From assembly GCF_012726175.1 (NCBI RefSeq), contig NZ_JAASAD010000002.1, positions 455,559-519,558 of the forward strand: 64,000 bases of DNA, read 5' to 3'. A program made the translations under genes and the position numbers. This stretch comes from Micromonospora sp. HNM0581 (GTDB taxonomy: Bacteria; Actinomycetota; Actinomycetes; Mycobacteriales; Micromonosporaceae). This document shows, one piece after another, positions 1 through 64,000 of the stretch (the first letter of the stretch is position 1; every line of letters starts with the position of its first letter). The notes beneath the pieces were generated by a model that saw only the letters and a program-made list of their open reading frames with translations, did not search any database and was not told the origin of the DNA.

Positions 1-2
1 GT

Positions 3-86
3 CTGTGGTGGGCCGACGTGCCGACGGTCGCGCTGGCCCTGTCCCACACAACCGGCTTGCTAGTTCGCGCCGAGCCTGAGGAGTAA
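3..86 (+). CDS. C-terminal end of an upstream phage gene, probably terminase large subunit
   Basis: An open frame runs in from the left edge, ends LLVRAEPEE, and stops at TAA 84-86, four bases before the portal start. In tailed phages the gene before portal is normally the terminase large subunit, and the Trp-containing tail (WWADVPTVALAL) suits that. Only about 27 residues are visible, so identity rests on position. The portal ribosome-binding site (GAGGAG) overlaps its last codons, so the two genes are transcribed together. Confidence 0.45.
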   Translation: MWWADVPTVALALSHTTGLLVRAEPEE

Positions 87-90
87 CCGC

Positions 91-1968
91 ATGGCCTGGT
101 GGGGCACGAAGCCCAACACCGACAGCGAGGTTGGCAGGGCAACTGCGGTCGTCGCCTCGGCGGCGAAGATGCGCTACGACTCCGGTGGCAGCCTGCGCAG
201 GGTCAGTAAGCAGCAGTGGCAGGAGGAGGCATGGCGGCACTACGAGGAATGCGGCGAGCTGGCCTACCTGGTGAACACGATCGCGAAGGCGATGGGCCGG
301 GCCCGGCTGTACATCACACAGGTCAATGATGAGGGGCGGCCCGTCGAAACGCCGGACCAGGCGCCGGCCGGCGTCAACGAGACGTTTCTCGGCGGCCCAG
401 GCAAACAGGCTGAGCTGCTGTCCGATGCCGGAGTCCAACTCGGTGTGCCCGGCGAGTGCTACCTAATTGGTGAGCCAGAACGCGATGAGGACGGCAACGC
501 CACCGACCGGGAGACGTGGATCATCGCGTCGACGGATGAGCTGTCTGAGCGGGCCGGGAAGTACATCCTCGACCAGGGCGCGGGCGCCAGGGAACTGGAG
601 CCCGACGAGACGGTCATCGTGCGGATCTGGTCGCCGAGCCCCCGCAAGCACGCCCTGCCGTCATCGCAGGTGCAGTCCAACCGGCGGGTGCTGCGGCTGA
701 TCGAGCGGCTGACGCAGTACGTGCAATCGCAGATCGACTCTCGATTGGCGGGTGCGGGTGTGCTGCTGCTGCCGAACGAGCTGAGCTTCGTCGCTCCCGA
801 GCAGGAGGAGAACCCGGAGGACGGGGTGTCGTCGTTCTTGGCGACGCTGACCGAGGCGATGACCACCGCGGTGAAGGACCGTGACTCGGTTGCCGCGTTG
901 GTGCCGATCGTTGTGCAGGGGCCGGCGGAGCACTTGGAGAAGGCCCGGCTGCTCAGCTTCGCCACGGAGCTGTCGTCGGCGGTGCCGTCGATGCTGGACG
1001 GCGCGATCCGGCGGCTGGCACTCGGCCTGGACGCCCCTCCCGAGATGCTGCTGGGGATGACCCAGGCGAACCATTGGGGCGCCTGGATGACCGACGAGGC
1101 GACGATTAAGTACCACGTCGAGAGCAAGCTGGAGTTGGTGTGCGCTGCGCTGACCCAGCAGATGCTGTGGCCGGCGCTCGAAGGTGCGGCCGGCGTCGCC
1201 GATGCGAAGCGGTGGATCGTCTGGTACGACACCAGCGAGCTGACGCAGAGCCCGGACAAGGGCGCCGATGCGAAAGACCTCTACGGACTCGGTGAGCTGT
1301 CCGGTGACGCGCTGCGTCGGGAGACGGGCTTCGGTGAGGAGGACAAGCCCACGGATGATGAGCGGGAGCTGCGCAGGCTGCTGGAGATCATTCGGACGGT
1401 GCCGGCGGCCGGGCCGCTGCTCGTGCGGCGGCTGCTGGAGGTCGCCCAGGTGGGCGTGCAGGTCGACCCGGCGGAGTTGAAGTCGCCCGCGCCGGCTGAA
1501 CTTCCCGCCGGCGAACCGCCGGCCGCCGACGCCCCCGCGCCGGCCACGGCGCCGCCGCCCGACGGAGATACCGAACGCCGTGGTCCGCCCGAGAAAGCGG
1601 CGCTCGCCGCCGCAGCGGAACCGTTGACCGGACCGTTTGTTGGCGCGTGCGAGGCCCTGGCGTTGCGGGCGCTGGAAGTCGCCGGGAAACGGGTCATCGG
1701 CCGTGAGCGGTACCGGCACACTGACCTGTCCGTTTGGGAGTACCACACGGTGCGGCAGGCCACCCCGACGTCGGTGCCCCGCCTGCTCCAGGGCGCGTTC
1801 ACCGCGGTCCCGGCCGTGGCGGGCCGGCTTGGCGTCGACGCGGAGAAGCTGACGGCGGCCCTCAGCGGCTACGTCAGTGGGCTGCTGGTCGCCGGGCGGC
1901 GGCACGACGTCGACGAGTTGCGCGAGCACCTGGCGCGCACCGTCGCCGGGGAGTTGGTGCCGGCTTGA
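91..1968 (+). CDS. Phage portal protein
   Basis: This 625-residue protein has the size and character of actinophage portal proteins. It opens with a Trp-rich segment (MAWWGTKPN), followed by a helical stretch with EEAWRHYEECGELAYLVNTI, which is typical of this family where the chain enters the wing domain. The C-terminal quarter is Ala/Pro-rich, as is common in actinophage portals. The portal forms the dodecameric ring at the capsid vertex through which DNA is packaged. It lies directly after the terminase-like tail and before the head genes. The start ATG has GAGGAG 8 bases upstream. Assignment is from sequence character and synteny. Confidence 0.85.
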   Translation: MAWWGTKPNTDSEVGRATAVVASAAKMRYDSGGSLRRVSKQQWQEEAWRHYEECGELAYLVNTIAKAMGRARLYITQVNDEGRPVETPDQAPAGVNETFLGGPGKQAELLSDAGVQLGVPGECYLIGEPERDEDGNATDRETWIIASTDELSERAGKYILDQGAGARELEPDETVIVRIWSPSPRKHALPSSQVQSNRRVLRLIERLTQYVQSQIDSRLAGAGVLLLPNELSFVAPEQEENPEDGVSSFLATLTEAMTTAVKDRDSVAALVPIVVQGPAEHLEKARLLSFATELSSAVPSMLDGAIRRLALGLDAPPEMLLGMTQANHWGAWMTDEATIKYHVESKLELVCAALTQQMLWPALEGAAGVADAKRWIVWYDTSELTQSPDKGADAKDLYGLGELSGDALRRETGFGEEDKPTDDERELRRLLEIIRTVPAAGPLLVRRLLEVAQVGVQVDPAELKSPAPAELPAGEPPAADAPAPATAPPPDGDTERRGPPEKAALAAAAEPLTGPFVGACEALALRALEVAGKRVIGRERYRHTDLSVWEYHTVRQATPTSVPRLLQGAFTAVPAVAGRLGVDAEKLTAALSGYVSGLLVAGRRHDVDELREHLARTVAGELVPA

Positions 1969-2186
1969 CCGCCCTTGTTTCTGATCTGGTGTTGGCGCAC
2001 GGGCACGCCTGCCAGCGGTCCGGACGCGGCAAGGGCTGCCAGGTCATCCGCTGGTCGCAGTGCCGGACCTGTGGCTGGTGGGGAGAGCTGTGGGACGGTG
2101 ACCAGCCGCCCCTGAGCGACGCGGAGCACGCTTGTGACCCGGAGGATGCGGCCCGCTACCAGCAGACCTGGAGGAGCGGTGGCTGA
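1965..2186 (+). CDS. Small phage protein with Cys/His cluster
   Basis: The 73-residue frame starts at a TTG that overlaps the portal stop (TTGA), with GGGGAG about ten bases upstream, which indicates translational coupling. It contains CQRSGRGKGC, CRTCGWWGELW and a later HAC, a spacing compatible with a small zinc-binding fold. A later GTG at 1989 is an alternative start. I do not recognise a named family. Its place in the head module suggests a structural or assembly accessory. Confidence 0.6.
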   Translation: MTALVSDLVLAHGHACQRSGRGKGCQVIRWSQCRTCGWWGELWDGDQPPLSDAEHACDPEDAARYQQTWRSGG

Positions 2187-2412
2187 TCCGCAGAGCGTGA
2201 CCCTGAGCGACCTGCGCGCTGCTCTCGCGCAGGTCGGCATCGTCGTCGACGAGGACTTCGTGAGCCTTGAGCTGCGGGAGAACGGGCTCACGGTGCACCG
2301 GCTGGTGCGTACCGAGTCGAGGATGCCGGCCTGCCTGCCCAACGGCGGTGTGCAGTGCGTCGGGCACACGATCACGGTGCTCGCCGAGACACCGCCCAAC
2401 CAGGAGGAGTGA
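2179..2412 (+). CDS. Small hypothetical phage protein
   Basis: The 77-residue product begins at GTG 2179 inside the end of the preceding gene, with GAGGAG immediately upstream. It looks like one mixed alpha/beta domain (SDLRAALAQVGIVVDEDF then LRENGLTVHRLV) with two Cys (MPACLPNGGVQCVG). No family is recognised. It is tightly packed between portal and MuF-protease and is probably co-translated with them. Confidence 0.6.
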   Translation: MADPQSVTLSDLRAALAQVGIVVDEDFVSLELRENGLTVHRLVRTESRMPACLPNGGVQCVGHTITVLAETPPNQEE

Positions 2413-2414
2413 GC

Positions 2415-4616
2415 GTGGCCGACCGGGACCGTTGGCTGCCGCTGCGGCTCACGCACGAGGCGCGGGTGATCGCTGCCGAGAAGCGCGTGTCGCAGGCGGC
2501 CCGTGCCGCCTTGCGGGCCTGGCTACGGTCGGCCCGGACGGTGACCCTGCCAACGGTCACCGCGGCGGCGCTGCCGCCCGACCCGAACGCGCTCGCCGGG
2601 GCAGGGCAGGCGTGGTTCGAGGCAATGACCGTCCACTTGGTGCCCGCCGTCGACGAGACGTTCCTCGAGGGCGTCGCGGACGCGAGCGGCGATGTAGACG
2701 TGCTGCGGGTCGAGCAGCTGAAGGACGAGTACCTGACGCAGTTGCCGAACCGGCTCAAGGGTGTGCCGGACAGCGCGTGGACCCAAGTCACCGCAGCGGT
2801 CACCGAGCTGACCAGCGAGGGCGCGAGCATCCCGCGAATCCGGGACGCCATCGAGCTGATCCTCGGGGACCTGGCGTGGGAGGACCGGGCCGTGACGATC
2901 GCCCGGACGGAGACGATCGGCGCATACAACGCGGGCACCCTGACCGCCTGGTTGACGTCCGCGCAGGCGTTGGACGAGAAGGTGGACAAGGTGTGGGTGG
3001 CCACCCACGACTACCGCACAAGGCACGACCACCGGGACGCAGACGGGCAGCGCGTCGCCCTGGACGGCGTGTTCATGGTCGGCGGGGTGCCGCTGCGTTT
3101 CCCGGGCGACCCGGCAGCGTCGCCCGGCCAGGTCGTGAACTGCCGCTGCACGATGATCGAGGTGCCGGCCGACGAGCCGCTGCCTGCGATCCCGAAGCAC
3201 CCGTGGCCCCGGCGGGCTACCGGGTTGGACATTACGGTGACGGCGGCGGCAGCCGCGAAGGGTGGCGAAGCAATGGCGAGGTGGAAGGGAACGCTGGCGC
3301 CGCTGGGCGTCGTGTCGGGCGACCGGCGGATCTTCGCGAAGGGCGGCGAGTGGTCGTTCCGCGACCTGCCGCTGCCGCTGAGGTGGGCGCGGGAAGACGC
3401 GCCCGGGCACGAGGGCGCGGTGACGATCGGCCGGATCACGGCCGGCGAGGTGCAGGCGACGCAGCTGGCCGGCGAGGGCGACTTCATCGACGCCGTGCCG
3501 GAACTGGCCGAGGCCCTGGAGCTGTGGCGGGCCGGCGTGCTGTTCCCGAGCGTGGACCTGGACGACTTCGAGTTTGTGTACACCGACGGCGACGGCATGC
3601 CCATCGCGGACATGAGCGACGAGGAGTGGGAAGCGTTCATCGAGTCCGGCGAGGAGCCGTACATCACGGTGACGAAGGGCCGGGTCATGGCGGTGACCAT
3701 GCTTGGCACGCAGGCGTTTATGGAGGCACGCCTGGACCTGGTCGACGACGAGCCTGCCGGCGACGTCGACGAGGAGACGCCCTCGGACGAAGCTGAGGAC
3801 GAGGAAGCCGCCGTCACCGCGGGCGGCACGCCGGAGCAGGTCGCGCCGCTGTACCCGCCTCGGGCATGGTTCGACGACCCGGGCCTGTCCGAGCTGACGC
3901 CCATCCAGGTGACCGCAGACGGGCGGGTGTTCGGGCACCTCGCGGACAACGACTGCCACCTGTCGTTCCTGACCGGCGGGCAGTGCGTCCTGCCGCCAGC
4001 GGAGGGCGGGTTCGACTGGTTCCACCGACCGGAGATCCAGACCGCCGAAGGAGAACTGGTCGCGGTCGGGCACATCACGGCGGCGACCGGGCATGCCGAC
4101 CTGGCCGCCAGCGCGGCCAGCGCGGTGGCGCACTACGACGACACCGGCACGCAGGTAGCGGTGATCCGGGCCGGCCGCGACGCGCACGGCACCTGGGTCG
4201 CCGGATCGCTGGTGCCGGAAGCTACCGAGGAGCAGGTGCAGATGCTGCGCCGCTCGCCGCTGTCCGGGGACTGGCGGTGGATCGGCGGCGCCCGGCAGCT
4301 AGTCGCCGCGCTGTGTGTCAACGTCGGCGGGTTCCCCGTCGTGCGGGGGCGGTCCTCGGGCGGGCGGGCGTACGCGATGGTCGCCTCCGGCTGGGCCGGC
4401 TGGAAGGCGACTGGCCCGATCGCCGGCCGGCGCGAAGGGGCCGCGCTGTCCCCGGCCGTCCTGGACGCGGCGGTGCGGCGGGCGGTCGCGGCCGGGTTCG
4501 CCGCCGAGCGGCAGCGGCTCGCGAACGCGGCGGTCGCCGACCGGATCGCCGCGACGATCGGCCGGGATCGCCGGACGCTCGTGGCGGCGCTGGCCGCCGA
4601 AGTGCACGGCAAGTAG
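2415..4616 (+). CDS. MuF-like minor head protein fused to capsid maturation protease
   Basis: This 733-residue protein appears to be a two-domain fusion. Residues about 1-270 resemble phage Mu F-type minor head proteins, with the RDAIELILGDLAWEDRAVTI helix and the terminal VNCRCTMIEV motif. From about residue 285 a second part begins at an internal Met (MARWKGTLAPLGVVSGD). It carries hallmarks of actinophage prohead proteases: SFRDLPLPLRW, GHEGAVTIGRIT, an acidic linker, then GHADLAAS, DAHGTWVAGSL and SGDWRWIGG. The protease would trim scaffold during head maturation. The start is GTG 2415, with GGAGGAG upstream. This is the last large head gene before the island. Confidence 0.8.
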   Translation: MADRDRWLPLRLTHEARVIAAEKRVSQAARAALRAWLRSARTVTLPTVTAAALPPDPNALAGAGQAWFEAMTVHLVPAVDETFLEGVADASGDVDVLRVEQLKDEYLTQLPNRLKGVPDSAWTQVTAAVTELTSEGASIPRIRDAIELILGDLAWEDRAVTIARTETIGAYNAGTLTAWLTSAQALDEKVDKVWVATHDYRTRHDHRDADGQRVALDGVFMVGGVPLRFPGDPAASPGQVVNCRCTMIEVPADEPLPAIPKHPWPRRATGLDITVTAAAAAKGGEAMARWKGTLAPLGVVSGDRRIFAKGGEWSFRDLPLPLRWAREDAPGHEGAVTIGRITAGEVQATQLAGEGDFIDAVPELAEALELWRAGVLFPSVDLDDFEFVYTDGDGMPIADMSDEEWEAFIESGEEPYITVTKGRVMAVTMLGTQAFMEARLDLVDDEPAGDVDEETPSDEAEDEEAAVTAGGTPEQVAPLYPPRAWFDDPGLSELTPIQVTADGRVFGHLADNDCHLSFLTGGQCVLPPAEGGFDWFHRPEIQTAEGELVAVGHITAATGHADLAASAASAVAHYDDTGTQVAVIRAGRDAHGTWVAGSLVPEATEEQVQMLRRSPLSGDWRWIGGARQLVAALCVNVGGFPVVRGRSSGGRAYAMVASGWAGWKATGPIAGRREGAALSPAVLDAAVRRAVAAGFAAERQRLANAAVADRIAATIGRDRRTLVAALAAEVHGK

Positions 4617-4628
4617 GGGAGGAAGCTG

Positions 4629-4784
4629 GTGGGCTGCAATTGTGGCAGTAAGGCACGACGCGCCGTGTGGGTGCTGTCCTACGAGGACGGCCGTGCCGGT
4701 GGCGAGTACGACTCGAAGACAGCGGCGGAGGTCGCCGACGTCCAGAAGGGCGGCGGGGGCGCGATCCGTCAGGTGCGGAGGTAG
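4629..4784 (+). CDS. Small Cys-rich phage head-module protein (MGCNCG type)
   Basis: A 51-residue frame starts at GTG 4629, with GGGGAGGAAG about eight bases upstream, and begins MGCNCGSKARRAVWVLSYED. Small proteins opening with MGCNCG and continuing into a short beta-hairpin are frequently found among actinophage head genes. The function is unknown. It is the last unmistakable phage gene before the inserted island, so it fixes the left junction to somewhere after 4,784. Confidence 0.7.
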   Translation: MGCNCGSKARRAVWVLSYEDGRAGGEYDSKTAAEVADVQKGGGGAIRQVRR

Positions 4785-4803
4785 CCAGAGAGCCTGCGAA
4801 CCT

Positions 4804-4811
4804 TGTTCCGC
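4804..4811 (+). repeat. 8-bp direct repeat at left edge of island (copy 1)
   Basis: TGTTCCGC occurs here and again at 23702-23709, on either side of the cargo island. Joining the two copies would restore a short phage intergenic leading into the capsid leader. Eight bases is short enough to be chance in DNA of this composition, so it is only a candidate junction or target duplication. Confidence 0.25.
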
Positions 4812-4971
4812 AACCGTTCCTGCCACGCGGATGGCTTCGTGGGTATGTCCGTGCTCGTGTCGGAGGTGATCCAGGAAGCGCCGTTGCCGTCTGCGGGCAG
4901 TGATTGTCCCGGGCCTTCGTGTGTCGGTCACCCTGTCGGATCCCTTGTGTTCCTGCGGTTCGCGCTGTTCG

Positions 4972-5922
4972 TTATGGCTCTGCGGGGTCGCCTGGGGTGG
5001 TGGTCAGCTTGCGGGGGTTGAGGTCGACGGTCACGGGTAGGTGGTCGCTGGTGGCGCGGGTGACGGGGGTGTCGATGACCGTGAGGGATCTGACTGCGGG
5101 AAGGACGGGTCTGGTGGCGTGGATGGTGTCGATGCGGCGGGCGATGCCTCGGGTGCTGTAGGGGCAGGTGGGCCAGTGCCCGGTGGTGGCTTTCCACGGG
5201 CTGCGGGAGGCGGCGGCGACGTCGTGGAGTCCGCCGGCTTCCCAGACCTGTGCGGGTCGGCGGTCGGCGCGGTGGCGTTGGCTGGGGTGCGTGGGTTCGT
5301 GGCATTGGTGGACGAGGTCGGGCCACCAGGGCCGGCCGGTGTAGGGGTCGGGGTCGTAGTCGGCGCCGTTGGTGCGGGCGGCGCCGATGGAGTTGAAGTC
5401 GGAACCGATCAGGGCCAGGTCGTGGGGGCGGGTGACGGCGGCGAGGACAGCTTCGGCCTGGTCGATGCGGCGGTGCCGGCCGTACGCGGGGGCGTGGTAG
5501 GAGGCGAACGTGATCGGGCGGCCGTCGATGTGGAAGGCGAGTCGGACCATGGAGCCGTAGCCGATGCCGCGCCATCCGCCGTCGTGGTGGACGGCCGGGC
5601 TGTAGGTGCGGAACGTGTGCGGTAGTGGGGTGAGGCTGGGCCGCCAGAGCAGCGCGGTGTGCACGGTGTTGTCGCCCACGGCCACGGCGTGGACCGTGCG
5701 GGCGCTTCCGTTGGTGGGGACGGTGCAGGTGAGGCCGGCGCGCTCGGCCAACTCGGCGGCGAGGCGGGCGGCGCTGGCGGGTGGGCTTTTGAGTTCCTGG
5801 ACGGCGATGACGTCTGGTTCGAGGCTGCGGATGATGTCGATGACCCGTCGTTGCCGGTTGGCTTCGTGGATGCTGTTGGGGCTGAGGGTCAGGTCGAGCA
5901 TGTTGTAGGTGACGAAACGCAT
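4972..5922 (-). CDS. Endonuclease/exonuclease/phosphatase (EEP) family hydrolase
   Basis: This 316-residue protein begins MRFVTYNMLDLTL, the N-terminal metal-binding Asn strand of the EEP fold. It continues with EPDVIAVQEL (catalytic Glu), DLALIGSDFNSIG (Asp and Asn pair) and finishes with TSDHLPVTVDL (the catalytic SDH motif). All four core motifs are present, so a metal-dependent phosphodiesterase or nuclease is expected. No signal peptide is seen, so it is probably cytoplasmic. The substrate cannot be predicted. It is the outermost gene at the left end of the island and reads toward the phage head genes. Confidence 0.85.
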   Translation of the reverse strand: MRFVTYNMLDLTLSPNSIHEANRQRRVIDIIRSLEPDVIAVQELKSPPASAARLAAELAERAGLTCTVPTNGSARTVHAVAVGDNTVHTALLWRPSLTPLPHTFRTYSPAVHHDGGWRGIGYGSMVRLAFHIDGRPITFASYHAPAYGRHRRIDQAEAVLAAVTRPHDLALIGSDFNSIGAARTNGADYDPDPYTGRPWWPDLVHQCHEPTHPSQRHRADRRPAQVWEAGGLHDVAAASRSPWKATTGHWPTCPYSTRGIARRIDTIHATRPVLPAVRSLTVIDTPVTRATSDHLPVTVDLNPRKLTTTPGDPAEP

Positions 5923-5976
5923 TCGGGCGACCTCGTGGGTGTCAGTGATCGGTGTACCGATGGCTCGCGGCAGTCG

Positions 5977-6912
5977 TCAGCACGTCGTCGACGGTGGCGG
6001 GCCAGGGAGTCGTGGCGACGGCATCCACCGGAGGGGGGTCGGGGCGGGCTCGGGCGGTACGCCATCGGCGTCGGTGTGATCCCGCTGAAGGATGAGGACG
6101 GACGAGAACAGGCCCGGACGAGGTCCGGCGACGCGTTCCTGCGCGGCAAGCAGCTCGCCCGTGGCCGGGTCGATGACCAGCGTGGTGATCGAACCGTCGG
6201 CGACCACCCGGAAGCCGAGTCCAATCCGCCCGGCGAGGTCGGGGGTCTGCCCGCCATATTCGATGCCGGGCACTGCCGCCAGGACGTGCAGGGCCGTCGA
6301 CCGCTCGTTATGGTCGAGGTATTGGCTGGTGGTCAGATTGACGACGCCCCAGGTGAGCAGCCGAGGGTAGGCGGATTCGGCGGCCAACTCGGGCGGTCCC
6401 AGAAGGTCCGCCAGGGCGGCCGGGTCGGCGGGCAACGGTTTGGGTAGGTACGGGTGCAGGTCGCCCTGGTAGCGGGTCGTGGTGGGCGCGGCCTGCGCGA
6501 ACAGGGTCCGGTCTTTGGGGCTGGGTTGGTGGTCGATGCTCCGCACGTCGGGTGCGCGGCGAAAGACTTCGCGGCCGGAGCCGTCCGGATGCCGCCAGCG
6601 TCGCAGATCCTCGCGGCGGATCGCGCCGCTGGTGCGGGTCCACCTTTGAAGGTGCAGGTATTCATAGGAAAGGTCGGTGGTGCCATCGGCAGGGACCATG
6701 CCGATGGCGGTGGCGATGGTGGTGAGGCGTTGCTGTGGGGTGGGGCCGGGCGCGGTCGCCGCCGTGGTGGTCGTGGCGGCGGGCGGTTTCCCGCCGGGCG
6801 CCGATGAGTGCGGTGCGTTCGCGGGAATGGCGGGCACGGCTTGGCAACCGGTAAGTAGAACGCTGCCGAGAGCGGCGGTCACGCGGCGAGCCGGTGCGGT
6901 CAAGCGGAGCAT
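5977..6912 (-). CDS. Secreted lipoprotein, CU044_5270-like
   Basis: The 311-residue product starts MLRLTAPARRVTAALG and has a clear lipobox (LLTGCQ), so the mature protein should be lipid-anchored after cleavage before Cys. A Thr/Ala/Pro linker follows, then a globular domain containing TLVIDPATGELLAAQERV near the C-terminus, which recalls actinobacterial CU044_5270-type lipoproteins. The start ATG at 6912 was chosen because AGGAAG lies upstream and the signal peptide then sits at the N-terminus; longer versions add a non-secretory extension. The function is unknown. Confidence 0.7.
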   Translation of the reverse strand: MLRLTAPARRVTAALGSVLLTGCQAVPAIPANAPHSSAPGGKPPAATTTTAATAPGPTPQQRLTTIATAIGMVPADGTTDLSYEYLHLQRWTRTSGAIRREDLRRWRHPDGSGREVFRRAPDVRSIDHQPSPKDRTLFAQAAPTTTRYQGDLHPYLPKPLPADPAALADLLGPPELAAESAYPRLLTWGVVNLTTSQYLDHNERSTALHVLAAVPGIEYGGQTPDLAGRIGLGFRVVADGSITTLVIDPATGELLAAQERVAGPRPGLFSSVLILQRDHTDADGVPPEPAPTPLRWMPSPRLPGPPPSTTC

Positions 6913-7271
6913 GGGTGTGGGGCTTCCTAGCTGTGGTTGGTGTGGCCCGAGGGCTGCCGCGCCGTTGAGGCAGCCCGCCGGGACCGGGTGTCGAGGTAGC
7001 GGCTGAGTCAGCCGACGTCGTGAACGGAACTGATCGGCCGGCGAACGTAGGGGCAAAGAGGTGAGCCGTGACGAGGCGCAGCGGTGTGCCTGCGTGGTAG
7101 CCGTGCCTGGTCAGGTAGTTCCGGACCGTTGTGGTGGCGACGGCATCGGTGAACAGCGCGGCAATGGTGGCCAAGTCGCAGCCTGCGCGGGCCGGATGGG
7201 TGGCCTGGTCACGGCGGGGGCGGTCACAGTTGCCCCGGCGTGGCACGGTGTGTCCGCTAGGTGGAAGCTGG
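6913..7271 (-). other. 359-bp gap with an unassigned open minus-strand stretch
   Basis: No complete gene is convincing here. On the minus strand, about 7,195 to 7,045 reads as ordinary protein (LATIAALFTDAVATTTV then RNYLTRHGYHAGTPLRLV) without an evident start, and the frame then degenerates into Arg/Pro/His-rich translation. It could be the remnant of a small gene that followed the GNAT gene, but I cannot name it. Confidence 0.3.
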
Positions 7272-7913
7272 TCACCGACTCCGCACCGGGAACAGGGTCC
7301 GGCCGCTGCTGGTGGGGGCGCCGCGCCACATCCGCCAGATGATCGGCCCGCCGGTGGGTAGCACGATGGTCGGGCCGGCGGTGTAGCCGAGGCGGAGGTA
7401 AAGCCGGCGGTTGCGCATGTTGGTGGCTTCCAGGTACGCCGGCAGGCCGAGATCGTCGAGACGGCGGTGATAGTCGGCGAGTAACGCGGCACCGATGCCG
7501 CGGTTCTGCTGTGCCGGCTCGACGGCGAGGTAGGCGAGGTAGTGGTGCGGGTCGTCGGGGTGGAAGGCGTCGAGCATCTCCTCCAGCAGCACGAACTTCG
7601 GCGCATACGCCCCCGCGATGCGTTCCAGTGCCTCCAGCCGCGCCCGGGTGTCAGTGGGAGTGGGTTCGAGACGGGGGTACCAGATGGCCACGGCCGTCAG
7701 GTCGGAGGTGGTGTAGACCTGCCCGTGCTCCAGCCCCTGGTGCAAGGCGTCGGTGAAGTAGCGGTAGTAGACGGTGCGGCGTTCGGTCGGGTCGGGGATG
7801 AGCCAGTCGGCGACGGATCCTTCGTGGAACGCCTCGGCGAGGATGGCGATCAGTGGTCCGGCGTCAGCTTCGGTGGCTTGGCGGATGAGCAGGTTCTTGT
7901 TGGTGACGGCCAC
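7272..7913 (-). CDS. GNAT-family N-acetyltransferase
   Basis: This 213-residue protein begins with LLIRQATEADAGPLIAIL, the usual GNAT beta1-alpha1 opening. It has the acetyl-CoA-binding segment AVEPAQQNRGIGAALL (Q/RxxGxG/A), followed by YLEATNMRNRRLYLRLGY near the C-terminus. Acetyl transfer to a small molecule amine is the likely activity; the substrate is unknown. It follows the permease gene by 13 bp and is probably co-transcribed with it. Confidence 0.85.
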   Translation of the reverse strand: MAVTNKNLLIRQATEADAGPLIAILAEAFHEGSVADWLIPDPTERRTVYYRYFTDALHQGLEHGQVYTTSDLTAVAIWYPRLEPTPTDTRARLEALERIAGAYAPKFVLLEEMLDAFHPDDPHHYLAYLAVEPAQQNRGIGAALLADYHRRLDDLGLPAYLEATNMRNRRLYLRLGYTAGPTIVLPTGGPIIWRMWRGAPTSSGRTLFPVRSR

Positions 7914-7926
7914 GGCTTCTCCTTGG

Positions 7927-9420
7927 TCAGGCGGGTTGGCGGGCCAGGTCGGGGGCGCGCAGGGGTCCGGTGTCGCTGTCCGCGCCCAAGCCGATCGCCG
8001 CGTACACGTCGGGATTGGTGGTGCGCAGGATCAGCGCCCACGCGATGCCGAGCAGTGCGGCGGCGGCGTAGGCGGCGGGGAACGCCCAGCGCAGCGGCGA
8101 GTCCGGGGCCACGCCGAGCAGCGTGTCGAACTCCCGCAGGGTGACAGTGAGGATCCCGCCGAGGGCGAGCGTGGCGATTCCCGGTGCCATCACCGACCGC
8201 CACGGTCCTTCGCCGTGGGTGGTGCGGGTGAAGAAGCCGATGACGGCGGCGGACGTGGCGGTCATCAGGGTCAGCACGCCGAGGCCGCCGGTGACGGTGA
8301 TCCAGAAGAACAGGTGCACGATCGGGTCCGCCCCCGCGAGGGCGTAGCCGACCAGCACGGCCAAGGCGAGCCCACTCTGCACGAGCGAGCCGACCTTGGG
8401 TGCGCCGGTGCGGCGGCTGGTGCGACCGAACACGCCCGGGAGAACTCGTTCGCGGCCGAGGGCGAACAGGTACCGGGCCACGGTGTGATGGAAGGACAGC
8501 AGGGCGGCGAACAGCGACGTGATGAACAGGACCCGGGCGACGGTGATGACGCTTTCGGCCAGGTAGGGCGACACCAGGTTGAAGATCAGGTCGGTGCCGT
8601 CAGTGCGAGCCGCCTCCACGATGCGGTCGGGGCCGGTGGCCACGGACATCGCCCACGCGGACAGCCCGTACAGCAGGCCGGTCACGGCCACGGCGATGTA
8701 GGTCGCGCGGGCGATCGTACGGCGCGGATCCTTCGTCTCCTCCGAAAACACCACCGTGCCCTCGAAGCCCACGAAACCGGTGATCGCGGTAACCAGGGCG
8801 GCACCGATGCCGGCGGCGACCACGTGGTAGGGGGCGAGGGTGCCGAAGCTGACGGTCCCGTCGGCGGGATGGGTGACCATGATGGCGTCGAAGGTCAACG
8901 CGACGACGATTTCGGCGACGAGGACGACGGCGAGGACACGGCCGTTGAGGTCGATCCGCGCGACGCCGAGCACCGCGACGACCGCCCACACCACGAGGGC
9001 GCAGCTCCACCAGGTCAGGTTGACGCCGTACCGATCGTTGAGGAACTGCGCGGTGACCGCGCCAGCTCCGCCGTACAACCCGATCTGCATCGCGTTGTAA
9101 GCGAGCAGCGCGACCATCGCCGCGCCGACACCCGCTGGGCGGCCGAGACCGCGGGTGACGTAGGTGTAGAAGGCGCCCGCGTTGACGATCCGACGGGACA
9201 TGGCCACATAGCCGACCGCGAACAACGCCAACACGGCCGCCACTAGAAGGTAGGCCACGGGGATGCCGGTGACGCCGGTGACCGCGTACCCGGTGGTCGC
9301 ACCGCCCGCGATCACGGTGAGGGGTGCGGCGGCGGCGATGACGAAGAACACCACCGACGGGATACCGAGCCGCCCCCGCGCGAGGACGGCGGACACGGTG
9401 TCGGGTTTCGAGTGCAACAT
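7927..9420 (-). CDS. APC-superfamily amino acid permease
   Basis: This is a 497-residue integral membrane protein with about twelve hydrophobic segments. It opens with LGIPSVVFFVIAAAAPLTVI, the typical first helix of amino acid-polyamine-organocation permeases, and contains GFVGFEGTVVFSEETKDPRRTI, the conserved loop after helix 6. It should take up or exchange an amino acid or amine at the cytoplasmic membrane. The start at ATG 9420 was chosen because GAGAGAG lies upstream and the longer frame is low-complexity. It sits between GPP34 and GNAT genes in one minus-strand transcription unit. Confidence 0.85.
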   Translation of the reverse strand: MLHSKPDTVSAVLARGRLGIPSVVFFVIAAAAPLTVIAGGATTGYAVTGVTGIPVAYLLVAAVLALFAVGYVAMSRRIVNAGAFYTYVTRGLGRPAGVGAAMVALLAYNAMQIGLYGGAGAVTAQFLNDRYGVNLTWWSCALVVWAVVAVLGVARIDLNGRVLAVVLVAEIVVALTFDAIMVTHPADGTVSFGTLAPYHVVAAGIGAALVTAITGFVGFEGTVVFSEETKDPRRTIARATYIAVAVTGLLYGLSAWAMSVATGPDRIVEAARTDGTDLIFNLVSPYLAESVITVARVLFITSLFAALLSFHHTVARYLFALGRERVLPGVFGRTSRRTGAPKVGSLVQSGLALAVLVGYALAGADPIVHLFFWITVTGGLGVLTLMTATSAAVIGFFTRTTHGEGPWRSVMAPGIATLALGGILTVTLREFDTLLGVAPDSPLRWAFPAAYAAAALLGIAWALILRTTNPDVYAAIGLGADSDTGPLRAPDLARQPA

Positions 9421-9464
9421 CAGTTCTCTCTCAGGCAAGAGGGATGGGATAGGGATGGCCGCAC

Positions 9465-10214
9465 TCAGGAGGTGCGGTGGCTCAGCACGGCGTTGCCGAC
9501 GACGGCACCGAGATCGGCGAGGAGATTGCGTAGCGGGGGCGGGGCCTGGTCGACCTGGTGGCGTAGGAACGCGCGGACCGCGAGGGGTGTGCCGTCGAGC
9601 AGGATCGGGTCGAGCTGGGTGTGCAGCGCCAGGCCCGCGAGGGCTACGTCGAAGGCGTTGAGCGGCTGGTAGTTGCGCAGTTGGTAGGACAGCCGTGCCC
9701 ACGACCAGGCGGCGGTGTTCACGTCGGTGGGGACGTAGATGCGCTTGCGCCGCAGCCGACCGACCTGCTGCTGTTGGAGGAGTCCGAGTTGCCACATGCG
9801 GGTGGCTACTTGGTCGTAGGCGGTGGTGGCGAGGAACGCCAACCACGTCCGGGTTGCCGCGTGACGTGGCTCGGCCACCAAGCGGTCGAGGACGAGATGT
9901 TGCAGCCAGTCCTTCGGCGGGACCGTGTTGATAACCCGCACATGGCGGCCCTCAAAGGTGACCCGACCCTCCCGGTACAGCTCGCCCAACAGCGCAGCGG
10001 CCAGGCCATGCGCCGTCGCCGAGTCGAAGAGACGTGAACGGCCGGTCTGGTCGTCGTGGGCCAGGTAAAAAAACTCGTCGGCAAGACGAACGCTGGTCTG
10101 CGCGGCGGCGCTGCCGACAGCCCGTACCGGCCGGGCCGGCTCCACTGGTGTCGGATGCTCGTACAGGTGGGGTGGTGCGTGGTCGTTGGATGCGCCGGAG
10201 GGTGGGGTGTTCAC
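9465..10214 (-). CDS. GPP34 (GOLPH3/VPS74-like) family protein
   Basis: The 249-residue sequence has the GPP34 pattern seen in many actinomycetes: LADEFFYLAHDDQTG near the start, then GLAAALLGELYREGRV, VLDRLVAE, LLQQQQVGRLRRKRIYVPTD and a closing LRNLLADLGAVVGNAVLSHR. The eukaryotic relatives bind phosphatidylinositol-4-phosphate; the bacterial role is not established. It starts at a GTG that overlaps the stop of the preceding small gene (GTGA), so translation is coupled. Confidence 0.8.
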   Translation of the reverse strand: MNTPPSGASNDHAPPHLYEHPTPVEPARPVRAVGSAAAQTSVRLADEFFYLAHDDQTGRSRLFDSATAHGLAAALLGELYREGRVTFEGRHVRVINTVPPKDWLQHLVLDRLVAEPRHAATRTWLAFLATTAYDQVATRMWQLGLLQQQQVGRLRRKRIYVPTDVNTAAWSWARLSYQLRNYQPLNAFDVALAGLALHTQLDPILLDGTPLAVRAFLRHQVDQAPPPLRNLLADLGAVVGNAVLSHRTS

Positions 10215-10444
10215 CGCGGCTGACCTTCCTCGGTCGATTCGTCAGAGGGGATGGGAAGCCCGAGCTGCCGGAGGAGCTTCCGGCCGCCGGGGTGGCGGGC
10301 CAGTTCCTCGATCGCCCAGGCGTGTTGCCGGCATCCACCCGTCTGGCAGTGGAAGCAGGTGCCGCCGTCGCGGTGCTGGAGCGTGGTGTTGCGCGCCGCC
10401 TCGAAGCGGTCGACGGGGTGGTCGCCGTCGTCGGTGCTGGTCAT
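10211..10444 (-). CDS. Small Cys-containing hypothetical protein
   Basis: The 77-residue product contains TCFHCQTGGCRQHAWAIEEL, a compact Cys/His cluster that could bind a metal, followed by a basic helix (GGRKLLRQLGL). Its ATG overlaps the stop of the upstream gene (ATGA), and its own stop overlaps the GPP34 start. This places it in the middle of a coupled three-gene block. No family is recognised. Confidence 0.6.
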   Translation of the reverse strand: MTSTDDGDHPVDRFEAARNTTLQHRDGGTCFHCQTGGCRQHAWAIEELARHPGGRKLLRQLGLPIPSDESTEEGQPR

Positions 10445-10716
10445 GAAGCGGGTAGCCGGCGGTGGAGCGCGGCCACGCAGACCCGTACCTCCATGCACGG
10501 CGGGTGCCGATCCACATGCGGGTAGTCGCACTCAGGCCGGTGACCGAGGACCCAAACCCACTCGTCGCTGCGGTTCGGGAGATCGCGAACGCCAGCGACG
10601 GTGACAGCTACCGCGGTACCGGGGGTGAGGTCACGGCCGTAGGACCAATCGTTGGCATCGAGCCGCAGCAGCGTGCCGGCGGCGACCTCGGGGAGGGGCT
10701 GAGGACTCCGGATCAT
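10441..10716 (-). CDS. Small hypothetical protein, first gene of the GPP34 block
   Basis: The 91-residue frame (MIRSPQPLPEVAAGTLLRLD) has the strand-rich character of a small beta barrel, with LTPGTAVAVTVAGVRDL and a C-terminal half rich in His and Cys (HRPECDYPHVDRHPPC). It heads the minus-strand unit 10,716 to 7,272 and is divergent from the XRE regulator gene at 11,286, which may control it. No family is recognised. The ATG at 10716 is preferred over a longer, low-complexity version. Confidence 0.55.
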   Translation of the reverse strand: MIRSPQPLPEVAAGTLLRLDANDWSYGRDLTPGTAVAVTVAGVRDLPNRSDEWVWVLGHRPECDYPHVDRHPPCMEVRVCVAALHRRLPAS

Positions 10717-11285
10717 GGCCGCGTCCTTCCCCGCCCAGAGCGCTGCCCCGGGCCGCTGCTCAGCGTCGGCTGTCCTGCGCTCGTCCGACGGGCTTGGCAA
10801 TGCCTGGCCGGATCAGTTGCCACGGCGGTGCCGTCGCCGCGGCCGTTGAGCGTCGGTTCGCCACAGCCGCCATACCGCGCCGCTCTTCCGCAGCCGAGGC
10901 CGAAAGCATTGAACGACTCCTCACCACGGGGGACGAACCACTTGACGCGCACTGCCTTCACCTTCCTGAGTGGTTTGAGGTGCGCGGCCGGGCCCTCCCC
11001 GGCACCGCCCGCGCACCTGACCGATGGGACGCAGTCGCCGTCGCCGAATGGGTCGGCGGGCACTGCACCCGGCTCGCTCGTGGCCTCCGACCAGTCCCTG
11101 GCCTATCGAGGGGGTCGGGGCCAATGCGGAAGCGGTTTGACCATGGCAAACGGTGCCGGTGGCATGGAACCCGCGCGGCAGGTCAGGCCGCCCGGATTAG
11201 CTTGGGCTACGGCGGACGACTAGCGCGACTAGTCGCCTTGACTGGTGCATCGGCGACTGGGGTGGCGGGACGATGACTGCCGGTT
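10717..11285. other. 569-bp divergent intergenic region, no secure gene
   Basis: This stretch separates the minus-strand GPP34 block from the plus-strand XRE regulator. Long frames exist on both strands but are Arg/Pro/Gly-rich, with no good ribosome-binding site. A minus-strand stretch (VKAVRVKWFVPRGEESFNAF, about 10,960) looks somewhat protein-like but lacks a convincing start. I expect divergent promoters here, though no clear -35/-10 pair stands out. Confidence 0.4.
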
Positions 11286-12689
11286 ATGCTGCTCTCACTT
11301 CCCTCCGTCGATGGGGCTGTCGTGAACGTGGACCGCTTTTCGCAGATGACGCACCCTGATCAGTCGTGGTGGGACGAGCCGGCGATGCGAAGTGCCTTGG
11401 CACGGCGCGACGTAGGCCAAATCTTCATGCTGTTGAACCGGCGTCACGGCATGACGCAACGCCGTATCGCCGAGCTTGCCGGGTTCGCTGCGTCCGAGGT
11501 CTACGAAATCACCCGTGGCCGGCAGGTCATGGCTTACGACGTCCTTGTGCGAATCGCAGAAGGACTGGGTATACCGCGCGCCTTGATGGGCCTCGGATAC
11601 GGGACAGAACCGGCTCAAGACCATCATCCCGAGCCGCTGCCCTTGGGTGAACCTGAGCAGCGGAAGCAGTTCATTGCCGCCCTGGCCGGCTTCGCCGTTG
11701 GCGGCTCACCAGACATCGAGGTGTGGCTCCCTCGGCCCGGTGAGCGGCCCCTCTCAGTGCCGGCGGTCGTGAACCCGGAGGCCATCGCCACCGTACGGGA
11801 AATCACTCAACGACATCGAGAGTTGGATGCCGCATACGGCGGTGGCTCATGTCGCGACTCGGCGCGGGGCTACCTGGCATGGGCGAGCTGTCTCACCCGT
11901 AGTCGCTGCCAAACTCCCCAACTGTCTGGGAAGCTACATGCCGAGCTGGCGGACTTGCACAATCTTGTCGGGTGGATGTCCCATGACCTGGGTGAACACA
12001 TGGAGGCGCGTCGCCACCTCGCGCAAGGTCTCGTCTACGCCCAAAAGGCGGGTGATTCGACGCTGATGGCGGACGCCTATTACCGTCTCGGCCGAGTCAG
12101 CATCCACCAGGGCAACCCCGCAGAGGCGCTGCACCTATTCCAACTCGGCCAGATCGTTGCCACGAACTCGAACTGCCTGACGTCGGTAGCGATCCTGCAC
12201 GCAAACATCGCCTGGGCCCACGCCAGAATGGGAAACGCGCCTGCGATGCGTGACTCACTGGCGCGCGCTCGTGACGAAATCGGCAGAGCCGACACCGCGG
12301 AAGCACCCCAATGGACACGGTTCTTCTGCGAACCAGGCGACCTGGAAGGAATGTCAGGAGTCGTCCACTCGGCGCTGGCTCGCTATCCGCAGTACCGCGA
12401 GCAACACGCCGCCCTCGCGCTGACCCACGCCGGCCGGGCTTTGGAACGGCGAACCGAGACGTCACGCAGTGGCGCATTCGACCACGTGACCATGGCCCTG
12501 GGATACGCGCTCCTCGGCGAACAAGACAAAGTCGGACCCCACGCCCATGCAGTCCTGGATGCCGCGCGACATGTGCGATCCCGCCGGCTGCTCGACCGGC
12601 TCAGCGACGTCGCAGACGTCATTGAACCACGCCAAGACAAGCAGCTGTCGGAGGTGGTGAAGGCCATCCGGGCACGCGTAGCCGCGTGA
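11286..12689 (+). CDS. XRE-family helix-turn-helix regulator with TPR domain
   Basis: This is a 467-residue regulator. The HTH lies near residues 45-95 (MTQRRIAELAGFAASEVYEI, then RIAEGLGIPRALMGLG). It is followed by tetratricopeptide-like helices (DLGEHMEARRHLAQGLVYAQ, ADAYYRLGRVSIHQGNPAEA, ILHANIAWAHARMG). Such proteins are common in Streptomyces and relatives, where the TPR part is thought to sense a ligand or partner. The likely start is ATG 11286 or a nearby GTG/ATG (11,321 or 11,346). It is divergent from the GPP34 block and 15 bp upstream of the APH-type kinase gene. Confidence 0.85.
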   Translation: MLLSLPSVDGAVVNVDRFSQMTHPDQSWWDEPAMRSALARRDVGQIFMLLNRRHGMTQRRIAELAGFAASEVYEITRGRQVMAYDVLVRIAEGLGIPRALMGLGYGTEPAQDHHPEPLPLGEPEQRKQFIAALAGFAVGGSPDIEVWLPRPGERPLSVPAVVNPEAIATVREITQRHRELDAAYGGGSCRDSARGYLAWASCLTRSRCQTPQLSGKLHAELADLHNLVGWMSHDLGEHMEARRHLAQGLVYAQKAGDSTLMADAYYRLGRVSIHQGNPAEALHLFQLGQIVATNSNCLTSVAILHANIAWAHARMGNAPAMRDSLARARDEIGRADTAEAPQWTRFFCEPGDLEGMSGVVHSALARYPQYREQHAALALTHAGRALERRTETSRSGAFDHVTMALGYALLGEQDKVGPHAHAVLDAARHVRSRRLLDRLSDVADVIEPRQDKQLSEVVKAIRARVAA

Positions 12690-12704
12690 CCTAATCTGGC
12701 GGGT

Positions 12705-13643
12705 ATGTCGACCACCCTGACCGCTGAGGCCGCCGACGAGATCCAGCGGGGACTCGACGCCGTCCGCCAGCAGGCCGGACTCGTCTCCGGCGAGGCGCAC
12801 CTCATGCGATACACGATCAACGCGGTCTACCGGATCGGCGACAGGGTGCTGCGGCTCTCGCACGGCGAGGTGGCACGAGAGCGGGCACAACGGGTCGTCC
12901 GCGCAATGACGCTACTCACGAAGCATGAGGTGCCAACTGTCGAGCTGGACACCAGCGTCGAACAGCCCGTGGTGGTGGACGAGTGGGTCGCCACGATTTG
13001 GCACTATATACCTCATCCGACGCGCCGCCCCGATCCGGTCGAACTGGCTGAGCCGCTGGCGAGGCTGCACGCTATCACCGAGACACCGTCATTCCTGCCT
13101 CGCTGGTCGCCCGTCGCCACGGCCCGACGCCGGCTGGCCGGGCTTACCCGTCTACCCACCGACGAACTCCTGTTCACGCAGCAGTGGGCGTCCCGAGAAG
13201 TCGAGCTATCTCTCGAGGACCTCGTGGCACGACTCCAGGCGCGCTGCGATGACCTGGAGCTCCGCGTGGCGGCTGCCACGTGGGAACTGTCGACCGGCGT
13301 CGTGCATGGTGACGCCCACGCGGGCAACGTTCTCGCGGGCCGGTTGTGTGACTTCGACTCACTGGCCATCGGGCCGCGCGAGTGGGACCTTGTGCCATTG
13401 GTGCACAGCGCCATCCGCTTTGGTGACCCAACTGAGCCGTACGAAAGGTTCGCCGCATCCTACGGCTTCGACCTTGCAACGTCACCGTCCTGGCCGCTCC
13501 TACGGGAGGTACGCGAACTCCAACTCGTGACCAGCGTGATGGACAAGCTCCCCGGCAGGCCAGAGGTGGCGCAGACGCTGGGCCATCGGCTACGTACCTA
13601 CCTGACTGGTGACCGATCAGCGGTGTGGCAGCGCTACCGATAG
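12705..13643 (+). CDS. Aminoglycoside phosphotransferase (APH)-family kinase
   Basis: The 312-residue protein contains the APH catalytic loop TGVVHGDAHAGNVL (His-Gly-Asp with downstream Asn) and the metal-binding LCDFDSLAIGPREWDLVPL. The N-terminal part (YTINAVYRIGDRVLRL) fits the nucleotide-binding lobe, though the family Lys is not obvious. APH-fold enzymes phosphorylate antibiotics, choline-like molecules or metabolites; the substrate here is unknown. It lies directly downstream of the XRE gene and convergent with the SerRS gene, separated from it by a strong hairpin. Confidence 0.8.
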   Translation: MSTTLTAEAADEIQRGLDAVRQQAGLVSGEAHLMRYTINAVYRIGDRVLRLSHGEVARERAQRVVRAMTLLTKHEVPTVELDTSVEQPVVVDEWVATIWHYIPHPTRRPDPVELAEPLARLHAITETPSFLPRWSPVATARRRLAGLTRLPTDELLFTQQWASREVELSLEDLVARLQARCDDLELRVAAATWELSTGVVHGDAHAGNVLAGRLCDFDSLAIGPREWDLVPLVHSAIRFGDPTEPYERFAASYGFDLATSPSWPLLREVRELQLVTSVMDKLPGRPEVAQTLGHRLRTYLTGDRSAVWQRYR

Positions 13644-13819
13644 CGGGCTCCGCGACGACCAAGCACACGGCGGTTGGTGCCGTCGCCGATGCTGAAGATC
13701 CTCAAGGAGAAGGGCGGCGACCACCAGCAACGAAGGCGAAAGTGGTCCCCGATCGGTCGGGACGCAGCCAACTCCGAGTAAGTGGCCTGATGACGCCATC
13801 TGTCGGCAACCTAAGCGAG

Positions 13820-13860
13820 CCTGAGACGGCCGACGTCGACAAGACGTCGGCCGTCTCAGG
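13820..13860. terminator. Perfect 18-bp hairpin between convergent genes
   Basis: CCTGAGACGGCCGACGTC at 13820-13837 is perfectly complementary to 13843-13860, with a 5-base loop GACAA. It lies between the APH-type gene and the SerRS gene, which converge, and so should terminate transcription from both sides. There is no T-tract, as is usual for actinobacterial hairpin terminators. Confidence 0.85.
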
Positions 13861-13922
13861 TGGGCATTGTCCGCTCCCAATTCGCCGAGGCGAATCGCGT
13901 CTGCCCACGACGGCTGTCCGTC

Positions 13923-15206
13923 CTACATCTCCGGCTCCAGTACCTTCTTGCCGCCCATGTACGGGACTAGGGCGGACGGCAGTTCGACCGTCCCGTCCTG
14001 CCGCTGCCCGTGCTCAATGACGGCCGCCCACATCCTCGGGGTGGCGAGGGCTGAGCCGTTGAGGTAGTAGGGGGCTCTGGTCTGACCGGACCCTACTCGA
14101 TACCGGATGTTGCTCCGCCTGGGCTGGAAGTCGGTGAAGTTCCCCACCGACGAGACCTCAAGCCAGCGATCGACGCCGGGCGAGTAGACCTCTAGGTCAA
14201 AGATCCGAGACGAGGAGAACGTCAGGTCTCCGGCCGCGAGGTCAACGACGCGGTAGGGCAACTCCAGGAGCTGAAGTGGCTTCTCAGCATCCGCGAGCAG
14301 GCCGTCGAACTCGTCCTGGACGGTTTCTGGCGTACAGATGCGGACGAGTTCGACCTTGTGGAACTCGTGGAGCCGCTGGAGGCCCCGGGTGTCCTTGCCT
14401 GCGGATCCGGCCTCTCGGCGGAAACAGACCGAGTACGCCATGTAGCGCTTCGGTAGTTCATCCGCCTCGAACAGCTCTCCGCGGTGCATGCCGGTCAGCG
14501 GGACCTCACCAGTGGGGACGAGCCACAGGTCGTCGAGGGTCGTGTTGTAGGCATCCTCGGCGAACTTGGGGAGGTGACCCGTACCTTCGAAGACCTCGCT
14601 GCGCACCATGTGCGGGACAAGGACCTCCCGATAGGTGTCACGGTTGAGGTCAAGGCCGAACTGGATGAGCGCGCGGATTAGCCGGGCGCCGTCGCCGTAG
14701 AGTAGCGAGAAACCGGAGCCGCTCAGCTTTGCGGCGCGCTCGGGGTCGTAGATCCCGAGCGCAGCTGCGATTTCCCAGTGCGGCCGGTAGTCCGCTGGGT
14801 TGAATCGGTCCGCCGGGGGGCCTTCGACTCGAAGGATCACATTGCACGACTCATCGAGGCCCTCGGGCGCTTCTGGAGACGGGAGGTTGGGCAGCATCAG
14901 CAGGTGCGACCGCGAGTTCTTCTCGGCTTCCCGCAGTTCCGCCTCTTTCTCGGCGATGCGGGACTTAAGGTCCGCGAGCGCCAGCCGCTCCTGTTCCGCG
15001 CTGGGATCACCACTTGAGATCAATTTCCCGACCTGCTTGGACCGGCGGTTCATTTCGGCCCGGAGCCCTTCAACCTCGGAGAGGATGCTGCGCCGTTGGA
15101 TCAGGGCTTGCCGCGCGGAGAGGACGGTCTCCGAGGAGACGCCCTTCCGTGCCAGCGCCGCAACGACAGCATCGGGTTGATCGAGCAGCAGATTCGAGTC
15201 GATCAC
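13923..15206 (-). CDS. serS: Seryl-tRNA synthetase, accessory copy in biosynthetic operon
   Basis: This is a full-length 427-residue SerRS. Residues about 30-100 form the antiparallel coiled-coil arm that binds tRNA-Ser (AEQERLALADLKSRIAEKEA). The class II core follows, with motif 2 near residues 262-283 (FRREAGSAGKDTRGLQRLHE) and motif 3 near 385 (LNGSALATPRMWAAVIEH). Because the tRNA-binding arm is present, it differs from the arm-less amino acid:carrier-protein ligase homologs. It charges tRNA-Ser in the cytoplasm. It is the last gene of the minus-strand peptide operon. Accessory SerRS genes in antibiotic clusters serve self-resistance (albomycin) or deliver seryl-tRNA (valanimycin); which applies here is inference. 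Confidence 0.9.
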   Translation of the reverse strand: MIDSNLLLDQPDAVVAALARKGVSSETVLSARQALIQRRSILSEVEGLRAEMNRRSKQVGKLISSGDPSAEQERLALADLKSRIAEKEAELREAEKNSRSHLLMLPNLPSPEAPEGLDESCNVILRVEGPPADRFNPADYRPHWEIAAALGIYDPERAAKLSGSGFSLLYGDGARLIRALIQFGLDLNRDTYREVLVPHMVRSEVFEGTGHLPKFAEDAYNTTLDDLWLVPTGEVPLTGMHRGELFEADELPKRYMAYSVCFRREAGSAGKDTRGLQRLHEFHKVELVRICTPETVQDEFDGLLADAEKPLQLLELPYRVVDLAAGDLTFSSSRIFDLEVYSPGVDRWLEVSSVGNFTDFQPRRSNIRYRVGSGQTRAPYYLNGSALATPRMWAAVIEHGQRQDGTVELPSALVPYMGGKKVLEPEM

Positions 15207-15351
15207 TTCTACCTCCTGTGCCAGCCAGCTTCCAGGCTTGTGCCTTGGACGGCCGGCAACGTCCAGTGTCCGGGTTCAGAGGATACGCCCGGCCGTTGAT
15301 GATCCCCTGACCGATCCCCTGCCAGGCTCTCGCCCACGGTGAAGGTGCCAG

Positions 15352-16524
15352 CTACGCGGTCGCCATCGCGAGCTCTTGAAAGACGTCGGTGGCGGTAAGG
15401 AGGACGGCTTCGTCGAGATCGAATTGGGGGGTGTGGAGATCCGGATGTTGATCTGACCTACCGCATCCGAGCAGGAACATCGCGCCGTCCGCATGGTCGA
15501 GGTACCAGCCGAAGTCCTCGCTGACCCCGACTGGACGATCGGGGTATGCCCTGCACTCCACCCTGAGCGTTCGGCAGGCGGCCTCGAGCCGAGCTACCGA
15601 TCGGGCTGAATTTTGAACGGGTGGCCGGATGCCGGAGGTCACTGCCACTTCGATCTTCGCTCCGGTCTCGTCCGCCACTGCCAGCGCCGTCGCCTCTATG
15701 GCGGCCACAGCGGCATCCTGGTCGGCCCAGGAGAGAGCGCGGAGAGTGCCTTCGAGCTGGCATCTCGTGGCGACTCGGTTAGGCCCATCGCCACCGCGGA
15801 TAAGGCCGATGCTCAGGGCGGTAGGCGAGGCGTCATGCAGCTGCCTGCCCGTGTCGGGCCGGAGGCGTCCGTACAGCCTGACTGCCGCTGAAACCGCATC
15901 CACGCCGCCTGAGTCGGCGGCGGTTCCGCTCGCCCGCCCCTCGTGTCCGTACACGTTGAACGTGAGTCCGGCGACGGACGCCATCATGGTCCCGGCACGG
16001 ACCCCTACGACCCCCTCCGCCAGCTCGGGCCAGACATGGCAGGCGAAGATCTCAGGTGGGACCAAGCCTTTCGGAAGGCCCTCGATGACCAACGGCGCGC
16101 CCGAAGGGTAGGTCTCCTCCGCCTGCTGGAAGATTAGTAAGACGGCGACCGGGGCTGGCTTGATCCTCAGTCGGCGCGCGAGCGCCAGCAAGGCGGCGGT
16201 GTGCGCGTCGTGGCCACATGCATGCATGACGCCGGGACGGACAGATGCGTACCCACGCCCGATGGACTCCTGGACGCGGATGGCATCCATGTCCGCGCGA
16301 AAGCCGATCGCGGGCCGGGCGGCCTCCGGTCCCACGACTGCCGCGACGCTTGTAGCCGCCGGGCGAAACGGCGCGAGGCCCATGCGGCGAAGCAGCCGCT
16401 CGACGTAGTTGGCCGTTCGCCACTCGTGGTGCCCCACCTCGGGATGCCTGTGGATGGCCCGACGCACCCGCCGCACGAACTCCAGCTCCCCGATACGGCT
16501 GCTATCCGTATATGGGTCGACCAT
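15352..16524 (-). CDS. M20D-family amidohydrolase/peptidase
   Basis: The 390-residue protein carries M20D signatures: IGFRADMDAI near residue 75, VMHACGHDAHTAALL at 100-114 with zinc ligands, and FQQAEE with the catalytic Glu near 135, then ACHVWPEL. These enzymes hydrolyse N-acyl or peptide-type amides of amino acids. Within the operon it could remove a protecting acyl group or degrade a leader-derived fragment. It lies 27 bp after the second radical SAM gene and upstream of the SerRS gene, on the same strand. Confidence 0.85.
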   Translation of the reverse strand: MVDPYTDSSRIGELEFVRRVRRAIHRHPEVGHHEWRTANYVERLLRRMGLAPFRPAATSVAAVVGPEAARPAIGFRADMDAIRVQESIGRGYASVRPGVMHACGHDAHTAALLALARRLRIKPAPVAVLLIFQQAEETYPSGAPLVIEGLPKGLVPPEIFACHVWPELAEGVVGVRAGTMMASVAGLTFNVYGHEGRASGTAADSGGVDAVSAAVRLYGRLRPDTGRQLHDASPTALSIGLIRGGDGPNRVATRCQLEGTLRALSWADQDAAVAAIEATALAVADETGAKIEVAVTSGIRPPVQNSARSVARLEAACRTLRVECRAYPDRPVGVSEDFGWYLDHADGAMFLLGCGRSDQHPDLHTPQFDLDEAVLLTATDVFQELAMATA

Positions 16525-16551
16525 ACTTAACCTCGCACAATTGGTGTGTCA

Positions 16552-17832
16552 TTAGATAAAGAAGCTGTGAGTTGGCGTTGGCAGGACGGCGCGGAGGTCA
16601 TCGATCCATATCCGCACCTCGTCCATGCGCCCGTCGGCGCGGAGTCGTTCAATTTCTCTGAATAGCCGGTTGAAGAAGAAGCCCCTGCCATTGCTTGGGC
16701 AATAAGTCTGATAGCACGCTGTTTCCCGAGCCAGCTGAAGAACTGACTGCCGGCGCTCCCCAGCCCACAAGTCGTCAATGCTCGCCTCAGCTACATTGCC
16801 GATGAAATAGTCGGGGTTGCCGTAGCGGTCGGAACAAGCCACCATGTCGCCGTTCGGCGTAACCTCTCCGAACAGGCCGGCCGCAATGCATCCCCGGTCG
16901 TCTCGTTCAGCGGGTGGTGCCGGATTAGCCGACTGATCGGGAACAACGACATCGATGCCGGAGTCGACGAGTGCCTGACGTAACGGGGCACCAGGGCCTA
17001 CGACCGAAAGGAACTTGTCAAGCGTGTCGTTCCGAATGTCGATCTGCGCCGTATAGAACGGAAAGGCTGGGCGGAAGATGGCGTAGTCGATGCCTCCACT
17101 GCCCTGCGACTCGCAGAGCTGCGCCAAGTATCGGGCGGTGGGCTCCAAGTCGCCGATGTTACCCTCGTCCACTACGACCGATACGCCGACGAGCGTGCCG
17201 GACCGCCGTTCGCTTCGCATCCGGGCTAGTTCCGCCAAGTTCTGGAGAACCCGGCTGCCGAAATTGCGACGAGGATCGTAATCGTGGTATTTGGCGTGCA
17301 CATCGCCCGTGACGGCGTTGAGGCTTACGCGGATGAATACGAGGTTGGCGTCGAAAAGGGCCGCTGCCCGCTCAGCATTGAGCAGGCTTCCATTGGTGAA
17401 CAAACACTGGGACAGGCCGAGCCGGTCGGCCTTGACGGCCGCCGGGTAGAGAAGCGGATTCATTGTCGGCTCGCCGCCGACCCACATGATGCCGACCTTG
17501 TGCTCCGCCAGGTTCGTCAGCACCCGATCGAGTTTGGTGTCACGTATGACAGTCAGCGGCGTGGCTCTCGGGTGGCTGAAGACGTCGGCGTCAGACCATT
17601 CTTCGCGAGCGCTACGGCAGCTACACCAACGACAGGCGAAGTTGCACAGGTACGTCGGTGACAGCTCGACATGAAGGGGCTTCACTTCGTCATACCGTCC
17701 GGCGAGCACCAGCTGCACCCGGTCGTGCCAGAAGACCCACTGGCCCGCTTCCTTGCGCGCCCGGTCGAACTCGTCCCGCCTACCATAGCCAGCAACCTTG
17801 TCAGGTAGTGGCCAGCGTTCGCGCTCGGTCAC
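16552..17832 (-). CDS. Radical SAM enzyme with SPASM-like tail (second copy)
   Basis: This 426-residue protein has the radical SAM cluster motif CNFACRWC at residues 63-70 (Cys63, 67, 70) and the SAM-binding IMWVGGEPTMNP (the GGEP motif). The C-terminal auxiliary-cluster region contains Cys in GCIAAGLFGE, MVACSDRYGNPDY and ACYQTYC (Cx4C), resembling SPASM/twitch domains that bind extra Fe-S clusters in peptide-modifying enzymes. It is paralogous to the gene just upstream, sharing W.HW/WH..L.L.GRY, SD.YGNP.Y and the ending HSFFI. The GTG start at 17832 has AGGAGCGAAG directly before it. It most likely modifies a peptide or amino acid by radical chemistry. Confidence 0.85.
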   Translation of the reverse strand: MTERERWPLPDKVAGYGRRDEFDRARKEAGQWVFWHDRVQLVLAGRYDEVKPLHVELSPTYLCNFACRWCSCRSAREEWSDADVFSHPRATPLTVIRDTKLDRVLTNLAEHKVGIMWVGGEPTMNPLLYPAAVKADRLGLSQCLFTNGSLLNAERAAALFDANLVFIRVSLNAVTGDVHAKYHDYDPRRNFGSRVLQNLAELARMRSERRSGTLVGVSVVVDEGNIGDLEPTARYLAQLCESQGSGGIDYAIFRPAFPFYTAQIDIRNDTLDKFLSVVGPGAPLRQALVDSGIDVVVPDQSANPAPPAERDDRGCIAAGLFGEVTPNGDMVACSDRYGNPDYFIGNVAEASIDDLWAGERRQSVLQLARETACYQTYCPSNGRGFFFNRLFREIERLRADGRMDEVRIWIDDLRAVLPTPTHSFFI

Positions 17833-17849
17833 CTTCGCTCCTGCCAGGG

Positions 17850-19328
17850 TTAGACGAAAAAGGAATGGCCCAGCGGATAGGTGACCTCCCGAAGGTCGTC
17901 GACCCACTGCCGGACGACATCCATTTGGCCGGCCTTGCGATATGCCTCGATCTGGTGGAATACCCGGTTGTGGTGATGGCCACGGGAGTTGTGCGGGCAG
18001 GTGGTCTTGAAGCACTCCCGCGCGTTTACCTGGTCCAGCACCGCGCGACGGCGGTCTGAGCGCCAAATCTCTTCGAGGCTGGTCTCAAAGATGTTGCCGA
18101 TCGTGTATTCGGGGTTGCCGTATGAGTCCGAGCACAGCTGGATGTCTCCATTGTGCCGGATCTCGCCGTACAGGCCGTAGGAGAGACAGGATCCGTCGGA
18201 GTAAGTGTCCGGCTCCGGCGGCGGGTCGAATGAATCCTTGATCAGGACGAGCGGAATACCCAGGTCGTCGATGATTCTCCATGCCTCGCCACCCTCAGTA
18301 ACGAGATCCAGCGCGCGGCGTGTGGTGTCCTCCTTGAGGCGTGCCCACTGCTGGTCGAAGTGCTGGTAGTTCATTACGGGGCGCGCGATCACATAGTCGA
18401 TGCCGGGGCCTGCGGCGTCGACAACGTCGCGGATGAGTTCGGCCGCCGCCACAACGTCGTCAAGATTCCGTTCGTCGACGATGAGGGAGATGCCAACGAG
18501 CGTCCGGGCGCCCCTTTGGAGTTTCCGGCGCGCAAGGTCTTTCATGTTCTGCTTGGCCCGCTCGAAGTAGTCCCAGCCCTTTGGATATCCGTGGAACTTC
18601 CTGTATGCCTCTTCCGTTCCGCAGTTGAGACTGACGCGGACGAGAATGGGGTCCGTGTCCAGGCATTCGTCGGAGTCGAGAAAGACTCCGTTCGTAAGGA
18701 AGCTCGACGTGATGCCCTTGCTGCGTGCGTAGCGCATCCCGTCGTACGTGTACGGATTCGCGGTCGGGTCTCCACCGCCCCACACGATGCCCATCTGATC
18801 GTCGGCGCGGTGCTCCCCGAGTTGATCGATCACACGGCGTAGGCCATGCGCGTCCATCGTGTTCTTCTTCTCGACCTCGGTGTTGTGTTCCCAGGTGCCG
18901 CCTTCGACCCATTTCGTCCGAGTGACCCGCCTGCTGCAGTGTGGGCACATGAAGTTGCAGACGAGCGTGAAGATGCCCTCGAAGTGCGCCGGTGGGACGT
19001 CATGGTAACGGCCCTCCAGAATGAGGTCGGTCCGCGTCTTCCAATGCACCCACTGGGCCATGTACTTGGGTGCCTTGACGAATTCCGAGTAGGTGCCGTA
19101 TCGGCCAACCTGATCGGGCATTGGGTACTGGGTACGTCCCGCGATTCGAGGAAGCCAAGCCCCCGGGGTCGGTTGGAGCAATTCCTCGTTGGAGAACAGC
19201 GCCTCATGGTCGCTGACTTGTAGAACCTGCCGACCGGCGATGCTCCCAACGGGTCGGAGCGGTGACGGATCATTGGCTGCGATGATCGGTAGGCGGCGGG
19301 TGGGTACACGTTCGGCGCTCTCTGTCAT
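17850..19328 (-). CDS. Radical SAM enzyme with SPASM-like tail (first copy)
   Basis: The 492-residue protein has CNFMCPHC at residues 124-131 (Cys124, 128, 131), the GGGDPTANP SAM-binding loop, and C-terminal Cys in GSCLSYGLYGE, IQLCSDSYGNPEY and ECFKTTC. It differs from its paralog by an N-terminal extension of about 60 residues that could bind a peptide substrate. Both proteins end in HSFF plus a hydrophobic residue. The ATG at 19328 is preceded by GGAGCGAGGAC; longer in-frame versions run into the preceding gene and are low-complexity. It follows the PP-loop gene by 25 bp. Confidence 0.85.
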   Translation of the reverse strand: MTESAERVPTRRLPIIAANDPSPLRPVGSIAGRQVLQVSDHEALFSNEELLQPTPGAWLPRIAGRTQYPMPDQVGRYGTYSEFVKAPKYMAQWVHWKTRTDLILEGRYHDVPPAHFEGIFTLVCNFMCPHCSRRVTRTKWVEGGTWEHNTEVEKKNTMDAHGLRRVIDQLGEHRADDQMGIVWGGGDPTANPYTYDGMRYARSKGITSSFLTNGVFLDSDECLDTDPILVRVSLNCGTEEAYRKFHGYPKGWDYFERAKQNMKDLARRKLQRGARTLVGISLIVDERNLDDVVAAAELIRDVVDAAGPGIDYVIARPVMNYQHFDQQWARLKEDTTRRALDLVTEGGEAWRIIDDLGIPLVLIKDSFDPPPEPDTYSDGSCLSYGLYGEIRHNGDIQLCSDSYGNPEYTIGNIFETSLEEIWRSDRRRAVLDQVNARECFKTTCPHNSRGHHHNRVFHQIEAYRKAGQMDVVRQWVDDLREVTYPLGHSFFV

Positions 19329-19353
19329 GTCCTCGCTCCAGAAGATTGAAGGG

Positions 19354-20556
19354 CTAACGCGAAACCCATCCGTGCTTGTCCAGCACCTCGCACACGTCAC
19401 AGGTGCCTCGCCATAAATCCTGGCTGTCCGGCTGGTCGCGAACGCTGGCACCGCAGTTTTCGCACTTGAGGAAGCGCGGGGGCTGCTGCGCGACGCGCCT
19501 CGCGTGTGCGGTAAACATCCAGGTCTCAATGCCCGGCCAATGCCACTGGAGCTGGTCGGCCAGGTAGTAGAGGTAGTTCCGATCGCTTGGGTTGAACTCC
19601 CACTGGTTCGGTTCTGTCTGTTTCGGCGCGTGGCCAGTCTTATGGAGGTAGTACAGGTGCAGCTCGCGCTTCGGCACGAATGCCAGAGGAAAAACGTAGT
19701 CATATGGCCCAACCGGGCGAGCCGGAATTCCGCTCATATCGAACCCGACAGTATAAGAGTTTAAGAGGCCCGCGAGCAGATCCGTCGTGTGTAAGCCAAG
19801 GGCCACTGTGGATGAATTTACTTCGTCGGCATGGACCTCAAGGACGCGGCGGGTTGTGTGGTGGTCGACATACATTGCGGCGTGGGCGTCGTCGGTTTCC
19901 ATCAGATGCATGAGGATCTGAGCGATTGGACGATTCAAGTTGAAAACGTCTTCGGCATAGCCGGGCTCAAGGACTTTATGCGAGACCTCGTGCCGTTCGG
20001 CAAGGCCCCTTGCGAAGTCAAACGTCTCCGACCATTTGCTGTCGAAGTCCTGGAAGGTTGCCGCATGTATTTCCAGCCCGGGGCACGCGGCGTCGCGGTA
20101 TGCGGCCAACAGCATCAGGAGGGACCCGCTATCGACACCTCCTGAAAGGCCGAGCACAACAGAAGAAGTTGGACGCAGGAGGGAAAATTGATCGATCGTC
20201 TCGCGCACTACCGTTGCCACGCGATCGGCGACGCCGGGGACATCCAGCGCGGTGCGCTCCATGCTGAGGCTTCCGTTCGCAGCCAAGGCCAGCCGTCTAT
20301 GGACGTAGGGTCTGCTGCTGTCGCGGCTTTCGAACAGCTTCCGGATCCCCGCGATGTCGTAACCCTCGATCAGCTTGGCGAGGTAGGAGCGGTTGGGATC
20401 CAAGACATGATCGTCCGCGACGATGGACGACTCGTCGCAGAAGGTCAGCACCGAGTTCGGCGGGATGGCGTTGCGCAGAAGAGTGGCTGCCACAGTGTCG
20501 CCCGGTCGCTGCACGAGCGTATGCAGACCGCCGCGCCGGTCAAGTAAGGAAAACAT
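19354..20556 (-). CDS. PP-loop ATP pyrophosphatase with C-terminal Zn ribbon
   Basis: This 400-residue protein has the PP-loop SGGVDS at residues 138-143 after a VVLGL strand, which marks N-type ATP pyrophosphatases (AsnB, NAD synthetase, tRNA thiolation enzymes). The glutaminase domain of asparagine synthetase is absent. Residues about 10-70 (TVAATLLRNAIPPNSVL) recall a ThiS/ubiquitin-like beta-grasp fold but lack a terminal Gly-Gly. The C-terminus carries CENCGA and CDVC, a zinc-ribbon pair like that of TtuA/Ncs6 thiolases. I infer adenylation of a carbonyl, followed by sulfur or amine transfer. It sits 100 bp downstream of the peptide gene, after a hairpin. Confidence 0.7.
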   Translation of the reverse strand: MFSLLDRRGGLHTLVQRPGDTVAATLLRNAIPPNSVLTFCDESSIVADDHVLDPNRSYLAKLIEGYDIAGIRKLFESRDSSRPYVHRRLALAANGSLSMERTALDVPGVADRVATVVRETIDQFSLLRPTSSVVLGLSGGVDSGSLLMLLAAYRDAACPGLEIHAATFQDFDSKWSETFDFARGLAERHEVSHKVLEPGYAEDVFNLNRPIAQILMHLMETDDAHAAMYVDHHTTRRVLEVHADEVNSSTVALGLHTTDLLAGLLNSYTVGFDMSGIPARPVGPYDYVFPLAFVPKRELHLYYLHKTGHAPKQTEPNQWEFNPSDRNYLYYLADQLQWHWPGIETWMFTAHARRVAQQPPRFLKCENCGASVRDQPDSQDLWRGTCDVCEVLDKHGWVSR

Positions 20557-20597
20557 GGCAACCCTTCCGTATGGGAGTGAGAACTGGCCTGAGCGTC

Positions 20598-20627
20598 GGT
20601 GGGGCGCCGTGACAACGGCACCCCACC
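20598..20627 (-). terminator. Hairpin after the peptide gene (attenuator or partial terminator)
   Basis: Two 13-base arms (20598-20610 and 20615-20627) pair with a single G-T position around a 4-base loop, in the 99-bp gap between the peptide gene and the PP-loop gene. Such hairpins after precursor genes in peptide natural product operons make precursor transcript more abundant than enzyme transcript. No T-tract follows. Confidence 0.65.
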
Positions 20628-20655
20628 GCCTACTCGTTGCGATAGGGATCAGCTG

Positions 20656-20808
20656 TCACTTGCTCGCGCGTGGATCCGCGCAGCAGGTGCGGAAGCGGAT
20701 CAGATCCGCGTCTCGCTTGACGGCCACCTCACGTAGAGCGGCGACCAGGCTGGTCGGCGTGCCTCCCGAGGTCTGCGTTGGTACACGAGTTTCGACGATC
20801 ACCGACAC
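20656..20808 (-). CDS. Candidate precursor peptide of the island operon
   Basis: A 50-residue frame starts at GTG 20808 with an excellent GAAGGAG site 5-7 bases upstream; an in-frame ATG at 20823 would give 55 residues but has no such site. The N-terminal part (MSVIVETRVPTQTSGG) and a helix (SLVAALREVAVKRDADL) would form a leader, and the C-terminus reads LIRFRTCCADPRASK, with adjacent Cys, Arg and Asp-Pro. It lies between two oxygenase genes and the PP-loop and radical SAM genes on the same strand, and a strong hairpin follows. This is the arrangement expected of a RiPP precursor. I know of no family match. The alternative is an unrelated small protein. Confidence 0.65.
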   Translation of the reverse strand: MSVIVETRVPTQTSGGTPTSLVAALREVAVKRDADLIRFRTCCADPRASK

Positions 20809-20881
20809 GTGTTCTCCTTCCATTCGCAGGGAGACGGCCGTTATCGGCCGCCGTCACGGTGCCATCGTCAGGTGGCGCTGC

Positions 20882-21739
20882 TCACGCGCGATCCGGCCGC
20901 TCGTCGGCCGCCCCGACGTTGCGCAACCAGCGGCGGGGGCCGAGCCCGCAGCCACCGACAGGCAGGTCTTCCCGCCAGTTCACAATCGTCGTGTCAGCCA
21001 GCCCCTGGTTGGGCCGGCCCAGAAAGCTCCGCATCTCAGTGGGGAGACGGTTCAGCTGATCGGCTTCCGGCTCCGGTACTGGGCTCGTCGGTCGCGCCCA
21101 GGCTGGCCGATAGGAGACCGCCATCAACGCTCGACTGGTGTCCGAGATGTTCGGGCCGACGCCATGAAAGATCCGTTGGTTGATGATCACGGCGTCTCCG
21201 GCCTCACAGGTGATGACCTGCTCGTCGGCGTCTGATCGGATCCGGCCGTAGGGCATCGCGTCCATGTGCAGGCTCAGGTGAGAGAACGGGACCACCCGCA
21301 GAGGCGCTCGCTCTGGTGTCAGGTCATTCAGGTAGTAAAGGAGCCGAACGAGTACGGGCGGTGTTCCGGCGGCACCGAGGATGTTCGAACCGTACGGGTG
21401 GCTGTCGGTGTGCAGGGGCATTCCGGCGTAGCCGGGATCGGAACGGGAGTAGCTCACGCCGACGCAGATCAGCTCATCGCCGAACAAGTCAGCGAGGAAA
21501 GCCGTCGCGGCGGGGTGGCGAATCAGCTGCCAGACGGCGGAGAGCTCCGACCACTGAACTCCGTGCGCATACCACTGCTTGTCGGTGTAGCTGGACTGCT
21601 TCAGCTCGATGTCTTCCACCGCGTCGCGCAGCTCGGTCAGATGGTCGGAATCGAGGAGACCGGGCAGGACCGTGTAACCCTGAAGCTCCAGCTCTTTGAC
21701 GCGGGTCGGAGCGTGGATCGTCGACACGGCACCCGTCAT
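20882..21739 (-). CDS. Phytanoyl-CoA dioxygenase (PhyH)-like oxygenase
   Basis: The 285-residue protein has the non-haem iron triad: H110 and D112 in MPLHTDSHPYG and H192 in RIFHGVGPNI, with R203 (TSRALMAVSY) placed to bind 2-oxoglutarate. N-terminal GYTVLPGLLDSDHLTELRD matches PhyH-type enzymes. It should hydroxylate or otherwise oxidise a small molecule or residue using Fe(II), oxygen and 2-oxoglutarate. Its ATG overlaps the stop of the TauD-like gene (ATGA), so the two oxygenases are translationally coupled. It is 73 bp upstream of the candidate precursor gene. Confidence 0.8.
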   Translation of the reverse strand: MTGAVSTIHAPTRVKELELQGYTVLPGLLDSDHLTELRDAVEDIELKQSSYTDKQWYAHGVQWSELSAVWQLIRHPAATAFLADLFGDELICVGVSYSRSDPGYAGMPLHTDSHPYGSNILGAAGTPPVLVRLLYYLNDLTPERAPLRVVPFSHLSLHMDAMPYGRIRSDADEQVITCEAGDAVIINQRIFHGVGPNISDTSRALMAVSYRPAWARPTSPVPEPEADQLNRLPTEMRSFLGRPNQGLADTTIVNWREDLPVGGCGLGPRRWLRNVGAADERPDRA

Positions 21740-22698
21740 TGCGTCTCCACCTTCCTCATGACCTTCGTGCGTCGCAGTTCCCTGGTGGACGCCGCGGGAT
21801 TCCGGATCGGTGTTCGAGCATGCAGGCACCGGCCGTTGTCGATCAGCATCAGATCACCGGCCTGGAGATGGATGCGGACGACGCCCTTGCAGTTTTCGAC
21901 CAGCTGCTCGAACGCCACCATGTCGTCGAGGCAGCTGGCCGGCAAGGGGGCGAGACCCTCCGCGTGCGAGAGCGCCGCCGTGTACCGAAGCCAACGAATA
22001 TGAAGCGTCGCCAAGTTGATCGCGGGTTCCCAGTGGATCCCACCGCCCAACTCGTCCGCGATCCGCCAGGGCAGAGCTTGTGCGGCGAGGCGTTTTACCA
22101 CGCGTCCGTTCGGGCCCGCCGTCGCTTCCTCCAGCAACGTCGCGACGTCCAGCAGCCGGGATTCTCCGTCCTGGCTTTGATCCGGTCGCACGCAGAAGAG
22201 GCAGGTGTAGTCGTTGGGCTGGGGCCAGTCGGTGCCATCGGTATGCAGAAACTCGTTGAGGACCTGCCCGGCGACCGCGCGGTCCCTGGAAGGAACAATG
22301 TGGCGTACGACCCGGCTCCAGGGCTGTCGGTAGGGCTCGACGAGTAGACCCAGGGTTGCGCTGACCGCGACCAGGAGCGGCGTCGCTCGACTTGCGGGAA
22401 GGCCACGGACGATCGTGAACCAGGGCGGGTCGGCAAGCCGCTTGGCTACCTCTTCGACTAGGTCGTCGAACGCGTTGCCTGCCGCTTCTCGAACGGATGC
22501 GACGATCGCGTCCTGGTAGGCGGGCTCGGCGAGGGCTTTGTCATCGATCTCAATCGAGGCGAGGGCGCGGCCGAGGTGGGCTGACTGAGCTGATCGGGTG
22601 GTGAGAAGAGGTACGCCGCCGACTACGGTCACGCTCGTCCGCCCCTCGCTCAGACCGCTACGTGTCCGAGACCGTACCAAGCGTGACGGTGTCGACAC
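21736..22698 (-). CDS. TauD/clavaminate synthase-like iron/2-oxoglutarate dioxygenase
   Basis: The 320-residue protein carries H152 and D154 in NEFLHTDGTDWP, the distal H293 in NGRCLHARTPI, and an Arg pair at 309-310 (TRELRRTKV) for 2-oxoglutarate. This is the motif set of the TauD/TfdA/clavaminate synthase group, which hydroxylates or desaturates amino acid-like substrates. It follows the reductase-like gene by 85 bp and overlaps the PhyH-like gene start by four bases. Together these imply two successive oxidations in the pathway. Confidence 0.8.
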   Translation of the reverse strand: MSTPSRLVRSRTRSGLSEGRTSVTVVGGVPLLTTRSAQSAHLGRALASIEIDDKALAEPAYQDAIVASVREAAGNAFDDLVEEVAKRLADPPWFTIVRGLPASRATPLLVAVSATLGLLVEPYRQPWSRVVRHIVPSRDRAVAGQVLNEFLHTDGTDWPQPNDYTCLFCVRPDQSQDGESRLLDVATLLEEATAGPNGRVVKRLAAQALPWRIADELGGGIHWEPAINLATLHIRWLRYTAALSHAEGLAPLPASCLDDMVAFEQLVENCKGVVRIHLQAGDLMLIDNGRCLHARTPIRNPAASTRELRRTKVMRKVETQ

Positions 22699-22783
22699 AA
22701 TCGACGTCTATCGAGTGATCAGCTTCTGAGATCCTGCCGATGAGGAACGACAAGGGTTTCTCTTCAGTTGCGGAGAGGATGGC

Positions 22784-23665
22784 TCATGTGGACTGTTGCA
22801 GGGCTCCCGAAGCCGACGCCCCAGAAGCTCGCTGAGCACCCGCGGCGGCGGAACCCATGAACTCACGGACGCCCCGAAGGCGGGTACGCAGCACGGACCT
22901 CGCCCGGTCGATCCGCAGGCGGACGTCCGTGGGCCTCGGTGAGCAAAGGTCTTTGACGGTTCCAGCAGACAGGCGGGCGGAGTCGAGACCGGCGTGGCGC
23001 GCGATGAGCACGCCGAGTTCATAGCGGCTGACTGCGTCCGCACCAGCCACGTTGAGGATGCCGGAATACGGTTCTGCGGCGAGTTCAAGCAGCGCGTCCG
23101 CCAGGTCGTCAACGTGGATCGGCGCACGCACCTCGTCTGTGAACAAGACGGCATCAGCATCACCGGAGACGAGCCTGTGGACAAGTGCCTCGTGCGCGCT
23201 CTGACCGTCCCCCACGATGAGCGAGGTCCGCACGATGGCCGCAGCCGGTGCGACTGCCCGGACTGCGGTCTCCGCTGCAGCCTTGGCAGAACCGTAGTAG
23301 TAGACCGGATCGGGGGCTGCGCCTTCGTCGTAGTACACGTCCTTTCCAGAGAACAAGGCGTCGCTGGAGACGTGCACGAGTCGCGCCCCGACGTCAGCAG
23401 CGGCCCTCGCAACGTGCGCCGCTCCGTCCGCGACGGCATGCCAGTCCTCCCGCCCGGCCGCGGTATGAACAACGACGTCAGGACAGACGCACCGCACCGT
23501 GTCGCGGACCGCCGACAAGTCCCGAATGTCGAGCCGGTGATCAGCTGGACCGGAAGCCGTTGTGTGGTAGGTGCCGATCACCTGCCATCCCGCTGCCGCT
23601 GCGCGTACCGCTACTCGCCTGCCAAGGTGCCCGCTCGTGCCCGTGATCAAGATGCGGCTTGTCAT
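22784..23665 (-). CDS. RmlD-like NAD(P)-dependent reductase/epimerase (extended SDR)
   Basis: The 293-residue protein opens with ILITGTSGHLGRRVAVRAAA, a Rossmann GxxGxxG motif, and has DVVVHTAAGRED, then VHVSSDALFSG and the catalytic YxxxK in YYGSAKAAAE. This combination matches dTDP-4-dehydrorhamnose reductase-like extended short-chain dehydrogenases. GGGAGG lies 8 bases before the ATG. It is the first gene of the minus-strand operon, divergent from the phage capsid gene, so the operon promoter should lie in 23,666-23,740. A role in reducing a carbonyl of the product is inferred only from context. Confidence 0.8.
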   Translation of the reverse strand: MTSRILITGTSGHLGRRVAVRAAAAGWQVIGTYHTTASGPADHRLDIRDLSAVRDTVRCVCPDVVVHTAAGREDWHAVADGAAHVARAAADVGARLVHVSSDALFSGKDVYYDEGAAPDPVYYYGSAKAAAETAVRAVAPAAAIVRTSLIVGDGQSAHEALVHRLVSGDADAVLFTDEVRAPIHVDDLADALLELAAEPYSGILNVAGADAVSRYELGVLIARHAGLDSARLSAGTVKDLCSPRPTDVRLRIDRARSVLRTRLRGVREFMGSAAAGAQRASGASASGALQQST

Positions 23666-23701
23666 GATCGTAGCCCTCCCTGTCGCCGTTGAAACGAGCC
23701 C

Positions 23702-23709
23702 TGTTCCGC
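23702..23709 (+). repeat. 8-bp direct repeat at right edge of island (copy 2)
   Basis: TGTTCCGC matches 4804-4811 at the other side of the island. It precedes the GCTGGCTGCGGGCCGG leader of the capsid gene, which is the first recognisable phage DNA on this side. Confidence 0.25.
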
Positions 23710-23740
23710 GCTGCGTTAGTCTGGGCGCTGTACCGCCGAT

Positions 23741-23756
23741 GCTGGCTGCGGGCCGG
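23741..23756 (+). promoter_or_regulatory. Leader element GCTGGCTGCGGGCCGG before capsid gene
   Basis: The 16-base element is identical to 32584-32599, before the tail tube gene; a looser similarity (GTAY..GCC) extends upstream in both. Both copies lie 31-52 bases before highly expressed structural genes. It may be part of a late promoter, an RNA leader or a translation enhancer. Confidence 0.5.
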
Positions 23757-23792
23757 TCGGGATGAGATCCCTACCGTGCTGAGGAGCCGACG

Positions 23793-25496
23793 GTGGAGTT
23801 TGAGATCCCTTCGAGCCTGGACGGGCTCGACCTCGATGCGCTGGACCGCTTGGAGACTAATGCGGTCGCGGCGTTCGACGCCCTCCGCGACGCCCCAGAC
23901 CTGGACGCCTCCGGTCTGGCGCAGCTGCGGGAGCTGGCCACGTTCGTTACGTCGGTACGGGCCCAGCAGGAGCAGATCGAGCAGGACGCGGCGGCCGTCG
24001 CGTCGGAACTGGACGACCTGGACGCCGCCGTGCACGGCAACGCAAATGAACCCGAGGGCGACGACGGCGATGGGGATTCGGGTGAAGGCGAGGACGAGCC
24101 CGAGGGCAACCCGGTCGAGGAGACGCCTGTCGAGGAGCAACCGGCACCGCAGCCGACGCCGGTCGTAGCGTCGCTGGCGCGGCGGGCGGCCCGCCGGCAG
24201 CCGAAGCCGAAGGTGACGCAGGGCGGCCGGTCAGCGATCATCAAGGCGGCGGCGGATGTGCCGAACGTGCCGCACGGGCACGTGTTCTCGTCGGTGAGCG
24301 AGGTCGCGGCGGCGTTCGATGACAAGTTCGCGGGGTTCCCACGTGGCGTGGGGTCGCAGGTGCAGACGCGCATCAAGCAAAACGTGGCTCGGGTGGAGCT
24401 GCCCGTCGACCAGGCCCTCGTTGCCGGGGGCAGCGGCCTGGTCGACCTGGGACTGATCGACCTGGCCGGCAGCGAGTCGCGCCTGACCGGCGGGAACCTC
24501 GTTGCGGCCGGCGGCTGGGGTGCGCCGTCGGAGACGTTGTGGGAGCTGTGCGAGGGGCTGGAGACGACCGAGGGCATCCTCGACCTGCCGGGCATCTCGA
24601 TTCCACGCGGCGGCGGCATCAAGGTGCCGGCCAACTTGGACTTCGCCACGCTGTACTCGGCGACTGGGTTCGTGCAGACGGAGGCCGACTCGATCGCCGG
24701 CACCGACAAGCCGAGCTACCGAGTGCCCACGGTCGACTTCGTGGAGACCCGCTTGGAGATCGACGGGGTGCAGATTGAGCAGGACATCGTGCAGAACGCG
24801 GTGTGGCCCGAGTTGACTCGTGACGTGGTGCGACGGGCCATGACTGCCCACGAGCACAAGATCAACGCGCGGATGGTGCAGCGGATGGCCACCGCTCCGT
24901 CGCAGTCGACGCAGTTTGCGCTCACCCTCGGCGGCGACATCGGCGGCGATGATACGACCACCGCGGTGCTCGGTGCGCTGTCGCTCGCGGCGACCGACTA
25001 CCGGTACCGGTACCGGATGAGCCGCCGGGCCTTGCTGGAGTGCGTCGCACCGCTGTGGCTGCTCGACTGGATCCGGGCCGACATGGCGCGCCGAGCGGGG
25101 GTGAACTTCTTCGACGTGACGGACGAGCAGATCACCGCATGGTTCACGCGGAGGCACCTGCGTCCGCAGTTCATCTACGACTGGCAGGACGGGTACGTCA
25201 ACGCGGGCGGTGCCGGATTCGGCGGGGCCACCGCGCCGGGCCAGTGGCCGGCCGCGGTCGACTTCCTGATCTACGCGCCCGGTACCTGGGTGAAGGGCAC
25301 GAAGCCGATCATCGACCTGTCGGCGGTCTACGACAGCATGAAGCTGAAGGACAACGAGTACATCGCGCTGTTCACGGAGCAGGCGACCTTGTTGGTGAAG
25401 CGGTGCTACGTGTCGTACAAGCTGACCGTGCCGCTGTGCCCGGCCGGTGTCACCGGGCAGACCGTCGCGTTCACGTGCGCGGCGTCCGAGGACTGA
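23793..25496 (+). CDS. Major capsid protein with N-terminal scaffold-like region
   Basis: This 567-residue protein has an acidic, helical N-terminal region (residues about 1-115, with AQQEQIEQDAAAVASELDDL followed by a Glu/Asp/Gly linker) that resembles the delta/scaffold domain of HK97-type capsids, presumably cut off by the maturation protease. The remainder (from FSSVSEVAAAFDDKFAGF) has the character of an actinophage capsid subunit, including ATLYSATGFVQTEADSIAG. GAGGAG precedes the GTG start. It should directly follow the protease/small protein genes but is separated from them by the island. Confidence 0.8.
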   Translation: MEFEIPSSLDGLDLDALDRLETNAVAAFDALRDAPDLDASGLAQLRELATFVTSVRAQQEQIEQDAAAVASELDDLDAAVHGNANEPEGDDGDGDSGEGEDEPEGNPVEETPVEEQPAPQPTPVVASLARRAARRQPKPKVTQGGRSAIIKAAADVPNVPHGHVFSSVSEVAAAFDDKFAGFPRGVGSQVQTRIKQNVARVELPVDQALVAGGSGLVDLGLIDLAGSESRLTGGNLVAAGGWGAPSETLWELCEGLETTEGILDLPGISIPRGGGIKVPANLDFATLYSATGFVQTEADSIAGTDKPSYRVPTVDFVETRLEIDGVQIEQDIVQNAVWPELTRDVVRRAMTAHEHKINARMVQRMATAPSQSTQFALTLGGDIGGDDTTTAVLGALSLAATDYRYRYRMSRRALLECVAPLWLLDWIRADMARRAGVNFFDVTDEQITAWFTRRHLRPQFIYDWQDGYVNAGGAGFGGATAPGQWPAAVDFLIYAPGTWVKGTKPIIDLSAVYDSMKLKDNEYIALFTEQATLLVKRCYVSYKLTVPLCPAGVTGQTVAFTCAASED

Positions 25497-25559
25497 GCAA
25501 CCCGCTGACGGGGCCGCGCCCTATCGGGTGCGGCCCCCAGCTTCACAGGGAGGTGGCGG

Positions 25560-26387
25560 GTGACTCAGCCCTTCGTGTACGTCGACGCCCCTGCGGCGAC
25601 GCCGTACCGGTACGGCCTATTCTCGGCGGCGGCCGTGGTCGACCCGGCGGACCAGCGCGAGTTCCAGGCCGGTGTGGAGTGGGAGCCGCAGTGCGTCGAC
25701 GCGCCTGCGCCGACGAACACGGCGGCGGCGTCCGACCTCGACCGCGAGGCGATGGAACTGCCCGACGGGGTTCCGCTGGTGCAGTCCCACGTGATCCGGC
25801 TGTACACGGGTCTGACGGGCCGGTCGGCTGCCCGACCGGACCTGCTGGAGCGAGCGCGGCGGGCGATCGGCTTGGTCGAGCAGCAGTCGCTGGAGCACTA
25901 CGTGTGGACCGGCGAGGCTGATACGACGCCGCACCTGGCAGCGGCCAGCACGCTGGTGCTCGGTGACTCCGATGCCGCGCCTGTCGCTCTGGAATCGGGC
26001 GTTGGGCTGCTGGAGTCGCACATCGCTAAGCAGGCGGGGGTGCTGGGTGTGCTGTGGGCTCCGCGGTGGACGGCCGGCTGGCTCGTGTCGAAGTCGCTGA
26101 CCCGGCTGGAGGGGCCGCGGCTCGTCGCGCCGTTGGGCAACCCGTTCGCGTTCGCGCAGACGACCGGCGTCGGGCCGGGGAACGCGGCGCCGGACGAGGA
26201 CGAGGCGTGGCTGTACGGGACCGGGCCGGTGATGGTGCGCAGGTCGGCGGTGTTCCTGCCGAGGCTGCCGGAGGCCCTGAACCGCACGAGCAACGAGGTG
26301 TTCGCGGTCGCCGAGCGGTTCTACACGGTGGGTTGGAGCTGCACGGTGGCGGCGGTGAAGGTCAAGTTGCCGGGCGTGCCGGCGTAG
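25560..26387 (+). CDS. Probable virion-associated protein of unknown role
   Basis: The 275-residue product (MTQPFVYVDAPAATPYRYGL) starts at GTG 25560 with AGGGAGG upstream, 63 bp after the capsid gene. It has alternating helices and strands (ARRAIGLVEQQSLEHYVWTG, TAGWLVSKSLTRLEGPRL, VMVRRSAVFLPRLPEALNRT) and no recognised motif. Its place right after capsid fits a cement, spike or minor capsid protein, but this is positional inference. Confidence 0.6.
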   Translation: MTQPFVYVDAPAATPYRYGLFSAAAVVDPADQREFQAGVEWEPQCVDAPAPTNTAAASDLDREAMELPDGVPLVQSHVIRLYTGLTGRSAARPDLLERARRAIGLVEQQSLEHYVWTGEADTTPHLAAASTLVLGDSDAAPVALESGVGLLESHIAKQAGVLGVLWAPRWTAGWLVSKSLTRLEGPRLVAPLGNPFAFAQTTGVGPGNAAPDEDEAWLYGTGPVMVRRSAVFLPRLPEALNRTSNEVFAVAERFYTVGWSCTVAAVKVKLPGVPA

Positions 26388-26395
26388 GAGGAGAG

Positions 26396-26887
26396 ATGGC
26401 GCTGATCTACCCGACGGACCGGGATGACGCCGAGCGGCTTGCACGGCAGCTGCTCGACGCGGCTAGTGCGGAGCGGCACGACGAGGTGCGGACAACCACG
26501 GACGGAGCGCTCGGCTTGGCGTTCGAGGTGCCGGACGACCTTGCGGACTTGGTGCTCGGCACCGGCGACAGCCGGGTGGTGCAGCCGAGCCTGAGCGCGC
26601 CGGTTGAGGTCGGCGGGGAGAGCCTGTCTGCTGTCGCCGGGGTCGACGTGCCCGACATTGCCGGCGGAGAAAGCGTGTCGGCCGACGCCCGGGTCGACGT
26701 GCCCGACGTGCCCGACGAGGCCGGCGGGAAGAGCGGGTCGGCTGTAGTTGGAGCCGACGTGCCCGGCGGAGAGAGCGTGTCGGCCGTCGCCGGGGCCGAC
26801 GTGTCCGAGGTGGACGCCGAGCCGGTGGACCGTTCCTCCCAGCCGCCGGTGAAGGCTGCCCGGTCGCGGTCCTCGCGAAGCCGCTGA
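26396..26887 (+). CDS. Head-module protein with tandem repeats
   Basis: The 163-residue protein has a helical N-terminus (DDAERLARQLLDAASAERHD), then four imperfect copies of GGESxSAVAGxDVPD at about residues 73-138, and a basic Ser/Arg tail (KAARSRSSRSR). The repeats are Gly/Val/Asp-rich and probably extended. GGAGGAG lies just before the ATG. It may be a head-tail linker or decoration; no homolog is recognised. Confidence 0.6.
   Translation: MALIYPTDRDDAERLARQLLDAASAERHDEVRTTTDGALGLAFEVPDDLADLVLGTGDSRVVQPSLSAPVEVGGESLSAVAGVDVPDIAGGESVSADARVDVPDVPDEAGGKSGSAVVGADVPGGESVSAVAGADVSEVDAEPVDRSSQPPVKAARSRSSRSR
26612..26809 (+). repeat. Four imperfect tandem repeats inside the gene at 26396
   Basis: The units begin at residues 73, 90, 110 and 124 of the protein and share the pattern GGxSxSAxxxxDV, with variable-length tails. 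This arrangement is prone to expansion or contraction by slippage. Confidence 0.7.
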
Positions 26888-26912
26888 CCGGCTGACCCCA
26901 ACGCCTCGGGCT

Positions 26913-26957
26913 CGCCGCCCCGTCTAGTCCCTTTTCCGTGGGCCGGGCGGGGCGGCG
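26913..26957 (+). terminator. Terminator after head genes
   Basis: The arm CGCCGCCCCG (26913-26922) pairs with 26948-26957 and is followed by TCTTT. It separates the structural unit from the promoter at 26,965-27,040. Confidence 0.7.
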
Positions 26958-26964
26958 TCTTTCG

Positions 26965-27040
26965 TGTGACCCGCTCCACAGCCCATCCGTACGAAAAATA
27001 TGTACGGGCGGAGTGCCTGGCGCATACAATGAGTATGTAC
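26965..27040 (+). promoter_or_regulatory. Phage promoter with box A, palindrome and TACAAT (P1)
   Basis: Box A TGTGACCCGCTCCACAG is at 26965-26981. The palindrome GTACGAAAAATATGTAC is at 26989-27005, its right end providing a TGTACG-type -35. The -10 TACAAT is at 27025-27030, and the second palindrome-like ATACAATGAGTATGTAC overlaps the -10 (27024-27040). The same layout recurs at 27,500, 29,362 and 51,368. It drives the gene at 27072. Confidence 0.75.
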
Positions 27041-27071
27041 ACAACGCGCCACCCCATTAGGAGGGACTGAG

Positions 27072-27398
27072 ATGGAGAACCGGATCAACGAGCTGCTCGC
27101 GGAGTTCGGCGTCGAGGCTGAGGGTGCCGAGCGGGGCGGCCTGGTCTTCCAGCTGACCGTGCGGCTGGTCGAGGCCGAGCGGGAGCTGGAGCGGCAGGCC
27201 GCCGAGCTCACCGAGGCGACCGCGAGCGCCGTGGCGGTCGCGAAGGCGGGCGACCTGCGGACGTCGGTGCGCGGCGACCTGCTGGCCGGCGTGAGCGACA
27301 AGGCGGCGGCGGTCGACGCGGCGCTTATGAAGGTGGCCGAGCGGCGGACGGCCCTGGCGTTCGTCGTCGAGAGCGTGAAGGCCAACCGGGCGGCCTGA
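27072..27398 (+). CDS. Small coiled-coil phage protein
   Basis: The 108-residue protein is nearly all helix (FQLTVRLVEAERELERQAAE, then VAERRTALAFVVESVKANRA) with heptad-like spacing. It has its own promoter and terminator, which makes it a monocistronic accessory gene embedded in the structural region. No family is recognised. Confidence 0.65.
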   Translation: MENRINELLAEFGVEAEGAERGGLVFQLTVRLVEAERELERQAAELTEATASAVAVAKAGDLRTSVRGDLLAGVSDKAAAVDAALMKVAERRTALAFVVESVKANRAA

Positions 27399-27408
27399 GT
27401 AATCCGAC

Positions 27409-27443
27409 GCGCGCCGGCCGGGGGGAAGCCCCGGCTGGCGCGC
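27409..27443 (+). terminator. Terminator after 27072 gene
   Basis: Fifteen-base arms (27409-27423 and 27429-27443) pair with one G-T position and are followed by GTTCTTT, a typical intrinsic terminator. Confidence 0.8.
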
Positions 27444-27499
27444 GTTCTTTGTGGGCGCCACGCCCCTCGTGCCACGCGGCGCGGGGGCGTCGGTGTTTG

Positions 27500-27574
27500 T
27501 GTGACCCGTTCCACGGCCCCAACGTACAGAAAATATGTACGCCGGCCTGGTGTCCGGATACAATGAATATGTAC
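27500..27574 (+). promoter_or_regulatory. Phage promoter of the box A/palindrome family (P2)
   Basis: Box A TGTGACCCGTTCCACGG is at 27500-27516, palindrome GTACAGAAAATATGTAC at 27524-27540, -10 TACAAT at 27559-27564 and the overlapping ATACAATGAATATGTAC at 27558-27574. It drives the gene at 27607. Confidence 0.8.
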
Positions 27575-27606
27575 AGCAAGCCGCCCAACTGCGTGAGGAG
27601 TGCCCG

Positions 27607-27918
27607 ATGGCCAAGGAGCTGAGCTACGAGATGCAGCGGACGATCGCCGCCCTGGACACCCTGACGGCGGGCTTCCGGGAGCGCTTGGTGGCCGGCGAGG
27701 GTCTGTTCCCGCGCGAGACGGAGGAGCAGGAGCGTGCCCGCCTGGCCTACAACCGGGCGGCGCGCGAGCACAACGCGCGGGTGCTGGCCGAGCGCGAGCG
27801 GGCCGAGCGCGAGAAGCAGGCGGCGGCGAACCGGCGCGAGATCGCGGCCGTGCGCAAGCGGCTGTGCGACTCGTGCTTCTGCGAGCTGCCGGCGTCGGGC
27901 GTGTGCGGCAACTGCTGA
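27607..27918 (+). CDS. Helical protein with C-terminal zinc ribbon
   Basis: The 103-residue protein is a long charged helix (ERAEREKQAAANRREIAAVR) ending in LCDSCFCELPASGVCGNC, a four-Cys knuckle (CxxC...CxxC) likely to bind zinc. The ATG at 27607 follows GTGAGGAG. The role is unknown; coiled coil plus zinc knuckle suggests protein or nucleic acid binding. Confidence 0.65.
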   Translation: MAKELSYEMQRTIAALDTLTAGFRERLVAGEGLFPRETEEQERARLAYNRAAREHNARVLAERERAEREKQAAANRREIAAVRKRLCDSCFCELPASGVCGNC

Positions 27919-27950
27919 CCAGACCGAGAGACGAGAGATAGGAGCCGAAG

Positions 27951-28244
27951 GTGACCGTGGCCATGCGAGACGAGATGTTCGAGCAGATCCCGACCGCCGA
28001 CCAGTGGCAGCCGGCGGCGCTGTCCGAGGTGGAGGACGGCGACGTGGTGTCGTTCGACCTGGCGGCGCTGACCGAGCGCCGGCACGAGCGCGCCCCGCGC
28101 GTCGACTGGACCGAGGTGTACGCCGAGGCGCACGCCGTGGCGGTGAAGGAGGACCTGGGCGAGAGCGTGCGGTTGTTCTTCTACGACTGGTCGCACCCCA
28201 CGGTGGTCGGCGTGCCCGACATGCAGGTGCTGCGGCTGCGCTGA
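27951..28244 (+). CDS. Small hypothetical phage protein
   Basis: The 97-residue acidic protein starts at GTG 27951, contains LSEVEDGDVVSFDLAALTER and ends VGVPDMQVLRLR. It lies 32 bp after the zinc-ribbon gene and before a terminator, and so belongs to the P2 transcript. No family is recognised. Confidence 0.6.
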   Translation: MTVAMRDEMFEQIPTADQWQPAALSEVEDGDVVSFDLAALTERRHERAPRVDWTEVYAEAHAVAVKEDLGESVRLFFYDWSHPTVVGVPDMQVLRLR

Positions 28245-28254
28245 GCCGCACCGA

Positions 28255-28287
28255 GCGCCCCCGTAGCCGCCCTGGCTGCGGGGGCGC
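28255..28287 (+). terminator. Terminator after 27951 gene
   Basis: GCGCCCCCG (28255-28263) pairs with CGGGGGCGC (28279-28287). A second short hairpin with CCGCCGGCC arms follows immediately, before the TTCACGTGGAGG leader. Confidence 0.7.
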
Positions 28288-28337
28288 TGCCGTTCCCGCC
28301 GGCCGGGGAGCCGGCGGGCTGTTCACGTGGAGGAGAG

Positions 28338-29351
28338 ATGACGTCAACAACGGTGGCGCGGCGCGCGAACGCCGTGCCGTCAGACCCGCGAGAGCATGCG
28401 CGGGGTATCGCGGAGGCGGTCGACCAGGCATGGCACAGCCGGTATGGCGGCTCCCGGGTCGAGGTGCCGATGTCGGTGGCGGCTGTTCTGGCGATCCTGG
28501 CGCGGGAGGCGGAGGACCCCGACCAGCTCGCCCGAGTGGGCGAGATGGCGGAGCGCCTGGACCACGAGGGCTTCTGGCTGCTGACGCAGCGGCTGTGGTG
28601 CGAGTTCGCGGCGCTGAGGCCCGACCTGAACCCGCGGACCATGCACCTGTGGAAGTGGACCGAGGACGAGCCGGATGAGACGACGAAGCGGGCCGTGCAC
28701 GCGGTCGGCCAGGCGGCGCTGCGGCGCGGAGTGCTCGGCCGGTTCGGGCCGGACGGGTGGGGTGACTACGACCTGCTGGGGACCCTGCTCCAGCAGATGA
28801 AGAGCCACGGCGGGCGGAAGGGCATCGGTCAGTTCCTGACGCCGGTCGACGTGACGGAGCTGATCGGCCGGATGGCGGGGCCGGAGGAGGGCCAGAGGGT
28901 CCTGGAGCCGTGTGCCGGCACGGGCACGATGTTCCTCGGCGCGGCCCGGGCCATGCGGGAGAAGGGTCTCGACCCGGCGACGTGCGAGTGGTGGGCGAAC
29001 GACCTGGACCCCCTCGCGGCGGCGCTGTGCGCGGTGAACATGCACCTGTGGGGGTTGGGCTGGCGGGTGGTCGTCGGTTGCGGTGACGGGCTGCTGGACG
29101 CCTGGATGCACGAGGCCCTGCGGACCCGGCAGATCGCCATCGATGAGATGCGGCGGGCCTGGCGGCTGGCCCAGCAGATCCGCGCGGTGCGGGACGTGCT
29201 GGGGTTGCCGACGCCGGAGAGCGCGCTGGAGCGGCACATGCGGAAGGCTGCGCCGAAGTCGCCGCCCCCGCCGCCCCCGCCGCCGCCTGCGCCGCCGGCC
29301 TCGTCCACGTTCGACGCGGAGGCGGCGTATCGGCAGGGTCGCCTGTTCTGA
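28338..29351 (+). CDS. N-6 adenine DNA methyltransferase-like protein lacking motif IV
   Basis: This 337-residue protein resembles HsdM-type methyltransferases. GIGQFLTPVDVTELIGRMAG is the segment before the SAM site, VLEPCAGTGTMFLGAARAM is the SAM-binding motif I, and WWANDLDPLAAALCAVNMHL the next motif. The catalytic (N/D)PP(Y/F) motif expected downstream is not visible. After GCGDGLLDAW the chain goes into helices and a Pro-rich linker (SPPPPPPPPPAPP). It may therefore bind SAM or DNA without methylating, or be truncated relative to the family. The TTCACGTGGAGG leader supplies the ribosome-binding site. Confidence 0.7.
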   Translation: MTSTTVARRANAVPSDPREHARGIAEAVDQAWHSRYGGSRVEVPMSVAAVLAILAREAEDPDQLARVGEMAERLDHEGFWLLTQRLWCEFAALRPDLNPRTMHLWKWTEDEPDETTKRAVHAVGQAALRRGVLGRFGPDGWGDYDLLGTLLQQMKSHGGRKGIGQFLTPVDVTELIGRMAGPEEGQRVLEPCAGTGTMFLGAARAMREKGLDPATCEWWANDLDPLAAALCAVNMHLWGLGWRVVVGCGDGLLDAWMHEALRTRQIAIDEMRRAWRLAQQIRAVRDVLGLPTPESALERHMRKAAPKSPPPPPPPPPAPPASSTFDAEAAYRQGRLF

Positions 29352-29361
29352 CCTGCGCATG

Positions 29362-29436
29362 TGTGACCTGCTACACAGCCCGAGCGTACATATTTTGTGT
29401 ACGCACGGGGCGCGGTGGCATACAATGTATCTGTAC
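29362..29436 (+). promoter_or_regulatory. Phage promoter of the box A/palindrome family (P3)
   Basis: Box A TGTGACCTGCTACACAG is at 29362-29378, palindrome GTACATATTTTGTGTAC at 29386-29402, -10 TACAAT at 29421-29426 and the overlapping ATACAATGTATCTGTAC at 29420-29436. The gene at 29466 follows. Confidence 0.8.
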
Positions 29437-29465
29437 GTCCTGAACGCCCCAACGTGGAGGTTGAG

Positions 29466-29660
29466 ATGAGCGACGCAGCGCCCAGCGAGGCGTTCGAGGT
29501 GCACGTCGAGGTGCGCGCGGTCGACGGCATGGCCACCGCCAGCCAGATCCTCGCGGTCCTGGAGCAGGCCGGATTCCAGCTGCACCGAGACGTGGCCGGC
29601 GTGTGGCGGAAGAAGGAGCACGGCCCGGCCGAGTTCGAGGGTGTGGCCAGGGCGGCGTAG
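29466..29660 (+). CDS. Small hypothetical phage protein
   Basis: This 64-residue protein (MSDAAPSEAFEVHVEVRA) has one beta-alpha-beta pattern, with ATASQILAVLEQAGFQL and VWRKKEHGP. A similar beta-alpha layout ending in a (R/K)KxE.GP motif is in the next gene (FRKAETGPLDG), so the two may share a domain. It is transcribed from P3 alone and followed by a terminator. Confidence 0.6.
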   Translation: MSDAAPSEAFEVHVEVRAVDGMATASQILAVLEQAGFQLHRDVAGVWRKKEHGPAEFEGVARAA

Positions 29661-29684
29661 CGGCCACCTGGTGGCTGTGTGGGC

Positions 29685-29708
29685 GGGGCCGGCCGGATGT
29701 CCGGCCCC
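29685..29708 (+). terminator. Terminator after 29466 gene
   Basis: GGGGCCGG (29685-29692) pairs with CCGGCCCC (29701-29708). A near-copy is at 30191-30216, both followed by GGTGCGGAGYCCCTAG. Confidence 0.7.
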
Positions 29709-29739
29709 GGTGCGGAGCCCCTAGCGCGGCTTCAATACC

Positions 29740-29770
29740 TACGGCCGCAATCCGCGAAGGCGGCCGTACG
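29740..29770. promoter_or_regulatory. Inverted pair of TACGGCCGCA operator sites
   Basis: TACGGCCGCAATCC starts at 29740 and the opposite-strand copy GCGGCCGTACG ends at 29770. This is one of about ten copies in the right part of the prophage and lies just upstream of the TTCACGTGGAGG leader of gene 29807. Confidence 0.65.
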
Positions 29771-29806
29771 TATCCAGAGCAGAGCCCAGTTCACGTGGAG
29801 GTCAAC

Positions 29807-30178
29807 ATGGGCAAGCACACGATCAAGCGCGGCCTGCGGGCCGTGGAGTGCAGGCCGGGCGGCGCCTGCTACGACGGCGAGGACCGCTGCCTGCACTGCC
29901 GGGCGCACATCGCCGACCCGCACGGCGGTCGCTGCCTGCACGCCGACGAGCCGGCCGACGAGTGCGACGCGCGGCCGGTGGTGGTGTCGCAGGCGGTGAT
30001 CGAGCTGCGCAGCGAGGACAACAGCGTCGAGGAGATGCGCCGGGCGGTCGAGGTACTGCTGCGCGAGGGCTTCGACGTGCGCGGCCCGGCCGTGGCGGTG
30101 TTCCGAAAGGCGGAGACGGGCCCGCTGGACGGGTGGGGCGAGTGGATCGGTGTGGTGACGGTCCCGAAGCGCGCCTAG
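29807..30178 (+). CDS. Phage protein with Cys/His cluster and beta-alpha domain
   Basis: The 123-residue protein has an N-terminal cluster (VECRPGGACYDGEDRCLHCR, then HGGRCLHADEPADEC) with at least six Cys that could bind zinc. The second half (NSVEEMRRAVEVLLREGFDV, then VAVFRKAETGPLDG) resembles the preceding small protein. The ATG is seven bases after the GGAGG of the TTCACGTGGAGG leader. The function is unknown. Confidence 0.6.
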   Translation: MGKHTIKRGLRAVECRPGGACYDGEDRCLHCRAHIADPHGGRCLHADEPADECDARPVVVSQAVIELRSEDNSVEEMRRAVEVLLREGFDVRGPAVAVFRKAETGPLDGWGEWIGVVTVPKRA

Positions 30179-30190
30179 TGACTGCGTAGA

Positions 30191-30216
30191 CGGGGCCGGG
30201 CGGTCGCCCGGCCCCG
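30191..30216 (+). terminator. Terminator after 29807 gene
   Basis: CGGGGCCGGG (30191-30200) pairs with 30207-30216 around a 6-base loop. It is a near-copy of the hairpin at 29685-29708. Confidence 0.75.
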
Positions 30217-30262
30217 GTGCGGAGTCCCTAGCCGGGCTCTCGCTGTCCGGCCTCTATTGACG

Positions 30263-30275
30263 ACTGCGGCCGTAC
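30263..30275 (-). promoter_or_regulatory. TACGGCCGCA operator site (minus orientation)
   Basis: ACTGCGGCCGTAC lies directly after a TTGACG hexamer (30258-30263), so a bound protein would cover a potential -35. It precedes the leader of gene 30325. Confidence 0.6.
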
Positions 30276-30324
30276 AACGGCAAGGTAACTGTCCTAGCAA
30301 GACCCAGTTCACGTGGAGGTTGAC

Positions 30325-30855
30325 ATGGGTCTACGCGCGCTGGTCGGCACCGAAGGTGCCGGCGGCTTCTACCAGGCGCGGCACGTCCAGCACGACGCCT
30401 GCCCGACGATGGTCGTGCCCGCCCTGTCCGCCCTGGTGCACGAGCTGTCGGGGCACAACGTGCAGGCGGCCGTCGACGAGCTGCTGCGCTCCGACTGGTC
30501 GCGGCTGTACGCCCTGCCGGGAACCGGCATCGCCGGGCACCTCGTCGGCGTGCCCAGCCCCGCCGACGGTGAGCCGCTGCGCGGCCACATCACCACCGAG
30601 AACGCGGGCGACCGGGAGTGGGCGTACCTGTTCGGCGGCCACCGGCTGCACGTCTACCTCGGGGTGTTCCCCGAGGTCGGACCGAAGCGGTGGCGGCCGT
30701 GGGCGTGCTGGTCGGTGCATGAGCTGCCCAGCCTGCGCCTCGACGAGGTGCTGACGGTGCAGAAGGCCGGCTACTCGACGCAGTGGCGGGCGGCCGACTA
30801 CCGGCAGCACATGGCCGCAGTGCGGGAACACATCAAGGAGGTGGCGGCGCGATGA
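30325..30855 (+). CDS. Hypothetical phage protein, first of a paralogous pair
   Basis: The 176-residue protein (MGLRALVGTEGAGGFYQARH) shares with the next gene an ALVG opening, a VxELLRSDWS motif, a REWAYLFGGHRLHVYLGVF-like strand region and similar spacing. This indicates tandem duplication. The TTCACGTGGAGG leader gives the ribosome-binding site. The function is unknown; the Trp-rich beta segments suggest a compact globular domain. Confidence 0.6.
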   Translation: MGLRALVGTEGAGGFYQARHVQHDACPTMVVPALSALVHELSGHNVQAAVDELLRSDWSRLYALPGTGIAGHLVGVPSPADGEPLRGHITTENAGDREWAYLFGGHRLHVYLGVFPEVGPKRWRPWACWSVHELPSLRLDEVLTVQKAGYSTQWRAADYRQHMAAVREHIKEVAAR

Positions 30856-31355
30856 ACGCGCTGGTCGGAAGGTTTGAGCCCGGAGCCCGACGGTTCCGGG
30901 CCCGGCCGGTCGCCCTGGAGGGCCAGCCCAGCGGGACTCTCGCCCAGCTGCGGGTGATCTGGGCGGCGAAGTTCCGGCGGGACACGGCGGCGATGGTCGA
31001 GGCGCTGCTGCGCCGCGACTGGTCGACGGTGGCGTACATGCCGTGGCCGGAGGCGGCCGTCGCCGAGCGCCGGCCGGAGTGGGCGTACGTGCGCGGCCTG
31101 GGCCTCGCGGCGCACGCCGGTGAGCCCGGACCGGCCGTGGCCGGTGACCTGGGCGGTACGCCCACCTGCGACGGGTGGGCGTACCTGTGGGAGCACGAGA
31201 TGGGGGCGCTGCACGTCTACGCGGCCCGGGGCGGCCGGTGGCACCACCTGGCGACGCTGCCGGCCGACGTGTGGGCCGAGATGACGGAGCAGTTGGTGGT
31301 CGACGTGGAGGCCCGCTGGTGCTGGCTGGCCCGAGGAGAGGAAACGGCAGCATGA
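30852..31355 (+). CDS. Hypothetical phage protein, second of a paralogous pair
   Basis: The 167-residue product overlaps the previous stop (ATGA). It keeps the pair's features: NALVGRFEPGARRFRARPV, VEALLRRDWSTVAYMP, WAYLWEHEMGALHVYAARGG. These parallel LLRSDWS and EWAYLFGGHRLHVYLG in the neighbour. It is translationally coupled both upstream and downstream (its stop overlaps the next ATG). Confidence 0.6.
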   Translation: MNALVGRFEPGARRFRARPVALEGQPSGTLAQLRVIWAAKFRRDTAAMVEALLRRDWSTVAYMPWPEAAVAERRPEWAYVRGLGLAAHAGEPGPAVAGDLGGTPTCDGWAYLWEHEMGALHVYAARGGRWHHLATLPADVWAEMTEQLVVDVEARWCWLARGEETAA

Positions 31356-31747
31356 GTGAGTCGAGCCAGAGGCCGACGCCGGAGCCGAGGCAGGGCCACC
31401 CGATCCGGACCGAGGAGCTGGTCCGCCGCGACCAGGTGCTGCTGTTCGGGACGGTCGTCGAGATCGCCGACGTGCAGAACGTGCGGGACTTCCCGACGAC
31501 CGTCAACCTGGTGATCCGGCCGGTCGGCGGTGGGCAGCCGAGGGAAACCCTCGTGCCCCGCGGCATGCTGCTGATGGGCCTGCGTATCACCCGGACGCTC
31601 CAGCTGCGCTGCGCCGGCTGCCCGTCGACGACGCCGGTCCGTGTCGACGTGGCGGTGGGCGTGAACGAGCAGCCGCTGTGCGTGGGCTGCCGGGCGCGTG
31701 CCGTCAAGCCGGTCGGCCCGTGGCTGACGCCGACGGGGAGGCGCTGA
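31352..31747 (+). CDS. Small phage protein with Cys pairs
   Basis: This 131-residue protein has a beta-rich core (DQVLLFGTVVEIADVQNVRD, then TVNLVIRPVGGGQPRETLVP) and two Cys pairs (LRCAGCPSTTP and LCVGCRARAV) with zinc-ribbon spacing. It is coupled by an ATGA overlap to the preceding gene and by TGATG to the next. No family is recognised. Confidence 0.6.
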   Translation: MSESSQRPTPEPRQGHPIRTEELVRRDQVLLFGTVVEIADVQNVRDFPTTVNLVIRPVGGGQPRETLVPRGMLLMGLRITRTLQLRCAGCPSTTPVRVDVAVGVNEQPLCVGCRARAVKPVGPWLTPTGRR

Positions 31748-32034
31748 TGGACAACGTGCTCAAGGCGTTGATGGCCGACAGCGAGGAAGAGCGGGAGAAG
31801 TACCTCGACCGGGAGACGCTGCTGTACGCGGTGCAGCGGCAGATCACGTGCGAGCGGACCGGCCAGGTCCTCGACGTCGACTCGGCGGTGATGGTCACCT
31901 GGGTCAAGGGTGAGCAGCGCGTCGCCACGGTGTTGACAGGCGGCGCCTGGGACGAGGTGGCCGAGCAGGTGCGCGCCAAGGTGGCCGAGTTGGGCGCGAC
32001 GCTGGAGGTGATCGACGGCCGCCAGCTGACCTGA
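31747..32034 (+). CDS. Small hypothetical phage protein
   Basis: The 95-residue acidic protein has a helical start (LKALMADSEEEREKYLDRET) and a closing beta-alpha unit (AWDEVAEQVRAKVAELGATL). It is the last gene of the coupled run 30,325-32,034, before a hairpin. The function is unknown. Confidence 0.6.
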   Translation: MDNVLKALMADSEEEREKYLDRETLLYAVQRQITCERTGQVLDVDSAVMVTWVKGEQRVATVLTGGAWDEVAEQVRAKVAELGATLEVIDGRQLT

Positions 32035-32070
32035 CGGCCCGGCTGGCACTGTGCCAGCAGGTCTAGGATC

Positions 32071-32099
32071 GGGGCCGCGCCCAGCCAGGGTGCGGCCCC
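32071..32099 (+). terminator. Terminator after 31747 gene
   Basis: GGGGCCGC (32071-32078) pairs with GCGGCCCC (32092-32099), and a TTCACTGTGGAGG leader follows directly. Confidence 0.65.
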
Positions 32100-32120
32100 G
32101 TTCACTGTGGAGGGACCAAC

Positions 32121-32501
32121 ATGGAGGCGTTGGCACGATTCGAGAGCCATGTCGCGGGACGTAACGCGCGGGTCGCGATCTGGCCCGACCGGATCGAGTG
32201 GAGCCAGCCCGGACGCACGATGGTGGCTGACGTGCTGCTGGTGATCCTCGCCATCTACACGGTGGCGCTGTCGCTGCTGGTGCCGGCGGCGCGGCCCCGG
32301 TTCAAGGAACGCGGCCGGCAGATGCTCGCCATGCGGGCCGTGCAGTCGGTGGCGGCGCAGCGCGATGGCCTGCACACGGCGGTGGCGGTGGTGGCCGGCG
32401 CGACGACCATCGCGTTCCGGGTGCCGCACGACGACGCCCCGCGGATTGAGGCACTGCTCCGCGACCTGGTGCTCGGCACCCACCCGGCCGTGCGGCAGTA
32501 A
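32121..32501 (+). CDS. Membrane-anchored protein with PH-like N-terminal segment
   Basis: The 126-residue protein begins EALARFESHVAGRNARVAIW, then a PDRIEWSQPGR strand. Comparable segments occur in small actinobacterial and phage membrane proteins. A single strong membrane helix follows (MVADVLLVILAIYTVALSLL), then a basic region and a C-terminal beta-alpha unit. It might act at the host membrane, for example in superinfection immunity, but that is conjecture. Confidence 0.6.
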   Translation: MEALARFESHVAGRNARVAIWPDRIEWSQPGRTMVADVLLVILAIYTVALSLLVPAARPRFKERGRQMLAMRAVQSVAAQRDGLHTAVAVVAGATTIAFRVPHDDAPRIEALLRDLVLGTHPAVRQ

Positions 32502-32520
32502 CCGCCGCAGGCGACGCCGA

Positions 32521-32559
32521 GAGAGGGCGCTGTGTCCCACCCGGGGCCAGCGCCCTCTC
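32521..32559 (+). terminator. Strong 12-bp hairpin before tail tube leader
   Basis: GAGAGGGCGCTG (32521-32532) pairs perfectly with 32548-32559. It isolates the accessory region from the tail genes. Confidence 0.8.
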
Positions 32560-32583
32560 GGCTACGCTGGCGGGGTATTCGCC

Positions 32584-32599
32584 GCTGGCTGCGGGCCGG
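32584..32599 (+). promoter_or_regulatory. Leader element GCTGGCTGCGGGCCGG before tail tube gene
   Basis: It is identical to 23741-23756 before the capsid gene. It lies between a strong terminator and the tail tube start, so a promoter is expected at or next to it. Confidence 0.55.
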
Positions 32600-32629
32600 G
32601 CATGGGACTCTCCTGGTGAGGATGTGCCG

Positions 32630-33565
32630 ATGTCCGCGGTGTGCGACACCCCCGTGAAGGGGAAGATGCTCCGGGCCACGAAGCTCGGGGCGTGCGGTGA
32701 CCCGATCTTGGGTGCCGGAGGCTGGCCGGTTCACGTCACGTCGAAGGGCTTCATCTCGGTGGAGTACGCCGCTGAGGTCGACGACGGCGAGGAGATCGAC
32801 CAGAAGGACGCCAACGGCGACCGGCTGGTGTACGAGCCGGCGCGGCGGCGGATCAAGCTGTACAACGTGACCGTCACCTGCGGGCGGGTCGACCCGGAGC
32901 TGTACACGCTGTTCACCGGGCAACCGGTGGTGCTCGACGAGGACGGCAACGCCACCGGCATGCGGATCACCAGCCGGCTGACCCTCGACGCGGCGGTGGC
33001 GCTGGAGGTGTGGTCGGGCACCCAGCTCAAGCGGTGCGGCACGATGGCCCGGCCCCGGTTCGGGTACTTCCTGCTGCCGCAGATCATCGACGGGATGATC
33101 GGGGATTTCACGATCGAAAACGGGGCGGCCAGCTTCACGCTGACCGGTAAGGCGATCGAGAACCCGGAGTGGGCTGTCGGTCCGTACGACGTGTACCTGC
33201 GGACGACCGGCGTGGCGCCGCTGGCCGACCCGATGGGCGACGACGACCTGCTGCACCTCGACTGGACGCTGCTGCCGCCGCCGGCACCGACGTGCGGGCT
33301 GACCCCGCGGCCGCCGGACGGCACCGTGGCCGCCGGCGACGGCGACGAGACGAACATGACCGCCGAGTTCACCGCGACGTACGTGCCGGCGGCACCCGGC
33401 GACGAGTACGCGGTGGACTGGGGTGACGGCACCTCGTCGGCGGGGCCGGCCGAGGCGGCCTCGGTGAGCCACCAGTACGCGAACCCGGGCACGTACCTGG
33501 TGACGGTGACGCAGACGAGGTCGGGAGCGCAGCGGTTCCTGTCGTTCGTCGCCCCGGCCTCCTGA
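32630..33565 (+). CDS. Major tail tube protein with C-terminal PKD/Ig-like domain
   Basis: This 311-residue protein has the tail tube character in residues about 1-215 (SKGFISVEYAAEVDDGEEI, LTGKAIENPEWAVGPYDVYL). The C-terminal domain (TAEFTATYVPAAPGDEYAVD, WGDGTSSAGPAEAASVSHQY, NPGTYLVTVTQTR) has the DWGDG and H.Y..PGTY motifs of a PKD domain, which would decorate the tail surface. ATG 32630 is preferred to GTG 32624 because GAGG is nine bases upstream of it. Confidence 0.8.
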   Translation: MSAVCDTPVKGKMLRATKLGACGDPILGAGGWPVHVTSKGFISVEYAAEVDDGEEIDQKDANGDRLVYEPARRRIKLYNVTVTCGRVDPELYTLFTGQPVVLDEDGNATGMRITSRLTLDAAVALEVWSGTQLKRCGTMARPRFGYFLLPQIIDGMIGDFTIENGAASFTLTGKAIENPEWAVGPYDVYLRTTGVAPLADPMGDDDLLHLDWTLLPPPAPTCGLTPRPPDGTVAAGDGDETNMTAEFTATYVPAAPGDEYAVDWGDGTSSAGPAEAASVSHQYANPGTYLVTVTQTRSGAQRFLSFVAPAS

Positions 33566-33572
33566 GGCTGCG

Positions 33573-34355
33573 GTGACGCAGCCGGCGCGGTCCGCCCCGT
33601 GCGACTGGCCCCTGAACATGGCCTACTGCAAGGGCTGGGACACTACGGACCAAGCGGTCCGCGAGGCGGCCACGGACCTGGCGACGGAGGTCCTGTGGGC
33701 GCTGTCGGGCCGCCGGTACGGGCTGTGCCCGTCGACGGTGCGGCCGTGCCGGCGCGGCACCTACGATGCGTGGCTGCGGCGGGAGCCGTGGCTGACCCTG
33801 CCGTACGGCAGCCTCGCGGTGGCGTGGTGCGGCTGCGTCGGGTTCGACACCTGCGATTGTGTGCCGAAGGCGGCCGAGGTGTCGCTGGTCGGCCCGGTCC
33901 ACGACGTCACCGAGGTGGTCGTGGACGGTGAGGTGGTGCCCGCCGAGGCGTACGTGGTGCAGGACCGGCGGTGGCTGGTGCGGGTCGACGGTGAGGGCTG
34001 GCCGTGGACGCAGGACCTGACCGTCGGCGACGACCAGCCGGGCGCGTGGGCGGTCACGTACCGGCGTGGTGTGCCGGTGCCGCCCGGTGGGCGGATCGCG
34101 GCCGGGCAGTACGCCTGCGAGGTGGCGAAAGCGTTGACGAACGACAGCACCTGCCGGCTGCCGAGGCGGGTGCAGTCGGTGGTGCGGCAAGGCGTGCAGG
34201 CCACGTTCGCGGACCCGTCGCAGCTGGTGAAGGACGGCATGACCGGGCTGCCGGAGGTCGACCAGTGGCTGCGGATCGTGAACCCGCACCGGCTGCCCCG
34301 CGATTCGGTGGTGTGGTCACCGGACCTGGACCGGGGCAGGAGGCGAACGTCGTGA
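33573..34355 (+). CDS. Head-tail connector protein (adaptor)
   Basis: The 260-residue protein has an N-terminal helical part (AVREAATDLATEVLWALSGR) typical of actinophage head-tail adaptors, several Cys (CPSTVRPC and WCGCVGFDTCDC) and a beta-rich middle. It starts eight bases after the tail tube stop. It probably forms a ring in the neck. Identity rests on synteny and overall character. Confidence 0.65.
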   Translation: MTQPARSAPCDWPLNMAYCKGWDTTDQAVREAATDLATEVLWALSGRRYGLCPSTVRPCRRGTYDAWLRREPWLTLPYGSLAVAWCGCVGFDTCDCVPKAAEVSLVGPVHDVTEVVVDGEVVPAEAYVVQDRRWLVRVDGEGWPWTQDLTVGDDQPGAWAVTYRRGVPVPPGGRIAAGQYACEVAKALTNDSTCRLPRRVQSVVRQGVQATFADPSQLVKDGMTGLPEVDQWLRIVNPHRLPRDSVVWSPDLDRGRRRTS

Positions 34356-34903
34356 CGCAGCCAGCGCTGACCGTCGCCGACGAGGTGGCGTGGCCTGTCG
34401 CGGTGAAGCTGCGCGAGCTGGTCGGCGACGCGCTTGTCGACGCGCTCGGCGGCGCACCGGCGGTGTGCGCGGTGGTGCCGGGCCGGGACGTGGCCATCGA
34501 CTCGTGCTGCGACGGCCAGGCGTGGGTGCGGATCGTGCGCACCTACCCGGTGCTGCCCGGCGAGTTCCCCGGCGGACGGGGCACGCCCCTCGACGACGGC
34601 GCGGACCCGGGCGCGTTCTGGGCGGTGGAGCTGGGCGCGGGCACCGCCCGGTGCGCGCCGACCATCGACGACGCCGGGAACCCGCCGACCGCTGTCGAGC
34701 TGGAACGGTCGGCGGCGGAGCTGGCCGACGACGCGGGCCGAATCCGCCGGGCGGTGCTGTGCGAGCTCCAGAACGTTGAGCGGGTCGAGTCGGTGTGGAT
34801 CGGTGAGCAGTCCAGCGTCGGCCCGTCCGGCGGCTGCGTCGGCCAGGAGGTGCTGGTCGCGGTGATGACGAACATCTGCGTGTGCGTCGACGAGGAGGCG
34901 TAG
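34352..34903 (+). CDS. Neck/head-tail joining protein
   Basis: The 183-residue product starts at a GTG that overlaps the preceding stop (GTGA). It has a helical N-terminus (VAVKLRELVGDALVDALGGA), a Cys pair (DSCCDGQAWVRIVRTYP) and a C-terminal QEVLVAVMTNICVCVDEEA. Position between the adaptor and gp10-like proteins indicates a neck component. Confidence 0.6.
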   Translation: MTQPALTVADEVAWPVAVKLRELVGDALVDALGGAPAVCAVVPGRDVAIDSCCDGQAWVRIVRTYPVLPGEFPGGRGTPLDDGADPGAFWAVELGAGTARCAPTIDDAGNPPTAVELERSAAELADDAGRIRRAVLCELQNVERVESVWIGEQSSVGPSGGCVGQEVLVAVMTNICVCVDEEA

Positions 34904-34905
34904 CG

Positions 34906-35175
34906 ATGCGGGACGGGCAGCGGGTGACGGTGCGGGCGTTGACGGCGATGCCTGGCGTCGCCGACGGGCAGGTGCGCCACGGAGTGCACTGGACGCCGAA
35001 GCTGGCGAAGCTGGTCCACGCCGGCCGCTACGAGGTCGTCGACGACGGTGAGCCACCGGCGGCGGCACCGCCCGCCGTGGTGGAGGAGGTGCCGCCGGGC
35101 CTGCCGGCCGGTGACGTCGACGCGGCGCCGGCCGGCGACGAGCCGCCGCCGGCGAGACGGTCACGGCGGCGCTGA
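34906..35175 (+). CDS. Small neck-module protein with Pro/Ala-rich tail
   Basis: An 89-residue protein with a short globular start (GQRVTVRALTAMPGVADGQV, then LAKLVHAGRYEVVDDG) and a disordered Pro/Ala/Glu tail ending in ARRSRRR. It resembles small head proteins found after connectors in actinophages. Its stop overlaps the next ATG (TGATG). Confidence 0.55.
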   Translation: MRDGQRVTVRALTAMPGVADGQVRHGVHWTPKLAKLVHAGRYEVVDDGEPPAAAPPAVVEEVPPGLPAGDVDAAPAGDEPPPARRSRRR

Positions 35176-35606
35176 TGGCGGTGCGGACTGACGTGCGGAT
35201 CGACCTGAACGCGGGCGAGATCCGGCGGCTGCTGTACGGGCCGGTCGGTCCGGTGGTGCGGTTCATCCGCAGCGTGGCGAGGCGGGTGCGGACCCGGGCG
35301 GTGCTGACCTGCCCGGTGGACACCGGCCGGTTGCGGACGGCGCACCGCGAGGAGGTCGGGGTGCGGGCCGGCCGGGTCTACGGGTTCGTCGAGAACACGG
35401 CCGAGTACGCGGCGGCCGTGCACGACGGCACCGCGGCGCATGTGATCCGGCCCCGGCGGCCGGGTGGGGTGCTGCGGTTTGAGGCGGGCGGCCAGGTGGT
35501 GTTCACCAGCCTGGTGAACCACCCGGGCACCAAGGCGCAGCCGTGGCTGCGGGAGGCGATGGAAGACGTGGCGCGCCAGGAGGGGTTCCGGCTCGTCCGC
35601 AGATAG
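35175..35606 (+). CDS. HK97 gp10-like tail completion protein
   Basis: This 143-residue protein has the gp10 pattern: VLTCPVDTGRLRTAHREEVG (the PVDTGRLR motif), YGFVENTAEYAAAVHDGTA (EY..YVE/H-G type), and HPGTKAQPWLREAMEDVA (the HPG..aqPFL motif). These proteins complete the top of the tail or the neck. Confidence 0.85.
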   Translation: MAVRTDVRIDLNAGEIRRLLYGPVGPVVRFIRSVARRVRTRAVLTCPVDTGRLRTAHREEVGVRAGRVYGFVENTAEYAAAVHDGTAAHVIRPRRPGGVLRFEAGGQVVFTSLVNHPGTKAQPWLREAMEDVARQEGFRLVRR

Positions 35607-35616
35607 GGAGGACACG

Positions 35617-35967
35617 ATGAGGGAGTTCACGACCAGCGCCAAGACGGCGCAGGCCACCAGCGACGGCAAGAAGCTACCGGACGTCCCATTCAAGCTGGAC
35701 GACGTGGAGATGACCTGCCGGGCGCCGAAGGACGCCCAGCTGGCGTACCTGATGGCGGCGGCGTCGTCAAGCCGCACCGAGGCCGATCAAGTGGCGGCGG
35801 TACTCGACTTCTTCGAGCAGACCCTCGACCCGGCCAGCCTGGCGGTGTTCCGGCGGCGACTGCTGAACACGACGGACACCTTCGACTTCGCCGACGCCAT
35901 GGCGATTTTCGAGTACATGTGTGAGGAGTGGTCCGGCCGCCCTACTGGGTCGGGCAGCGACTCCTGA
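35617..35967 (+). CDS. Tail assembly chaperone, short form
   Basis: The 116-residue acidic protein (KLPDVPFKLDDVEMTCRAPK, then FFEQTLDPASLAVFRRRLL) is followed by an overlapping downstream frame that has no ribosome-binding site of its own. That is the usual arrangement of gpG/gpGT-type chaperones before the tape measure gene. It guides tape measure folding during tail assembly. Confidence 0.75.
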   Translation: MREFTTSAKTAQATSDGKKLPDVPFKLDDVEMTCRAPKDAQLAYLMAAASSSRTEADQVAAVLDFFEQTLDPASLAVFRRRLLNTTDTFDFADAMAIFEYMCEEWSGRPTGSGSDS

Positions 35968-36242
35968 CCCTGGCGGTCAAACGCTGGCCCGAGTTCCACG
36001 GCACAATGCTGCTGCGCACCGGCCGGGAGCCTCTGGACCTGCCGCTGCCGTCGCTGCTGGACGTCATCTACGCCTGGTGGGTCGACGGCGGCACCGAGAA
36101 GGACATCGCGAAGTTCCGGCAGGCGATGGAGACGCCGCCGGCCGGTGAGGAGCTGGACGACCGGCCGGAGTGGTCGGACGAGGAGACCGACGAGTCGTTC
36201 GCGCGGGCGTTGGGCGGGATGCGGCGGTCGGTAGGCGGATAG
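35928..36242 (+). CDS. Tail assembly chaperone, frameshift extension
   Basis: This frame (GQRLLTLAVKRWPEFHGTML onward) lies -1 relative to the short chaperone and overlaps it. In the -1 frame a TGA at 35922-35924 blocks earlier entry and the zero-frame stop is at 35965-35967, so slippage must occur in 35,925-35,964. No canonical X-XXY-YYZ heptamer is present there; the GAGGAG and GGCCGCCC runs are the best candidates. The product would be a fused long chaperone. Confidence 0.65.
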   Translation: MVRPPYWVGQRLLTLAVKRWPEFHGTMLLRTGREPLDLPLPSLLDVIYAWWVDGGTEKDIAKFRQAMETPPAGEELDDRPEWSDEETDESFARALGGMRRSVGG

Positions 36243-36244
36243 CG

Positions 36245-36275
36245 GCGAGGGCGACCCCGGTGGGGTCGCCCTCGC
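36245..36275. terminator. Bidirectional terminator between chaperone and lysis genes
   Basis: GCGAGGGCGACCCC (36245-36258) pairs perfectly with 36262-36275 around a 3-base loop. The chaperone (plus) and holin-like gene (minus) converge on it. Confidence 0.85.
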
Positions 36276-36288
36276 TGTGTCGGCGCGG

Positions 36289-36603
36289 TCAGTGGACGTC
36301 GTCGTTCCGGAACGTGGTGCGCGGCGGAAGGGCCTGCCGGTCGGCTTCTTCGGGCAGCTCCTTGCCGGCCGGGGCGCTGGCCAGCCACGGCAGGAACCGT
36401 TGGAGGAACGCTTCGACGCCGGGCAGCGCGAGCACGCGGGTCACCGCGGCGGCGACGCCGAGGACCTGCGCGACGGCCGGCACGTCGTCGACGCCTCCGG
36501 CGACGGCGATGGTCGGCAGCAGCGACAGCAGCGCGACGGTGACGGCGAAGATGGTGCGGACGGTGGCCCGCCACGGGTGACGGGTTTGGGTGGGAGCGGT
36601 CAT
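36289..36603 (-). CDS. Holin-like membrane protein
   Basis: This 104-residue protein has a charged start, a first membrane helix (TIFAVTVALLSLLPTIAVAG), a second hydrophobic stretch (AQVLGVAAAVTRVLALPGVE) and a polar C-terminus, matching actinophage holins. It is in the reverse-strand lysis cassette with the amidase and overlaps the stop of its upstream neighbour by four bases. It would permeabilise the membrane at lysis. Confidence 0.7.
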   Translation of the reverse strand: MTAPTQTRHPWRATVRTIFAVTVALLSLLPTIAVAGGVDDVPAVAQVLGVAAAVTRVLALPGVEAFLQRFLPWLASAPAGKELPEEADRQALPPRTTFRNDDVH

Positions 36604-36989
36604 GGTTGCCCTCCAAGAGATATGACCTTGGCTTTGAGCTGGGCGTTCTCGACCAGAAGGCGGTCACGCTCAGCGGAGACGTCTTTGCGGGTGCGCAGCT
36701 CGGCGCGCAGGTGGGCGACCTCGCTCTTCGTGCGGGCCAGCTCCTCGCGGAGCTGGGCGATGGTCAGGTTCAGGGTCGCCATCTGCGTCTCGGCGAGCTG
36801 GAGCTTCGTTTCGGCTCCGGCCAGCTGTGCGTCCATGCGGACCAGCAGACGCTCCGCCATCTGGGTCGACTGGTCGGCCAGCGAGATGCGCTCCTTGCGC
36901 CGGCCGACCAGCCACGTCACCAGACGGTCGATGACGACTCCCGCGATCGACCCGCCGCCGAGCAGCGCGAGGATCACCTCGGGTGCCAT
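36600..36989 (-). CDS. Membrane-anchored coiled-coil protein of lysis cassette
   Basis: The 129-residue product has one N-terminal membrane helix (APEVILALLGGGSIAGVVID) followed by a long coiled coil (LQLAETQMATLNLTIAQLRE onward). Such proteins sit beside endolysins in several actinophages and may be a second holin or regulator. It lies ten bases after the amidase gene and overlaps the holin-like gene. Confidence 0.65.
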   Translation of the reverse strand: MAPEVILALLGGGSIAGVVIDRLVTWLVGRRKERISLADQSTQMAERLLVRMDAQLAGAETKLQLAETQMATLNLTIAQLREELARTKSEVAHLRAELRTRKDVSAERDRLLVENAQLKAKVISLGGQP

Positions 36990-36999
36990 GGGCGGCCGA

Positions 37000-37851
37000 T
37001 CAGGTGACCGGGTTGTTGAAGGCGGCCGTCCACGTGTTGACGCCGATCAGCGCGTCCTGGCGGAGACGCTGGTCAGCCTGGAACGCCAACGCCAACGCCC
37101 GGTACTCGGGGCCGTAGATGCCGTCGTTGCCGTGCTGGCTGAGCCAGCGGCGGCCCTTGCCGACGTTCCAGCCGCGCCGGCCGAGCTGGGTGGCCCATTC
37201 TTTGAGCCAGGCCCGGTCGGTGCGGCCGCGGAAGTAGCGTTCGTACAGGCCGGACACCGAGTAGTCGGGGCCGGAGGCGGGCCCGAAGTACCAGCCGGCG
37301 GGCAGCGGGAACGGGAGCGGCGTGCCGGGGGCGGGCTTGCTGCCGGCGGGCGGCTTGGGGGCCGGTGCCGGCTCCCCGATGATGGGCAGGCCGGCCTTGA
37401 GCCACGAGTAGATCTCGTTGCCGGGGCAGGCGGTCGCACCGCGGTCCCGGTGGCCGAGGAGCGTCAGCTTGCTGCCCTTGCGCCGGTTGGCTTCCTCGTA
37501 GAGCCACTTGAAGGAGCGGCGGGCGGCGTCGGAGACGTCCTGCACATCGGGCTTGTCGGCGCCGATGATGCAGACACCGATCGCCGGGGTGTTGTGGCCG
37601 GCGCAGTGTGCGCCGATGGTCAACCAGCCTCTGCCCTCGAAGATGGCGCCGCTGGTCGACGAGATGAGGAAGTTGTAGCCGATGTCCGCCCAACCCCGTT
37701 CCCGCATGTGGAAGTCCTGGATCTGACGGGGGGTTTGGCTGGCGCTGGCCGCCGAGTAGTGGCCCATGAAGACGGTCCGCTTCGACCAGGTGGTGACGTC
37801 GCGCCCTTCGGGCGGTCGGGCGCCCCATTCGGCGCGGCTGATGATGTCCAC
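37000..37851 (-). CDS. Endolysin: amidase_2/PGRP N-acetylmuramoyl-L-alanine amidase
   Basis: This 283-residue enzyme opens IISRAEWGARPPEG, the classic PGRP/amidase_2 start. It has zinc ligand candidates in VFMGHYSA and LTLLGHRDRGATACPGNEIY, and YNFLISSTSGAIFEGRG in between. After a Pro/Lys linker the C-terminal part (LKEWATQLGRRGWNVGKGRR, then DGIYGPEYRALALAFQAD) is a peptidoglycan-binding-like domain. It cleaves the MurNAc-L-Ala bond to release virions. It is divergent from the tape measure gene. Confidence 0.9.
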   Translation of the reverse strand: MDIISRAEWGARPPEGRDVTTWSKRTVFMGHYSAASASQTPRQIQDFHMRERGWADIGYNFLISSTSGAIFEGRGWLTIGAHCAGHNTPAIGVCIIGADKPDVQDVSDAARRSFKWLYEEANRRKGSKLTLLGHRDRGATACPGNEIYSWLKAGLPIIGEPAPAPKPPAGSKPAPGTPLPFPLPAGWYFGPASGPDYSVSGLYERYFRGRTDRAWLKEWATQLGRRGWNVGKGRRWLSQHGNDGIYGPEYRALALAFQADQRLRQDALIGVNTWTAAFNNPVT

Positions 37852-37902
37852 TGTTTACCCTCCCGGCAGCGTCGATTGGCCGTCGGGGGACGGTAGGTCC
37901 GA

Positions 37903-37937
37903 CTATACGGCCGCAATGCCTCATCGCGGCCGTATAG
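37903..37937. promoter_or_regulatory. Perfect inverted pair of TACGGCCGCA operators in divergent region
   Basis: CTATACGGCCGC (37903-37914) and GCGGCCGTATAG (37926-37937) are exact inverted repeats with 11 bases between. The site lies between the divergent endolysin and tape measure genes and could repress both lysis and tail genes. Confidence 0.75.
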
Positions 37938-37946
37938 CCTGGGAGT

Positions 37947-40778
37947 GTGGCTCTGGGGCGGGCGTACATCGAGATCGTCGGCGACGTGTCGCGCTTCGCG
38001 CCGCACCTACGAGCGGGGCTGACGAAGGCGCTGAAGGTCAGCGGCATCGCGGCGGTCGGCGCGACCGCCGCCGCCGCGTCGGGTCAGATCGTCGGCCTGA
38101 TCGGGTCGCTGGCGTCGGTCGGTGGCGCCTTGTACGCCCTCCCGGCGGCGGCCGGTGTCGGCGGTGCCGCCCTCGGCGCGCTGATGGTCGCCACCCGCGG
38201 CCTAGGCGAGGCGTTCGCCGCCGCCGCTGAGGACGACATGGCGAAGTTCGAAAAGGCGATCGAGGACCTGTCGCCGCAGGCGCAGCGCCTCGTGCGGGAG
38301 TTCCGGGCCATCTACCCGGTGCTGTCCGAGGTGCGGGTCGCCGCGCAGGACGCGTTCAGCGCGCAGCTAGTGGGGCAGCTGTCCGCGACCGCGTCGGTGC
38401 TTGCTGGTCCGCTGCGCACCGGCCTGGCCGGGGTGGCCGCCGAATGGGGGCGGGCGGCGCGGGCGGTGCTGGAGTTCTCCCGCGAGACGCGCACCGTGCA
38501 GGTGCTGTCCGGGTTGCTCGACACGGCCCGCCTGTCGGTGGGGAACCTGGCCACATCGATCAAGCCGCTGCTGGCCGGGTTCCGGGACATCACCGCGGTG
38601 GCGTTGCCGTCGATCGGCCGGGTGTCCGAACTCGCCGGTGAGGCCGCGGTTCGGTTCGGCACGTGGCTGTCGGCCATGGCCGACAGCGGGGCCGCTGTAG
38701 CGGCGATCGACCGCGCCGGTGTGGTGATGGGTCAGCTGGGCAAGCTGACGGCGAACGTCGGCTCGATTCTCACCAGCGTTCTGAAGGCGGCCGCGGAGGC
38801 GTCCACCGGAGGACTGCTCGCCGGCCTGGTCGAGGTGACGGGCAGGGTGCGGGAGTTCTTCGCCACCGCGGAGGGTGGCAGCGCACTGCTCGGCGTGTTC
38901 AACACGCTGGGCACCCTGGCGGCCGGGCTGGGGCCGGTGTTCACGACGCTCCTGTCGATCGTCGGTGAGTCGGTCGTGCCGGCCCTCGGGTCGATCGCGC
39001 AGGCCATCGTGCCCGCGATGCAGGCCGTGGTGACGGCCCTCGGGCCTGCGCTCGCGGCGATCGCCGGTGCGGTCGGCCCAGTGATGGAGGCACTGTCCGT
39101 CGGCATTCAGGCGCTCGCGCCGGCGCTGGGCTTGATCGGTGAGGTCATCGCGTCGATCGCTCTCGCCGTGGCGCCGCTGCTGCCGGTGATCGGTGAGCTG
39201 ATCACGATGCTGGTCGGGCCGCTGGCGACGGTCCTGAACGCGCTCGGGCCGCTCCTCGCGCCGATCGTCAGCGCGCTGGCCCCGGTGCTGCTCCAGATCG
39301 GACAGACCCTCACCGCGGTCCTCGCGCCGGTCGCCGGGCTGCTGGCCGAGCTGTTCACCCGGCTAGGCCCGCCGCTCGGCAAGGTCGTCGCCGCCCTGGG
39401 CTCGGCCTTCGCGCCGATCTTGACCGCGCTCGGTCCGCTGATCGTCCAGGTCGTGCAGGCGCTGATGCCGCTCATCCCGACGGTCGTGGGGTTGCTGCCG
39501 CCGCTGGTGGACATCCTGGTGGCGATCACGCCGCTGATCGAGCTGGTGGCGCAGCTCGCCGCCGTCGCGGTCGCCCTGGTCGCCCCGCTGATCCGCGTCG
39601 CGGCGGTGCTCGTGGGGTTCCTCGCGGCGAAAGCCGTCGCGCCGCTGGTGTCGGCGATCGCCTCGGCGCTGGTGTGGCTGCTGTCCCCGCTGTCCGGGGT
39701 CGCCGAGTGGCTGGGCAAGGTCGCCGCCTGGCTGACCGCGATTGATTGGGCGGGCGTCGGGTCCGCGATCGGCGGAGCGTTCTCGAAGGCATCGCAGGCG
39801 GTGCAGGGGTTCTTCGAGTCGATCGCGACGTGGTTCGCGGCTCTGCCCGGCAAGATCGGCGCGTTCCTGTCGATGCTGCCGGGACTGCTGTGGGATCTGT
39901 TCACGGACGCGGCTGGGCGGGCGTTGGAGGCCCTGGGCATCGGGATCGGACTGATTCTCTACGCGGTGACGGTGCTGCCGGGGCAGATCGCCGGGTTCCT
40001 GGCGTCGCTGCCGGGCCGGCTGCGCGACCTGTTCCGCGAGACGGCGACCGTGGCGGCGGCGGCGTTCCTGAGGGGCGTGGACGCGGTGGTGTCGTACGCG
40101 ATGGCGCTGCCCGGCCGGGCGGTGTCGGCGCTGTCCAGCCTGCGACAACGGATCGAGTCGACGTTCAGCAACGCGGTCGCGGCCGGCCGCACTGCGGCGG
40201 TGAACAGCTTCAACTCGATCGTGTCGTACATCCAGGGCATCCCGGGCCGGATCTCCGCCTACGCCGGCCGGTTCCTGTCCGCCGGTTCTGGGCTGGTGAA
40301 GAAGCTCGTCGACGGGCTGCGGAAGGTGCCGTCGCTGGGCAGCATCGCGTCGGCGATCTCGGACACGATCAGGCACCAGCTCAACCGGATCATCGGGGCG
40401 ATCAACTCAGGTATCGCGCGGGTCGACGCGGTGCTGCCTGGCTCGCTGCCGCGAATCCCGATGCTGGCGAACGGGGCGATCCTGCGCCGGCCGACGCTGT
40501 TTGTCGGCGGTGAGGCCGGCGACGAGGTGGTCATTCCACTGACCCGGCCCCGGCGGGCCCGACAGCTCGCCGAGGAGTCTGGGCTGCTGTCGCTGCTCGC
40601 CGGCGAGGCGGGCCGGGGCGGGACACCGATCACGTTCGACCGAGGCGCGATCTCTGTGGTGTTCGAGGGTGTCGTACCGACCCGGCAGGAGGCCCTGGAC
40701 ACCGGGCGGGCCGTCGGCGACGGGGTGTTGGAGACGTTGGCCAGGCGGTCCGTGGCCACGACGGTGAGGACGATCTGA
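37947..40778 (+). CDS. Tape measure protein
   Basis: The 943-residue protein is Ala/Val/Leu/Gly-rich with repeating hydrophobic helices (LGPLLAPIVSALAPVLLQIG and many similar), as in actinophage tape measure proteins. It ends with a globular domain (GAILRRPTLFVGGEAGDEVV, IPLTRPRRARQLAEESGLL), the common C-terminal motif of these proteins. Its length would set a tail of moderate length. The start is GTG, and the stop overlaps the next ATG (TGATG). Confidence 0.9.
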   Translation: MALGRAYIEIVGDVSRFAPHLRAGLTKALKVSGIAAVGATAAAASGQIVGLIGSLASVGGALYALPAAAGVGGAALGALMVATRGLGEAFAAAAEDDMAKFEKAIEDLSPQAQRLVREFRAIYPVLSEVRVAAQDAFSAQLVGQLSATASVLAGPLRTGLAGVAAEWGRAARAVLEFSRETRTVQVLSGLLDTARLSVGNLATSIKPLLAGFRDITAVALPSIGRVSELAGEAAVRFGTWLSAMADSGAAVAAIDRAGVVMGQLGKLTANVGSILTSVLKAAAEASTGGLLAGLVEVTGRVREFFATAEGGSALLGVFNTLGTLAAGLGPVFTTLLSIVGESVVPALGSIAQAIVPAMQAVVTALGPALAAIAGAVGPVMEALSVGIQALAPALGLIGEVIASIALAVAPLLPVIGELITMLVGPLATVLNALGPLLAPIVSALAPVLLQIGQTLTAVLAPVAGLLAELFTRLGPPLGKVVAALGSAFAPILTALGPLIVQVVQALMPLIPTVVGLLPPLVDILVAITPLIELVAQLAAVAVALVAPLIRVAAVLVGFLAAKAVAPLVSAIASALVWLLSPLSGVAEWLGKVAAWLTAIDWAGVGSAIGGAFSKASQAVQGFFESIATWFAALPGKIGAFLSMLPGLLWDLFTDAAGRALEALGIGIGLILYAVTVLPGQIAGFLASLPGRLRDLFRETATVAAAAFLRGVDAVVSYAMALPGRAVSALSSLRQRIESTFSNAVAAGRTAAVNSFNSIVSYIQGIPGRISAYAGRFLSAGSGLVKKLVDGLRKVPSLGSIASAISDTIRHQLNRIIGAINSGIARVDAVLPGSLPRIPMLANGAILRRPTLFVGGEAGDEVVIPLTRPRRARQLAEESGLLSLLAGEAGRGGTPITFDRGAISVVFEGVVPTRQEALDTGRAVGDGVLETLARRSVATTVRTI

Positions 40779-43700
40779 TGGGCGAGTACAACCCGGACCG
40801 GCCGTACGTGCTGGGCATGCAGTGGGCGCCGATGGTGAAGGCCCCGATCGTGCTGGACACTGCCAGCGAAGTTGGATACACGTTCCGAGCCGCCACCGAG
40901 CAGGTGGACCGGGTGTGGCTGCGGTCGACGGCGACGCCGCCGGGCAGGCCGGTCCGCACCGAGCTGCTGGTGAACCTGTACCGGTCGGACCTGGTCGCCG
41001 GCACCGGGCCGGTGCGGCGGCTGGTGATCCCCTGCGCCTCTGCGGGACTGCTGACCGGTGCGGCCCTGGCCGGCTCCGCAACATCGGCGTCGGACGCGGT
41101 AGCGAACGCGTCCGACGCGCGGCACATCACCCTGACGGGACCGGACTCTGCTGCCCGGTTCTGGTTCGCGACGACCAGCGCGGCGGCGCAGGCGGCCCTG
41201 TGGCGGCGGCGGATCCTCGACGTGTCGGTGCTGTACGTGATGTCGGGCCCGTTCGCCGACCTCGCCGAGGGTGTGACGCTGGGCCTGGAGCGGCCGTCCG
41301 CCGGTGTGGTGTGGCCGATGGACGTGACGCTGACGGGGCCGGCGCTGCACGACGGGGTGACCGAGGTGCGACGGTCGCGGCTGGGCGAGCTCAACCCGTG
41401 GTGGAGCACTGCGGCGACGCCGCTGACCACAAAGTGGCGGATGCCGTACACGTTCGCGGGCAGCTCGTCGCCGACGTCCGGGCTGACGGCGTGGGCGGCC
41501 TCTGGCGGCACGAACATCAACGTGCGGCTCCAGGCCGCCGGGTCGGTGCCGGCGGATGCCGAGTTTCAGGTGCACTACCTCGCGTTGGAGGTGACGTACG
41601 GGGAGGAGAACCGGGCTGGCGGCGGCGGTGTGGACATCTCCGACGGCGCCGGCCAGCAGGGCGGGGCGTACTACGAGATCCCGATGTTCCAGATGTACAA
41701 CTACGGCTCCAACGTGTCCATGTGGGAGGGCGACCGGTACGCGGTGACGGTCGGCCGGGCGCACTCTGGGCAACTGTCCGTGGCGTCGACGGTGCCGGTG
41801 CCGGTCGACCGGCTGGGCACGGTCGACGCGCTGCCCAGCCTGCGGGGAGTGCAGCTCCGCAAGACGCTCCGCGAGGGAGCCGTCCCGAGCGTGGAGACGG
41901 TCAACGACCTGCCGGCGATCGTCATGTACGCGGGTTCGCCGTTACCCGGCGACGCCGACACCCGCTCGCATGTCTATCTGGCGCAGGCGATCGGCACGGT
42001 GTCCCAGCGGTTCTTCCCCGGCGATCTCGTGCAGCGGATCGTCGACGAAACCGCCGGCACGTACGTGTGGGTGCGGTTCTACGCGAGGCACCTCCCTGGT
42101 ACCCGGGAGCCGCTGCACGTGTCCCAAGCTGACCCCGCGGACCCGTGGCTGAGCCTCGGCCCCTCGGCGGCGATCAGTGTCGACGAGTTCGAGGCGCTGC
42201 CGGAGGTCGCCGACGGGTGGCGGGAGGTCACCCTGCGGCTGGATCCGCCGGTGGAGACAGCCGGCGAAGGTGAGGTGACGTGGTGGGGTATCTCCAGCTC
42301 CGCTGACGACGAGGCTCCCTGGCAGGTCCTCGGTGCGGACGCCGAGCCGGGTAGCGGAGAGCCGACCACGATCAGCGACGCGACGTACGGCGGGGCGGAG
42401 GCGTACGCCACCATCGACGACGCCGACGACTCGTCGACGGACCTGGCGCTGATGCTGGTCCGGGAGATGGACGAGGTGACCGGCCTGGTCGTGCAGCTGG
42501 CCGTGCAGCCGCTCATGGTCGTCGACGACCAGTGCGGCCGGCAGTCTGATGGAATCCCGACTGGCATCCGCTATCACCAGCTGACGTGGGATGCGATCAA
42601 CAGTGAGGTCGTGGCCGGGTGGGGCGCCTACGAGGTGCAGCGGCAGGACGACACGGTGGACGACGACGAGTGGGAGACGATCGCGCGGGTCGCCGCGCCG
42701 AACGTCACCGCCGTTGACGACTACGAGGCGCGGGTGGGTGTCGAGTCGCGGTACCGGATCCGGATGGTGCACCGCATCGGGGTGCCCGGGCCCTGGTCGA
42801 TGCCGGTCGTGGCGACGATCCCCGCGCCCGGGGTGACCGGGCCGCGCGCCGATGTTGGTGTGCTGATCCTGACGAGCAACCACAACCCGGGCAGCAACCT
42901 GGCGTACGTCACGAACCAGGACCGCAGTCCGGGGGAGGAGTTCACGTTCCCGGAGGCCCGGGACGTCGAGCTGCAGGCCATGTACGGCCGGGACTTCCGG
43001 GCGGCGTTCCGCCCGCTGGAACGCGGCGGTGTGGAGTTCACTCGGACGGTGCTGGTGAACGCGGTCGCGGTGCCGGCGCAAACCCTCGACCGGGGATTCC
43101 GCAGCCTGCGGGACCTGGCCTGGGACCAGGTGCCATACGTGTGCGTGCGGGACGAGCTGGACAACCGGTGGCTGGCGACGCTGCTGGTGCCGTCCGGGTC
43201 GGTGCGACGTAAACCGCAGCGCGGGCAGATGCAGCTGGCGCAGGTGACGATCGTGGAGGTGGCGGACACGCCGGCGCCGGTCGACGGTGGGCCACCGCCG
43301 TGCGAGGGGCTGCGACCGGAGGGCCGCACACGGCAGGTGTACGCGACGGCGGACACCCCGGTCGACGTCGGCTGGCACCCGTTGGCCGTCGACGACCAGT
43401 TCGACCGGGAGGTGCCGCCGGGCGGGTTCGGGTCGACGGACCTGCCCGGCGACCCATGGACGGTGGCGTCCGGGCCGCCGGAGGACCTATCGGTGACCGG
43501 CGGCGTCGGGGCGATCCAACTCGCCACAGTGGTGAACGCGAACCCGTACTTCGAGGCCAATGTAGACGGTTGGACGCCTACCGACGCGGAGTTCGTCCGA
43601 TCGACTGAGCAGGCCCACGAGGGTGTGGCGTCGGGCCTGCTGATACCTGACGGCATCCAAACCCACATCTTCGTGGAGTGCGATCCGGGTCCCGGAGGGG

Positions 43701-45001
43701 TGCCGGGCGCGACGTGGCGGATAGCGGCGTGGGTTCGGTGCGAGGCGTCCCGCGACGTTGTGCTGTCGCTCTACTGGTACGACGCCGAGGGCGACCTGCT
43801 GGACTTGGACGAGAGCGACCCGACGGCGGTGCCGGCGAACACATGGGTGCAGCTGGTGTACTCCTCGACGGCCGTCGAGGACACGGCGCTGGTGGGCGGG
43901 GATGTGTACCTGCCGGACGAGGTTCCCGAGTCGCATCGCCTGTTCATCGACGAGGCGGGGGTGGGGCCGGAGCCGGTGGACAAGCACGTCGTCACCGGGC
44001 CCGCCATGCGGGACGTCGACGTGACGGCGCGGCTGCGGATCACCCAGGCCCCTGGAGGGGAGCCGATCCTCGCGTACCTGCACGGCCGACACACCGACGA
44101 CGAGAACGGGTACACGGCTCGGCTCGCGTTCGCTCCGGACGGCACAGTGGAGGTCGGCCTGGAGATGCTGCACGAGGGCGACCCGGTTGTCCTGGCGGAG
44201 CTGGTGACGGCGTACGACTGGCGAGGCGACGAGGTGCCGGTCGCCGCCGGTGACTGGTACTGGTTCCGAATGCAGGTCCGGGGTGAAGTGTTGCGGGCGG
44301 CGGTGTGGAAGGACGCCCCGGATAGCTACTGGCCGGGGTGGACGGTGCAGGCCGTCGACGGGACGCTGTCGGCGGCCGGGCTGACCGGCGTCGGGGCCGG
44401 CCTGGCTCCGGGGAACGGCAACATCGACGGCCGGGTGGAGGTCGACAGCTTCCAGGTGCGGGAGCCGATGGCCGACGTCGACATGCGGGTGGAGGTGCGC
44501 CCGACCGGCGACCTGTGGGAGGTGCGGGTCGAGCACCTGTCGGCGACGAACCCGGAGTACATCTCGTCGGGTTGGAACGTGCGCTGGTCGGACGTGCAAG
44601 CCTGCTTCGAGGTGTTCGACTACGACCTGTTCTTTGCGTGCGTTCCGGCGGAACAGCTGGGGGTGGTGCGGAACCAGCGGCGTTGGCTGCGGGCGGTGTA
44701 CGAGCAGGACGCCGGTGACGGCCAGGCCCAGGTGACGTTCTACACGTCGTTGGACGGGGTGACGTGGGGGGCGGGGGTCTCGGTGGAGGGGTTCCCGGAG
44801 CCATTGGACCTGGACGCGGGGTTCTTCGAGGTCAGCGCCCGTGGCGACGTCACGGTGTCGCAGGTGGAGGTCCGCAACGGGGTCGACGGGCCGCTGATCG
44901 TCGGTCCGGACTTCGAGGCGCAGCCGAAAGGCACCACGGTGTTCGACGACGTGACGGGCGCGACGTGGGAGGTGGACGGTGTCGGGATCTGCGGTGCCTG
45001 A
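40778..45001 (+). CDS. Large minor tail/tip protein with FN3-, CBM- and LamG-like segments
   Basis: This 1,407-residue protein is a mosaic of beta domains. An FN3-like stretch near residues 620-680 contains YEVQRQDDTVDDDEWETIAR. A carbohydrate-binding-module-like stretch near 930-1,060 has NANPYFEANVDGWTPTDAEF and WVRCEASRDVVLSLYWYDAE. LamG-like stretches follow (TARLRITQAPGGEPILAYLH and ENGYTARLAFAPDGTVEVGL). It probably replaces separate distal tail and tail-associated proteins and contributes to surface recognition. It is coupled to the tape measure gene. Confidence 0.75.
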   Translation: MGEYNPDRPYVLGMQWAPMVKAPIVLDTASEVGYTFRAATEQVDRVWLRSTATPPGRPVRTELLVNLYRSDLVAGTGPVRRLVIPCASAGLLTGAALAGSATSASDAVANASDARHITLTGPDSAARFWFATTSAAAQAALWRRRILDVSVLYVMSGPFADLAEGVTLGLERPSAGVVWPMDVTLTGPALHDGVTEVRRSRLGELNPWWSTAATPLTTKWRMPYTFAGSSSPTSGLTAWAASGGTNINVRLQAAGSVPADAEFQVHYLALEVTYGEENRAGGGGVDISDGAGQQGGAYYEIPMFQMYNYGSNVSMWEGDRYAVTVGRAHSGQLSVASTVPVPVDRLGTVDALPSLRGVQLRKTLREGAVPSVETVNDLPAIVMYAGSPLPGDADTRSHVYLAQAIGTVSQRFFPGDLVQRIVDETAGTYVWVRFYARHLPGTREPLHVSQADPADPWLSLGPSAAISVDEFEALPEVADGWREVTLRLDPPVETAGEGEVTWWGISSSADDEAPWQVLGADAEPGSGEPTTISDATYGGAEAYATIDDADDSSTDLALMLVREMDEVTGLVVQLAVQPLMVVDDQCGRQSDGIPTGIRYHQLTWDAINSEVVAGWGAYEVQRQDDTVDDDEWETIARVAAPNVTAVDDYEARVGVESRYRIRMVHRIGVPGPWSMPVVATIPAPGVTGPRADVGVLILTSNHNPGSNLAYVTNQDRSPGEEFTFPEARDVELQAMYGRDFRAAFRPLERGGVEFTRTVLVNAVAVPAQTLDRGFRSLRDLAWDQVPYVCVRDELDNRWLATLLVPSGSVRRKPQRGQMQLAQVTIVEVADTPAPVDGGPPPCEGLRPEGRTRQVYATADTPVDVGWHPLAVDDQFDREVPPGGFGSTDLPGDPWTVASGPPEDLSVTGGVGAIQLATVVNANPYFEANVDGWTPTDAEFVRSTEQAHEGVASGLLIPDGIQTHIFVECDPGPGGVPGATWRIAAWVRCEASRDVVLSLYWYDAEGDLLDLDESDPTAVPANTWVQLVYSSTAVEDTALVGGDVYLPDEVPESHRLFIDEAGVGPEPVDKHVVTGPAMRDVDVTARLRITQAPGGEPILAYLHGRHTDDENGYTARLAFAPDGTVEVGLEMLHEGDPVVLAELVTAYDWRGDEVPVAAGDWYWFRMQVRGEVLRAAVWKDAPDSYWPGWTVQAVDGTLSAAGLTGVGAGLAPGNGNIDGRVEVDSFQVREPMADVDMRVEVRPTGDLWEVRVEHLSATNPEYISSGWNVRWSDVQACFEVFDYDLFFACVPAEQLGVVRNQRRWLRAVYEQDAGDGQAQVTFYTSLDGVTWGAGVSVEGFPEPLDLDAGFFEVSARGDVTVSQVEVRNGVDGPLIVGPDFEAQPKGTTVFDDVTGATWEVDGVGICGA

Positions 45002-46058
45002 CGCGCTCGACCTGCCGCCCGGGGTCGGGCAGCGGTCGGTGTCGTACCGGTTCGACCTGGTGGACGGGCGGACCGGGGTGCGGCGCGGGCCGGTGACGCC
45101 ACTGCGGGACAGCGTCCCGAGCCTGATCCACGACGTGACCGGCATCATCGTGCGGCGGGTGGAGTCGTTGACGCTGGGCGTGGCCGACGCGCGCCGGCTG
45201 CGGCCATTGACCGACCGGGTGGCGATCTCGATGGTCGTCGGCGGGCGGGCGTACCCGCTGGGCCGATACATGGTGGGCGACGCCACCCAGTTGCAGACGT
45301 CGACGGGGTCAACGGCACCGCTGGTCCTGTTCGACGAGATGTTCGTCGTGGACCAGGAGCTGGAGACGGGCTTCGAGGGGGCCGGGCAGCGCGTCGACCA
45401 GGCGGTGCTGCGGCTGCTGGCTGGGCTGCCGATCGGCGAGGTGCGGGTGGACTGGACGGAGCTGACGTCCGTGTCGTCGTGGTCGCCGGGCAACACGCGG
45501 GGGATGGCGTTGCGGGACCTGTCCCGGCAGGGTGGCTTCTTCCTGCCGTGGTTCAACCACGCGGGCCGGCTGCGGCTGATGCGGGCGTTCGAGCCGGCGA
45601 GCCAGCCGCCGACGATCGACCTGGACGCCTCGCGTCGGGTGATCCGCGCTTCGGTGGCGCGCGGGTCGGAGCTGCTGACCGCTCCGAACCGGTTCGTGGT
45701 GGTCAGCAACGACCCGGGGGCGGACGTCGCGCCGGTGGTGGGGGTGTACGACGTGCCGGCGTCGGCGCCGCACTCGATCGCGCAGCGGGGGTTCGTGCTG
45801 CCGAAGGTGGTGGAGGCGCAGCTGCCGTCGCAGGCGGCGGTGACGGCGTACGCGCGGACGCTGGGGATCCAGCAGACGGTGTACGAGTCGGTGGAGTTGA
45901 GCACCCCGGCGGACCCGCGGCACGACGGGTATGACGTGGTGCGGTGGGACGGGTCGCTGTGGCTGGAGACGGGGTGGTCGATGCCGCTGATGCCGGGCGG
46001 GGCGATGCGGCACACGCTGCGCCGGGCGTATCCGGAGACGGATGGTGGTGAGCTGTGA
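44979..46058 (+). CDS. Minor tail protein (DUF5047-like)
   Basis: The 359-residue protein (VGQRSVSYRFDLVDGRTGVR, DSVPSLIHDVTGIIVRRVES, LSRQGGFFLPWFNHAGRLRL) resembles actinophage minor tail proteins in the baseplate-hub position. GTG 44979 is preferred because GGGAGG is six bases upstream; GTG 44994 is an alternative. It overlaps the preceding gene and is itself overlapped by the next start. Confidence 0.65.
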   Translation: MSGSAVPDALDLPPGVGQRSVSYRFDLVDGRTGVRRGPVTPLRDSVPSLIHDVTGIIVRRVESLTLGVADARRLRPLTDRVAISMVVGGRAYPLGRYMVGDATQLQTSTGSTAPLVLFDEMFVVDQELETGFEGAGQRVDQAVLRLLAGLPIGEVRVDWTELTSVSSWSPGNTRGMALRDLSRQGGFFLPWFNHAGRLRLMRAFEPASQPPTIDLDASRRVIRASVARGSELLTAPNRFVVVSNDPGADVAPVVGVYDVPASAPHSIAQRGFVLPKVVEAQLPSQAAVTAYARTLGIQQTVYESVELSTPADPRHDGYDVVRWDGSLWLETGWSMPLMPGGAMRHTLRRAYPETDGGEL

Positions 46059-46672
46059 GGCCAGTGCAGCATCTGCCGGTGAAGGCGCTCGCCGAGGCGG
46101 TAGTCGAGCGGGCGGTCCGCGTGGGGTTGACGTGGCGGCTGCGGCCGGCGACGGTCGTCGGCCCGGCGGAGGCCGGCGGGGTGCGTGGGTTGTACGACGG
46201 GGACGTCGCGCCGATCCGGATGGTGTCGATGGTGGGGCGGCTGCCGAGGGGCGCGCGGGTGTGGGTGTTGTGCACGCCGCCGGCCGGCAACCATGTGGTC
46301 GGGTTCATCGACGCGGGGTTGCAGGTCGGCGAGTTTCCGTGGTCGGTGTCCGCCGGTTGGGGGTCGGCGGGTTCGTCGCATCAGCTGGTGGGTGCGAGCT
46401 GTCATGTGACGTTGACGGCGGTCCGGACCGGTGCGGCGATCACAGCGAACGCGCAGGGGAACATCACGGACTCGACGGTGGGGACGATCGTGGAGGAGTC
46501 GTTGCGGCCCGCGATGACGGTCGTGCAGACGTTCCGGGGTGTGACGACGAGCGGGGCGGTGCAGGCGAACGCGGCCGGGTCGGTGGTGCTGCTGGACATG
46601 CATCCGGGGTCGACGATCGGCACGGGTGACACGGTGACTGCGACGTTGGTGTATCCGATAGCGGGCGTGTGA
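46055..46672 (+). CDS. Minor tail protein
   Basis: The 205-residue protein has an N-terminal strand-rich part with an OB-like look (VGLTWRLRPATVVGPAEAGG, then MVGRLPRGARVWVLCTPPAG). The C-terminal part repeats (HVTLTAVRTGAAITANAQGN) and is probably a beta sandwich. It starts at a GTG overlapping the previous stop and ends the late tail operon before a strong terminator. Confidence 0.6.
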   Translation: MRPVQHLPVKALAEAVVERAVRVGLTWRLRPATVVGPAEAGGVRGLYDGDVAPIRMVSMVGRLPRGARVWVLCTPPAGNHVVGFIDAGLQVGEFPWSVSAGWGSAGSSHQLVGASCHVTLTAVRTGAAITANAQGNITDSTVGTIVEESLRPAMTVVQTFRGVTTSGAVQANAAGSVVLLDMHPGSTIGTGDTVTATLVYPIAGV

Positions 46673-46690
46673 CCTGCCGCCGGAGACAGT

Positions 46691-46720
46691 GCAGCCCCGG
46701 ACCGCGAAATCCGGGGCTGC
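46691..46720 (+). terminator. Terminator of the late tail operon
   Basis: The perfect 11-bp stem GCAGCCCCGGA (46691-46701) pairs with 46710-46720. A TTCACGTGGAGA leader-like motif follows at 46727. Confidence 0.85.
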
Positions 46721-46799
46721 GCTGCGTTCACGTGGAGACACCAGCATAGCGGGCGGGTCGCAGATGGGGCAAAGCGGCCCGCCGTCCGTACATACATTA

Positions 46800-46828
46800 T
46801 TGACGCTAGACCCTCCGTGGCATACAAT
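46800..46828 (+). promoter_or_regulatory. Consensus-type promoter TTGACG-17-TACAAT (P4)
   Basis: TTGACG at 46800-46805, a 17-base spacer and TACAAT at 46823-46828, then GTTTCTGTAC. This is the clearest sigma-70-type match in the window and defines the -10 used by the other promoters of this family. It drives the ParA-like gene at 46868. Confidence 0.85.
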
Positions 46829-46867
46829 GTTTCTGTACGCATTGCCCTGCTTGTGGAGGAGGAACGG

Positions 46868-47800
46868 ATGGGTCAGCCGCTGCTCGTGGCCTGGGGCCAC
46901 GAGTTCGTGGACGAGGTGCTGGACGCCCTCGGCCCGGACCTGGAGATGGAGGTCGTGGTCGGCAAGCCGACCGTCGACCAGTGGCGAAACGCGCCGCTCG
47001 TGCTGATCGACGCGCACTGCCGGACGCTGGCGAACGGGATGCCGGCGCACCCGTGGATGGAGGTCGTCGCGCCGGAGGCGCTGTACGGCGACCGGCTGGC
47101 CGAGGTGATCCGTGCCTGGCAGGCCGACTATCCGGACGCGGCTGTGTGCTCGCTGCCGCGCGGCGCGCAGACCCTCCGCGACATCGTCGCTGCGGCGGCC
47201 GTCGGCGGGCGGGCCCGTGAGGTGCGTGTCGGTGTGGTCGGCGGGCATGGCGGCGCCGGAGCGACCACCCTCGCGGTGGCGATCGCGCTGGCGGCGGCCG
47301 ACGAGGGTCGGCGCACTCTGCTCGTCGACGCGGCCGGTCGCGGCGGCGTCGACGACCGGCTCGGCACGCCGGTGATGGCGTTGCAGGTGGTCGACGCGCC
47401 GGACGTGCCGGCGCGGGAGATCGAGCGGACGTCGGCCGAGGTGAAGGTGGTGGACCTGGACCGGGCGCTGGACGGCGGCCAGGTCGACGCGGCCCGGCTG
47501 TGCGACGTGGTGCTACTGGTCGCGAACGTGCAGCGCAACGCGATGGCCAGCCGGCGCGTCGCCCAGCGGCTCGCCGGTGCCGGGGTCCGGTTCGCGGTGA
47601 TGCCGACGTGGACGGACGACACGGCGGCGCAGGCGCTCGCCGAGGAGTGCGCGGTGCGGCTGCTGCACGAGGTGCCGCTGGACCCGCCGTCGGTGTTCTC
47701 GGACGGCCGCGTGTACCTGGTCGGGCGCTGCGACCTGCTGACCCTGGCGCGGGAACTGGTGCACCACGCGCCGCACTTCGCTGCCCGGACGGCAGCCTGA
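46868..47800 (+). CDS. ParA/CpaE-like (Ssd-type) P-loop ATPase
   Basis: This 310-residue protein has a response-regulator-like N-terminus (PLLVAWGHEFVDEVLDALGP) and then the deviant Walker A GGHGGAGATTLAVAIALAAA of the ParA/MinD/CpaE superfamily, with VKVVDLDRAL and VVLLVANVQRNAM as later switch regions. It most resembles the septum-site-determining/CpaE-like proteins that accompany type II secretion and cell division. In this phage arm, a ParB-like gene lies 8 kb downstream, so a partition or anti-host role is possible. ATG 46868 follows GGAGGAGGAAC. Confidence 0.75.
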   Translation: MGQPLLVAWGHEFVDEVLDALGPDLEMEVVVGKPTVDQWRNAPLVLIDAHCRTLANGMPAHPWMEVVAPEALYGDRLAEVIRAWQADYPDAAVCSLPRGAQTLRDIVAAAAVGGRAREVRVGVVGGHGGAGATTLAVAIALAAADEGRRTLLVDAAGRGGVDDRLGTPVMALQVVDAPDVPAREIERTSAEVKVVDLDRALDGGQVDAARLCDVVLLVANVQRNAMASRRVAQRLAGAGVRFAVMPTWTDDTAAQALAEECAVRLLHEVPLDPPSVFSDGRVYLVGRCDLLTLARELVHHAPHFAARTAA

Positions 47801-47818
47801 CCGTCCCCGGCCCGTGCC

Positions 47819-47835
47819 GTACATTGACCCTGTAC
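47819..47835. promoter_or_regulatory. Isolated GTACA-N7-TGTAC palindrome
   Basis: GTACATTGACCCTGTAC has the same half-sites as the palindromes at P1-P3 and P5 but no TACAAT follows at the normal distance. It lies 29 bases before the HTH gene and embeds TTGACC. Confidence 0.65.
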
Positions 47836-47863
47836 GGCGTCCGGCTGTGGGAGGAGAGGAACG

Positions 47864-48163
47864 ATGAAGGTGAGCCAGGCCAAGCTCAAGGTGGTCGCTC
47901 GGCAGGTGTCGGCGCAGCTGACGTCGCCCGGCCCGCTGATCCTGCCGCCGGTGGTGGGGCTCAAGGAGATCGTCAAAATGTTCGGCGTGAAGGACAACAC
48001 GCCGTACCAGTGGCGGTCCAAGGGAGTCCTGCCGAAGGAGGACGGCGAGGTCAGCAACAACCCGGTGTGGAAGGTGACCACGATCTACGCGTTCGCCGAG
48101 GAGACAAAGCGAACGATCGTGTGGGACCCGTGGGACGTGCTGGTCGAGGACGAGGCCGCATAG
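47864..48163 (+). CDS. Small DNA-binding protein, excisionase/MerR-like HTH
   Basis: The 99-residue protein contains VGLKEIVKMFGVKDNTPYQW and then RSKGVLPKEDGEV, a winged-helix pattern like Xis/AlpA/MerR-type small regulators. GGGAGGAGAG precedes the ATG. It could be a directionality factor or a regulator of the operators nearby. A palindrome lies just upstream. Confidence 0.65.
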   Translation: MKVSQAKLKVVARQVSAQLTSPGPLILPPVVGLKEIVKMFGVKDNTPYQWRSKGVLPKEDGEVSNNPVWKVTTIYAFAEETKRTIVWDPWDVLVEDEAA

Positions 48164-48180
48164 CTATGAGCACATCCGGA

Positions 48181-48198
48181 GGCATTGCGGCCGTACAG
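48181..48198 (-). promoter_or_regulatory. TACGGCCGCA operator site (minus orientation)
   Basis: GGCATTGCGGCCGTACAG is between the HTH gene and the next gene. The region 48,199-48,352 otherwise shows nothing clear. Confidence 0.6.
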
Positions 48199-48352
48199 AC
48201 CGGGTGTAGGGTGCCGGAAAACGCATCGACCCCGCCAGGCGGTCATCTGGCGGGGCCGAGAAGAAACCCGGAACAGAGAACGGGTCGCACGCGCATCGTA
48301 CGCCAGTTCGGGCGGCGGTGCGCTGGCGGCGCTGCACAGAGAGGCCGCCTGC

Positions 48353-49033
48353 ATGGTGGACCGGTGGACGGTCGAGCGCGCGGTGAGGCACGAGCTATGC
48401 ACGCTCGACCCTCCAGGCCGGCAGCTCGTCCTGACGCTGCTCACGTGGTCCGACGCGGCCACGGCAGTGATCCCCGAGCAGTTCACGCCGAGCCTGACCG
48501 ACTTGCAGAAGGCGACCGGACTCGCCCGGTCGTCGGTCGCGAAGTGGCTCAACCTGCTGGAAGGCAAGGACGGCGAGGGTGGCGAGGAGCGCCCGGAGAG
48601 CAAGTGGGTGTGGCGCGAGCGGCCGACGGTCGCGGACGCCAGGCGCAAGAAGGCGAGGACGGTGTACCGCTTGGGAGTGCCGCCCGAGCTGTTGCGGCGA
48701 CTGACCGAGATGGGCGTCGTTGGTCCGCGTGCCGGACCAGCCGTGTCCGGATCGCCCGGGTCTGGTAGTCCGGTGAGCGGACCAGTGAAGGGCATGTCTG
48801 GTTCGGCACGCGGACTAGAGCTAGTCCGCCACCCGGACAAAGTTGGTCCGTCACGCGGACGCAAGACATACAGGGAACAAGAAACGGTTGGTCGCGGCGC
48901 GAACGGTGACCACCGGTACGTCGAGGGGCCCAACGGCCGGTGCGCCCACCCCGGGTGCAACCGCTCGGCCCCGCTGCACGGCCCGAACCTGCGGGCCGTG
49001 TCTGAACAGGACAGGAGAGTGATCGGGGAGTGA
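48353..49033 (+). CDS. Winged-helix DNA-binding protein, replication/regulator-like
   Basis: This 226-residue protein (VDRWTVERAVRHELCTLDPP, then SLTDLQKATGLARSSVAKWL) has a clear helix-turn-helix in residues about 45-75, as in phage replication-initiator-like and helix-turn-helix replisome organisers. It is followed by a linker rich in Ser/Gly/Pro and a C-terminal CAHPGCNRSAPLHGPN zinc-knuckle-like part. ATG 48353 follows GAGAGG. The role is unproven. Confidence 0.65.
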   Translation: MVDRWTVERAVRHELCTLDPPGRQLVLTLLTWSDAATAVIPEQFTPSLTDLQKATGLARSSVAKWLNLLEGKDGEGGEERPESKWVWRERPTVADARRKKARTVYRLGVPPELLRRLTEMGVVGPRAGPAVSGSPGSGSPVSGPVKGMSGSARGLELVRHPDKVGPSRGRKTYREQETVGRGANGDHRYVEGPNGRCAHPGCNRSAPLHGPNLRAVSEQDRRVIGE

Positions 49034-49278
49034 GGGTGCACCTCGTGCCGGTCGACGTCGCGCAGTGCGCGACGTGCGGCGGCGAGCTGGTCCCCGCCGG
49101 GGACGACTGGCGCCACCCGGTGCAGGGCGTCTGCACCGAGCTGGGTACTCCGGTGATCTGCCGGACCGGCGACTGTGGCCTGCCGGCCGCCGTGGGCAGC
49201 GAGGTCTGCCTGGGCTGCTCCGGCGCTTTTTCGTCGCCGGAGGGTGTACGGCTACGGTCACACAATGCGGCCGTATAA
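49030..49278 (+). CDS. Small zinc-ribbon protein
   Basis: The 82-residue product starts at GTG 49030 overlapping the previous stop and has CATCGGELVPAGDDWRH, CRTGDC and EVCLGCSG, several Cys pairs that fit one or two zinc ribbons. Its C-terminal codons overlap the operator at 49263-49277. The function is unknown. Confidence 0.6.
   Translation: MRVHLVPVDVAQCATCGGELVPAGDDWRHPVQGVCTELGTPVICRTGDCGLPAAVGSEVCLGCSGAFSSPEGVRLRSHNAAV
49263..49277 (-). promoter_or_regulatory. TACGGCCGCA operator at promoter of the AAA ATPase gene
   Basis: CAATGCGGCCGTATA runs into TAAAATCTATG, an AT-rich -10-like stretch, about 40 bases before gene 49315. Binding here would block that promoter. Confidence 0.6.
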
Positions 49279-49314
49279 AATCTATGTAGGTTCGTTCACG
49301 TGGAAAGGAACGAG

Positions 49315-50346
49315 ATGAGTTCACGGTTCATGCCGGCGACCCGGAAGAAGGCGAAGGCGCGGATCGCGCTCGCCGGGCCGAGCGGGGCGGGGAAGACCCT
49401 GACCGGCCTCAAGCTGCTCTACACGCTGACCGGCTCGGCCACCGTCGCTGACGGCCTGGAGCGGATCGCGTTCGTCGACACCGAGCGGGACTCGGCCGAC
49501 AAGTACGCGGTCAACCCGGAGCTGCCCGGCGTCGGCGACATGACGCCCGAGGAGGCCGGCGGGTACGGCTTCCAGAAGTTCTCCCCGGTGCGGTACGACC
49601 CCCGGCAGCTCGTCGAGCTGATCGACGAGGCGGCGCTGGCGGGCTTCACGGGCTTCATGCTCGACTCGGCGTCGCACTACTGGTTCGGGCCGGGCGGCAT
49701 CCTGGAGCTGGTCGACCTGTTCGCCCGCAACCACGGCGGCCGGTCGATGGACGGGTGGAAGGACGTGCGCCCGATCGAGCGGGCGTACATCGAGGCCCTG
49801 ATGAGCTTCCCCGGGCACGTCGTGGTGTGCCTGCGGTCGAAGCAGCGATACGAGATCACCGAGAGCGCGGACGGCAAGAAGCAGGTGTCCAAGCTGGGCA
49901 TGCAGCCCGACCAGCGCGACGGGCTGGAGTTCGAGTTCGACCTGGTGGGCGACATCGACCAGGCGCACTACCTGCGGGTGACCAAGAGCCGCTGCGACGC
50001 CCTGGCCGACGAGGTGATCCACAAGCCGGGCGCGGAGCTGGGTCACCAGCTGCTCGACTGGCTCGACAACGGCGAGCCGCCGAGGGACCCCGACTGGCCG
50101 CAGGCTCTCGCGGCGTGCGCGTCGCGGGAGGACCTGGCGGTGCTGTGGCAGCGGGCGCAGCGGCTCGGCAAGACGCAGAAGCTGCGGGACGCCTTCAACG
50201 CGCGGGGCGCGGAGATCGCCGCCGCACGGCGTGCCGCCGAGGCCCCGGGCACGCAGCTCGCCAGCGCGGTGACCGAGGCGGCCGACCCGGACGCCTCCGA
50301 GGCGGCCGGCAGCCGGCAGCCGGAGACGACGGGAGCGAGCCGGTGA
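49315..50346 (+). CDS. RecA-like AAA ATPase (Sak4-type recombination protein)
   Basis: The 343-residue protein has Walker A ARIALAGPSGAGKTLTGLKL at residues about 15-35, RIAFVDTERDSADKYA (acidic strand) and FTGFMLDSASHYW (Walker B). This is the pattern of phage RecA-like NTPases (AAA_24/Sak4), which act as single-strand annealing or recombination factors together with SSB. The C-terminal tail is helical and disordered. The TTCACGTGGAAAGG leader precedes it. Confidence 0.8.
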   Translation: MSSRFMPATRKKAKARIALAGPSGAGKTLTGLKLLYTLTGSATVADGLERIAFVDTERDSADKYAVNPELPGVGDMTPEEAGGYGFQKFSPVRYDPRQLVELIDEAALAGFTGFMLDSASHYWFGPGGILELVDLFARNHGGRSMDGWKDVRPIERAYIEALMSFPGHVVVCLRSKQRYEITESADGKKQVSKLGMQPDQRDGLEFEFDLVGDIDQAHYLRVTKSRCDALADEVIHKPGAELGHQLLDWLDNGEPPRDPDWPQALAACASREDLAVLWQRAQRLGKTQKLRDAFNARGAEIAAARRAAEAPGTQLASAVTEAADPDASEAAGSRQPETTGASR

Positions 50347-50879
50347 TGGGGCCACAGGAGCGGGCCACGCGGGCGGCGGTGCTCAAGGCGCTGCTCGACG
50401 AGGTGAAGAAGGCGTACGACGCGGCGCGGACCGAGGCCGACAGCGGCATGGTCGGCCTGAACCACTCGTTCGGTGTGACGACGATCGAGGTGCGGCTGCC
50501 GGGCTACGACGGCGCGGTGGCGCAGGTGACGCTCTCCGAGCCGAAGACGGGCTTCGTGGTCGAGGAGGCCGGGTTCCTGGCGTACTGCAAGGCGGAGCAC
50601 CCGACCGAGGTGCAGGCGACTCTGCCGGAGCCGGCGGAGTCGGTGCGGCCGGCGTTCCGGAAGGCGCTGCTCGGCCGGTTGCGAGTCGAGCGGGACGGCA
50701 CGGTCGTCGACGGTGAGACGGGCCGGGTCCTCGACTTCGTGGAGGTCGCGGAGCCGCCGCCGCCCTCGACGACGCTGACCTTCAAGAAGGGCGGCCGTGA
50801 GGAGGTGGCGGCGGCCTACCGGGACGGTCGGCTGTCGCTGCCCGAGCTGCTGGCGTTGCCGGCGGCACCGCAGGAGTGA
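50346..50879 (+). CDS. Hypothetical early phage protein
   Basis: The 177-residue protein (AVLKALLDEVKKAYDAARTE, then FGVTTIEVRLPGYDGAVAQV) resembles small phage proteins adjacent to Sak4-type ATPases. Its start overlaps the ATPase stop (TGATG), which suggests a recombination or replication partner, but no motif identifies it. Confidence 0.6.
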   Translation: MGPQERATRAAVLKALLDEVKKAYDAARTEADSGMVGLNHSFGVTTIEVRLPGYDGAVAQVTLSEPKTGFVVEEAGFLAYCKAEHPTEVQATLPEPAESVRPAFRKALLGRLRVERDGTVVDGETGRVLDFVEVAEPPPPSTTLTFKKGGREEVAAAYRDGRLSLPELLALPAAPQE

Positions 50880-50949
50880 GCGGTGCGGGGCCGGGCGGTG
50901 TGTGAGCGCCACCCGGCCCCGCTCCACGTCGGAGGCCGGGAGGTGGGCG

Positions 50950-51258
50950 GTGGCGATCGACGGAAGCCTGGTGCGTGACGGCTTGGTCGACGTCGACGCC
51001 TTCACCGCGGCTGCCGAGGGTGGGCCGGTGGGTGTGTGCGACGGCTGCGGCGGGCTGCTCGACGGGTCGACGCAGGACGGCGGCGGGCTGGTGTGGCTGA
51101 CGATCCGCTGCCGGTCGTGCGGCGCGGAGCGGACGTCGCCGGGCGGCCGATGCCGGCCTCGTCCGGCGGGGTGGCGGCCGACGCCCCGGGCGTGGGTATT
51201 GGAGGCGGCGGCCGAGCTGGAGGCGCGGCGGCTAGGTGAGCGGCCCGCGCGGGACTAG
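50950..51258 (+). CDS. Small zinc-ribbon protein
   Basis: A 102-residue protein with VCDGCGGLLDGSTQDGG and IRCRSCGAERTSPGG, a classic four-Cys ribbon, then a basic Arg/Pro linker and a final helix (AWVLEAAAELEARRLG). The start GTG 50950 follows GGGAGGTGG. It could bind DNA or RNA; no family is recognised. Confidence 0.6.
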   Translation: MAIDGSLVRDGLVDVDAFTAAAEGGPVGVCDGCGGLLDGSTQDGGGLVWLTIRCRSCGAERTSPGGRCRPRPAGWRPTPRAWVLEAAAELEARRLGERPARD

Positions 51259-51367
51259 CCCGTTCCGCCGGTCCACAGCTCGTCTCAGTGGGCTTCGGTC
51301 ATCTCCTCACCCCACTACCCGATAGGCGGCGTTCGGCGATCTCCGTGGAGGGGTGGCGCCCCGTTCG

Positions 51368-51444
51368 TGTGACCTGTTCCACGGCCAGCGCCGTACATAA
51401 AACCTGTACGTCAGGATGTGTGCCCGCATACAATGAATATGTAC
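51368..51444 (+). promoter_or_regulatory. Phage promoter of the box A/palindrome family (P5)
   Basis: Box A TGTGACCTGTTCCACGG is at 51368-51384, palindrome GTACATAAAACCTGTAC at 51393-51409, -10 TACAAT at 51429-51434 and the overlapping ATACAATGAATATGTAC at 51428-51444. The gene at 51474 follows. Confidence 0.8.
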
Positions 51445-51473
51445 ACAAGGCCCCCGCTGACAAGGAGAAGCGG

Positions 51474-51713
51474 ATGCTGACCTACGAGGAGATCCTGGAG
51501 CGCGCCCTGCTCATCGCCGCCGAGAACCTGGCCCTGGAGGAGGCCGCCGAGACGGCCGGCGACCAGCCGCTGACCGACGATGACAACGAGCCGGTCGAGG
51601 TCCGCGAGGTTCAGACGCTGGCCGACGCGGGCTTCATGACGCGGAACAACGGCATCGTGATCCGGCTGACCGACGGCCGCGAGTACACCCTGACCCTCAA
51701 CCAGTACCGCTGA
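51474..51713 (+). CDS. Small acidic phage protein
   Basis: The 79-residue protein begins LTYEEILERALLIAAENLAL and is acidic in the middle, then ends with a beta unit (FMTRNNGIVIRLTDGREYTL). It has its own promoter and terminator, an arrangement shared with genes 27072 and 29466. The function is unknown. Confidence 0.6.
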   Translation: MLTYEEILERALLIAAENLALEEAAETAGDQPLTDDDNEPVEVREVQTLADAGFMTRNNGIVIRLTDGREYTLTLNQYR

Positions 51714-51719
51714 CCGAGC

Positions 51720-51748
51720 CGGCGGGCGCGCACCGAGCGCGCCCGCCG
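51720..51748 (+). terminator. Terminator after 51474 gene
   Basis: CGGCGGGCGCGC (51720-51731) pairs perfectly with 51737-51748 around ACCGA, then CTTCC. Confidence 0.85.
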
Positions 51749-51867
51749 CTTCCGTTCCCGGCCCGACCTGACCTGAGCGAAGGAGCCAAGAGAGATGACC
51801 ACCCTGACCTGCACGCGCCGAGTGACCGTCCCGACCTTCAACGCCGAGTTCGTGCCCCAGCAGGACG

Positions 51868-52242
51868 GTGGGCCGCACCGACCCGGAGTCGCCGCCGCCC
51901 CGCACGAGCGTGGAGATCACGGTGTGCCTGCCGGCGTTCGTGGTCGGCGGTGTGGCCGGCGACGAGTGGACGCCGTGGTGCCTCGGCTGCGGCCGAGACA
52001 TCGCCGACGGCCAGGTGACGGTGAAGCTGGGCGGGCTGCGAATGCATGAGGGCTGCGCGCGGCAGCGCCTCGACCCGACGTTCCCGCGTGCCGCGTGGAT
52101 TGCCGTTGCCGAACACATCGCGGCAGCGCCGAGCCGGCACCGCGCGGCATCGGTCCGGGCGGCACTGTGGACGCTGGCGGCGATGCTGCGCGAGGCCGGC
52201 ACCGACGGGGCCGGCGGCACTGCCGCCGGAACTGCCGGATAG
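51868..52242 (+). CDS. Hypothetical protein with Cys/His motif; start uncertain, possible frameshift
   Basis: The 124-residue frame from GTG 51868 has plausible protein (VEITVCLPAFVVGGVAGDEW, then WCLGCGRDIADGQVTVKLGG, MHEGCARQRL) with a CLGC...HxxC zinc-type pattern. However, the best ribosome-binding site and ATG lie upstream at 51795 in another frame, whose first 25 codons (MTTLTCTRRVTVPTF) look real before degenerating near 51,865. Either a +1 shift joins the two, or a base is missing, or GTG 51868 is a weakly initiated start. Confidence 0.5.
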   Translation: MGRTDPESPPPRTSVEITVCLPAFVVGGVAGDEWTPWCLGCGRDIADGQVTVKLGGLRMHEGCARQRLDPTFPRAAWIAVAEHIAAAPSRHRAASVRAALWTLAAMLREAGTDGAGGTAAGTAG

Positions 52243-52250
52243 GGCCGGCG

Positions 52251-53249
52251 ATGGTTCACGTGGAGAACGTCGACGCGGCACTGCCGGAACGTCCGAGCAA
52301 GGGCGCGTGGGTGGTCGCCTGGTCGGCATTCGCTGCCGGCATCGGAGCCAGCCTCGCCGCGAACATCGCGCATGCCGGGGACGGCGTCGGGGCGAAGTTC
52401 GTTGCCGGCTGGCCGCCGCTGGCGCTGCTGCTGTGCTCCGAGGTGATGATGCGGGTGCCGGCACCGCGGCACCCGCTGGTGAGGGCCATGCAGATTGTCG
52501 GCACGGTGATCGTTGCCGGGGTCGCTGCCGTGGCCAGCTACCGGCACATGAAGGCGCTGGCCCTGGAGTACGGCGAGGACAGCCTGACGGCGAGCACCCT
52601 GCCGCTGTCCGTTGACGGACTGGCGCTGGTCGCGTCGATCGGGCTGGTGGTGCTCGCGCACCAGCGGCGCACGGCGATCGTCGCCGAGCGTGCCGCCGCC
52701 TGGGCTGCCGCACTGCCGCCGCCGGCCCCGGTGCCGGTGCCGATGCCGGCGGATGCGGTGCCGCCTGCCGGTGCCGACGCCTCGCCCGAACCGGTGCCGC
52801 TGCCGGACCCCGAGCCGCTGCCGGACCCGGACCCGGTGCCGCTGCCGGTGCCGGACCCCGAGCCGGTGCCGGACGCGGTGCCGCTGCCGACGAGGACGCC
52901 GGAACCCCGGCTGCCGTTGCCGCGCCTGGAACCGGTCGTGCCGCCGCACCCGTGGCCACGGCAGCAGCCGCTTCCGCTGCCGCCCGACCCGTCACCCGAC
53001 CCGGCGCCGGTACCGCCGGATGCCGCGACGGAGGAACTGTGGGCTGCCGCCCGGCAGGTGTGGAAGGACTCGGCGGCAGCCGGGGCACCGCTGACCGGCC
53101 AGGCTCTCGGCAGCCGGTTCGGCAGGAGCGAGCGGTGGGGCCGGAACCGCATCAAGGAAGCGCGGGCCGAACTCGAAGCTACCGGCGACGTCGCCGGAGA
53201 ACCCGACCAGCAGGACGCCCCGGTGCCGGCCGGTACCGGGGTCGTGTAG
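52251..53249 (+). CDS. DUF2637/SpdB-like membrane protein with Pro-rich linker and HTH end
   Basis: This 332-residue protein has four hydrophobic segments in residues about 20-155 (VVAWSAFAAGIGASLAANIA, FVAGWPPLALLLCSEVMMRV, VGTVIVAGVAAVASYRHM, LALVASIGLVVLAHQ), the pattern of actinobacterial DUF2637 proteins linked to plasmid spread (SpdB). A Pro-rich linker follows with repeated PxPDPEPxPDP, then a C-terminal HTH-like unit (LTGQALGSRFGRSERWGRNR). Similar fusions occur on actinophages and integrative elements. Confidence 0.75.
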   Translation: MVHVENVDAALPERPSKGAWVVAWSAFAAGIGASLAANIAHAGDGVGAKFVAGWPPLALLLCSEVMMRVPAPRHPLVRAMQIVGTVIVAGVAAVASYRHMKALALEYGEDSLTASTLPLSVDGLALVASIGLVVLAHQRRTAIVAERAAAWAAALPPPAPVPVPMPADAVPPAGADASPEPVPLPDPEPLPDPDPVPLPVPDPEPVPDAVPLPTRTPEPRLPLPRLEPVVPPHPWPRQQPLPLPPDPSPDPAPVPPDAATEELWAAARQVWKDSAAAGAPLTGQALGSRFGRSERWGRNRIKEARAELEATGDVAGEPDQQDAPVPAGTGVV

Positions 53250-53263
53250 AGGAGGACAGTCAG

Positions 53264-53665
53264 ATGGTGTCCATGGCGATGATCGCGGCCCTCCGGGCGG
53301 CGGAGTTCCCCGAGAACCCGTACGCCTGGGTGCTCACCCGGGACCGGGCGCACGAGCTGCGCGGCGGCGAGTCGGAAGTCGGGACGAGTGGGCCGGCGCA
53401 GGCAACCGACGAGATGCTGGAGCGGGCCCGCACCGAGGGCCGGTGCTTCCGGATGCTCGACGAGGGCGACATCGACGCCTGCTTGGTCGACGACGGCACA
53501 ATGGTCGACCCGGACGAGCGGGGCGTCGTCTACGAAGGGCTGATCTGGACGGTGGGCGCACCGGGCGGCGGTGAGGACTTCGGGCCGCTGTACGACTTCG
53601 GGCAGCCGAACCACGGATGCCTCGACATCCAGTACCTCGACGGCGATCGGTGGGTTTCGCTGTAG
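53264..53665 (+). CDS. Hypothetical phage protein
   Basis: The 133-residue acidic protein (MIAALRAAEFPENPYAWVLT, then ARTEGRCFRMLDEGDIDACL) has no recognised motif. ATG 53264 follows GAGGAGGAC, 14 bp after the DUF2637 gene. It ends 31 bp before an array of three hairpins. Confidence 0.55.
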   Translation: MVSMAMIAALRAAEFPENPYAWVLTRDRAHELRGGESEVGTSGPAQATDEMLERARTEGRCFRMLDEGDIDACLVDDGTMVDPDERGVVYEGLIWTVGAPGGGEDFGPLYDFGQPNHGCLDIQYLDGDRWVSL

Positions 53666-53673
53666 TAGCGCAC

Positions 53674-53688
53674 TGTACGGCCGCAGTG
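53674..53688 (+). promoter_or_regulatory. TACGGCCGCA operator site (plus orientation)
   Basis: TGTACGGCCGCAGTG lies in the gap after gene 53264 and just before the triple-hairpin terminator. Confidence 0.6.
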
Positions 53689-53695
53689 TTTGAAT

Positions 53696-53830
53696 GTGAC
53701 CGGCCTGGAGGAGTGTGGCCAGGCCGGTCACGGACCCGGTCAGGAGCACAGTCGGGGGACGGTACAGCCTGACCGGGTCCGTACTCACCGCACACAAGCA
53801 GCCCGGGGGTCTTACGAGGCCCCCGGGCTG
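53696..53830 (+). terminator. Three consecutive strong hairpins
   Basis: The arms are 53696-53708/53719-53731 (13 bp, perfect), 53733-53743/53769-53779 (11 bp, perfect) and 53799-53809/53820-53830 (11 bp, perfect). They form a robust terminator block separating the phage early region from the recombinase gene. The 316-bp region 53,666-53,981 holds these, one operator and a dyad at 53,903-53,937 (CTCATAG...CTATGAG with central TAGCACGGTGCTA), which may be an operator for the recombinase gene. Confidence 0.75.
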
Positions 53831-53981
53831 CTGGCGTGCCGACTACAGCCCGTCAGGATCAGCCTGTACAGTGTCGCCGATGCGACAGCGATGTTCCGGA
53901 AACTCATAGGTACCTGTAGGTAGCACGGTGCTATGAGGCACTGCTAGCTTATAGGCGGGCCTCATTCGGGCCCGGCAACTG

Positions 53982-55052
53982 ATGCGATGTTTCGGCTGGT
54001 CGGCTTGCTCCGGCCAGATCGGCACGAAAGTGCCGCGAAGCATCGACGGGGGGCAGGGGCGAAGCGGCGGAGGCGCGGGGGTCAACAGAGTGCGGTGCTA
54101 CGGGTACGACGAGACAGGGCGCGAGGTCATCGAGGCTGAGGCCGTGGTGATCCGTGACGTGGTGCGGCGCACCCTAGCCGAGGAGAGTCTCCGCTCGATC
54201 GTCGCCGACCTTCGCAGACGCGAGATCGTGACGTCGGCCGGCCGCCCCTGGACCCAGCAGTCGCTGTCCCGGCTGCTGCGCAACCCGCGGCTGGCCGGGC
54301 TGCGCACCTACCACGGTGAGGTCGTCGGCAAGGGCCAGTGGGACGCCATCATCGACAAGGCCACCCACAAGAAGCTGCTGGCCCTCCTGGACGCCCCGGA
54401 GCGGAAGCAGCCGTTCGCGACGAACGTGCGGAAGTACCTGCTGAGCGGCGGGTTCCTGATGTGCGGCTATCCGCTGGAGGGCGAGGGCGACGAGGCGCAT
54501 CTCTGCGGGAAGTGGCTATACACGCAGCCGAGCAACAGCGGCAAACGCGGCTACGTGTGCCGGTCCGGCAGCCCCAGCTACGGGTGCGGTCGCATCCGCA
54601 TCGCGGCCGCCAGCCTCGAAGAGGAGGTCGCCGCCCGGGCGTTGGCTCGGTTGGCGTCGCCGAAGGTGCGCGCCCGGCTGACGGCGGCGTTGGCCAAGGC
54701 GCCCCTGGCCGGCGAGGACGTCGAGCAGGCGCTGGCCGCGATCGACGAGCGGTTGGTGGAAGCCGGCCAGGAGTACGCGCGACGCCAGATCAGCCTGGTG
54801 ACACTCAAGGCGATCGAGGACGAGGCCAAGCAGGAACGCAGGAGCTTGCAGGAGGCGCAGGCTCAGGCGACGCGGCTGCGGTCGCTGCCGGCGACCACCC
54901 CCGAGGGACTGGCCGAGTGGTGGGTGGATGCCCCGCTGGAGCGGCGGCGGGAGCTGTTGGCGCTGGTGCTGGACCGGATTGTGGTGCGGCCGGCGACCCG
55001 GCCCGGGGTGACGCATCTCGACGCGGACCGGCTGGAATTCGTCTGGAAGTAG
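53982..55052 (+). pseudogene. Serine recombinase lacking its catalytic domain
   Basis: This 356-residue frame contains the recombinase domain of large serine integrases (RCYGYDETGREVIEAEAVVI, QQSLSRLLRNPRLAGLRTYH), the zinc ribbon (LMCGYPLEGEGDEAHLCGKW, then YVCRSGSPSYGCGRIRI), a coiled coil and the C-terminal LDRIVVRPATRPG motif. The N-terminal resolvase domain with the nucleophilic Ser and the R-S-Q motifs (about 150 residues) is missing. Neither the N-terminal extension nor the preceding 300 bp encode it in any frame. It may be a decayed integrase, or a trans-acting DNA-binding remnant. The start is uncertain. Confidence 0.75.
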
Positions 55053-55130
55053 GTGTCCGGCCCGGTGTGATTGTTGCACCGAGACGGCGGAAACTTCCGT
55101 TCGTTCGGTTTGAAGCCCTCGACCTGATCG

Positions 55131-55196
55131 GCTGTTAAGGCTGTTGCGGATTGTTGTCGAAGGTTTACGATCTCTGTCACTCGCTTTCTTAACAGC
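55131..55196. repeat. Inverted repeat GCTGTTAAG...CTTAACAGC after recombinase
   Basis: The 9-base arms are at 55131-55139 and 55188-55196, in a less GC-rich gap right after the recombinase gene, with extra half-copies nearby (GCTGTTGC, GGCTTAAGC). Attachment sites often lie next to serine integrase genes, so this is a candidate, alternatively an operator. Confidence 0.35.
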
Positions 55197-55229
55197 GGCT
55201 TAAGCCCTCCGCGAGGGTGTGGGGTCGCA

Positions 55230-55547
55230 GTGCCATCGTTGGCACATCGAGGTAAGACGGGGGGCATCATTTTGCCGCGCAGGCGGAAGATCGAGATTCT
55301 GACGTTAGCGCAACGGATCGAGGCCGAGGTTGCGTCCGGGCGCGTCGACGATGTCGAGATGAGCGACGAGCAGGTGTGGCGAGTGGCGGGGTTGTTGCTG
55401 CCGCCGGCCCCGAAGCCGCCGGCGCTGCCTGCCCGTTCGCGTCAGAGCGTCAACCGGCGAGTCGGTCAGCTGGTGTCGCGGGGCGCTGCGGTGGTCGCCC
55501 AAGTGCCGCTCACGGTCTCGGCGGCGGCGTGGGTGCCTTTCATCTGA
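55230..55547 (+). CDS. Hypothetical protein
   Basis: The 105-residue frame (PRRRKIEILTLAQRIEAEVA, then MSDEQVWRVAGLLLPPAP) may start at GTG 55230 or TTG 55272 (preceded by a G-run). It is basic and partly helical with no recognised family. It is followed within about 20 bp by promoter P6. Confidence 0.45.
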   Translation: MPSLAHRGKTGGIILPRRRKIEILTLAQRIEAEVASGRVDDVEMSDEQVWRVAGLLLPPAPKPPALPARSRQSVNRRVGQLVSRGAAVVAQVPLTVSAAAWVPFI

Positions 55548-55568
55548 TCCCACGGCATACACAAAATA

Positions 55569-55607
55569 TTGACGGCAAGATCGTCTTCGCATACAATGAA
55601 TATGTAC
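55569..55607 (+). promoter_or_regulatory. Promoter TTGACG-17-TACAAT (P6) with overlapping palindrome
   Basis: TTGACG is at 55569-55574, the spacer is 17 bases, and TACAAT is at 55592-55597 within ATACAATGAATATGTAC (55591-55607). The ParB-like gene follows with a TTCACTGTGGAGG leader. Confidence 0.85.
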
Positions 55608-55641
55608 GATAAGCGTACACCGTTCACTGTGGAGGAAGTCG

Positions 55642-56709
55642 ATGGTTGCGACCGCGCCGGCCAAGAAGCCGACCCTGCGGACGATTCCCGTCAGCAAGAT
55701 CGAGGCGGACCCGGACCAGCCCCGCAAGCAGTTCACCGAGGAGGAGCTGACCGAGCTGGCGGCGTCGATGACCAAGCTCGGCCAGCTCCAGCCGGTCGCC
55801 GTCCGCAAGACGGGCAAGCAGGGCCACTACCGCCTGGTCGTCGGCGAGAGGCGCTGGCGGGCCGCCCTCCAGGGCGGCATCGAGAGCCTGGCCGCGATGG
55901 TCTGGGAGATGGACGACGAGGCGGCGTTCATCGCGCAGGTCGCCGAGAACGTCAACCGGCAGGACATGACGCCGATGGAGGAAGCCGCCGCCTACGCGCG
56001 CCTCGCCGACGCCGGCTGGGAGACGCGGGCGATCGCCGAACTGTTCGGCAAGAGCGAGCCGTACATCGGATGGCGGATCGACCTGCTCGGGCTCATCGAC
56101 GACGCGAAGCAGCTCGTCGCCAAGGGGCAGCTGCAGGTGGGCGTCGCCTGGTACGTGTGCCGCCTGTCGCCCGACCAGCAGCGGCGGTTCCTGGTCAAGT
56201 GGGCGCGCGGCGAGTTCTCCTCGGCGCGGGACGCCGAGGCGTTCGCCAAGGCGTGCAAGGCGGCCGAGGAGCAGGCCGAGTTCTTCCAGCTCGACAAGGA
56301 AGAGCACAGCGAGGAGGCGCAGGCGAAGGTCGCCGAGGAGCGCAAGAAGGTGGTGAGCAAGATCGAGCGGTTGGACGCGGCCGGGAAGATCCTGCACGAG
56401 CTGGCGCAGATGGACGCCGAGGAGCTGGCGCGGCTGCTCGCCGGCGCGGAGGGCGGCGTGGCCGGGCACCGGCAGCGCGTCGACGACCTCCGCTCGCTCG
56501 CGGGCAAGGTGTCGTCGAAGCTGCGCAAGGCGCAGGCTCTGGCCGCCGCGGTCACCGTCGAACTGGCACCCGAGGCCGTCGTGGCAGTCCCGGCGGAGGT
56601 CGTCGACGTGACGTCGGTCGGCCCGGCGAAGGTGGACCCGAACTGCACCTGGGAGGGCCACGCCGACGCGGTGCAGGAGGCCGGGATGTGCCCGGTGTGC
56701 CAGCACTGA
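55642..56709 (+). CDS. ParB/Spo0J-like protein
   Basis: This 355-residue protein has the ParB N-terminal domain (IPVSKIEADPDQPRKQFTEE), the CTP-binding GERRWRAA box, the AENVNRQDMTPMEEAAAYAR motif and a helix-turn-helix (WETRAIAELFGKSEPYIGWR). The C-terminal part is a coiled coil ending in a Cys/His cluster (NCTWEGH...CPVCQH). ParB proteins slide on DNA from parS sites. With the ParA-like ATPase at 46868, this gives a potential partition pair. Such a system would suit a plasmid-like prophage, but ParB-like proteins can also regulate transcription. Confidence 0.8.
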   Translation: MVATAPAKKPTLRTIPVSKIEADPDQPRKQFTEEELTELAASMTKLGQLQPVAVRKTGKQGHYRLVVGERRWRAALQGGIESLAAMVWEMDDEAAFIAQVAENVNRQDMTPMEEAAAYARLADAGWETRAIAELFGKSEPYIGWRIDLLGLIDDAKQLVAKGQLQVGVAWYVCRLSPDQQRRFLVKWARGEFSSARDAEAFAKACKAAEEQAEFFQLDKEEHSEEAQAKVAEERKKVVSKIERLDAAGKILHELAQMDAEELARLLAGAEGGVAGHRQRVDDLRSLAGKVSSKLRKAQALAAAVTVELAPEAVVAVPAEVVDVTSVGPAKVDPNCTWEGHADAVQEAGMCPVCQH

Positions 56710-56725
56710 GCGTGCCACGATGCGG

Positions 56726-56749
56726 CGCCCCGCGCGGATGCGCGGGGCG
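56726..56749 (+). terminator. Terminator after ParB-like gene
   Basis: CGCCCCGCG (56726-56734) pairs with CGCGGGGCG (56741-56749), followed by TTCG. Confidence 0.75.
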
Positions 56750-56831
56750 TTCGTGCCGTCCGGGCCAACCCTGTCCGGGCGCCCGCGGGAGTGCGTATGC
56801 TCCGGGCGTGGAGGCCCGGGGAGCCGTGAGC

Positions 56832-56845
56832 TGTACGGCCGCAGT
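56832..56845 (+). promoter_or_regulatory. TACGGCCGCA operator abutting promoter P7
   Basis: TGTACGGCCGCAGT ends immediately before TTGACC, so a bound protein would compete with RNA polymerase at P7. Confidence 0.65.
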
Positions 56846-56874
56846 TTGACCGTAGTATCCGACTAGAATACAAT
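56846..56874 (+). promoter_or_regulatory. Promoter TTGACC-17-TACAAT (P7)
   Basis: TTGACC (56846-56851), a 17-base spacer, TACAAT (56869-56874) and GTTTATGTATC. It starts the terminal small-gene operon 56,879-59,559. Confidence 0.8.
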
Positions 56875-56878
56875 GTTT

Positions 56879-57229
56879 ATGTATCACTCTCGGCTGTTGG
56901 AGGCGATCGGCGCGTGCAGCGTGGTCACGGTCCTGTGGGCCTGGCCCCTGCCGCACGAGCCGGCCGCCCTCCAGCAGGCGATGCGACAAGCGCAGGCCGA
57001 GCTCTACCAGCAAGCGCGGATGCTGGACGCGGTCCCGCTCGGGCCGGCGACCTACCGGGTCGCCCTCTGGGCGGTGTTCGACACCCACGTCGGCCCGGCG
57101 CTCGTCGCGGAAGTGAAGGCAGCTCGACTGCCGGAGGAACCGAACAGAGAGGGGACAGCTGTGCCCGCAAGGTATACGGCCGCAATGAGCCACTGCGGCC
57201 ACCGATTGCCGCGAGGAGGGCTCGCGTGA
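56879..57229 (+). CDS. Small hypothetical protein, first gene of the right-end operon
   Basis: The frame (VVTVLWAWPLPHEPAALQQA, then MLDAVPLGPATYRVALWAVF) is protein-like but its start is unclear: ATG 56879 lies at the expected transcription start, which would make it nearly leaderless; TTG 56897 and GTG 56921 are alternatives. The length is 116 residues from 56879. It contains an operator copy (57173-57187) within the coding region. No family is recognised. Confidence 0.5.
   Translation: MYHSRLLEAIGACSVVTVLWAWPLPHEPAALQQAMRQAQAELYQQARMLDAVPLGPATYRVALWAVFDTHVGPALVAEVKAARLPEEPNREGTAVPARYTAAMSHCGHRLPRGGLA
57173..57187 (+). promoter_or_regulatory. TACGGCCGCA operator inside coding region
   Basis: TATACGGCCGCAATG lies inside gene 56879 with a partial inverted copy (CACTGCGGCC) nearby. 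Intragenic copies are typical of stoperators that block elongation. Confidence 0.6.
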
Positions 57230-57702
57230 GGTCGATCGAGGAGATCGAGGAGGACGCCCGCCAGGTCAAGGCGGCCCTGCCCGGCTACGCCGCGATCCGC
57301 GACGTGGCCACCGCAGCGCTGACCGGGATGGCGGAAGACCTCGGCCTGGACCTGGAGGATCGGGACGTCCGCGACCTGGCCACCGCCGTGGTCGACGCGA
57401 TCCACAAGCCGGCCGAGCTGCAAGGCATCTCGTTCGCCTGCACCGTCGCCGACATGGAGGTGGCCGCCAACGACCGGTGGCTGCTCAAGCCGGCGAGAGA
57501 GAAAGCCGCGAGCGACCCCGACGCTCGCAAGACGCTGCCCTACCTGGAGCAGTACGCCGAAGGCGTCATGAAGGTCCGCAACGAGCTGGTCGAGCGGCTG
57601 GCCCGGGTCGGCCGCCAGTGGATGGCGGAGCGGCGGCCGGCGGCGGTCGCGGCGCTACCCGCGCCGGCCGAGGCCCGAGCCGAGACGATGGCGGCGGCAT
57701 GA
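57226..57702 (+). CDS. Helical hypothetical phage protein
   Basis: The 158-residue protein is almost all helix (RSIEEIEEDARQVKAALPGY, then DLATAVVDAIHKPAELQGIS). It starts at a GTG overlapping the previous stop (GTGA), with GAGGAGGG upstream, and its stop overlaps the next ATG (ATGA). The function is unknown. Confidence 0.6.
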   Translation: MRSIEEIEEDARQVKAALPGYAAIRDVATAALTGMAEDLGLDLEDRDVRDLATAVVDAIHKPAELQGISFACTVADMEVAANDRWLLKPAREKAASDPDARKTLPYLEQYAEGVMKVRNELVERLARVGRQWMAERRPAAVAALPAPAEARAETMAAA

Positions 57703-57953
57703 TCGGGCCCGTCGTCGCCGTACCGCAGCTCGACCCGGAGCAGGCCGCCCGCGTCCGGGCGGCGTGGGAGCAGCTGCGCCGGCAGATCGCCGAAGCCGTC
57801 GAGGCGCTGCGGGAGCTGTTCCGCCAGTTCGGTGCCGCCCTCCGTCGCGCCCTCGCCCCGCTGGTCCGCTTGACGGACCAGCGGCGGGTGCGGCTGCGGG
57901 TGATGCACCTCGCGTACCGGAGGCGGCTGCGGAACCGGCGGCGGGGCCGGTAG
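57699..57953 (+). CDS. Small amphipathic, Arg-rich phage protein
   Basis: The 84-residue protein has one long amphipathic helix (ARVRAAWEQLRRQIAEAVEA) and an Arg-rich end (RRRLRNRRRGR), probably nucleic acid-binding. It is coupled by overlap to both neighbours. Confidence 0.55.
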   Translation: MIGPVVAVPQLDPEQAARVRAAWEQLRRQIAEAVEALRELFRQFGAALRRALAPLVRLTDQRRVRLRVMHLAYRRRLRNRRRGR

Positions 57954-58222
57954 TGGCCGGCACGGAAGCGGAAACGGCGCGGGACCGGGCGTTGGCCCGG
58001 GCCCGCGCCACCCGGCGTGAGACGGGAGCCGAGCTGCCCCCGCGACACCGCCGGCCGCCCGCACCGCCGCCGCCGGCCGCCGCGCCGGTCACCGACAGCG
58101 TGGCGGCCCTGGCCACCCGGTACCTCGTCGACGGCTACACGCCCGAGGACGTGGCCGAGCGGTTCGGGGTCGACCGCGGCTGGTGCCGGGCGATCGCCGC
58201 CCGAATGCGAGGGAGGAGGTAG
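57953..58222 (+). CDS. Small HTH protein
   Basis: This 89-residue protein has a basic, Pro-rich N-terminus and a C-terminal helix-turn-helix (RYLVDGYTPEDVAERFGVDR, then GWCRAIAARMRGRR) of the WhiA/sigma region 4-like kind used in small phage regulators. It starts at a GTG overlapping the previous stop (TAGTG). Confidence 0.6.
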   Translation: MAGTEAETARDRALARARATRRETGAELPPRHRRPPAPPPPAAAPVTDSVAALATRYLVDGYTPEDVAERFGVDRGWCRAIAARMRGRR

Positions 58223-58225
58223 CCG

Positions 58226-58405
58226 ATGCCTGACCAGGTGCCGGCCAGCCCCGACGAGGAACCCGTCGAGTGCGAGGACTGCGGACGCCCGGTGTGGACG
58301 AAGCGCGCCCGCATAGAGCGGGTGGGACCGAAGTGCCGCCGCAAGCGGCTGGAGTTGATGGGAGGAGCAGCATGGCGACGATCGTCAGGCTCGGGAACCA
58401 GCTGA
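58226..58405 (+). CDS. Small zinc-finger protein (DUF6011-like)
   Basis: The 59-residue frame starts at ATG 58226, with GGGAGGAGG upstream, and contains ECEDCGRPVWTKRARIERVG followed by PKCRRKR: a CxxC...C pattern with the phrase CGRP..., as in the actinophage DUF6011 small proteins. It overlaps the next gene by 34 bases. Confidence 0.6.
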   Translation: MPDQVPASPDEEPVECEDCGRPVWTKRARIERVGPKCRRKRLELMGGAAWRRSSGSGTS

Positions 58406-58629
58406 TCACGCCGATGGTGGAGGCGAAGGCGGTCCTACCGCTCCCGCTGCCACCGGACGCCGCACCGGCCGGCGACGGCGAGGTCATCGAGCTGGAGCTG
58501 CTGACCATCCAGGGCCCCCCGTCGGTGGTCGCGTCCGCTCTGGACGCCCTGGCCTCGCACCTGGACGACCTGGTCCCGACGATCGGGACGCTCTACGACG
58601 ACCACCGTGCAGAGCCCAATGGGGGATGA
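58372..58629 (+). CDS. Small hypothetical phage protein
   Basis: The 85-residue protein (ATIVRLGNQLITPMVEAKAV, then VIELELLTIQGPPSVVASAL) has a mixed beta-alpha pattern and GGGAGGAG upstream of ATG 58372. It overlaps both neighbouring genes. No family is recognised. Confidence 0.55.
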   Translation: MATIVRLGNQLITPMVEAKAVLPLPLPPDAAPAGDGEVIELELLTIQGPPSVVASALDALASHLDDLVPTIGTLYDDHRAEPNGG

Positions 58630-59044
58630 GTTGCAGCTGTTCACGAACCGCTACCAGCGGTTCCAACCCGACCAGGGGGCGCCGGTCCGCACGACCGTCG
58701 GCGCTCCCCGGTTCCCGTTGCCGTACGACCTGGCCGGGTACGCCCGGCTCCTCGCGCCGACCTACGGAATGCTCAAGATGGCCGAGGGCCCGTACCGGCA
58801 CATCTATCTGGAGCGGCTGGAAGCCGCCGGCGTTGACCTGATCTCCGAGCAGCTTGCCGAGATCGCCGACTACGCCGGCACCGATCGGCTCGTCCTGCTC
58901 TGCTTCTGCGACCTGTCTGTGCCCGCGCCGGACAACTGGTGCCACCGGCGCATGTTCGCCGCCTGGTGGGAAGAGCAGACGGGCCGCGAAGTCCACGAAC
59001 TGGCCGAGCGGCGCGAACCGCCGGCCCCGACCTTGTTCGACTGA
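58619..59044 (+). CDS. DUF488-like phage protein
   Basis: From ATG 58619 the 141-residue protein (LQLFTNRYQRFQPDQGAPVR) includes DRLVLLCFCDLSVPAPDNWC followed by HRRMFAAWWEEQTGREVHEL. The LLC...CHR...A.W pattern is that of DUF488-family proteins. GTG 58607 and TTG 58631 are alternative starts. The activity of the family is not established. Confidence 0.6.
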   Translation: MGDELQLFTNRYQRFQPDQGAPVRTTVGAPRFPLPYDLAGYARLLAPTYGMLKMAEGPYRHIYLERLEAAGVDLISEQLAEIADYAGTDRLVLLCFCDLSVPAPDNWCHRRMFAAWWEEQTGREVHELAERREPPAPTLFD

Positions 59045-59058
59045 CCGAAGGAGTTCAC

Positions 59059-59559
59059 GTGGAAATGACTCTTGACCGGCCGCCCTCCGAGACGGGCGCA
59101 CCCCTCGACCTCGACATCGACCTGCAACCCGGCGAGTCCGGGTACTTCTCCGGGGAATGGCTGGAGTACCCATACGACGGCGGCCGCCGTTTCGAGTCGG
59201 CGTACGCCGGCACGCTGATCCGCCGCTGGGAAGGCTGGGCGGTGTGGGAGTGCACCCGCGAGGTTGCTGAGGGGATCGTCGCCGACCAGGAGGCCGCCCG
59301 CCGGCACCTGCGCGCGACCCTCCAGGCGGAGGGCACCGTCGAGCCGAGACTGACCAGAATGGTCGACGCCGACGTGCCGGAGATGCGGTGGGATGGCGAC
59401 GTGATCATGGTAGACCGGCGTCCGTACGGTGAGGACGAGCCGGAGCTGCGGATCGCGCCCGACGAGCGCGGCATGTACGTGGTGATGGGCGGCAACTGGA
59501 TGTGGGAGGAAGTCCCGGTCGACGCCGCTGACACCGTGTACGGGTCCGTGGCACTGTAG
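59059..59559 (+). CDS. Hypothetical protein at right end of the prophage
   Basis: The 166-residue protein starts at GTG 59059 (GGAG seven bases upstream, within the TTCACGTGGA motif); the ATG two codons on is less well placed. It is acidic with Trp-rich strands (IRRWEGWAVWECTREVAEGI, then VVMGGNWMWEEVPVDAADTV). It is the last gene before the terminator and attachment-like site. The role is unknown. Confidence 0.6.
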   Translation: MEMTLDRPPSETGAPLDLDIDLQPGESGYFSGEWLEYPYDGGRRFESAYAGTLIRRWEGWAVWECTREVAEGIVADQEAARRHLRATLQAEGTVEPRLTRMVDADVPEMRWDGDVIMVDRRPYGEDEPELRIAPDERGMYVVMGGNWMWEEVPVDAADTVYGSVAL

Positions 59560-59569
59560 CCGTACAGGT

Positions 59570-59594
59570 GGGGCCGGTCCGCTGGGCCGGCCCC
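59570..59594 (+). terminator. Terminator at prophage right end
   Basis: GGGGCCGG (59570-59577) pairs with CCGGCCCC (59587-59594), followed by TTCCGCTT. Confidence 0.75.
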
Positions 59595-59650
59595 TTCCGC
59601 TTGGGCAAGATCAACGGTGATCCCGGCGGGATCACCGGCGGGAACAGCGG

Positions 59651-59690
59651 GCTACAAGCGGCTACAAGCGGGCACGAGTAGACACAAGCT
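59651..59690 (+). repeat. Four 10-bp units GCTACAAGCG, candidate integrase arm sites
   Basis: GCTACAAGCG occurs twice in perfect tandem (59651-59670), followed by two degenerate units (GGCACGAGTA, GACACAAGCT), all in exact 10-bp steps. Tyrosine integrases bind such short repeats beside attachment sites. They lie 40-80 bases before the tRNA-like remnant. Confidence 0.5.
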
Positions 59691-59731
59691 GAGCAGGGCC
59701 GATAGGATCGCCGCAGGTCAGCGACCCGAGC

Positions 59732-59761
59732 CGTGGGGGTTCAATCCCCCCTCGGACACCA
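59732..59761 (+). other. 3' end of a tRNA-Leu-like sequence: attachment-site remnant
   Basis: GGGGGTTCAATCCCCC forms a complete T-arm and is followed by CTCGGACACCA, a tRNA 3' end with discriminator A and encoded CCA. The implied partner GTCCGAG fits actinobacterial tRNA-Leu, but no 5' half or anticodon arm is present in the 90 bases upstream. Integrating elements that use tRNA genes leave exactly such a duplicated 3' end at the distal attachment site. I therefore read it as attR (or attL of the next element). Confidence 0.7.
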
Positions 59762-59812
59762 GTTTTGGTGGAGCTTCACCAGGCGTGAGCCAGATTCGAT
59801 TCCGCACTGGTA

Positions 59813-59920
59813 TCTGACTCGGCCCTCCTCGGCGAGCTGCTCGGTCGGGTCGACCTGCGCGAGCTGCTCGACGCGGAGGTGCTCGCCGAGACTGCCCCGC
59901 ATACCTGCGATACCGCATGA
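59813..59920 (+). pseudogene. Short remnant of a host gene
   Basis: A 36-codon open stretch with no start (LLGELLGRVDLRELLDAEVL, then AETAPHTCDTA and a stop) lies just beyond the tRNA-like end. It reads like the interior of a larger protein, possibly a helicase-type C-terminal region. Identity is tentative. The gap 59,560-59,986 otherwise holds the terminator, arm-like repeats and attachment remnant listed separately. Confidence 0.3.
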
Positions 59921-59986
59921 TCGTGGGCGTCGGCGGGCCGTACATGGCCGTCGGCGCGTTGCGGCGCTTTTGCGGTTGGGTCGGTC

Positions 59987-60472
59987 ATGACACCAACCCG
60001 CTGCCGCGACCGCGAGCGACTCATCGGCGTGCTCATTCCGGTCCCGCTTCCCGATAGACCGCGCCCCGGTTCGGCGCCGATGCCGGCGCTGCCCACACCC
60101 CGTTCACCAGCGGCCGCCTCACGGGACGAGGTCTTGATCGGTATGGCGCGTCCGGACCGATCCGGGCGGGTGACCGAACGCGGCCTGATGGGGGCGTTGC
60201 GCTGGTCGTCGGGCCACCGTATCGACATCTACCCACAGCGGGGAATGCTGGTGATCGCGTCAGCGCCAGCCGGACAACACGCGGTGGGTAGCCGAGGGGA
60301 GTTGCCGTTACCGGCCAGCGTGCGGCAGATGTGCGCGATCCTGCCGGGGCAACCGCTGCTGCTCGCCGCCCTGGTCGCCCATGATCTGCTGGTGATCCAT
60401 CCGGCCAGTAGCGTCGCACGGCTGCTGGCCGACCTTCACACCCAGGTGATCGGTGGTCGTCGTGTCGGCTGA
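59987..60472 (+). CDS. AbrB/MazE/SpoVT-type DNA-binding protein
   Basis: The 161-residue protein ends with a domain (SGRVTERGLMGALRWSSGHR, then IDIYPQRGMLVIASAPAGQH) resembling the AbrB-type proteins that precede tyrosine integrase genes in many actinomycete integrative elements. It could regulate integrase expression. The start is uncertain because residues 1-45 are Pro/Arg-rich. It overlaps the integrase start by 20 bases. Confidence 0.6.
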   Translation: MTPTRCRDRERLIGVLIPVPLPDRPRPGSAPMPALPTPRSPAAASRDEVLIGMARPDRSGRVTERGLMGALRWSSGHRIDIYPQRGMLVIASAPAGQHAVGSRGELPLPASVRQMCAILPGQPLLLAALVAHDLLVIHPASSVARLLADLHTQVIGGRRVG

Positions 60473-61475
60473 TCCCGCCCGTGTCGCTACTGCCCGGCAG
60501 ATGCTGGCCCATCTGGGTGTCACCCTCGCCGATCTGCAGGCCGAGCCCGGTCCGGGCCTGCCGACGCTGGCCGAGTACCTGCCCCAGGTTGTCGCCGCGG
60601 CCGGACCGGGCACCCGCCGCACATATGGCACCTACTGGCAGCGGATGGCCGCCGTGTGGGGCGACCGCCCGTTGGACGCGGTCGCGGCCAGCGACATCGA
60701 GGCCCTGCAGCGACAGGCCGCAGCGACCGCCCGGTCACGGCGTAACAGCCGCAGCGGTCGTCACGCCGGCGAGCTCGTGATCGCCGCTGCCCGCGCCATC
60801 TACAACCGGGCTATCGCCGACGGGCTCATCGACGCCGCTGCCAGCCCCGCCCACCGGGTGGTCAAGCCCCGCCGACTACCGAGCACCCGCCGCGCCCTGA
60901 CCCCCGACGAACTGGAGGAAATCAACCTCGCTGCTCGTACCAGCGGCAACGACGTCATCCTCGACGCCCTGCTGCTGCGTCTGCACACCGAGACCGCCTG
61001 CCGCCGTGGCGGCGCCCTCGCGCTGCGACTGGCCGACCTGAACACAGACCGCGGGCTGGTGCGACTGACCGAGAAGGGCGCCACCCTGCGCTGGCAACCC
61101 ATCACGCTCGACCTGGCCGCTCACCTCGACGATCACGCCCGCATCCGTGGCGCGGTCTTGCCCACCGACCGGCTGTTGCGTTACCGCAATGGTCGGCCGA
61201 TCACCAGCCGCCGCTACGACCACCTGTGGAAACGCATCGGCGAACAGCTTCCGTGGGTGGCCGCCCAGGGCATCTCCACCCACTGGCTACGCCACACCAC
61301 CCTGACCTGGGTCGAACGCCACTACGGCTACGGCATCGCCCGCGCCTACGCCGGACACACCGACTCCACCGGCCCAGCCACCACCACGTACATCAAAGCC
61401 GACCTGCAAGCAGTCGCCACCGCACTGGCCGCCATGACCGGCCAACCACACCCGCTCGCCCACACTCGGAGGTGA
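60453..61475 (+). CDS. Tyrosine site-specific integrase
   Basis: The 340-residue recombinase has all catalytic residues: Arg184 in TETACRRGGALALRL, Lys208 in TEKGATLRW, His277 and Arg280 in STHWLRHTTL, His302 in AGHTD and the nucleophile Tyr313 in ATTTYIKAD. The N-terminal core-binding domain is at about 38-135 (LAEYLPQVVAAAGPGTRRTY). It is intact, unlike the serine recombinase inside the prophage. Lying 690 bp right of the tRNA-like attachment remnant, it may belong to the prophage or to an adjacent element in the same tRNA gene. GTG 60462 is an alternative start. Confidence 0.9.
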   Translation: MVVVSADPARVATARQMLAHLGVTLADLQAEPGPGLPTLAEYLPQVVAAAGPGTRRTYGTYWQRMAAVWGDRPLDAVAASDIEALQRQAAATARSRRNSRSGRHAGELVIAAARAIYNRAIADGLIDAAASPAHRVVKPRRLPSTRRALTPDELEEINLAARTSGNDVILDALLLRLHTETACRRGGALALRLADLNTDRGLVRLTEKGATLRWQPITLDLAAHLDDHARIRGAVLPTDRLLRYRNGRPITSRRYDHLWKRIGEQLPWVAAQGISTHWLRHTTLTWVERHYGYGIARAYAGHTDSTGPATTTYIKADLQAVATALAAMTGQPHPLAHTRR

Positions 61476-61669
61476 TGCCAATCGCCGACGTGGAAGCCCA
61501 CGTTTGCGGGATACCTGCCGGCCAACAGCCTCACCAACCTCGGCCACGTTCACCAAAGCCCTCTTCCGAGGGCGATTCACGTACTTTGTGTGTTGGGCAG
61601 TGAGGGCTTCCACTCGGCCGGGCGGGCGACGTCGTCGTGCTGGCCGGGCACGTCGCGGTGCGCCATCAA

Positions 61670-61945
61670 TCAGCGAGCGGATTCCGCCCAGACGTGGGCG
61701 CCCGTCACCTCGACGCCCGGCACCTTTGCCAGTAGTCGATCGGGATCGGCCAGGCTGGTGATGCTGCGGAGTAGGTCGTCCCCGAGTTCTGCGGCAGCAC
61801 TCTCGAGATCGTCCTCTTCGTCGTCCCAGTCGATGTTCGCGGCGCGCAGGTGCTGGACGGCGAGTTCGGTGATCGCGGCGGGGTCGTCGACACGGACGGT
61901 GAGGCGGCAGTGAACCTGCACCGTCGCGGATTGCGGCGTCGTCAT
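61670..61945 (-). CDS. Small acidic hypothetical protein
   Basis: This 91-residue protein (TVQVHCRLTVRVDDPAAITE, then AANIDWDDEEDDLESAAAEL) is a beta-alpha fold rich in Asp/Glu. It reads toward the integrase gene. No family is recognised. Confidence 0.6.
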   Translation of the reverse strand: MTTPQSATVQVHCRLTVRVDDPAAITELAVQHLRAANIDWDDEEDDLESAAAELGDDLLRSITSLADPDRLLAKVPGVEVTGAHVWAESAR

Positions 61946-62278
61946 GTGTTGATGCTCCCATGATCGGTGCCGGGATGGCGTGCCGCCTCACTCGGAGGAT
62001 GAAAGAGCTGGTCAATGCATCGGGCAACTGAGATATATAAGATACTTAACAGATCGAAGCGATGTCGCGCAACCCTCGACCCTCCGTGTTGACGCATAGG
62101 TGCAGGTCAGCCACGGGTGACGGCTTAGTCACCCAGACTTCACTTGATCGATACGGAGCGTGCTGTTTCACTTACCGGGTCGGAGCGAGTCATCGCTACC
62201 AGATCGACGGGGGTTGGCGCCCGGACGTCGTGCTGGATCGCTTCAACACATCCATCCTGTCCGTCCACATTGGAGGCG
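61946..62278. other. 333-bp intergenic region upstream of the Rhs-type gene
   Basis: The stretch contains a locally AT-rich patch (about 62,030-62,055, with ATATATAAGATACTT) that could hold the promoter for the secreted-protein gene. No further feature is clear. Confidence 0.4.
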
Positions 62279-63901
62279 ATGTTGCTCCGCTCCCGTTCCC
62301 TGGTCGTGCCGGCCGCAGCGACGCTGCTGCTGGCTGGCCTCGCCGCGCCGGCCGCTCCGCCGGCACAGGCGGCCCCTCCACCCAGCGCCGTACCAAAACC
62401 GCAGCAGTACGCGACCGAGGCCGCCGACGTCATGTCCGCACGTGTGCTGGCCAGGCTCTCCGGCAAGCGCGTCGAAGCCCTCTCCGAACGCGACGAGTCC
62501 GCCACCACGTGGGTCAACCCTGACGGATCACTGACCTCCGAACTGTCCTCCGGGCCGATCCGCTTTCAGCGCGACGGCAAGTGGGTCGACGTCGACCTCA
62601 CCCTCGAACCTGCCGCTGACGGCAGCATCATCCCCAGGGCCCACCCAGAGGGACTGCGGCTCGGCGGGGCCGGCGGCACGCGGGCGCGGTCGATGGCCGA
62701 AACCCGCACCGCCAAGGCCCGCACCCTGGCCACCATCGGCGAAGGCGACCAACAAATCACACTGCAGTGGAAGGGTGGACTGCCGAAGCCAGACGTGGAC
62801 GGCACCACCGTCACCTACCCCAACGCCGTGCCGGGCGCGGACGTGGTGGTGGAGGCGACCCGTACGGGCTTCGAGCAGTACACGGTAATCAAAGAGCGTC
62901 CGGCGACCAGCGCCTACTCGTACACGTTGCCGTTGCGTGCCCGCGGCCTGACGGTGACCGAGCAGGCCGACGGGAGCCTGGTCTTCACCGACGCTCGCAA
63001 GCGCAAGCGTGCCGTCATGCCGGCCCCGATGATGTGGGACGCCCGCACAGACCCGCTTTCCGGTGAGCACACCAACCGCGCGCCGGTCGGCCTCGACGTG
63101 GTGAAGCGCGGCGACACCGTAGACTTGGTCCTCACCCCAGATCCGGCCTTTCTCGCCGACCCGGCGACGGTCTACCCGGTCACAGTGGATCCGACGACGG
63201 CCGCGCTCGGCAACGTCTTCGACACCCGTGTGCAGCAGGGCGAGACCGTCGACTGGTCAGCCGATACCGAGCTCTACTGGGGCAACCCCGGCACCACCAA
63301 CGCCGACGGCAGCACCCGGTACGCGCGCGCCTTCATTACCTGGAACACCGCGCCGATTGCCGACTCCATCGTGATGGACGCCAAGGTCAGCCTTTACAAC
63401 TTCCACTCCGGCGACACCGGCTGCACGGCGCAGACTTGGCAGATCTGGGACACCACGGCGCCGTCGACTGCGTCGCGCTGGGCCAACCAGCCGACCTGGA
63501 ACGAGTTGTTTGCCAGCCCCACGCAGACCAAGGGCCGATCCGAGTGCGGCGGCGACGGCTGGATCACCGGCGACGTGACCTCAATGGTCTCCTTCTGGGC
63601 CGGCGCCAAGTACGCGCGCTCCCACATGGGCCTGCGCGCACCCTCGGCAGCGACCGCCGAGTGGAAGCAGGTGAACTCCGGCAACGCGGCCACCAATGTG
63701 CCAAAGCTGACGGTCACCTACAATTATCGCCCGCGCACCGGCACGAAGCAGGAGGCTGGCCCGCCCTACTTCTCCTACGGCGGCGCCTACACGGTAAACA
63801 CCACCACGCCGATGCTGCGCGACACCTTTGTCGACTCCAACGGTGACAAGGTTCAGGCCACTTTCCAGGTGTACGACACCCCTGGGGTTGACCCGGTTTG
63901 A
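62279..63901 (+). pseudogene. N-terminal fragment of a secreted Rhs/YD-repeat-type protein, cut by an IS
   Basis: From ATG 62279, after GGAGG, the product has a signal peptide (LRSRSLVVPAAATLLLAGLA), then the beta-rich N-terminal region of actinobacterial wall-associated Rhs-type proteins, including WVDVDLTLEPAADGSIIPRA and a DNRLRE-like domain (ARAFITWNTAPIADSIVMDA). It stops after 540 residues at a TGA (63899-63901) that coincides with the end of an IS3-family element. Full-length members normally exceed 1,500 residues, ending in YD repeats and a toxin domain. The remainder should lie beyond the IS. Confidence 0.8.
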
Positions 63902-64000
63902 CGGACAGGGTCGGTAAGTTGATCTCACGCTACCTTGCTCGTTGGCCTGCGGGAATAGGCCGTCGCCTCATACTCGGCCGGGCTCATGTAGTCCAGGGTG
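63899..64000 (-). mobile_element. End of an IS3-family insertion sequence
   Basis: The putative terminal inverted repeat starts TGACGGACAGGGTCGGTAAG at 63899. Inside it on the minus strand lies the C-terminus of a transposase. The element runs off the right edge of the window and interrupts the Rhs-type gene. Confidence 0.75.
63925..64000 (-). CDS. C-terminal end of IS3-family transposase (OrfB)
   Basis: The visible residues read TLDYMSPAEYEATAYSRR and then PTSKVA before a stop (TGA, 63927-63925). The (Y/T)(L)xYxSPxEYE motif is characteristic of the end of IS3-family DDE transposases. It is partial because the gene continues past the window edge. Confidence 0.75.
   Translation of the reverse strand, partial: TLDYMSPAEYEATAYSRRPTSKVA

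Follow-up and report, generated by a model that had tools for sequence, protein, structure and literature searches.

What does a short peptide gene do among two radical SAM enzymes, a PP-loop enzyme and a second seryl-tRNA synthetase (SerRS)? We examined this question in a stretch of 64,000 nucleotides from Micromonospora sp. HNM0581 (the window), in which nine ORFs lie in a row on the minus strand between positions 13923 and 23665, with spacings of 85, -4, 73, 99, 25, 17, 27 and 145 bp (Table 1). The original prediction had described nine same-strand genes with short gaps or overlaps, and ORF calling together with Pfam/NCBIfam annotation bears out both this layout and the enzyme identities assigned to it: SerRS, M20, two Radical_SAM + SPASM proteins, PP-loop, PhyH, TauD and an RmlD-like SDR. 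No exporter was found among the nine genes by Pfam. The small ORF said to have a good ribosome-binding site does carry AAGGAG 5 nt before its GTG start, and its product ends in DLIRFRTCCADPRASK. An alternative in-frame ATG at 20823 would add five residues but lies upstream of this ribosome-binding site, and the starts of close homologues such as P0127 and P0129 coincide with the window GTG.

Table 1. Features of the locus (positions in the window).
Feature	Coordinates	Strand	Basis or remark
Second, cluster-type seryl-tRNA synthetase	13923..15206	-	TIGR00414
M20 amidohydrolase/carboxypeptidase-like	15352..16524	-	TIGR01891; 54-58% identity in L002-L005
rSAM2, radical SAM/SPASM paralogue (CNFACRWC)	16552..17832	-	Pfam; 64-69% identity in L002-L005
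rSAM1, radical SAM/SPASM (CNFMCPHC)	17850..19328	-	Pfam and family search; 72-76% identity in L002-L005
PP-loop enzyme, class-wide: ubiquitin-like domain, TtuA-fold PP-loop domain, C-terminal four-Cys ribbon	19354..20556	-	
Four-Cys ribbon (C365, C368, C386, C389)	19390..19464	-	each Cys 71/71
PP-loop motif SGGVDS, residues 138-143	20128..20145	-	71-sequence alignment
N-terminal ubiquitin-like (SAMP2/ThiS-like) domain, residues 1-76	20329..20556	-	family SAMP2 matches; low-confidence model
Precursor peptide gene, 50 aa, GTG start	20656..20808	-	ORF, translation, homologue starts
Near-invariant 13-residue core	20659..20697	-	homologue and codon comparison
Shine-Dalgarno AAGGAG of precursor gene	20814..20819	-	5 nt spacer to GTG
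PhyH-type Fe/2OG oxygenase, apparently accessory	20882..21739	-	Pfam; 2/4 relatives
TauD-type Fe/2OG oxygenase, apparently accessory	21736..22698	-	3/4 relatives, 30-50% identity over matched part
RmlD-like SDR	22784..23665	-	same strand; none found in relatives' loci

The C-terminal core of the peptide, RFRTCCADPRASK, is far more conserved than its leader, with mean pairwise identities of 97.7% and 26.7%, respectively; search ascertainment favours the core in this contrast, and the loci found via the PP-loop protein agree with it. Of the 120 homologues listed, 100 end in exactly this core and 10 more have a final R in place of K. Conservation figures from the peptide search are inflated because its candidates had to share 5-residue words. 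Among the five type-i genomes (the window and relatives L002-L005, six copies in all), the last 16 residues show synonymous codon differences and zero amino-acid change. A second precursor copy is present in Kutzneria. We found no printed example of the core in the literature. It ends in PRASK and does not fit the FXSXX-COOH (FxsA) pattern, which we take from the family name to be C-terminal F-x-S-x-x, and six peptides including P0152, which one source labels FXSXX-COOH, matched no NCBIfam family at E 0.5.

A peptide gene whose product has a C-terminal tail of constant pattern and length, captured by the class signature [RK]FRTxxxDx5-COOH, lies near the PP-loop gene at 13 of 13 loci including the window; in all 12 relatives examined it adjoins that gene or lies within about 6 kb of it. 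A contig-length overlap adds to this evidence of linkage. Because the signature recurs beside the PP-loop gene in every one of these relatives, the peptide ORF is more than a chance reading frame. A short gene that stays linked to modifying enzymes from one relative to the next, and whose product has a variable leader and a conserved core, supports the original interpretation of this ORF as a RiPP precursor, for which presence in homologous operons and conservation of the C-terminus had been proposed as tests. The locus probably gives rise to a peptide-derived natural product of a class not yet described, with predicted activity against protein synthesis.

As controls for the signature, we searched 2.83 Mb of family loci after reversal and block shuffling: its strict form had 0 matches, and a looser form, which misses the Geobacillus peptide, had 2. 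In ten other fetched loci the counts were 0 and 1. The single loose match, at L008, is an in-frame ORF of 31 aa that ends in RFRTCCADAPER, does not keep the 5-residue distance before the stop codon and overlaps an ORF of 157 aa; we take it as chance. A pattern scan of viral contigs gave three matches: this one and two more, at L009 and L010, that fall within unrelated phage genes in another reading frame. L006, from a Rhizobiaceae MAG, encodes an ordinary TtcA-like protein with neither N-domain nor signature peptide and is excluded from the count of relatives. The PP-loop protein itself is sporadic: at E<=1e-30 it was matched in 4 of 200 same-family genomes, in 2 of 396 genomes across the phylum (the window's and one type-iii genome) and in 4 of 394 from a different family, the window's own being the only type-i match in these surveys. 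One of 72,556 plasmid records and none of 50,697 phage records contained it.

What kind of enzyme is the PP-loop protein? Its match to Asn_synthase is weak (23.0 bits where the cut-off is 21, and confined to 74 residues), and in fold ranking TtuA and TilS stand far above asparagine-synthetase-like proteins, giving the PP-loop domain the TtuA fold. Lasso peptide clusters place a transglutaminase-like leader peptidase and an RRE beside an Asn-synthase-like cyclase; Pfam models, used alone, matched neither among the proteins of this cluster. S138, G139, G140, D142 and S143 of the PP-loop motif are invariant in the 71 family sequences. The structure-database matches covered residues 78-384 and say little about the N-domain, for which SAMP2 matches in 11 of the 71 family members (best E 3.2e-6; none at E 1 for the window protein itself) and the weak resemblance of a model of pLDDT 63 to ubiquitin (best E 6e-3) suggest a ubiquitin-like fold. 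The ribbon cysteines form the only Cys columns common to more than 30% of the 71 sequences; the window protein has two further Cys, C40 and C158, that are not family-wide. This arrangement differs from that of the TtuA/NcsA tRNA thiolases, which act with TtuB and hold a [4Fe-4S] cluster by three Cys, as described in the available part of PMC7138817: here all conserved Cys lie in the C-terminal ribbon (71/71), and the enzyme is encoded alongside a peptide gene, in clusters resembling those of secondary metabolism. Thiolation in the manner of TtuA was our first thought, which we dropped since the family does not conserve the Fe-S cysteines; the enzyme might still thiolate with a different source of sulfur.

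The predicted association of the peptide with a radical SAM pair holds in one branch; no such pair occurs in Geobacillus or in the seven type-iii loci. The window rSAM2 is 36-38% identical to rSAM1 of relatives L002-L005. Against known SPASM maturases (mycofactocin, PqqE, DynA, PapB and others in NCBIfam), rSAM2 scores at best 49.6 bits and rSAM1 45.3 bits, each against a cut-off of 380, and no NCBIfam cut-off was reached among the best 25 of 34 matches for rSAM2 or in all 21 for rSAM1. No solved-structure relative of rSAM1 or TauD was found at E 0.001. The M20 protein exceeds the TIGR01891 cut-off (228.9 against 153.75 bits). As for the rest of the predicted enzyme set, the PP-loop and precursor pairing stands, whereas in the fetched loci of four close relatives the SDR has no counterpart (0/4), PhyH has two (2/4) and TauD three (3/4). 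Because of this patchiness the SDR, PhyH and TauD genes look like accessory, decorating functions rather than central ones.

The cluster SerRS, closely linked to these genes, scores 395.8 bits over 417 residues against TIGR00414, above the bacterial serS equivalog cut-off of 301.65, and its class II synthetase motifs keep their position in an alignment with the other SerRS copy. We propose, with confidence that is evenly balanced, that the locus is a RiPP pathway in which the PP-loop enzyme and its partners mature the conserved core into a product that inhibits SerRS. The PP-loop enzyme would adenylate a core carbonyl, either that of the Asp at the sixth position from the end or that of the terminal carboxylate, both of which keep fixed spacing across all three subtypes, and the adenylated carbonyl would then be open to attack by N or S, as with TtuA/TilS-type enzymes on tRNA. 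In the radical SAM branch the two SPASM enzymes would cross-link or otherwise alter the core, the M20 enzyme may trim or release the product, possibly by cutting off the terminal Lys so that Ser is left exposed, and the Fe/2OG oxygenases would decorate it, while the cluster SerRS would keep the producer's translation going. Because cluster-type SerRS is absent from type-iii genomes (0/7, no copy above 44% identity), a SerRS target cannot be general for the class; in two type-iii genomes a second SerRS copy lies either on a different contig or at a great distance from the cluster. A microcin-like rule, by which the next-to-last residue names the target, gained no support: the type-iii peptides have Asn there, and no extra AspRS lies beside the type-iii clusters (0/7, one full-length AspRS per genome). 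G643 has an additional partial AspRS match, away from the cluster.

A serious alternative, to which we give a substantial minority chance, keeps the RiPP pathway but makes the SerRS mainly biosynthetic: it would provide seryl-tRNA or seryl-adenylate to be joined to the whole peptide or to part of it. A SerRS is found in all five type-i genomes examined, in Spongiactinospora 45 bp behind a same-strand FemAB-like gene, and the FemAB fold includes aminoacyl-tRNA-dependent transferases. FemAB-like genes also occur in 7 of 7 type-iii loci; these loci, however, lack the cluster-type SerRS, and tblastn with three FemAB-like queries found no such gene in the window, L002, L004, L005 or L028. Precedent exists in VlmL (valanimycin) and in AbmK (albomycin), the latter with both biosynthetic and immunity roles (PMC9032320, in part).

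The near-fixed core across differing leaders could also denote a fixed small molecule, with the peptide giving rise to a conserved redox cofactor or metallophore much as happens for PQQ and mycofactocin, whose pathways use SPASM radical SAM enzymes as this one does; the Cys-Cys-Asp of the core could bind metal. We consider this improbable: the distribution is sporadic (the survey counts above) and the locations mobile, partner enzymes differ between branches, the SerRS link is left without explanation, and in an unsystematic look the only extra oxidoreductase noticed as recurring, an aldo/keto reductase, came from L004 and L005. Still less probable is that the short ORF encodes a small subunit that serves the PP-loop enzyme as a carrier (e.g. 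of sulfur or substrate) or regulator in an RNA- or nucleotide-modifying system. The tRNA-thiolase fold fused to a ubiquitin-like domain, an RlmN/Cfr-like radical SAM in two relatives, the type-i SerRS, NDK- and nucleotidyltransferase-like genes in type-iii loci and a PNP-like gene in Geobacillus are consistent with it, but the variable leader with fixed C-terminus, the second copy in Kutzneria, and the SPASM pair, M20/M28 peptidases and oxygenases typical of RiPP clusters argue against it, as does the missing three-Cys cluster of TtuA-type thiolases (PMC7138817, in part).

A broader reading is more tentative, and on balance we think it somewhat unlikely: a new RiPP class would be defined by the signature and by a fused ubiquitin-like/PP-loop enzyme from tRNA thiolation, with ribosomally encoded type-i products mimicking seryl-adenylate and poisoning SerRS, and the producer's own SerRS conferring immunity. 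Such a class may span Actinomycetota and a conjugative Bacillota plasmid and, via linked enzymes, also a cyanobacterium and an alphaproteobacterium. If true, it would be a RiPP class whose class-wide enzyme derives from tRNA modification and whose core is unusually rigid, and SerRS would be a ready target hypothesis, testable with purified proteins. With the 13-residue core as a handle, genomes from different phyla can be mined, and the subtypes, at least three in number and differing in their partner enzymes, allow comparison of what the common step does.

It is instructive to compare the locus with known systems. Neither albomycin nor valanimycin is known to be a ribosomal peptide, and the adenylating enzyme of microcin C is the ThiF-like MccB. 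The albomycin and valanimycin clusters are actinobacterial, like the window, and also encode a second SerRS of divergent sequence; in the albomycin case SerRS is the target of the product, SerRS2 (AbmK) confers immunity and a radical SAM enzyme is involved. The available part of PMC9032320 names neither a precursor gene nor a comparable PP-loop enzyme in these clusters. Microcin C, an AspRS inhibitor (PMC9032320, in part), follows the logic proposed here of a gene-encoded peptide becoming an aminoacyl-tRNA synthetase inhibitor, whereas the window has a PP-loop protein in place of MccB. The nitrilobacillin pathway likewise uses a PP-loop enzyme of a RiPP cluster, the nitrile synthetase PesC, for ATP-dependent adenylation of the precursor, and other enzymes there hydroxylate the peptide (PMC13060819, in part). 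PesC, however, is asparagine-synthetase-like and fed by glutamine-derived ammonia, unlike the window enzyme with its TtuA/NcsA fold, ubiquitin-like N-domain and four-Cys ribbon; its partners are MNIO and HExxH enzymes rather than SPASM radical SAM enzymes, and SerRS goes unmentioned in the available part of that source (PMC13060819). Turning to the radical SAM pair, both window proteins fall below every listed NCBIfam cut-off, unlike known SPASM RiPP enzymes. Sactipeptides, ranthipeptides and other SPASM-made RiPPs have radical SAM/SPASM enzymes beside a Cys-containing precursor, as the window does; unlike them, it combines two radical SAM paralogues with a PP-loop enzyme and a SerRS.

The window carries nine genes on the minus strand, with intergenic gaps of −4 to 145 bp, in the order RmlD-like SDR, TauD-type oxygenase, PhyH-type oxygenase, 50-codon ORF, PP-loop protein, two radical SAM/SPASM paralogues (rSAM1 and rSAM2), M20 amidohydrolase and seryl-tRNA synthetase (SerRS). 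The original description of such a cluster with a hidden small ORF is borne out by ORF calls, domain matches and the spacing between AAGGAG and the GTG start. This start lies 5 nt downstream of AAGGAG, and its position is the same in close homologues. Coordinates are collected in the table.

Coordinates of the cluster, its setting and related features
Sequence	Position	Feature	Remark
Window	2355-4616	MuF-like head gene
Window	7927-9846	amino acid permease gene
Window	11286-23665	island
Window	11286-13643	NsdA-family regulator and APH-type kinase	strand opposite to cluster; adjoins SerRS end
Window	13923-23665	nine-gene cluster	minus strand
Window	13923-15206	cluster-type SerRS
Window	19354-20556	PP-loop enzyme
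Window	20656-20808	peptide (precursor) ORF
Window	23793-25496	major capsid gene
Window	37947	tape measure gene
Window	53982, 60453	integrases
Kutzneria L002	712-1404, 13971-14963	RlmN/Cfr-like radical SAM proteins	inside or beside cluster
Spongiactinospora L003	14028-14903	RlmN/Cfr-like radical SAM protein	inside or beside cluster
Geobacillus L007 (pGS18)	11742-13200	peptide and PP-loop gene
Kutzneria L028	1828-4104	C39 peptidase-ABC transporter	between second peptide copy and SerRS
Spongiactinospora L029	9319-11844	FemAB-like gene, 45 bp, cluster-type SerRS	same strand

A genome-contig scan yielded four full-length close relatives of the PP-loop protein, in Kutzneria sp. CA-103260 (L002), Spongiactinospora sp. 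TRM90649 (L003), Streptomyces sp. LBL (L004) and Streptomyces sp. MNU76 (L005). In all four the peptide ORF lies directly upstream of the PP-loop gene, Kutzneria having an additional copy, and every copy ends in DLIRFRTCCADPRASK with synonymously differing codons. Together with the window these loci form type i. Type ii is the conjugative plasmid pGS18 of Geobacillus stearothermophilus, where a 47-aa ORF ending DLLRFRTCATDPITSW is followed after 94 bp by a gene for a PP-loop protein 27% identical to the window's, in the company of a methyltransferase, a PNP-like phosphorylase and an MFS transporter. Seven more actinobacterial loci (type iii; L014–L016, L018 and L024–L026) encode PP-loop proteins 27–28% identical to the window's; three belong to one genus of the window's family, so that these same-genus genomes are not independent, and four to a second family. 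All seven have a peptide ending KFRTTCTDC(V/L)PN(Y/F); the distance between its ORF and the PP-loop gene is 1.2 kb at four loci and 6.0 kb at the other three. The signature common to all types, [RK]FRT-xxx-D-xxxxx-stop, constantly 13 residues long, was found in 13/13 family loci and gave no match in controls totalling 2.83 Mb, made by reversal and block-shuffling (L006, an ordinary TtcA-like match of the scan, was left out of the count). The association of the peptide with the PP-loop gene, and the conservation of its C-terminal signature, hold at all 13 family loci.

We searched with a profile of seven peptides, which retrieved 217 proteins at E≤10, and analyzed the 120 of these that were listed. 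Among the 120 listed, 100 end exactly in RFRTCCADPRASK and 10 more have R at the end; Lys-20, Arg-13, Phe-12, Arg-11, Cys-9, Asp-6 and Ser-2, counted from the end, are identical in all, and the pGS18 core is the most divergent. Mean pairwise identity (119 listed homologues, Geobacillus left out) is 97.7% over the last 13 residues versus 26.7% at positions −40 to −21, the core figure being inflated because retrieval requires shared 5-residue words. The loci found via the PP-loop protein are free of this bias, and there the core itself varies between types. Linkage was evaluated by comparing the lengths of longest contigs across the PP-loop, peptide and rSAM1 protein tables (120/172, 120/217 and 119/134 matches listed). 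Among the matches listed, at least 30 lengths are common to PP-loop and peptide, at least 41 to PP-loop and rSAM1, at least 21 to peptide and rSAM1, and at least 13 to all three; with one set shifted by 1–50 bp, the pair means are 0.69, 0.86 and 0.67 (maxima 5, 4 and 3). Hormoscilla (a cyanobacterium) and Parvibaculum (an alphaproteobacterium) each have PP-loop protein and rSAM1 on equally long contigs, with no peptide from either among the peptide matches listed.

Among the 13 loci, the expected pairing of the peptide with two radical SAM enzymes was seen in type i only. On the fetched loci of the four relatives (tblastn, E≤10⁻³), rSAM1, rSAM2 and M20 were each found in 4/4, the TauD-like oxygenase in 3/4, PhyH in 2/4, and the SDR, APH-type kinase and regulator in 0/4; an aldo/keto reductase is common to L004 and L005. 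At the Geobacillus and type-iii loci, the only reference protein matched at that threshold was the PP-loop enzyme, joined by the peptide in the case of Geobacillus; a match to APH over 22 residues in L018 had E 0.008. By tblastn, a methyltransferase-aminotransferase fusion and a FemAB-like protein occur at 7/7 type-iii loci. Pfam searches of selected type-iii proteins identified the fusion in L014 and L018, an M28 peptidase in L018, an M16 peptidase in L014, NDK-like proteins in L014, L018, L025 and L026, a phosphodiesterase in L025, and nucleotidyltransferase-like proteins in L018 and, under its cut-off, L014. Judged from sequence, the type-iii loci are a sister pathway, with its own peptide, the same kind of PP-loop enzyme and no SPASM pair.

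The RlmN/Cfr-like proteins of Kutzneria and Spongiactinospora lack the first ~70 profile positions; one of the two in Kutzneria is cut short and adjoins the second peptide. The Kutzneria C39 peptidase-ABC transporter is a candidate leader peptidase and exporter.

We file the system as a new class inside a known kind, the RiPPs. In the literature searched, where most subscription papers lay outside reach, we found neither the core strings nor, among the matches listed, a description of this system, and NCBIfam holds no family for the six peptides tested. The nearest chemistry is that of the nitrilobacillin pathway, whose asparagine-synthetase-like enzyme PesC adenylates the C-terminus of a RiPP (PMC13060819).

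SerRS is encoded twice in the window's genome, and the copy in the cluster is 36% identical to the other. All four relatives' genomes contain the cluster type (65–70% identical) plus another copy at 41–42%. In L004 and L005 the cluster type lies inside the fetched locus; its distance from the PP-loop gene is ~10.5 kb in Spongiactinospora and ~23 kb in Kutzneria. At a threshold of E 10⁻¹²⁰, with the best 4–8 candidates per genome scored, it occurred in 1/200 same-family background genomes, the window's own, and in 0/388 of another family (a sample without positive control); 0/7 type-iii genomes have a SerRS >44% identical to it. A second SerRS is also known for valanimycin and for albomycin, the warhead of which is a SerRS inhibitor. 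The divergent, cluster-encoded albomycin SerRS2 (AbmK) makes E. coli JM109 immune when expressed there and takes part in biosynthesis as well; valanimycin VlmL is described as biosynthetic (PMC9032320). The cluster SerRS may confer immunity, a role that we prefer only modestly to a purely biosynthetic one, for which the FemAB-like neighbour in Spongiactinospora is the strongest argument; the enzyme could also serve both.

The GC content of the island is 63.9%, versus 70.3% and 71.0% in the left and right flanks, and all of it sits within the head-gene module of a prophage-like element, between the MuF-like head gene and the major capsid gene, which are ~19 kb apart here. In Gordonia phage Twister6 the head-morphogenesis gene and the annotated capsid gene are ~3 kb apart; in Rhodococcus phage ReqiPine5, 371 bp separate the head morphogenesis gene from gp14 behind it, a gene that, by gene order only, we place two genes ahead of the tail region and take as probably the capsid gene. 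The 50,697 phage records searched yielded no PP-loop gene. Between the MuF gene and the island lies an amino acid permease gene that may be part of the inserted DNA.
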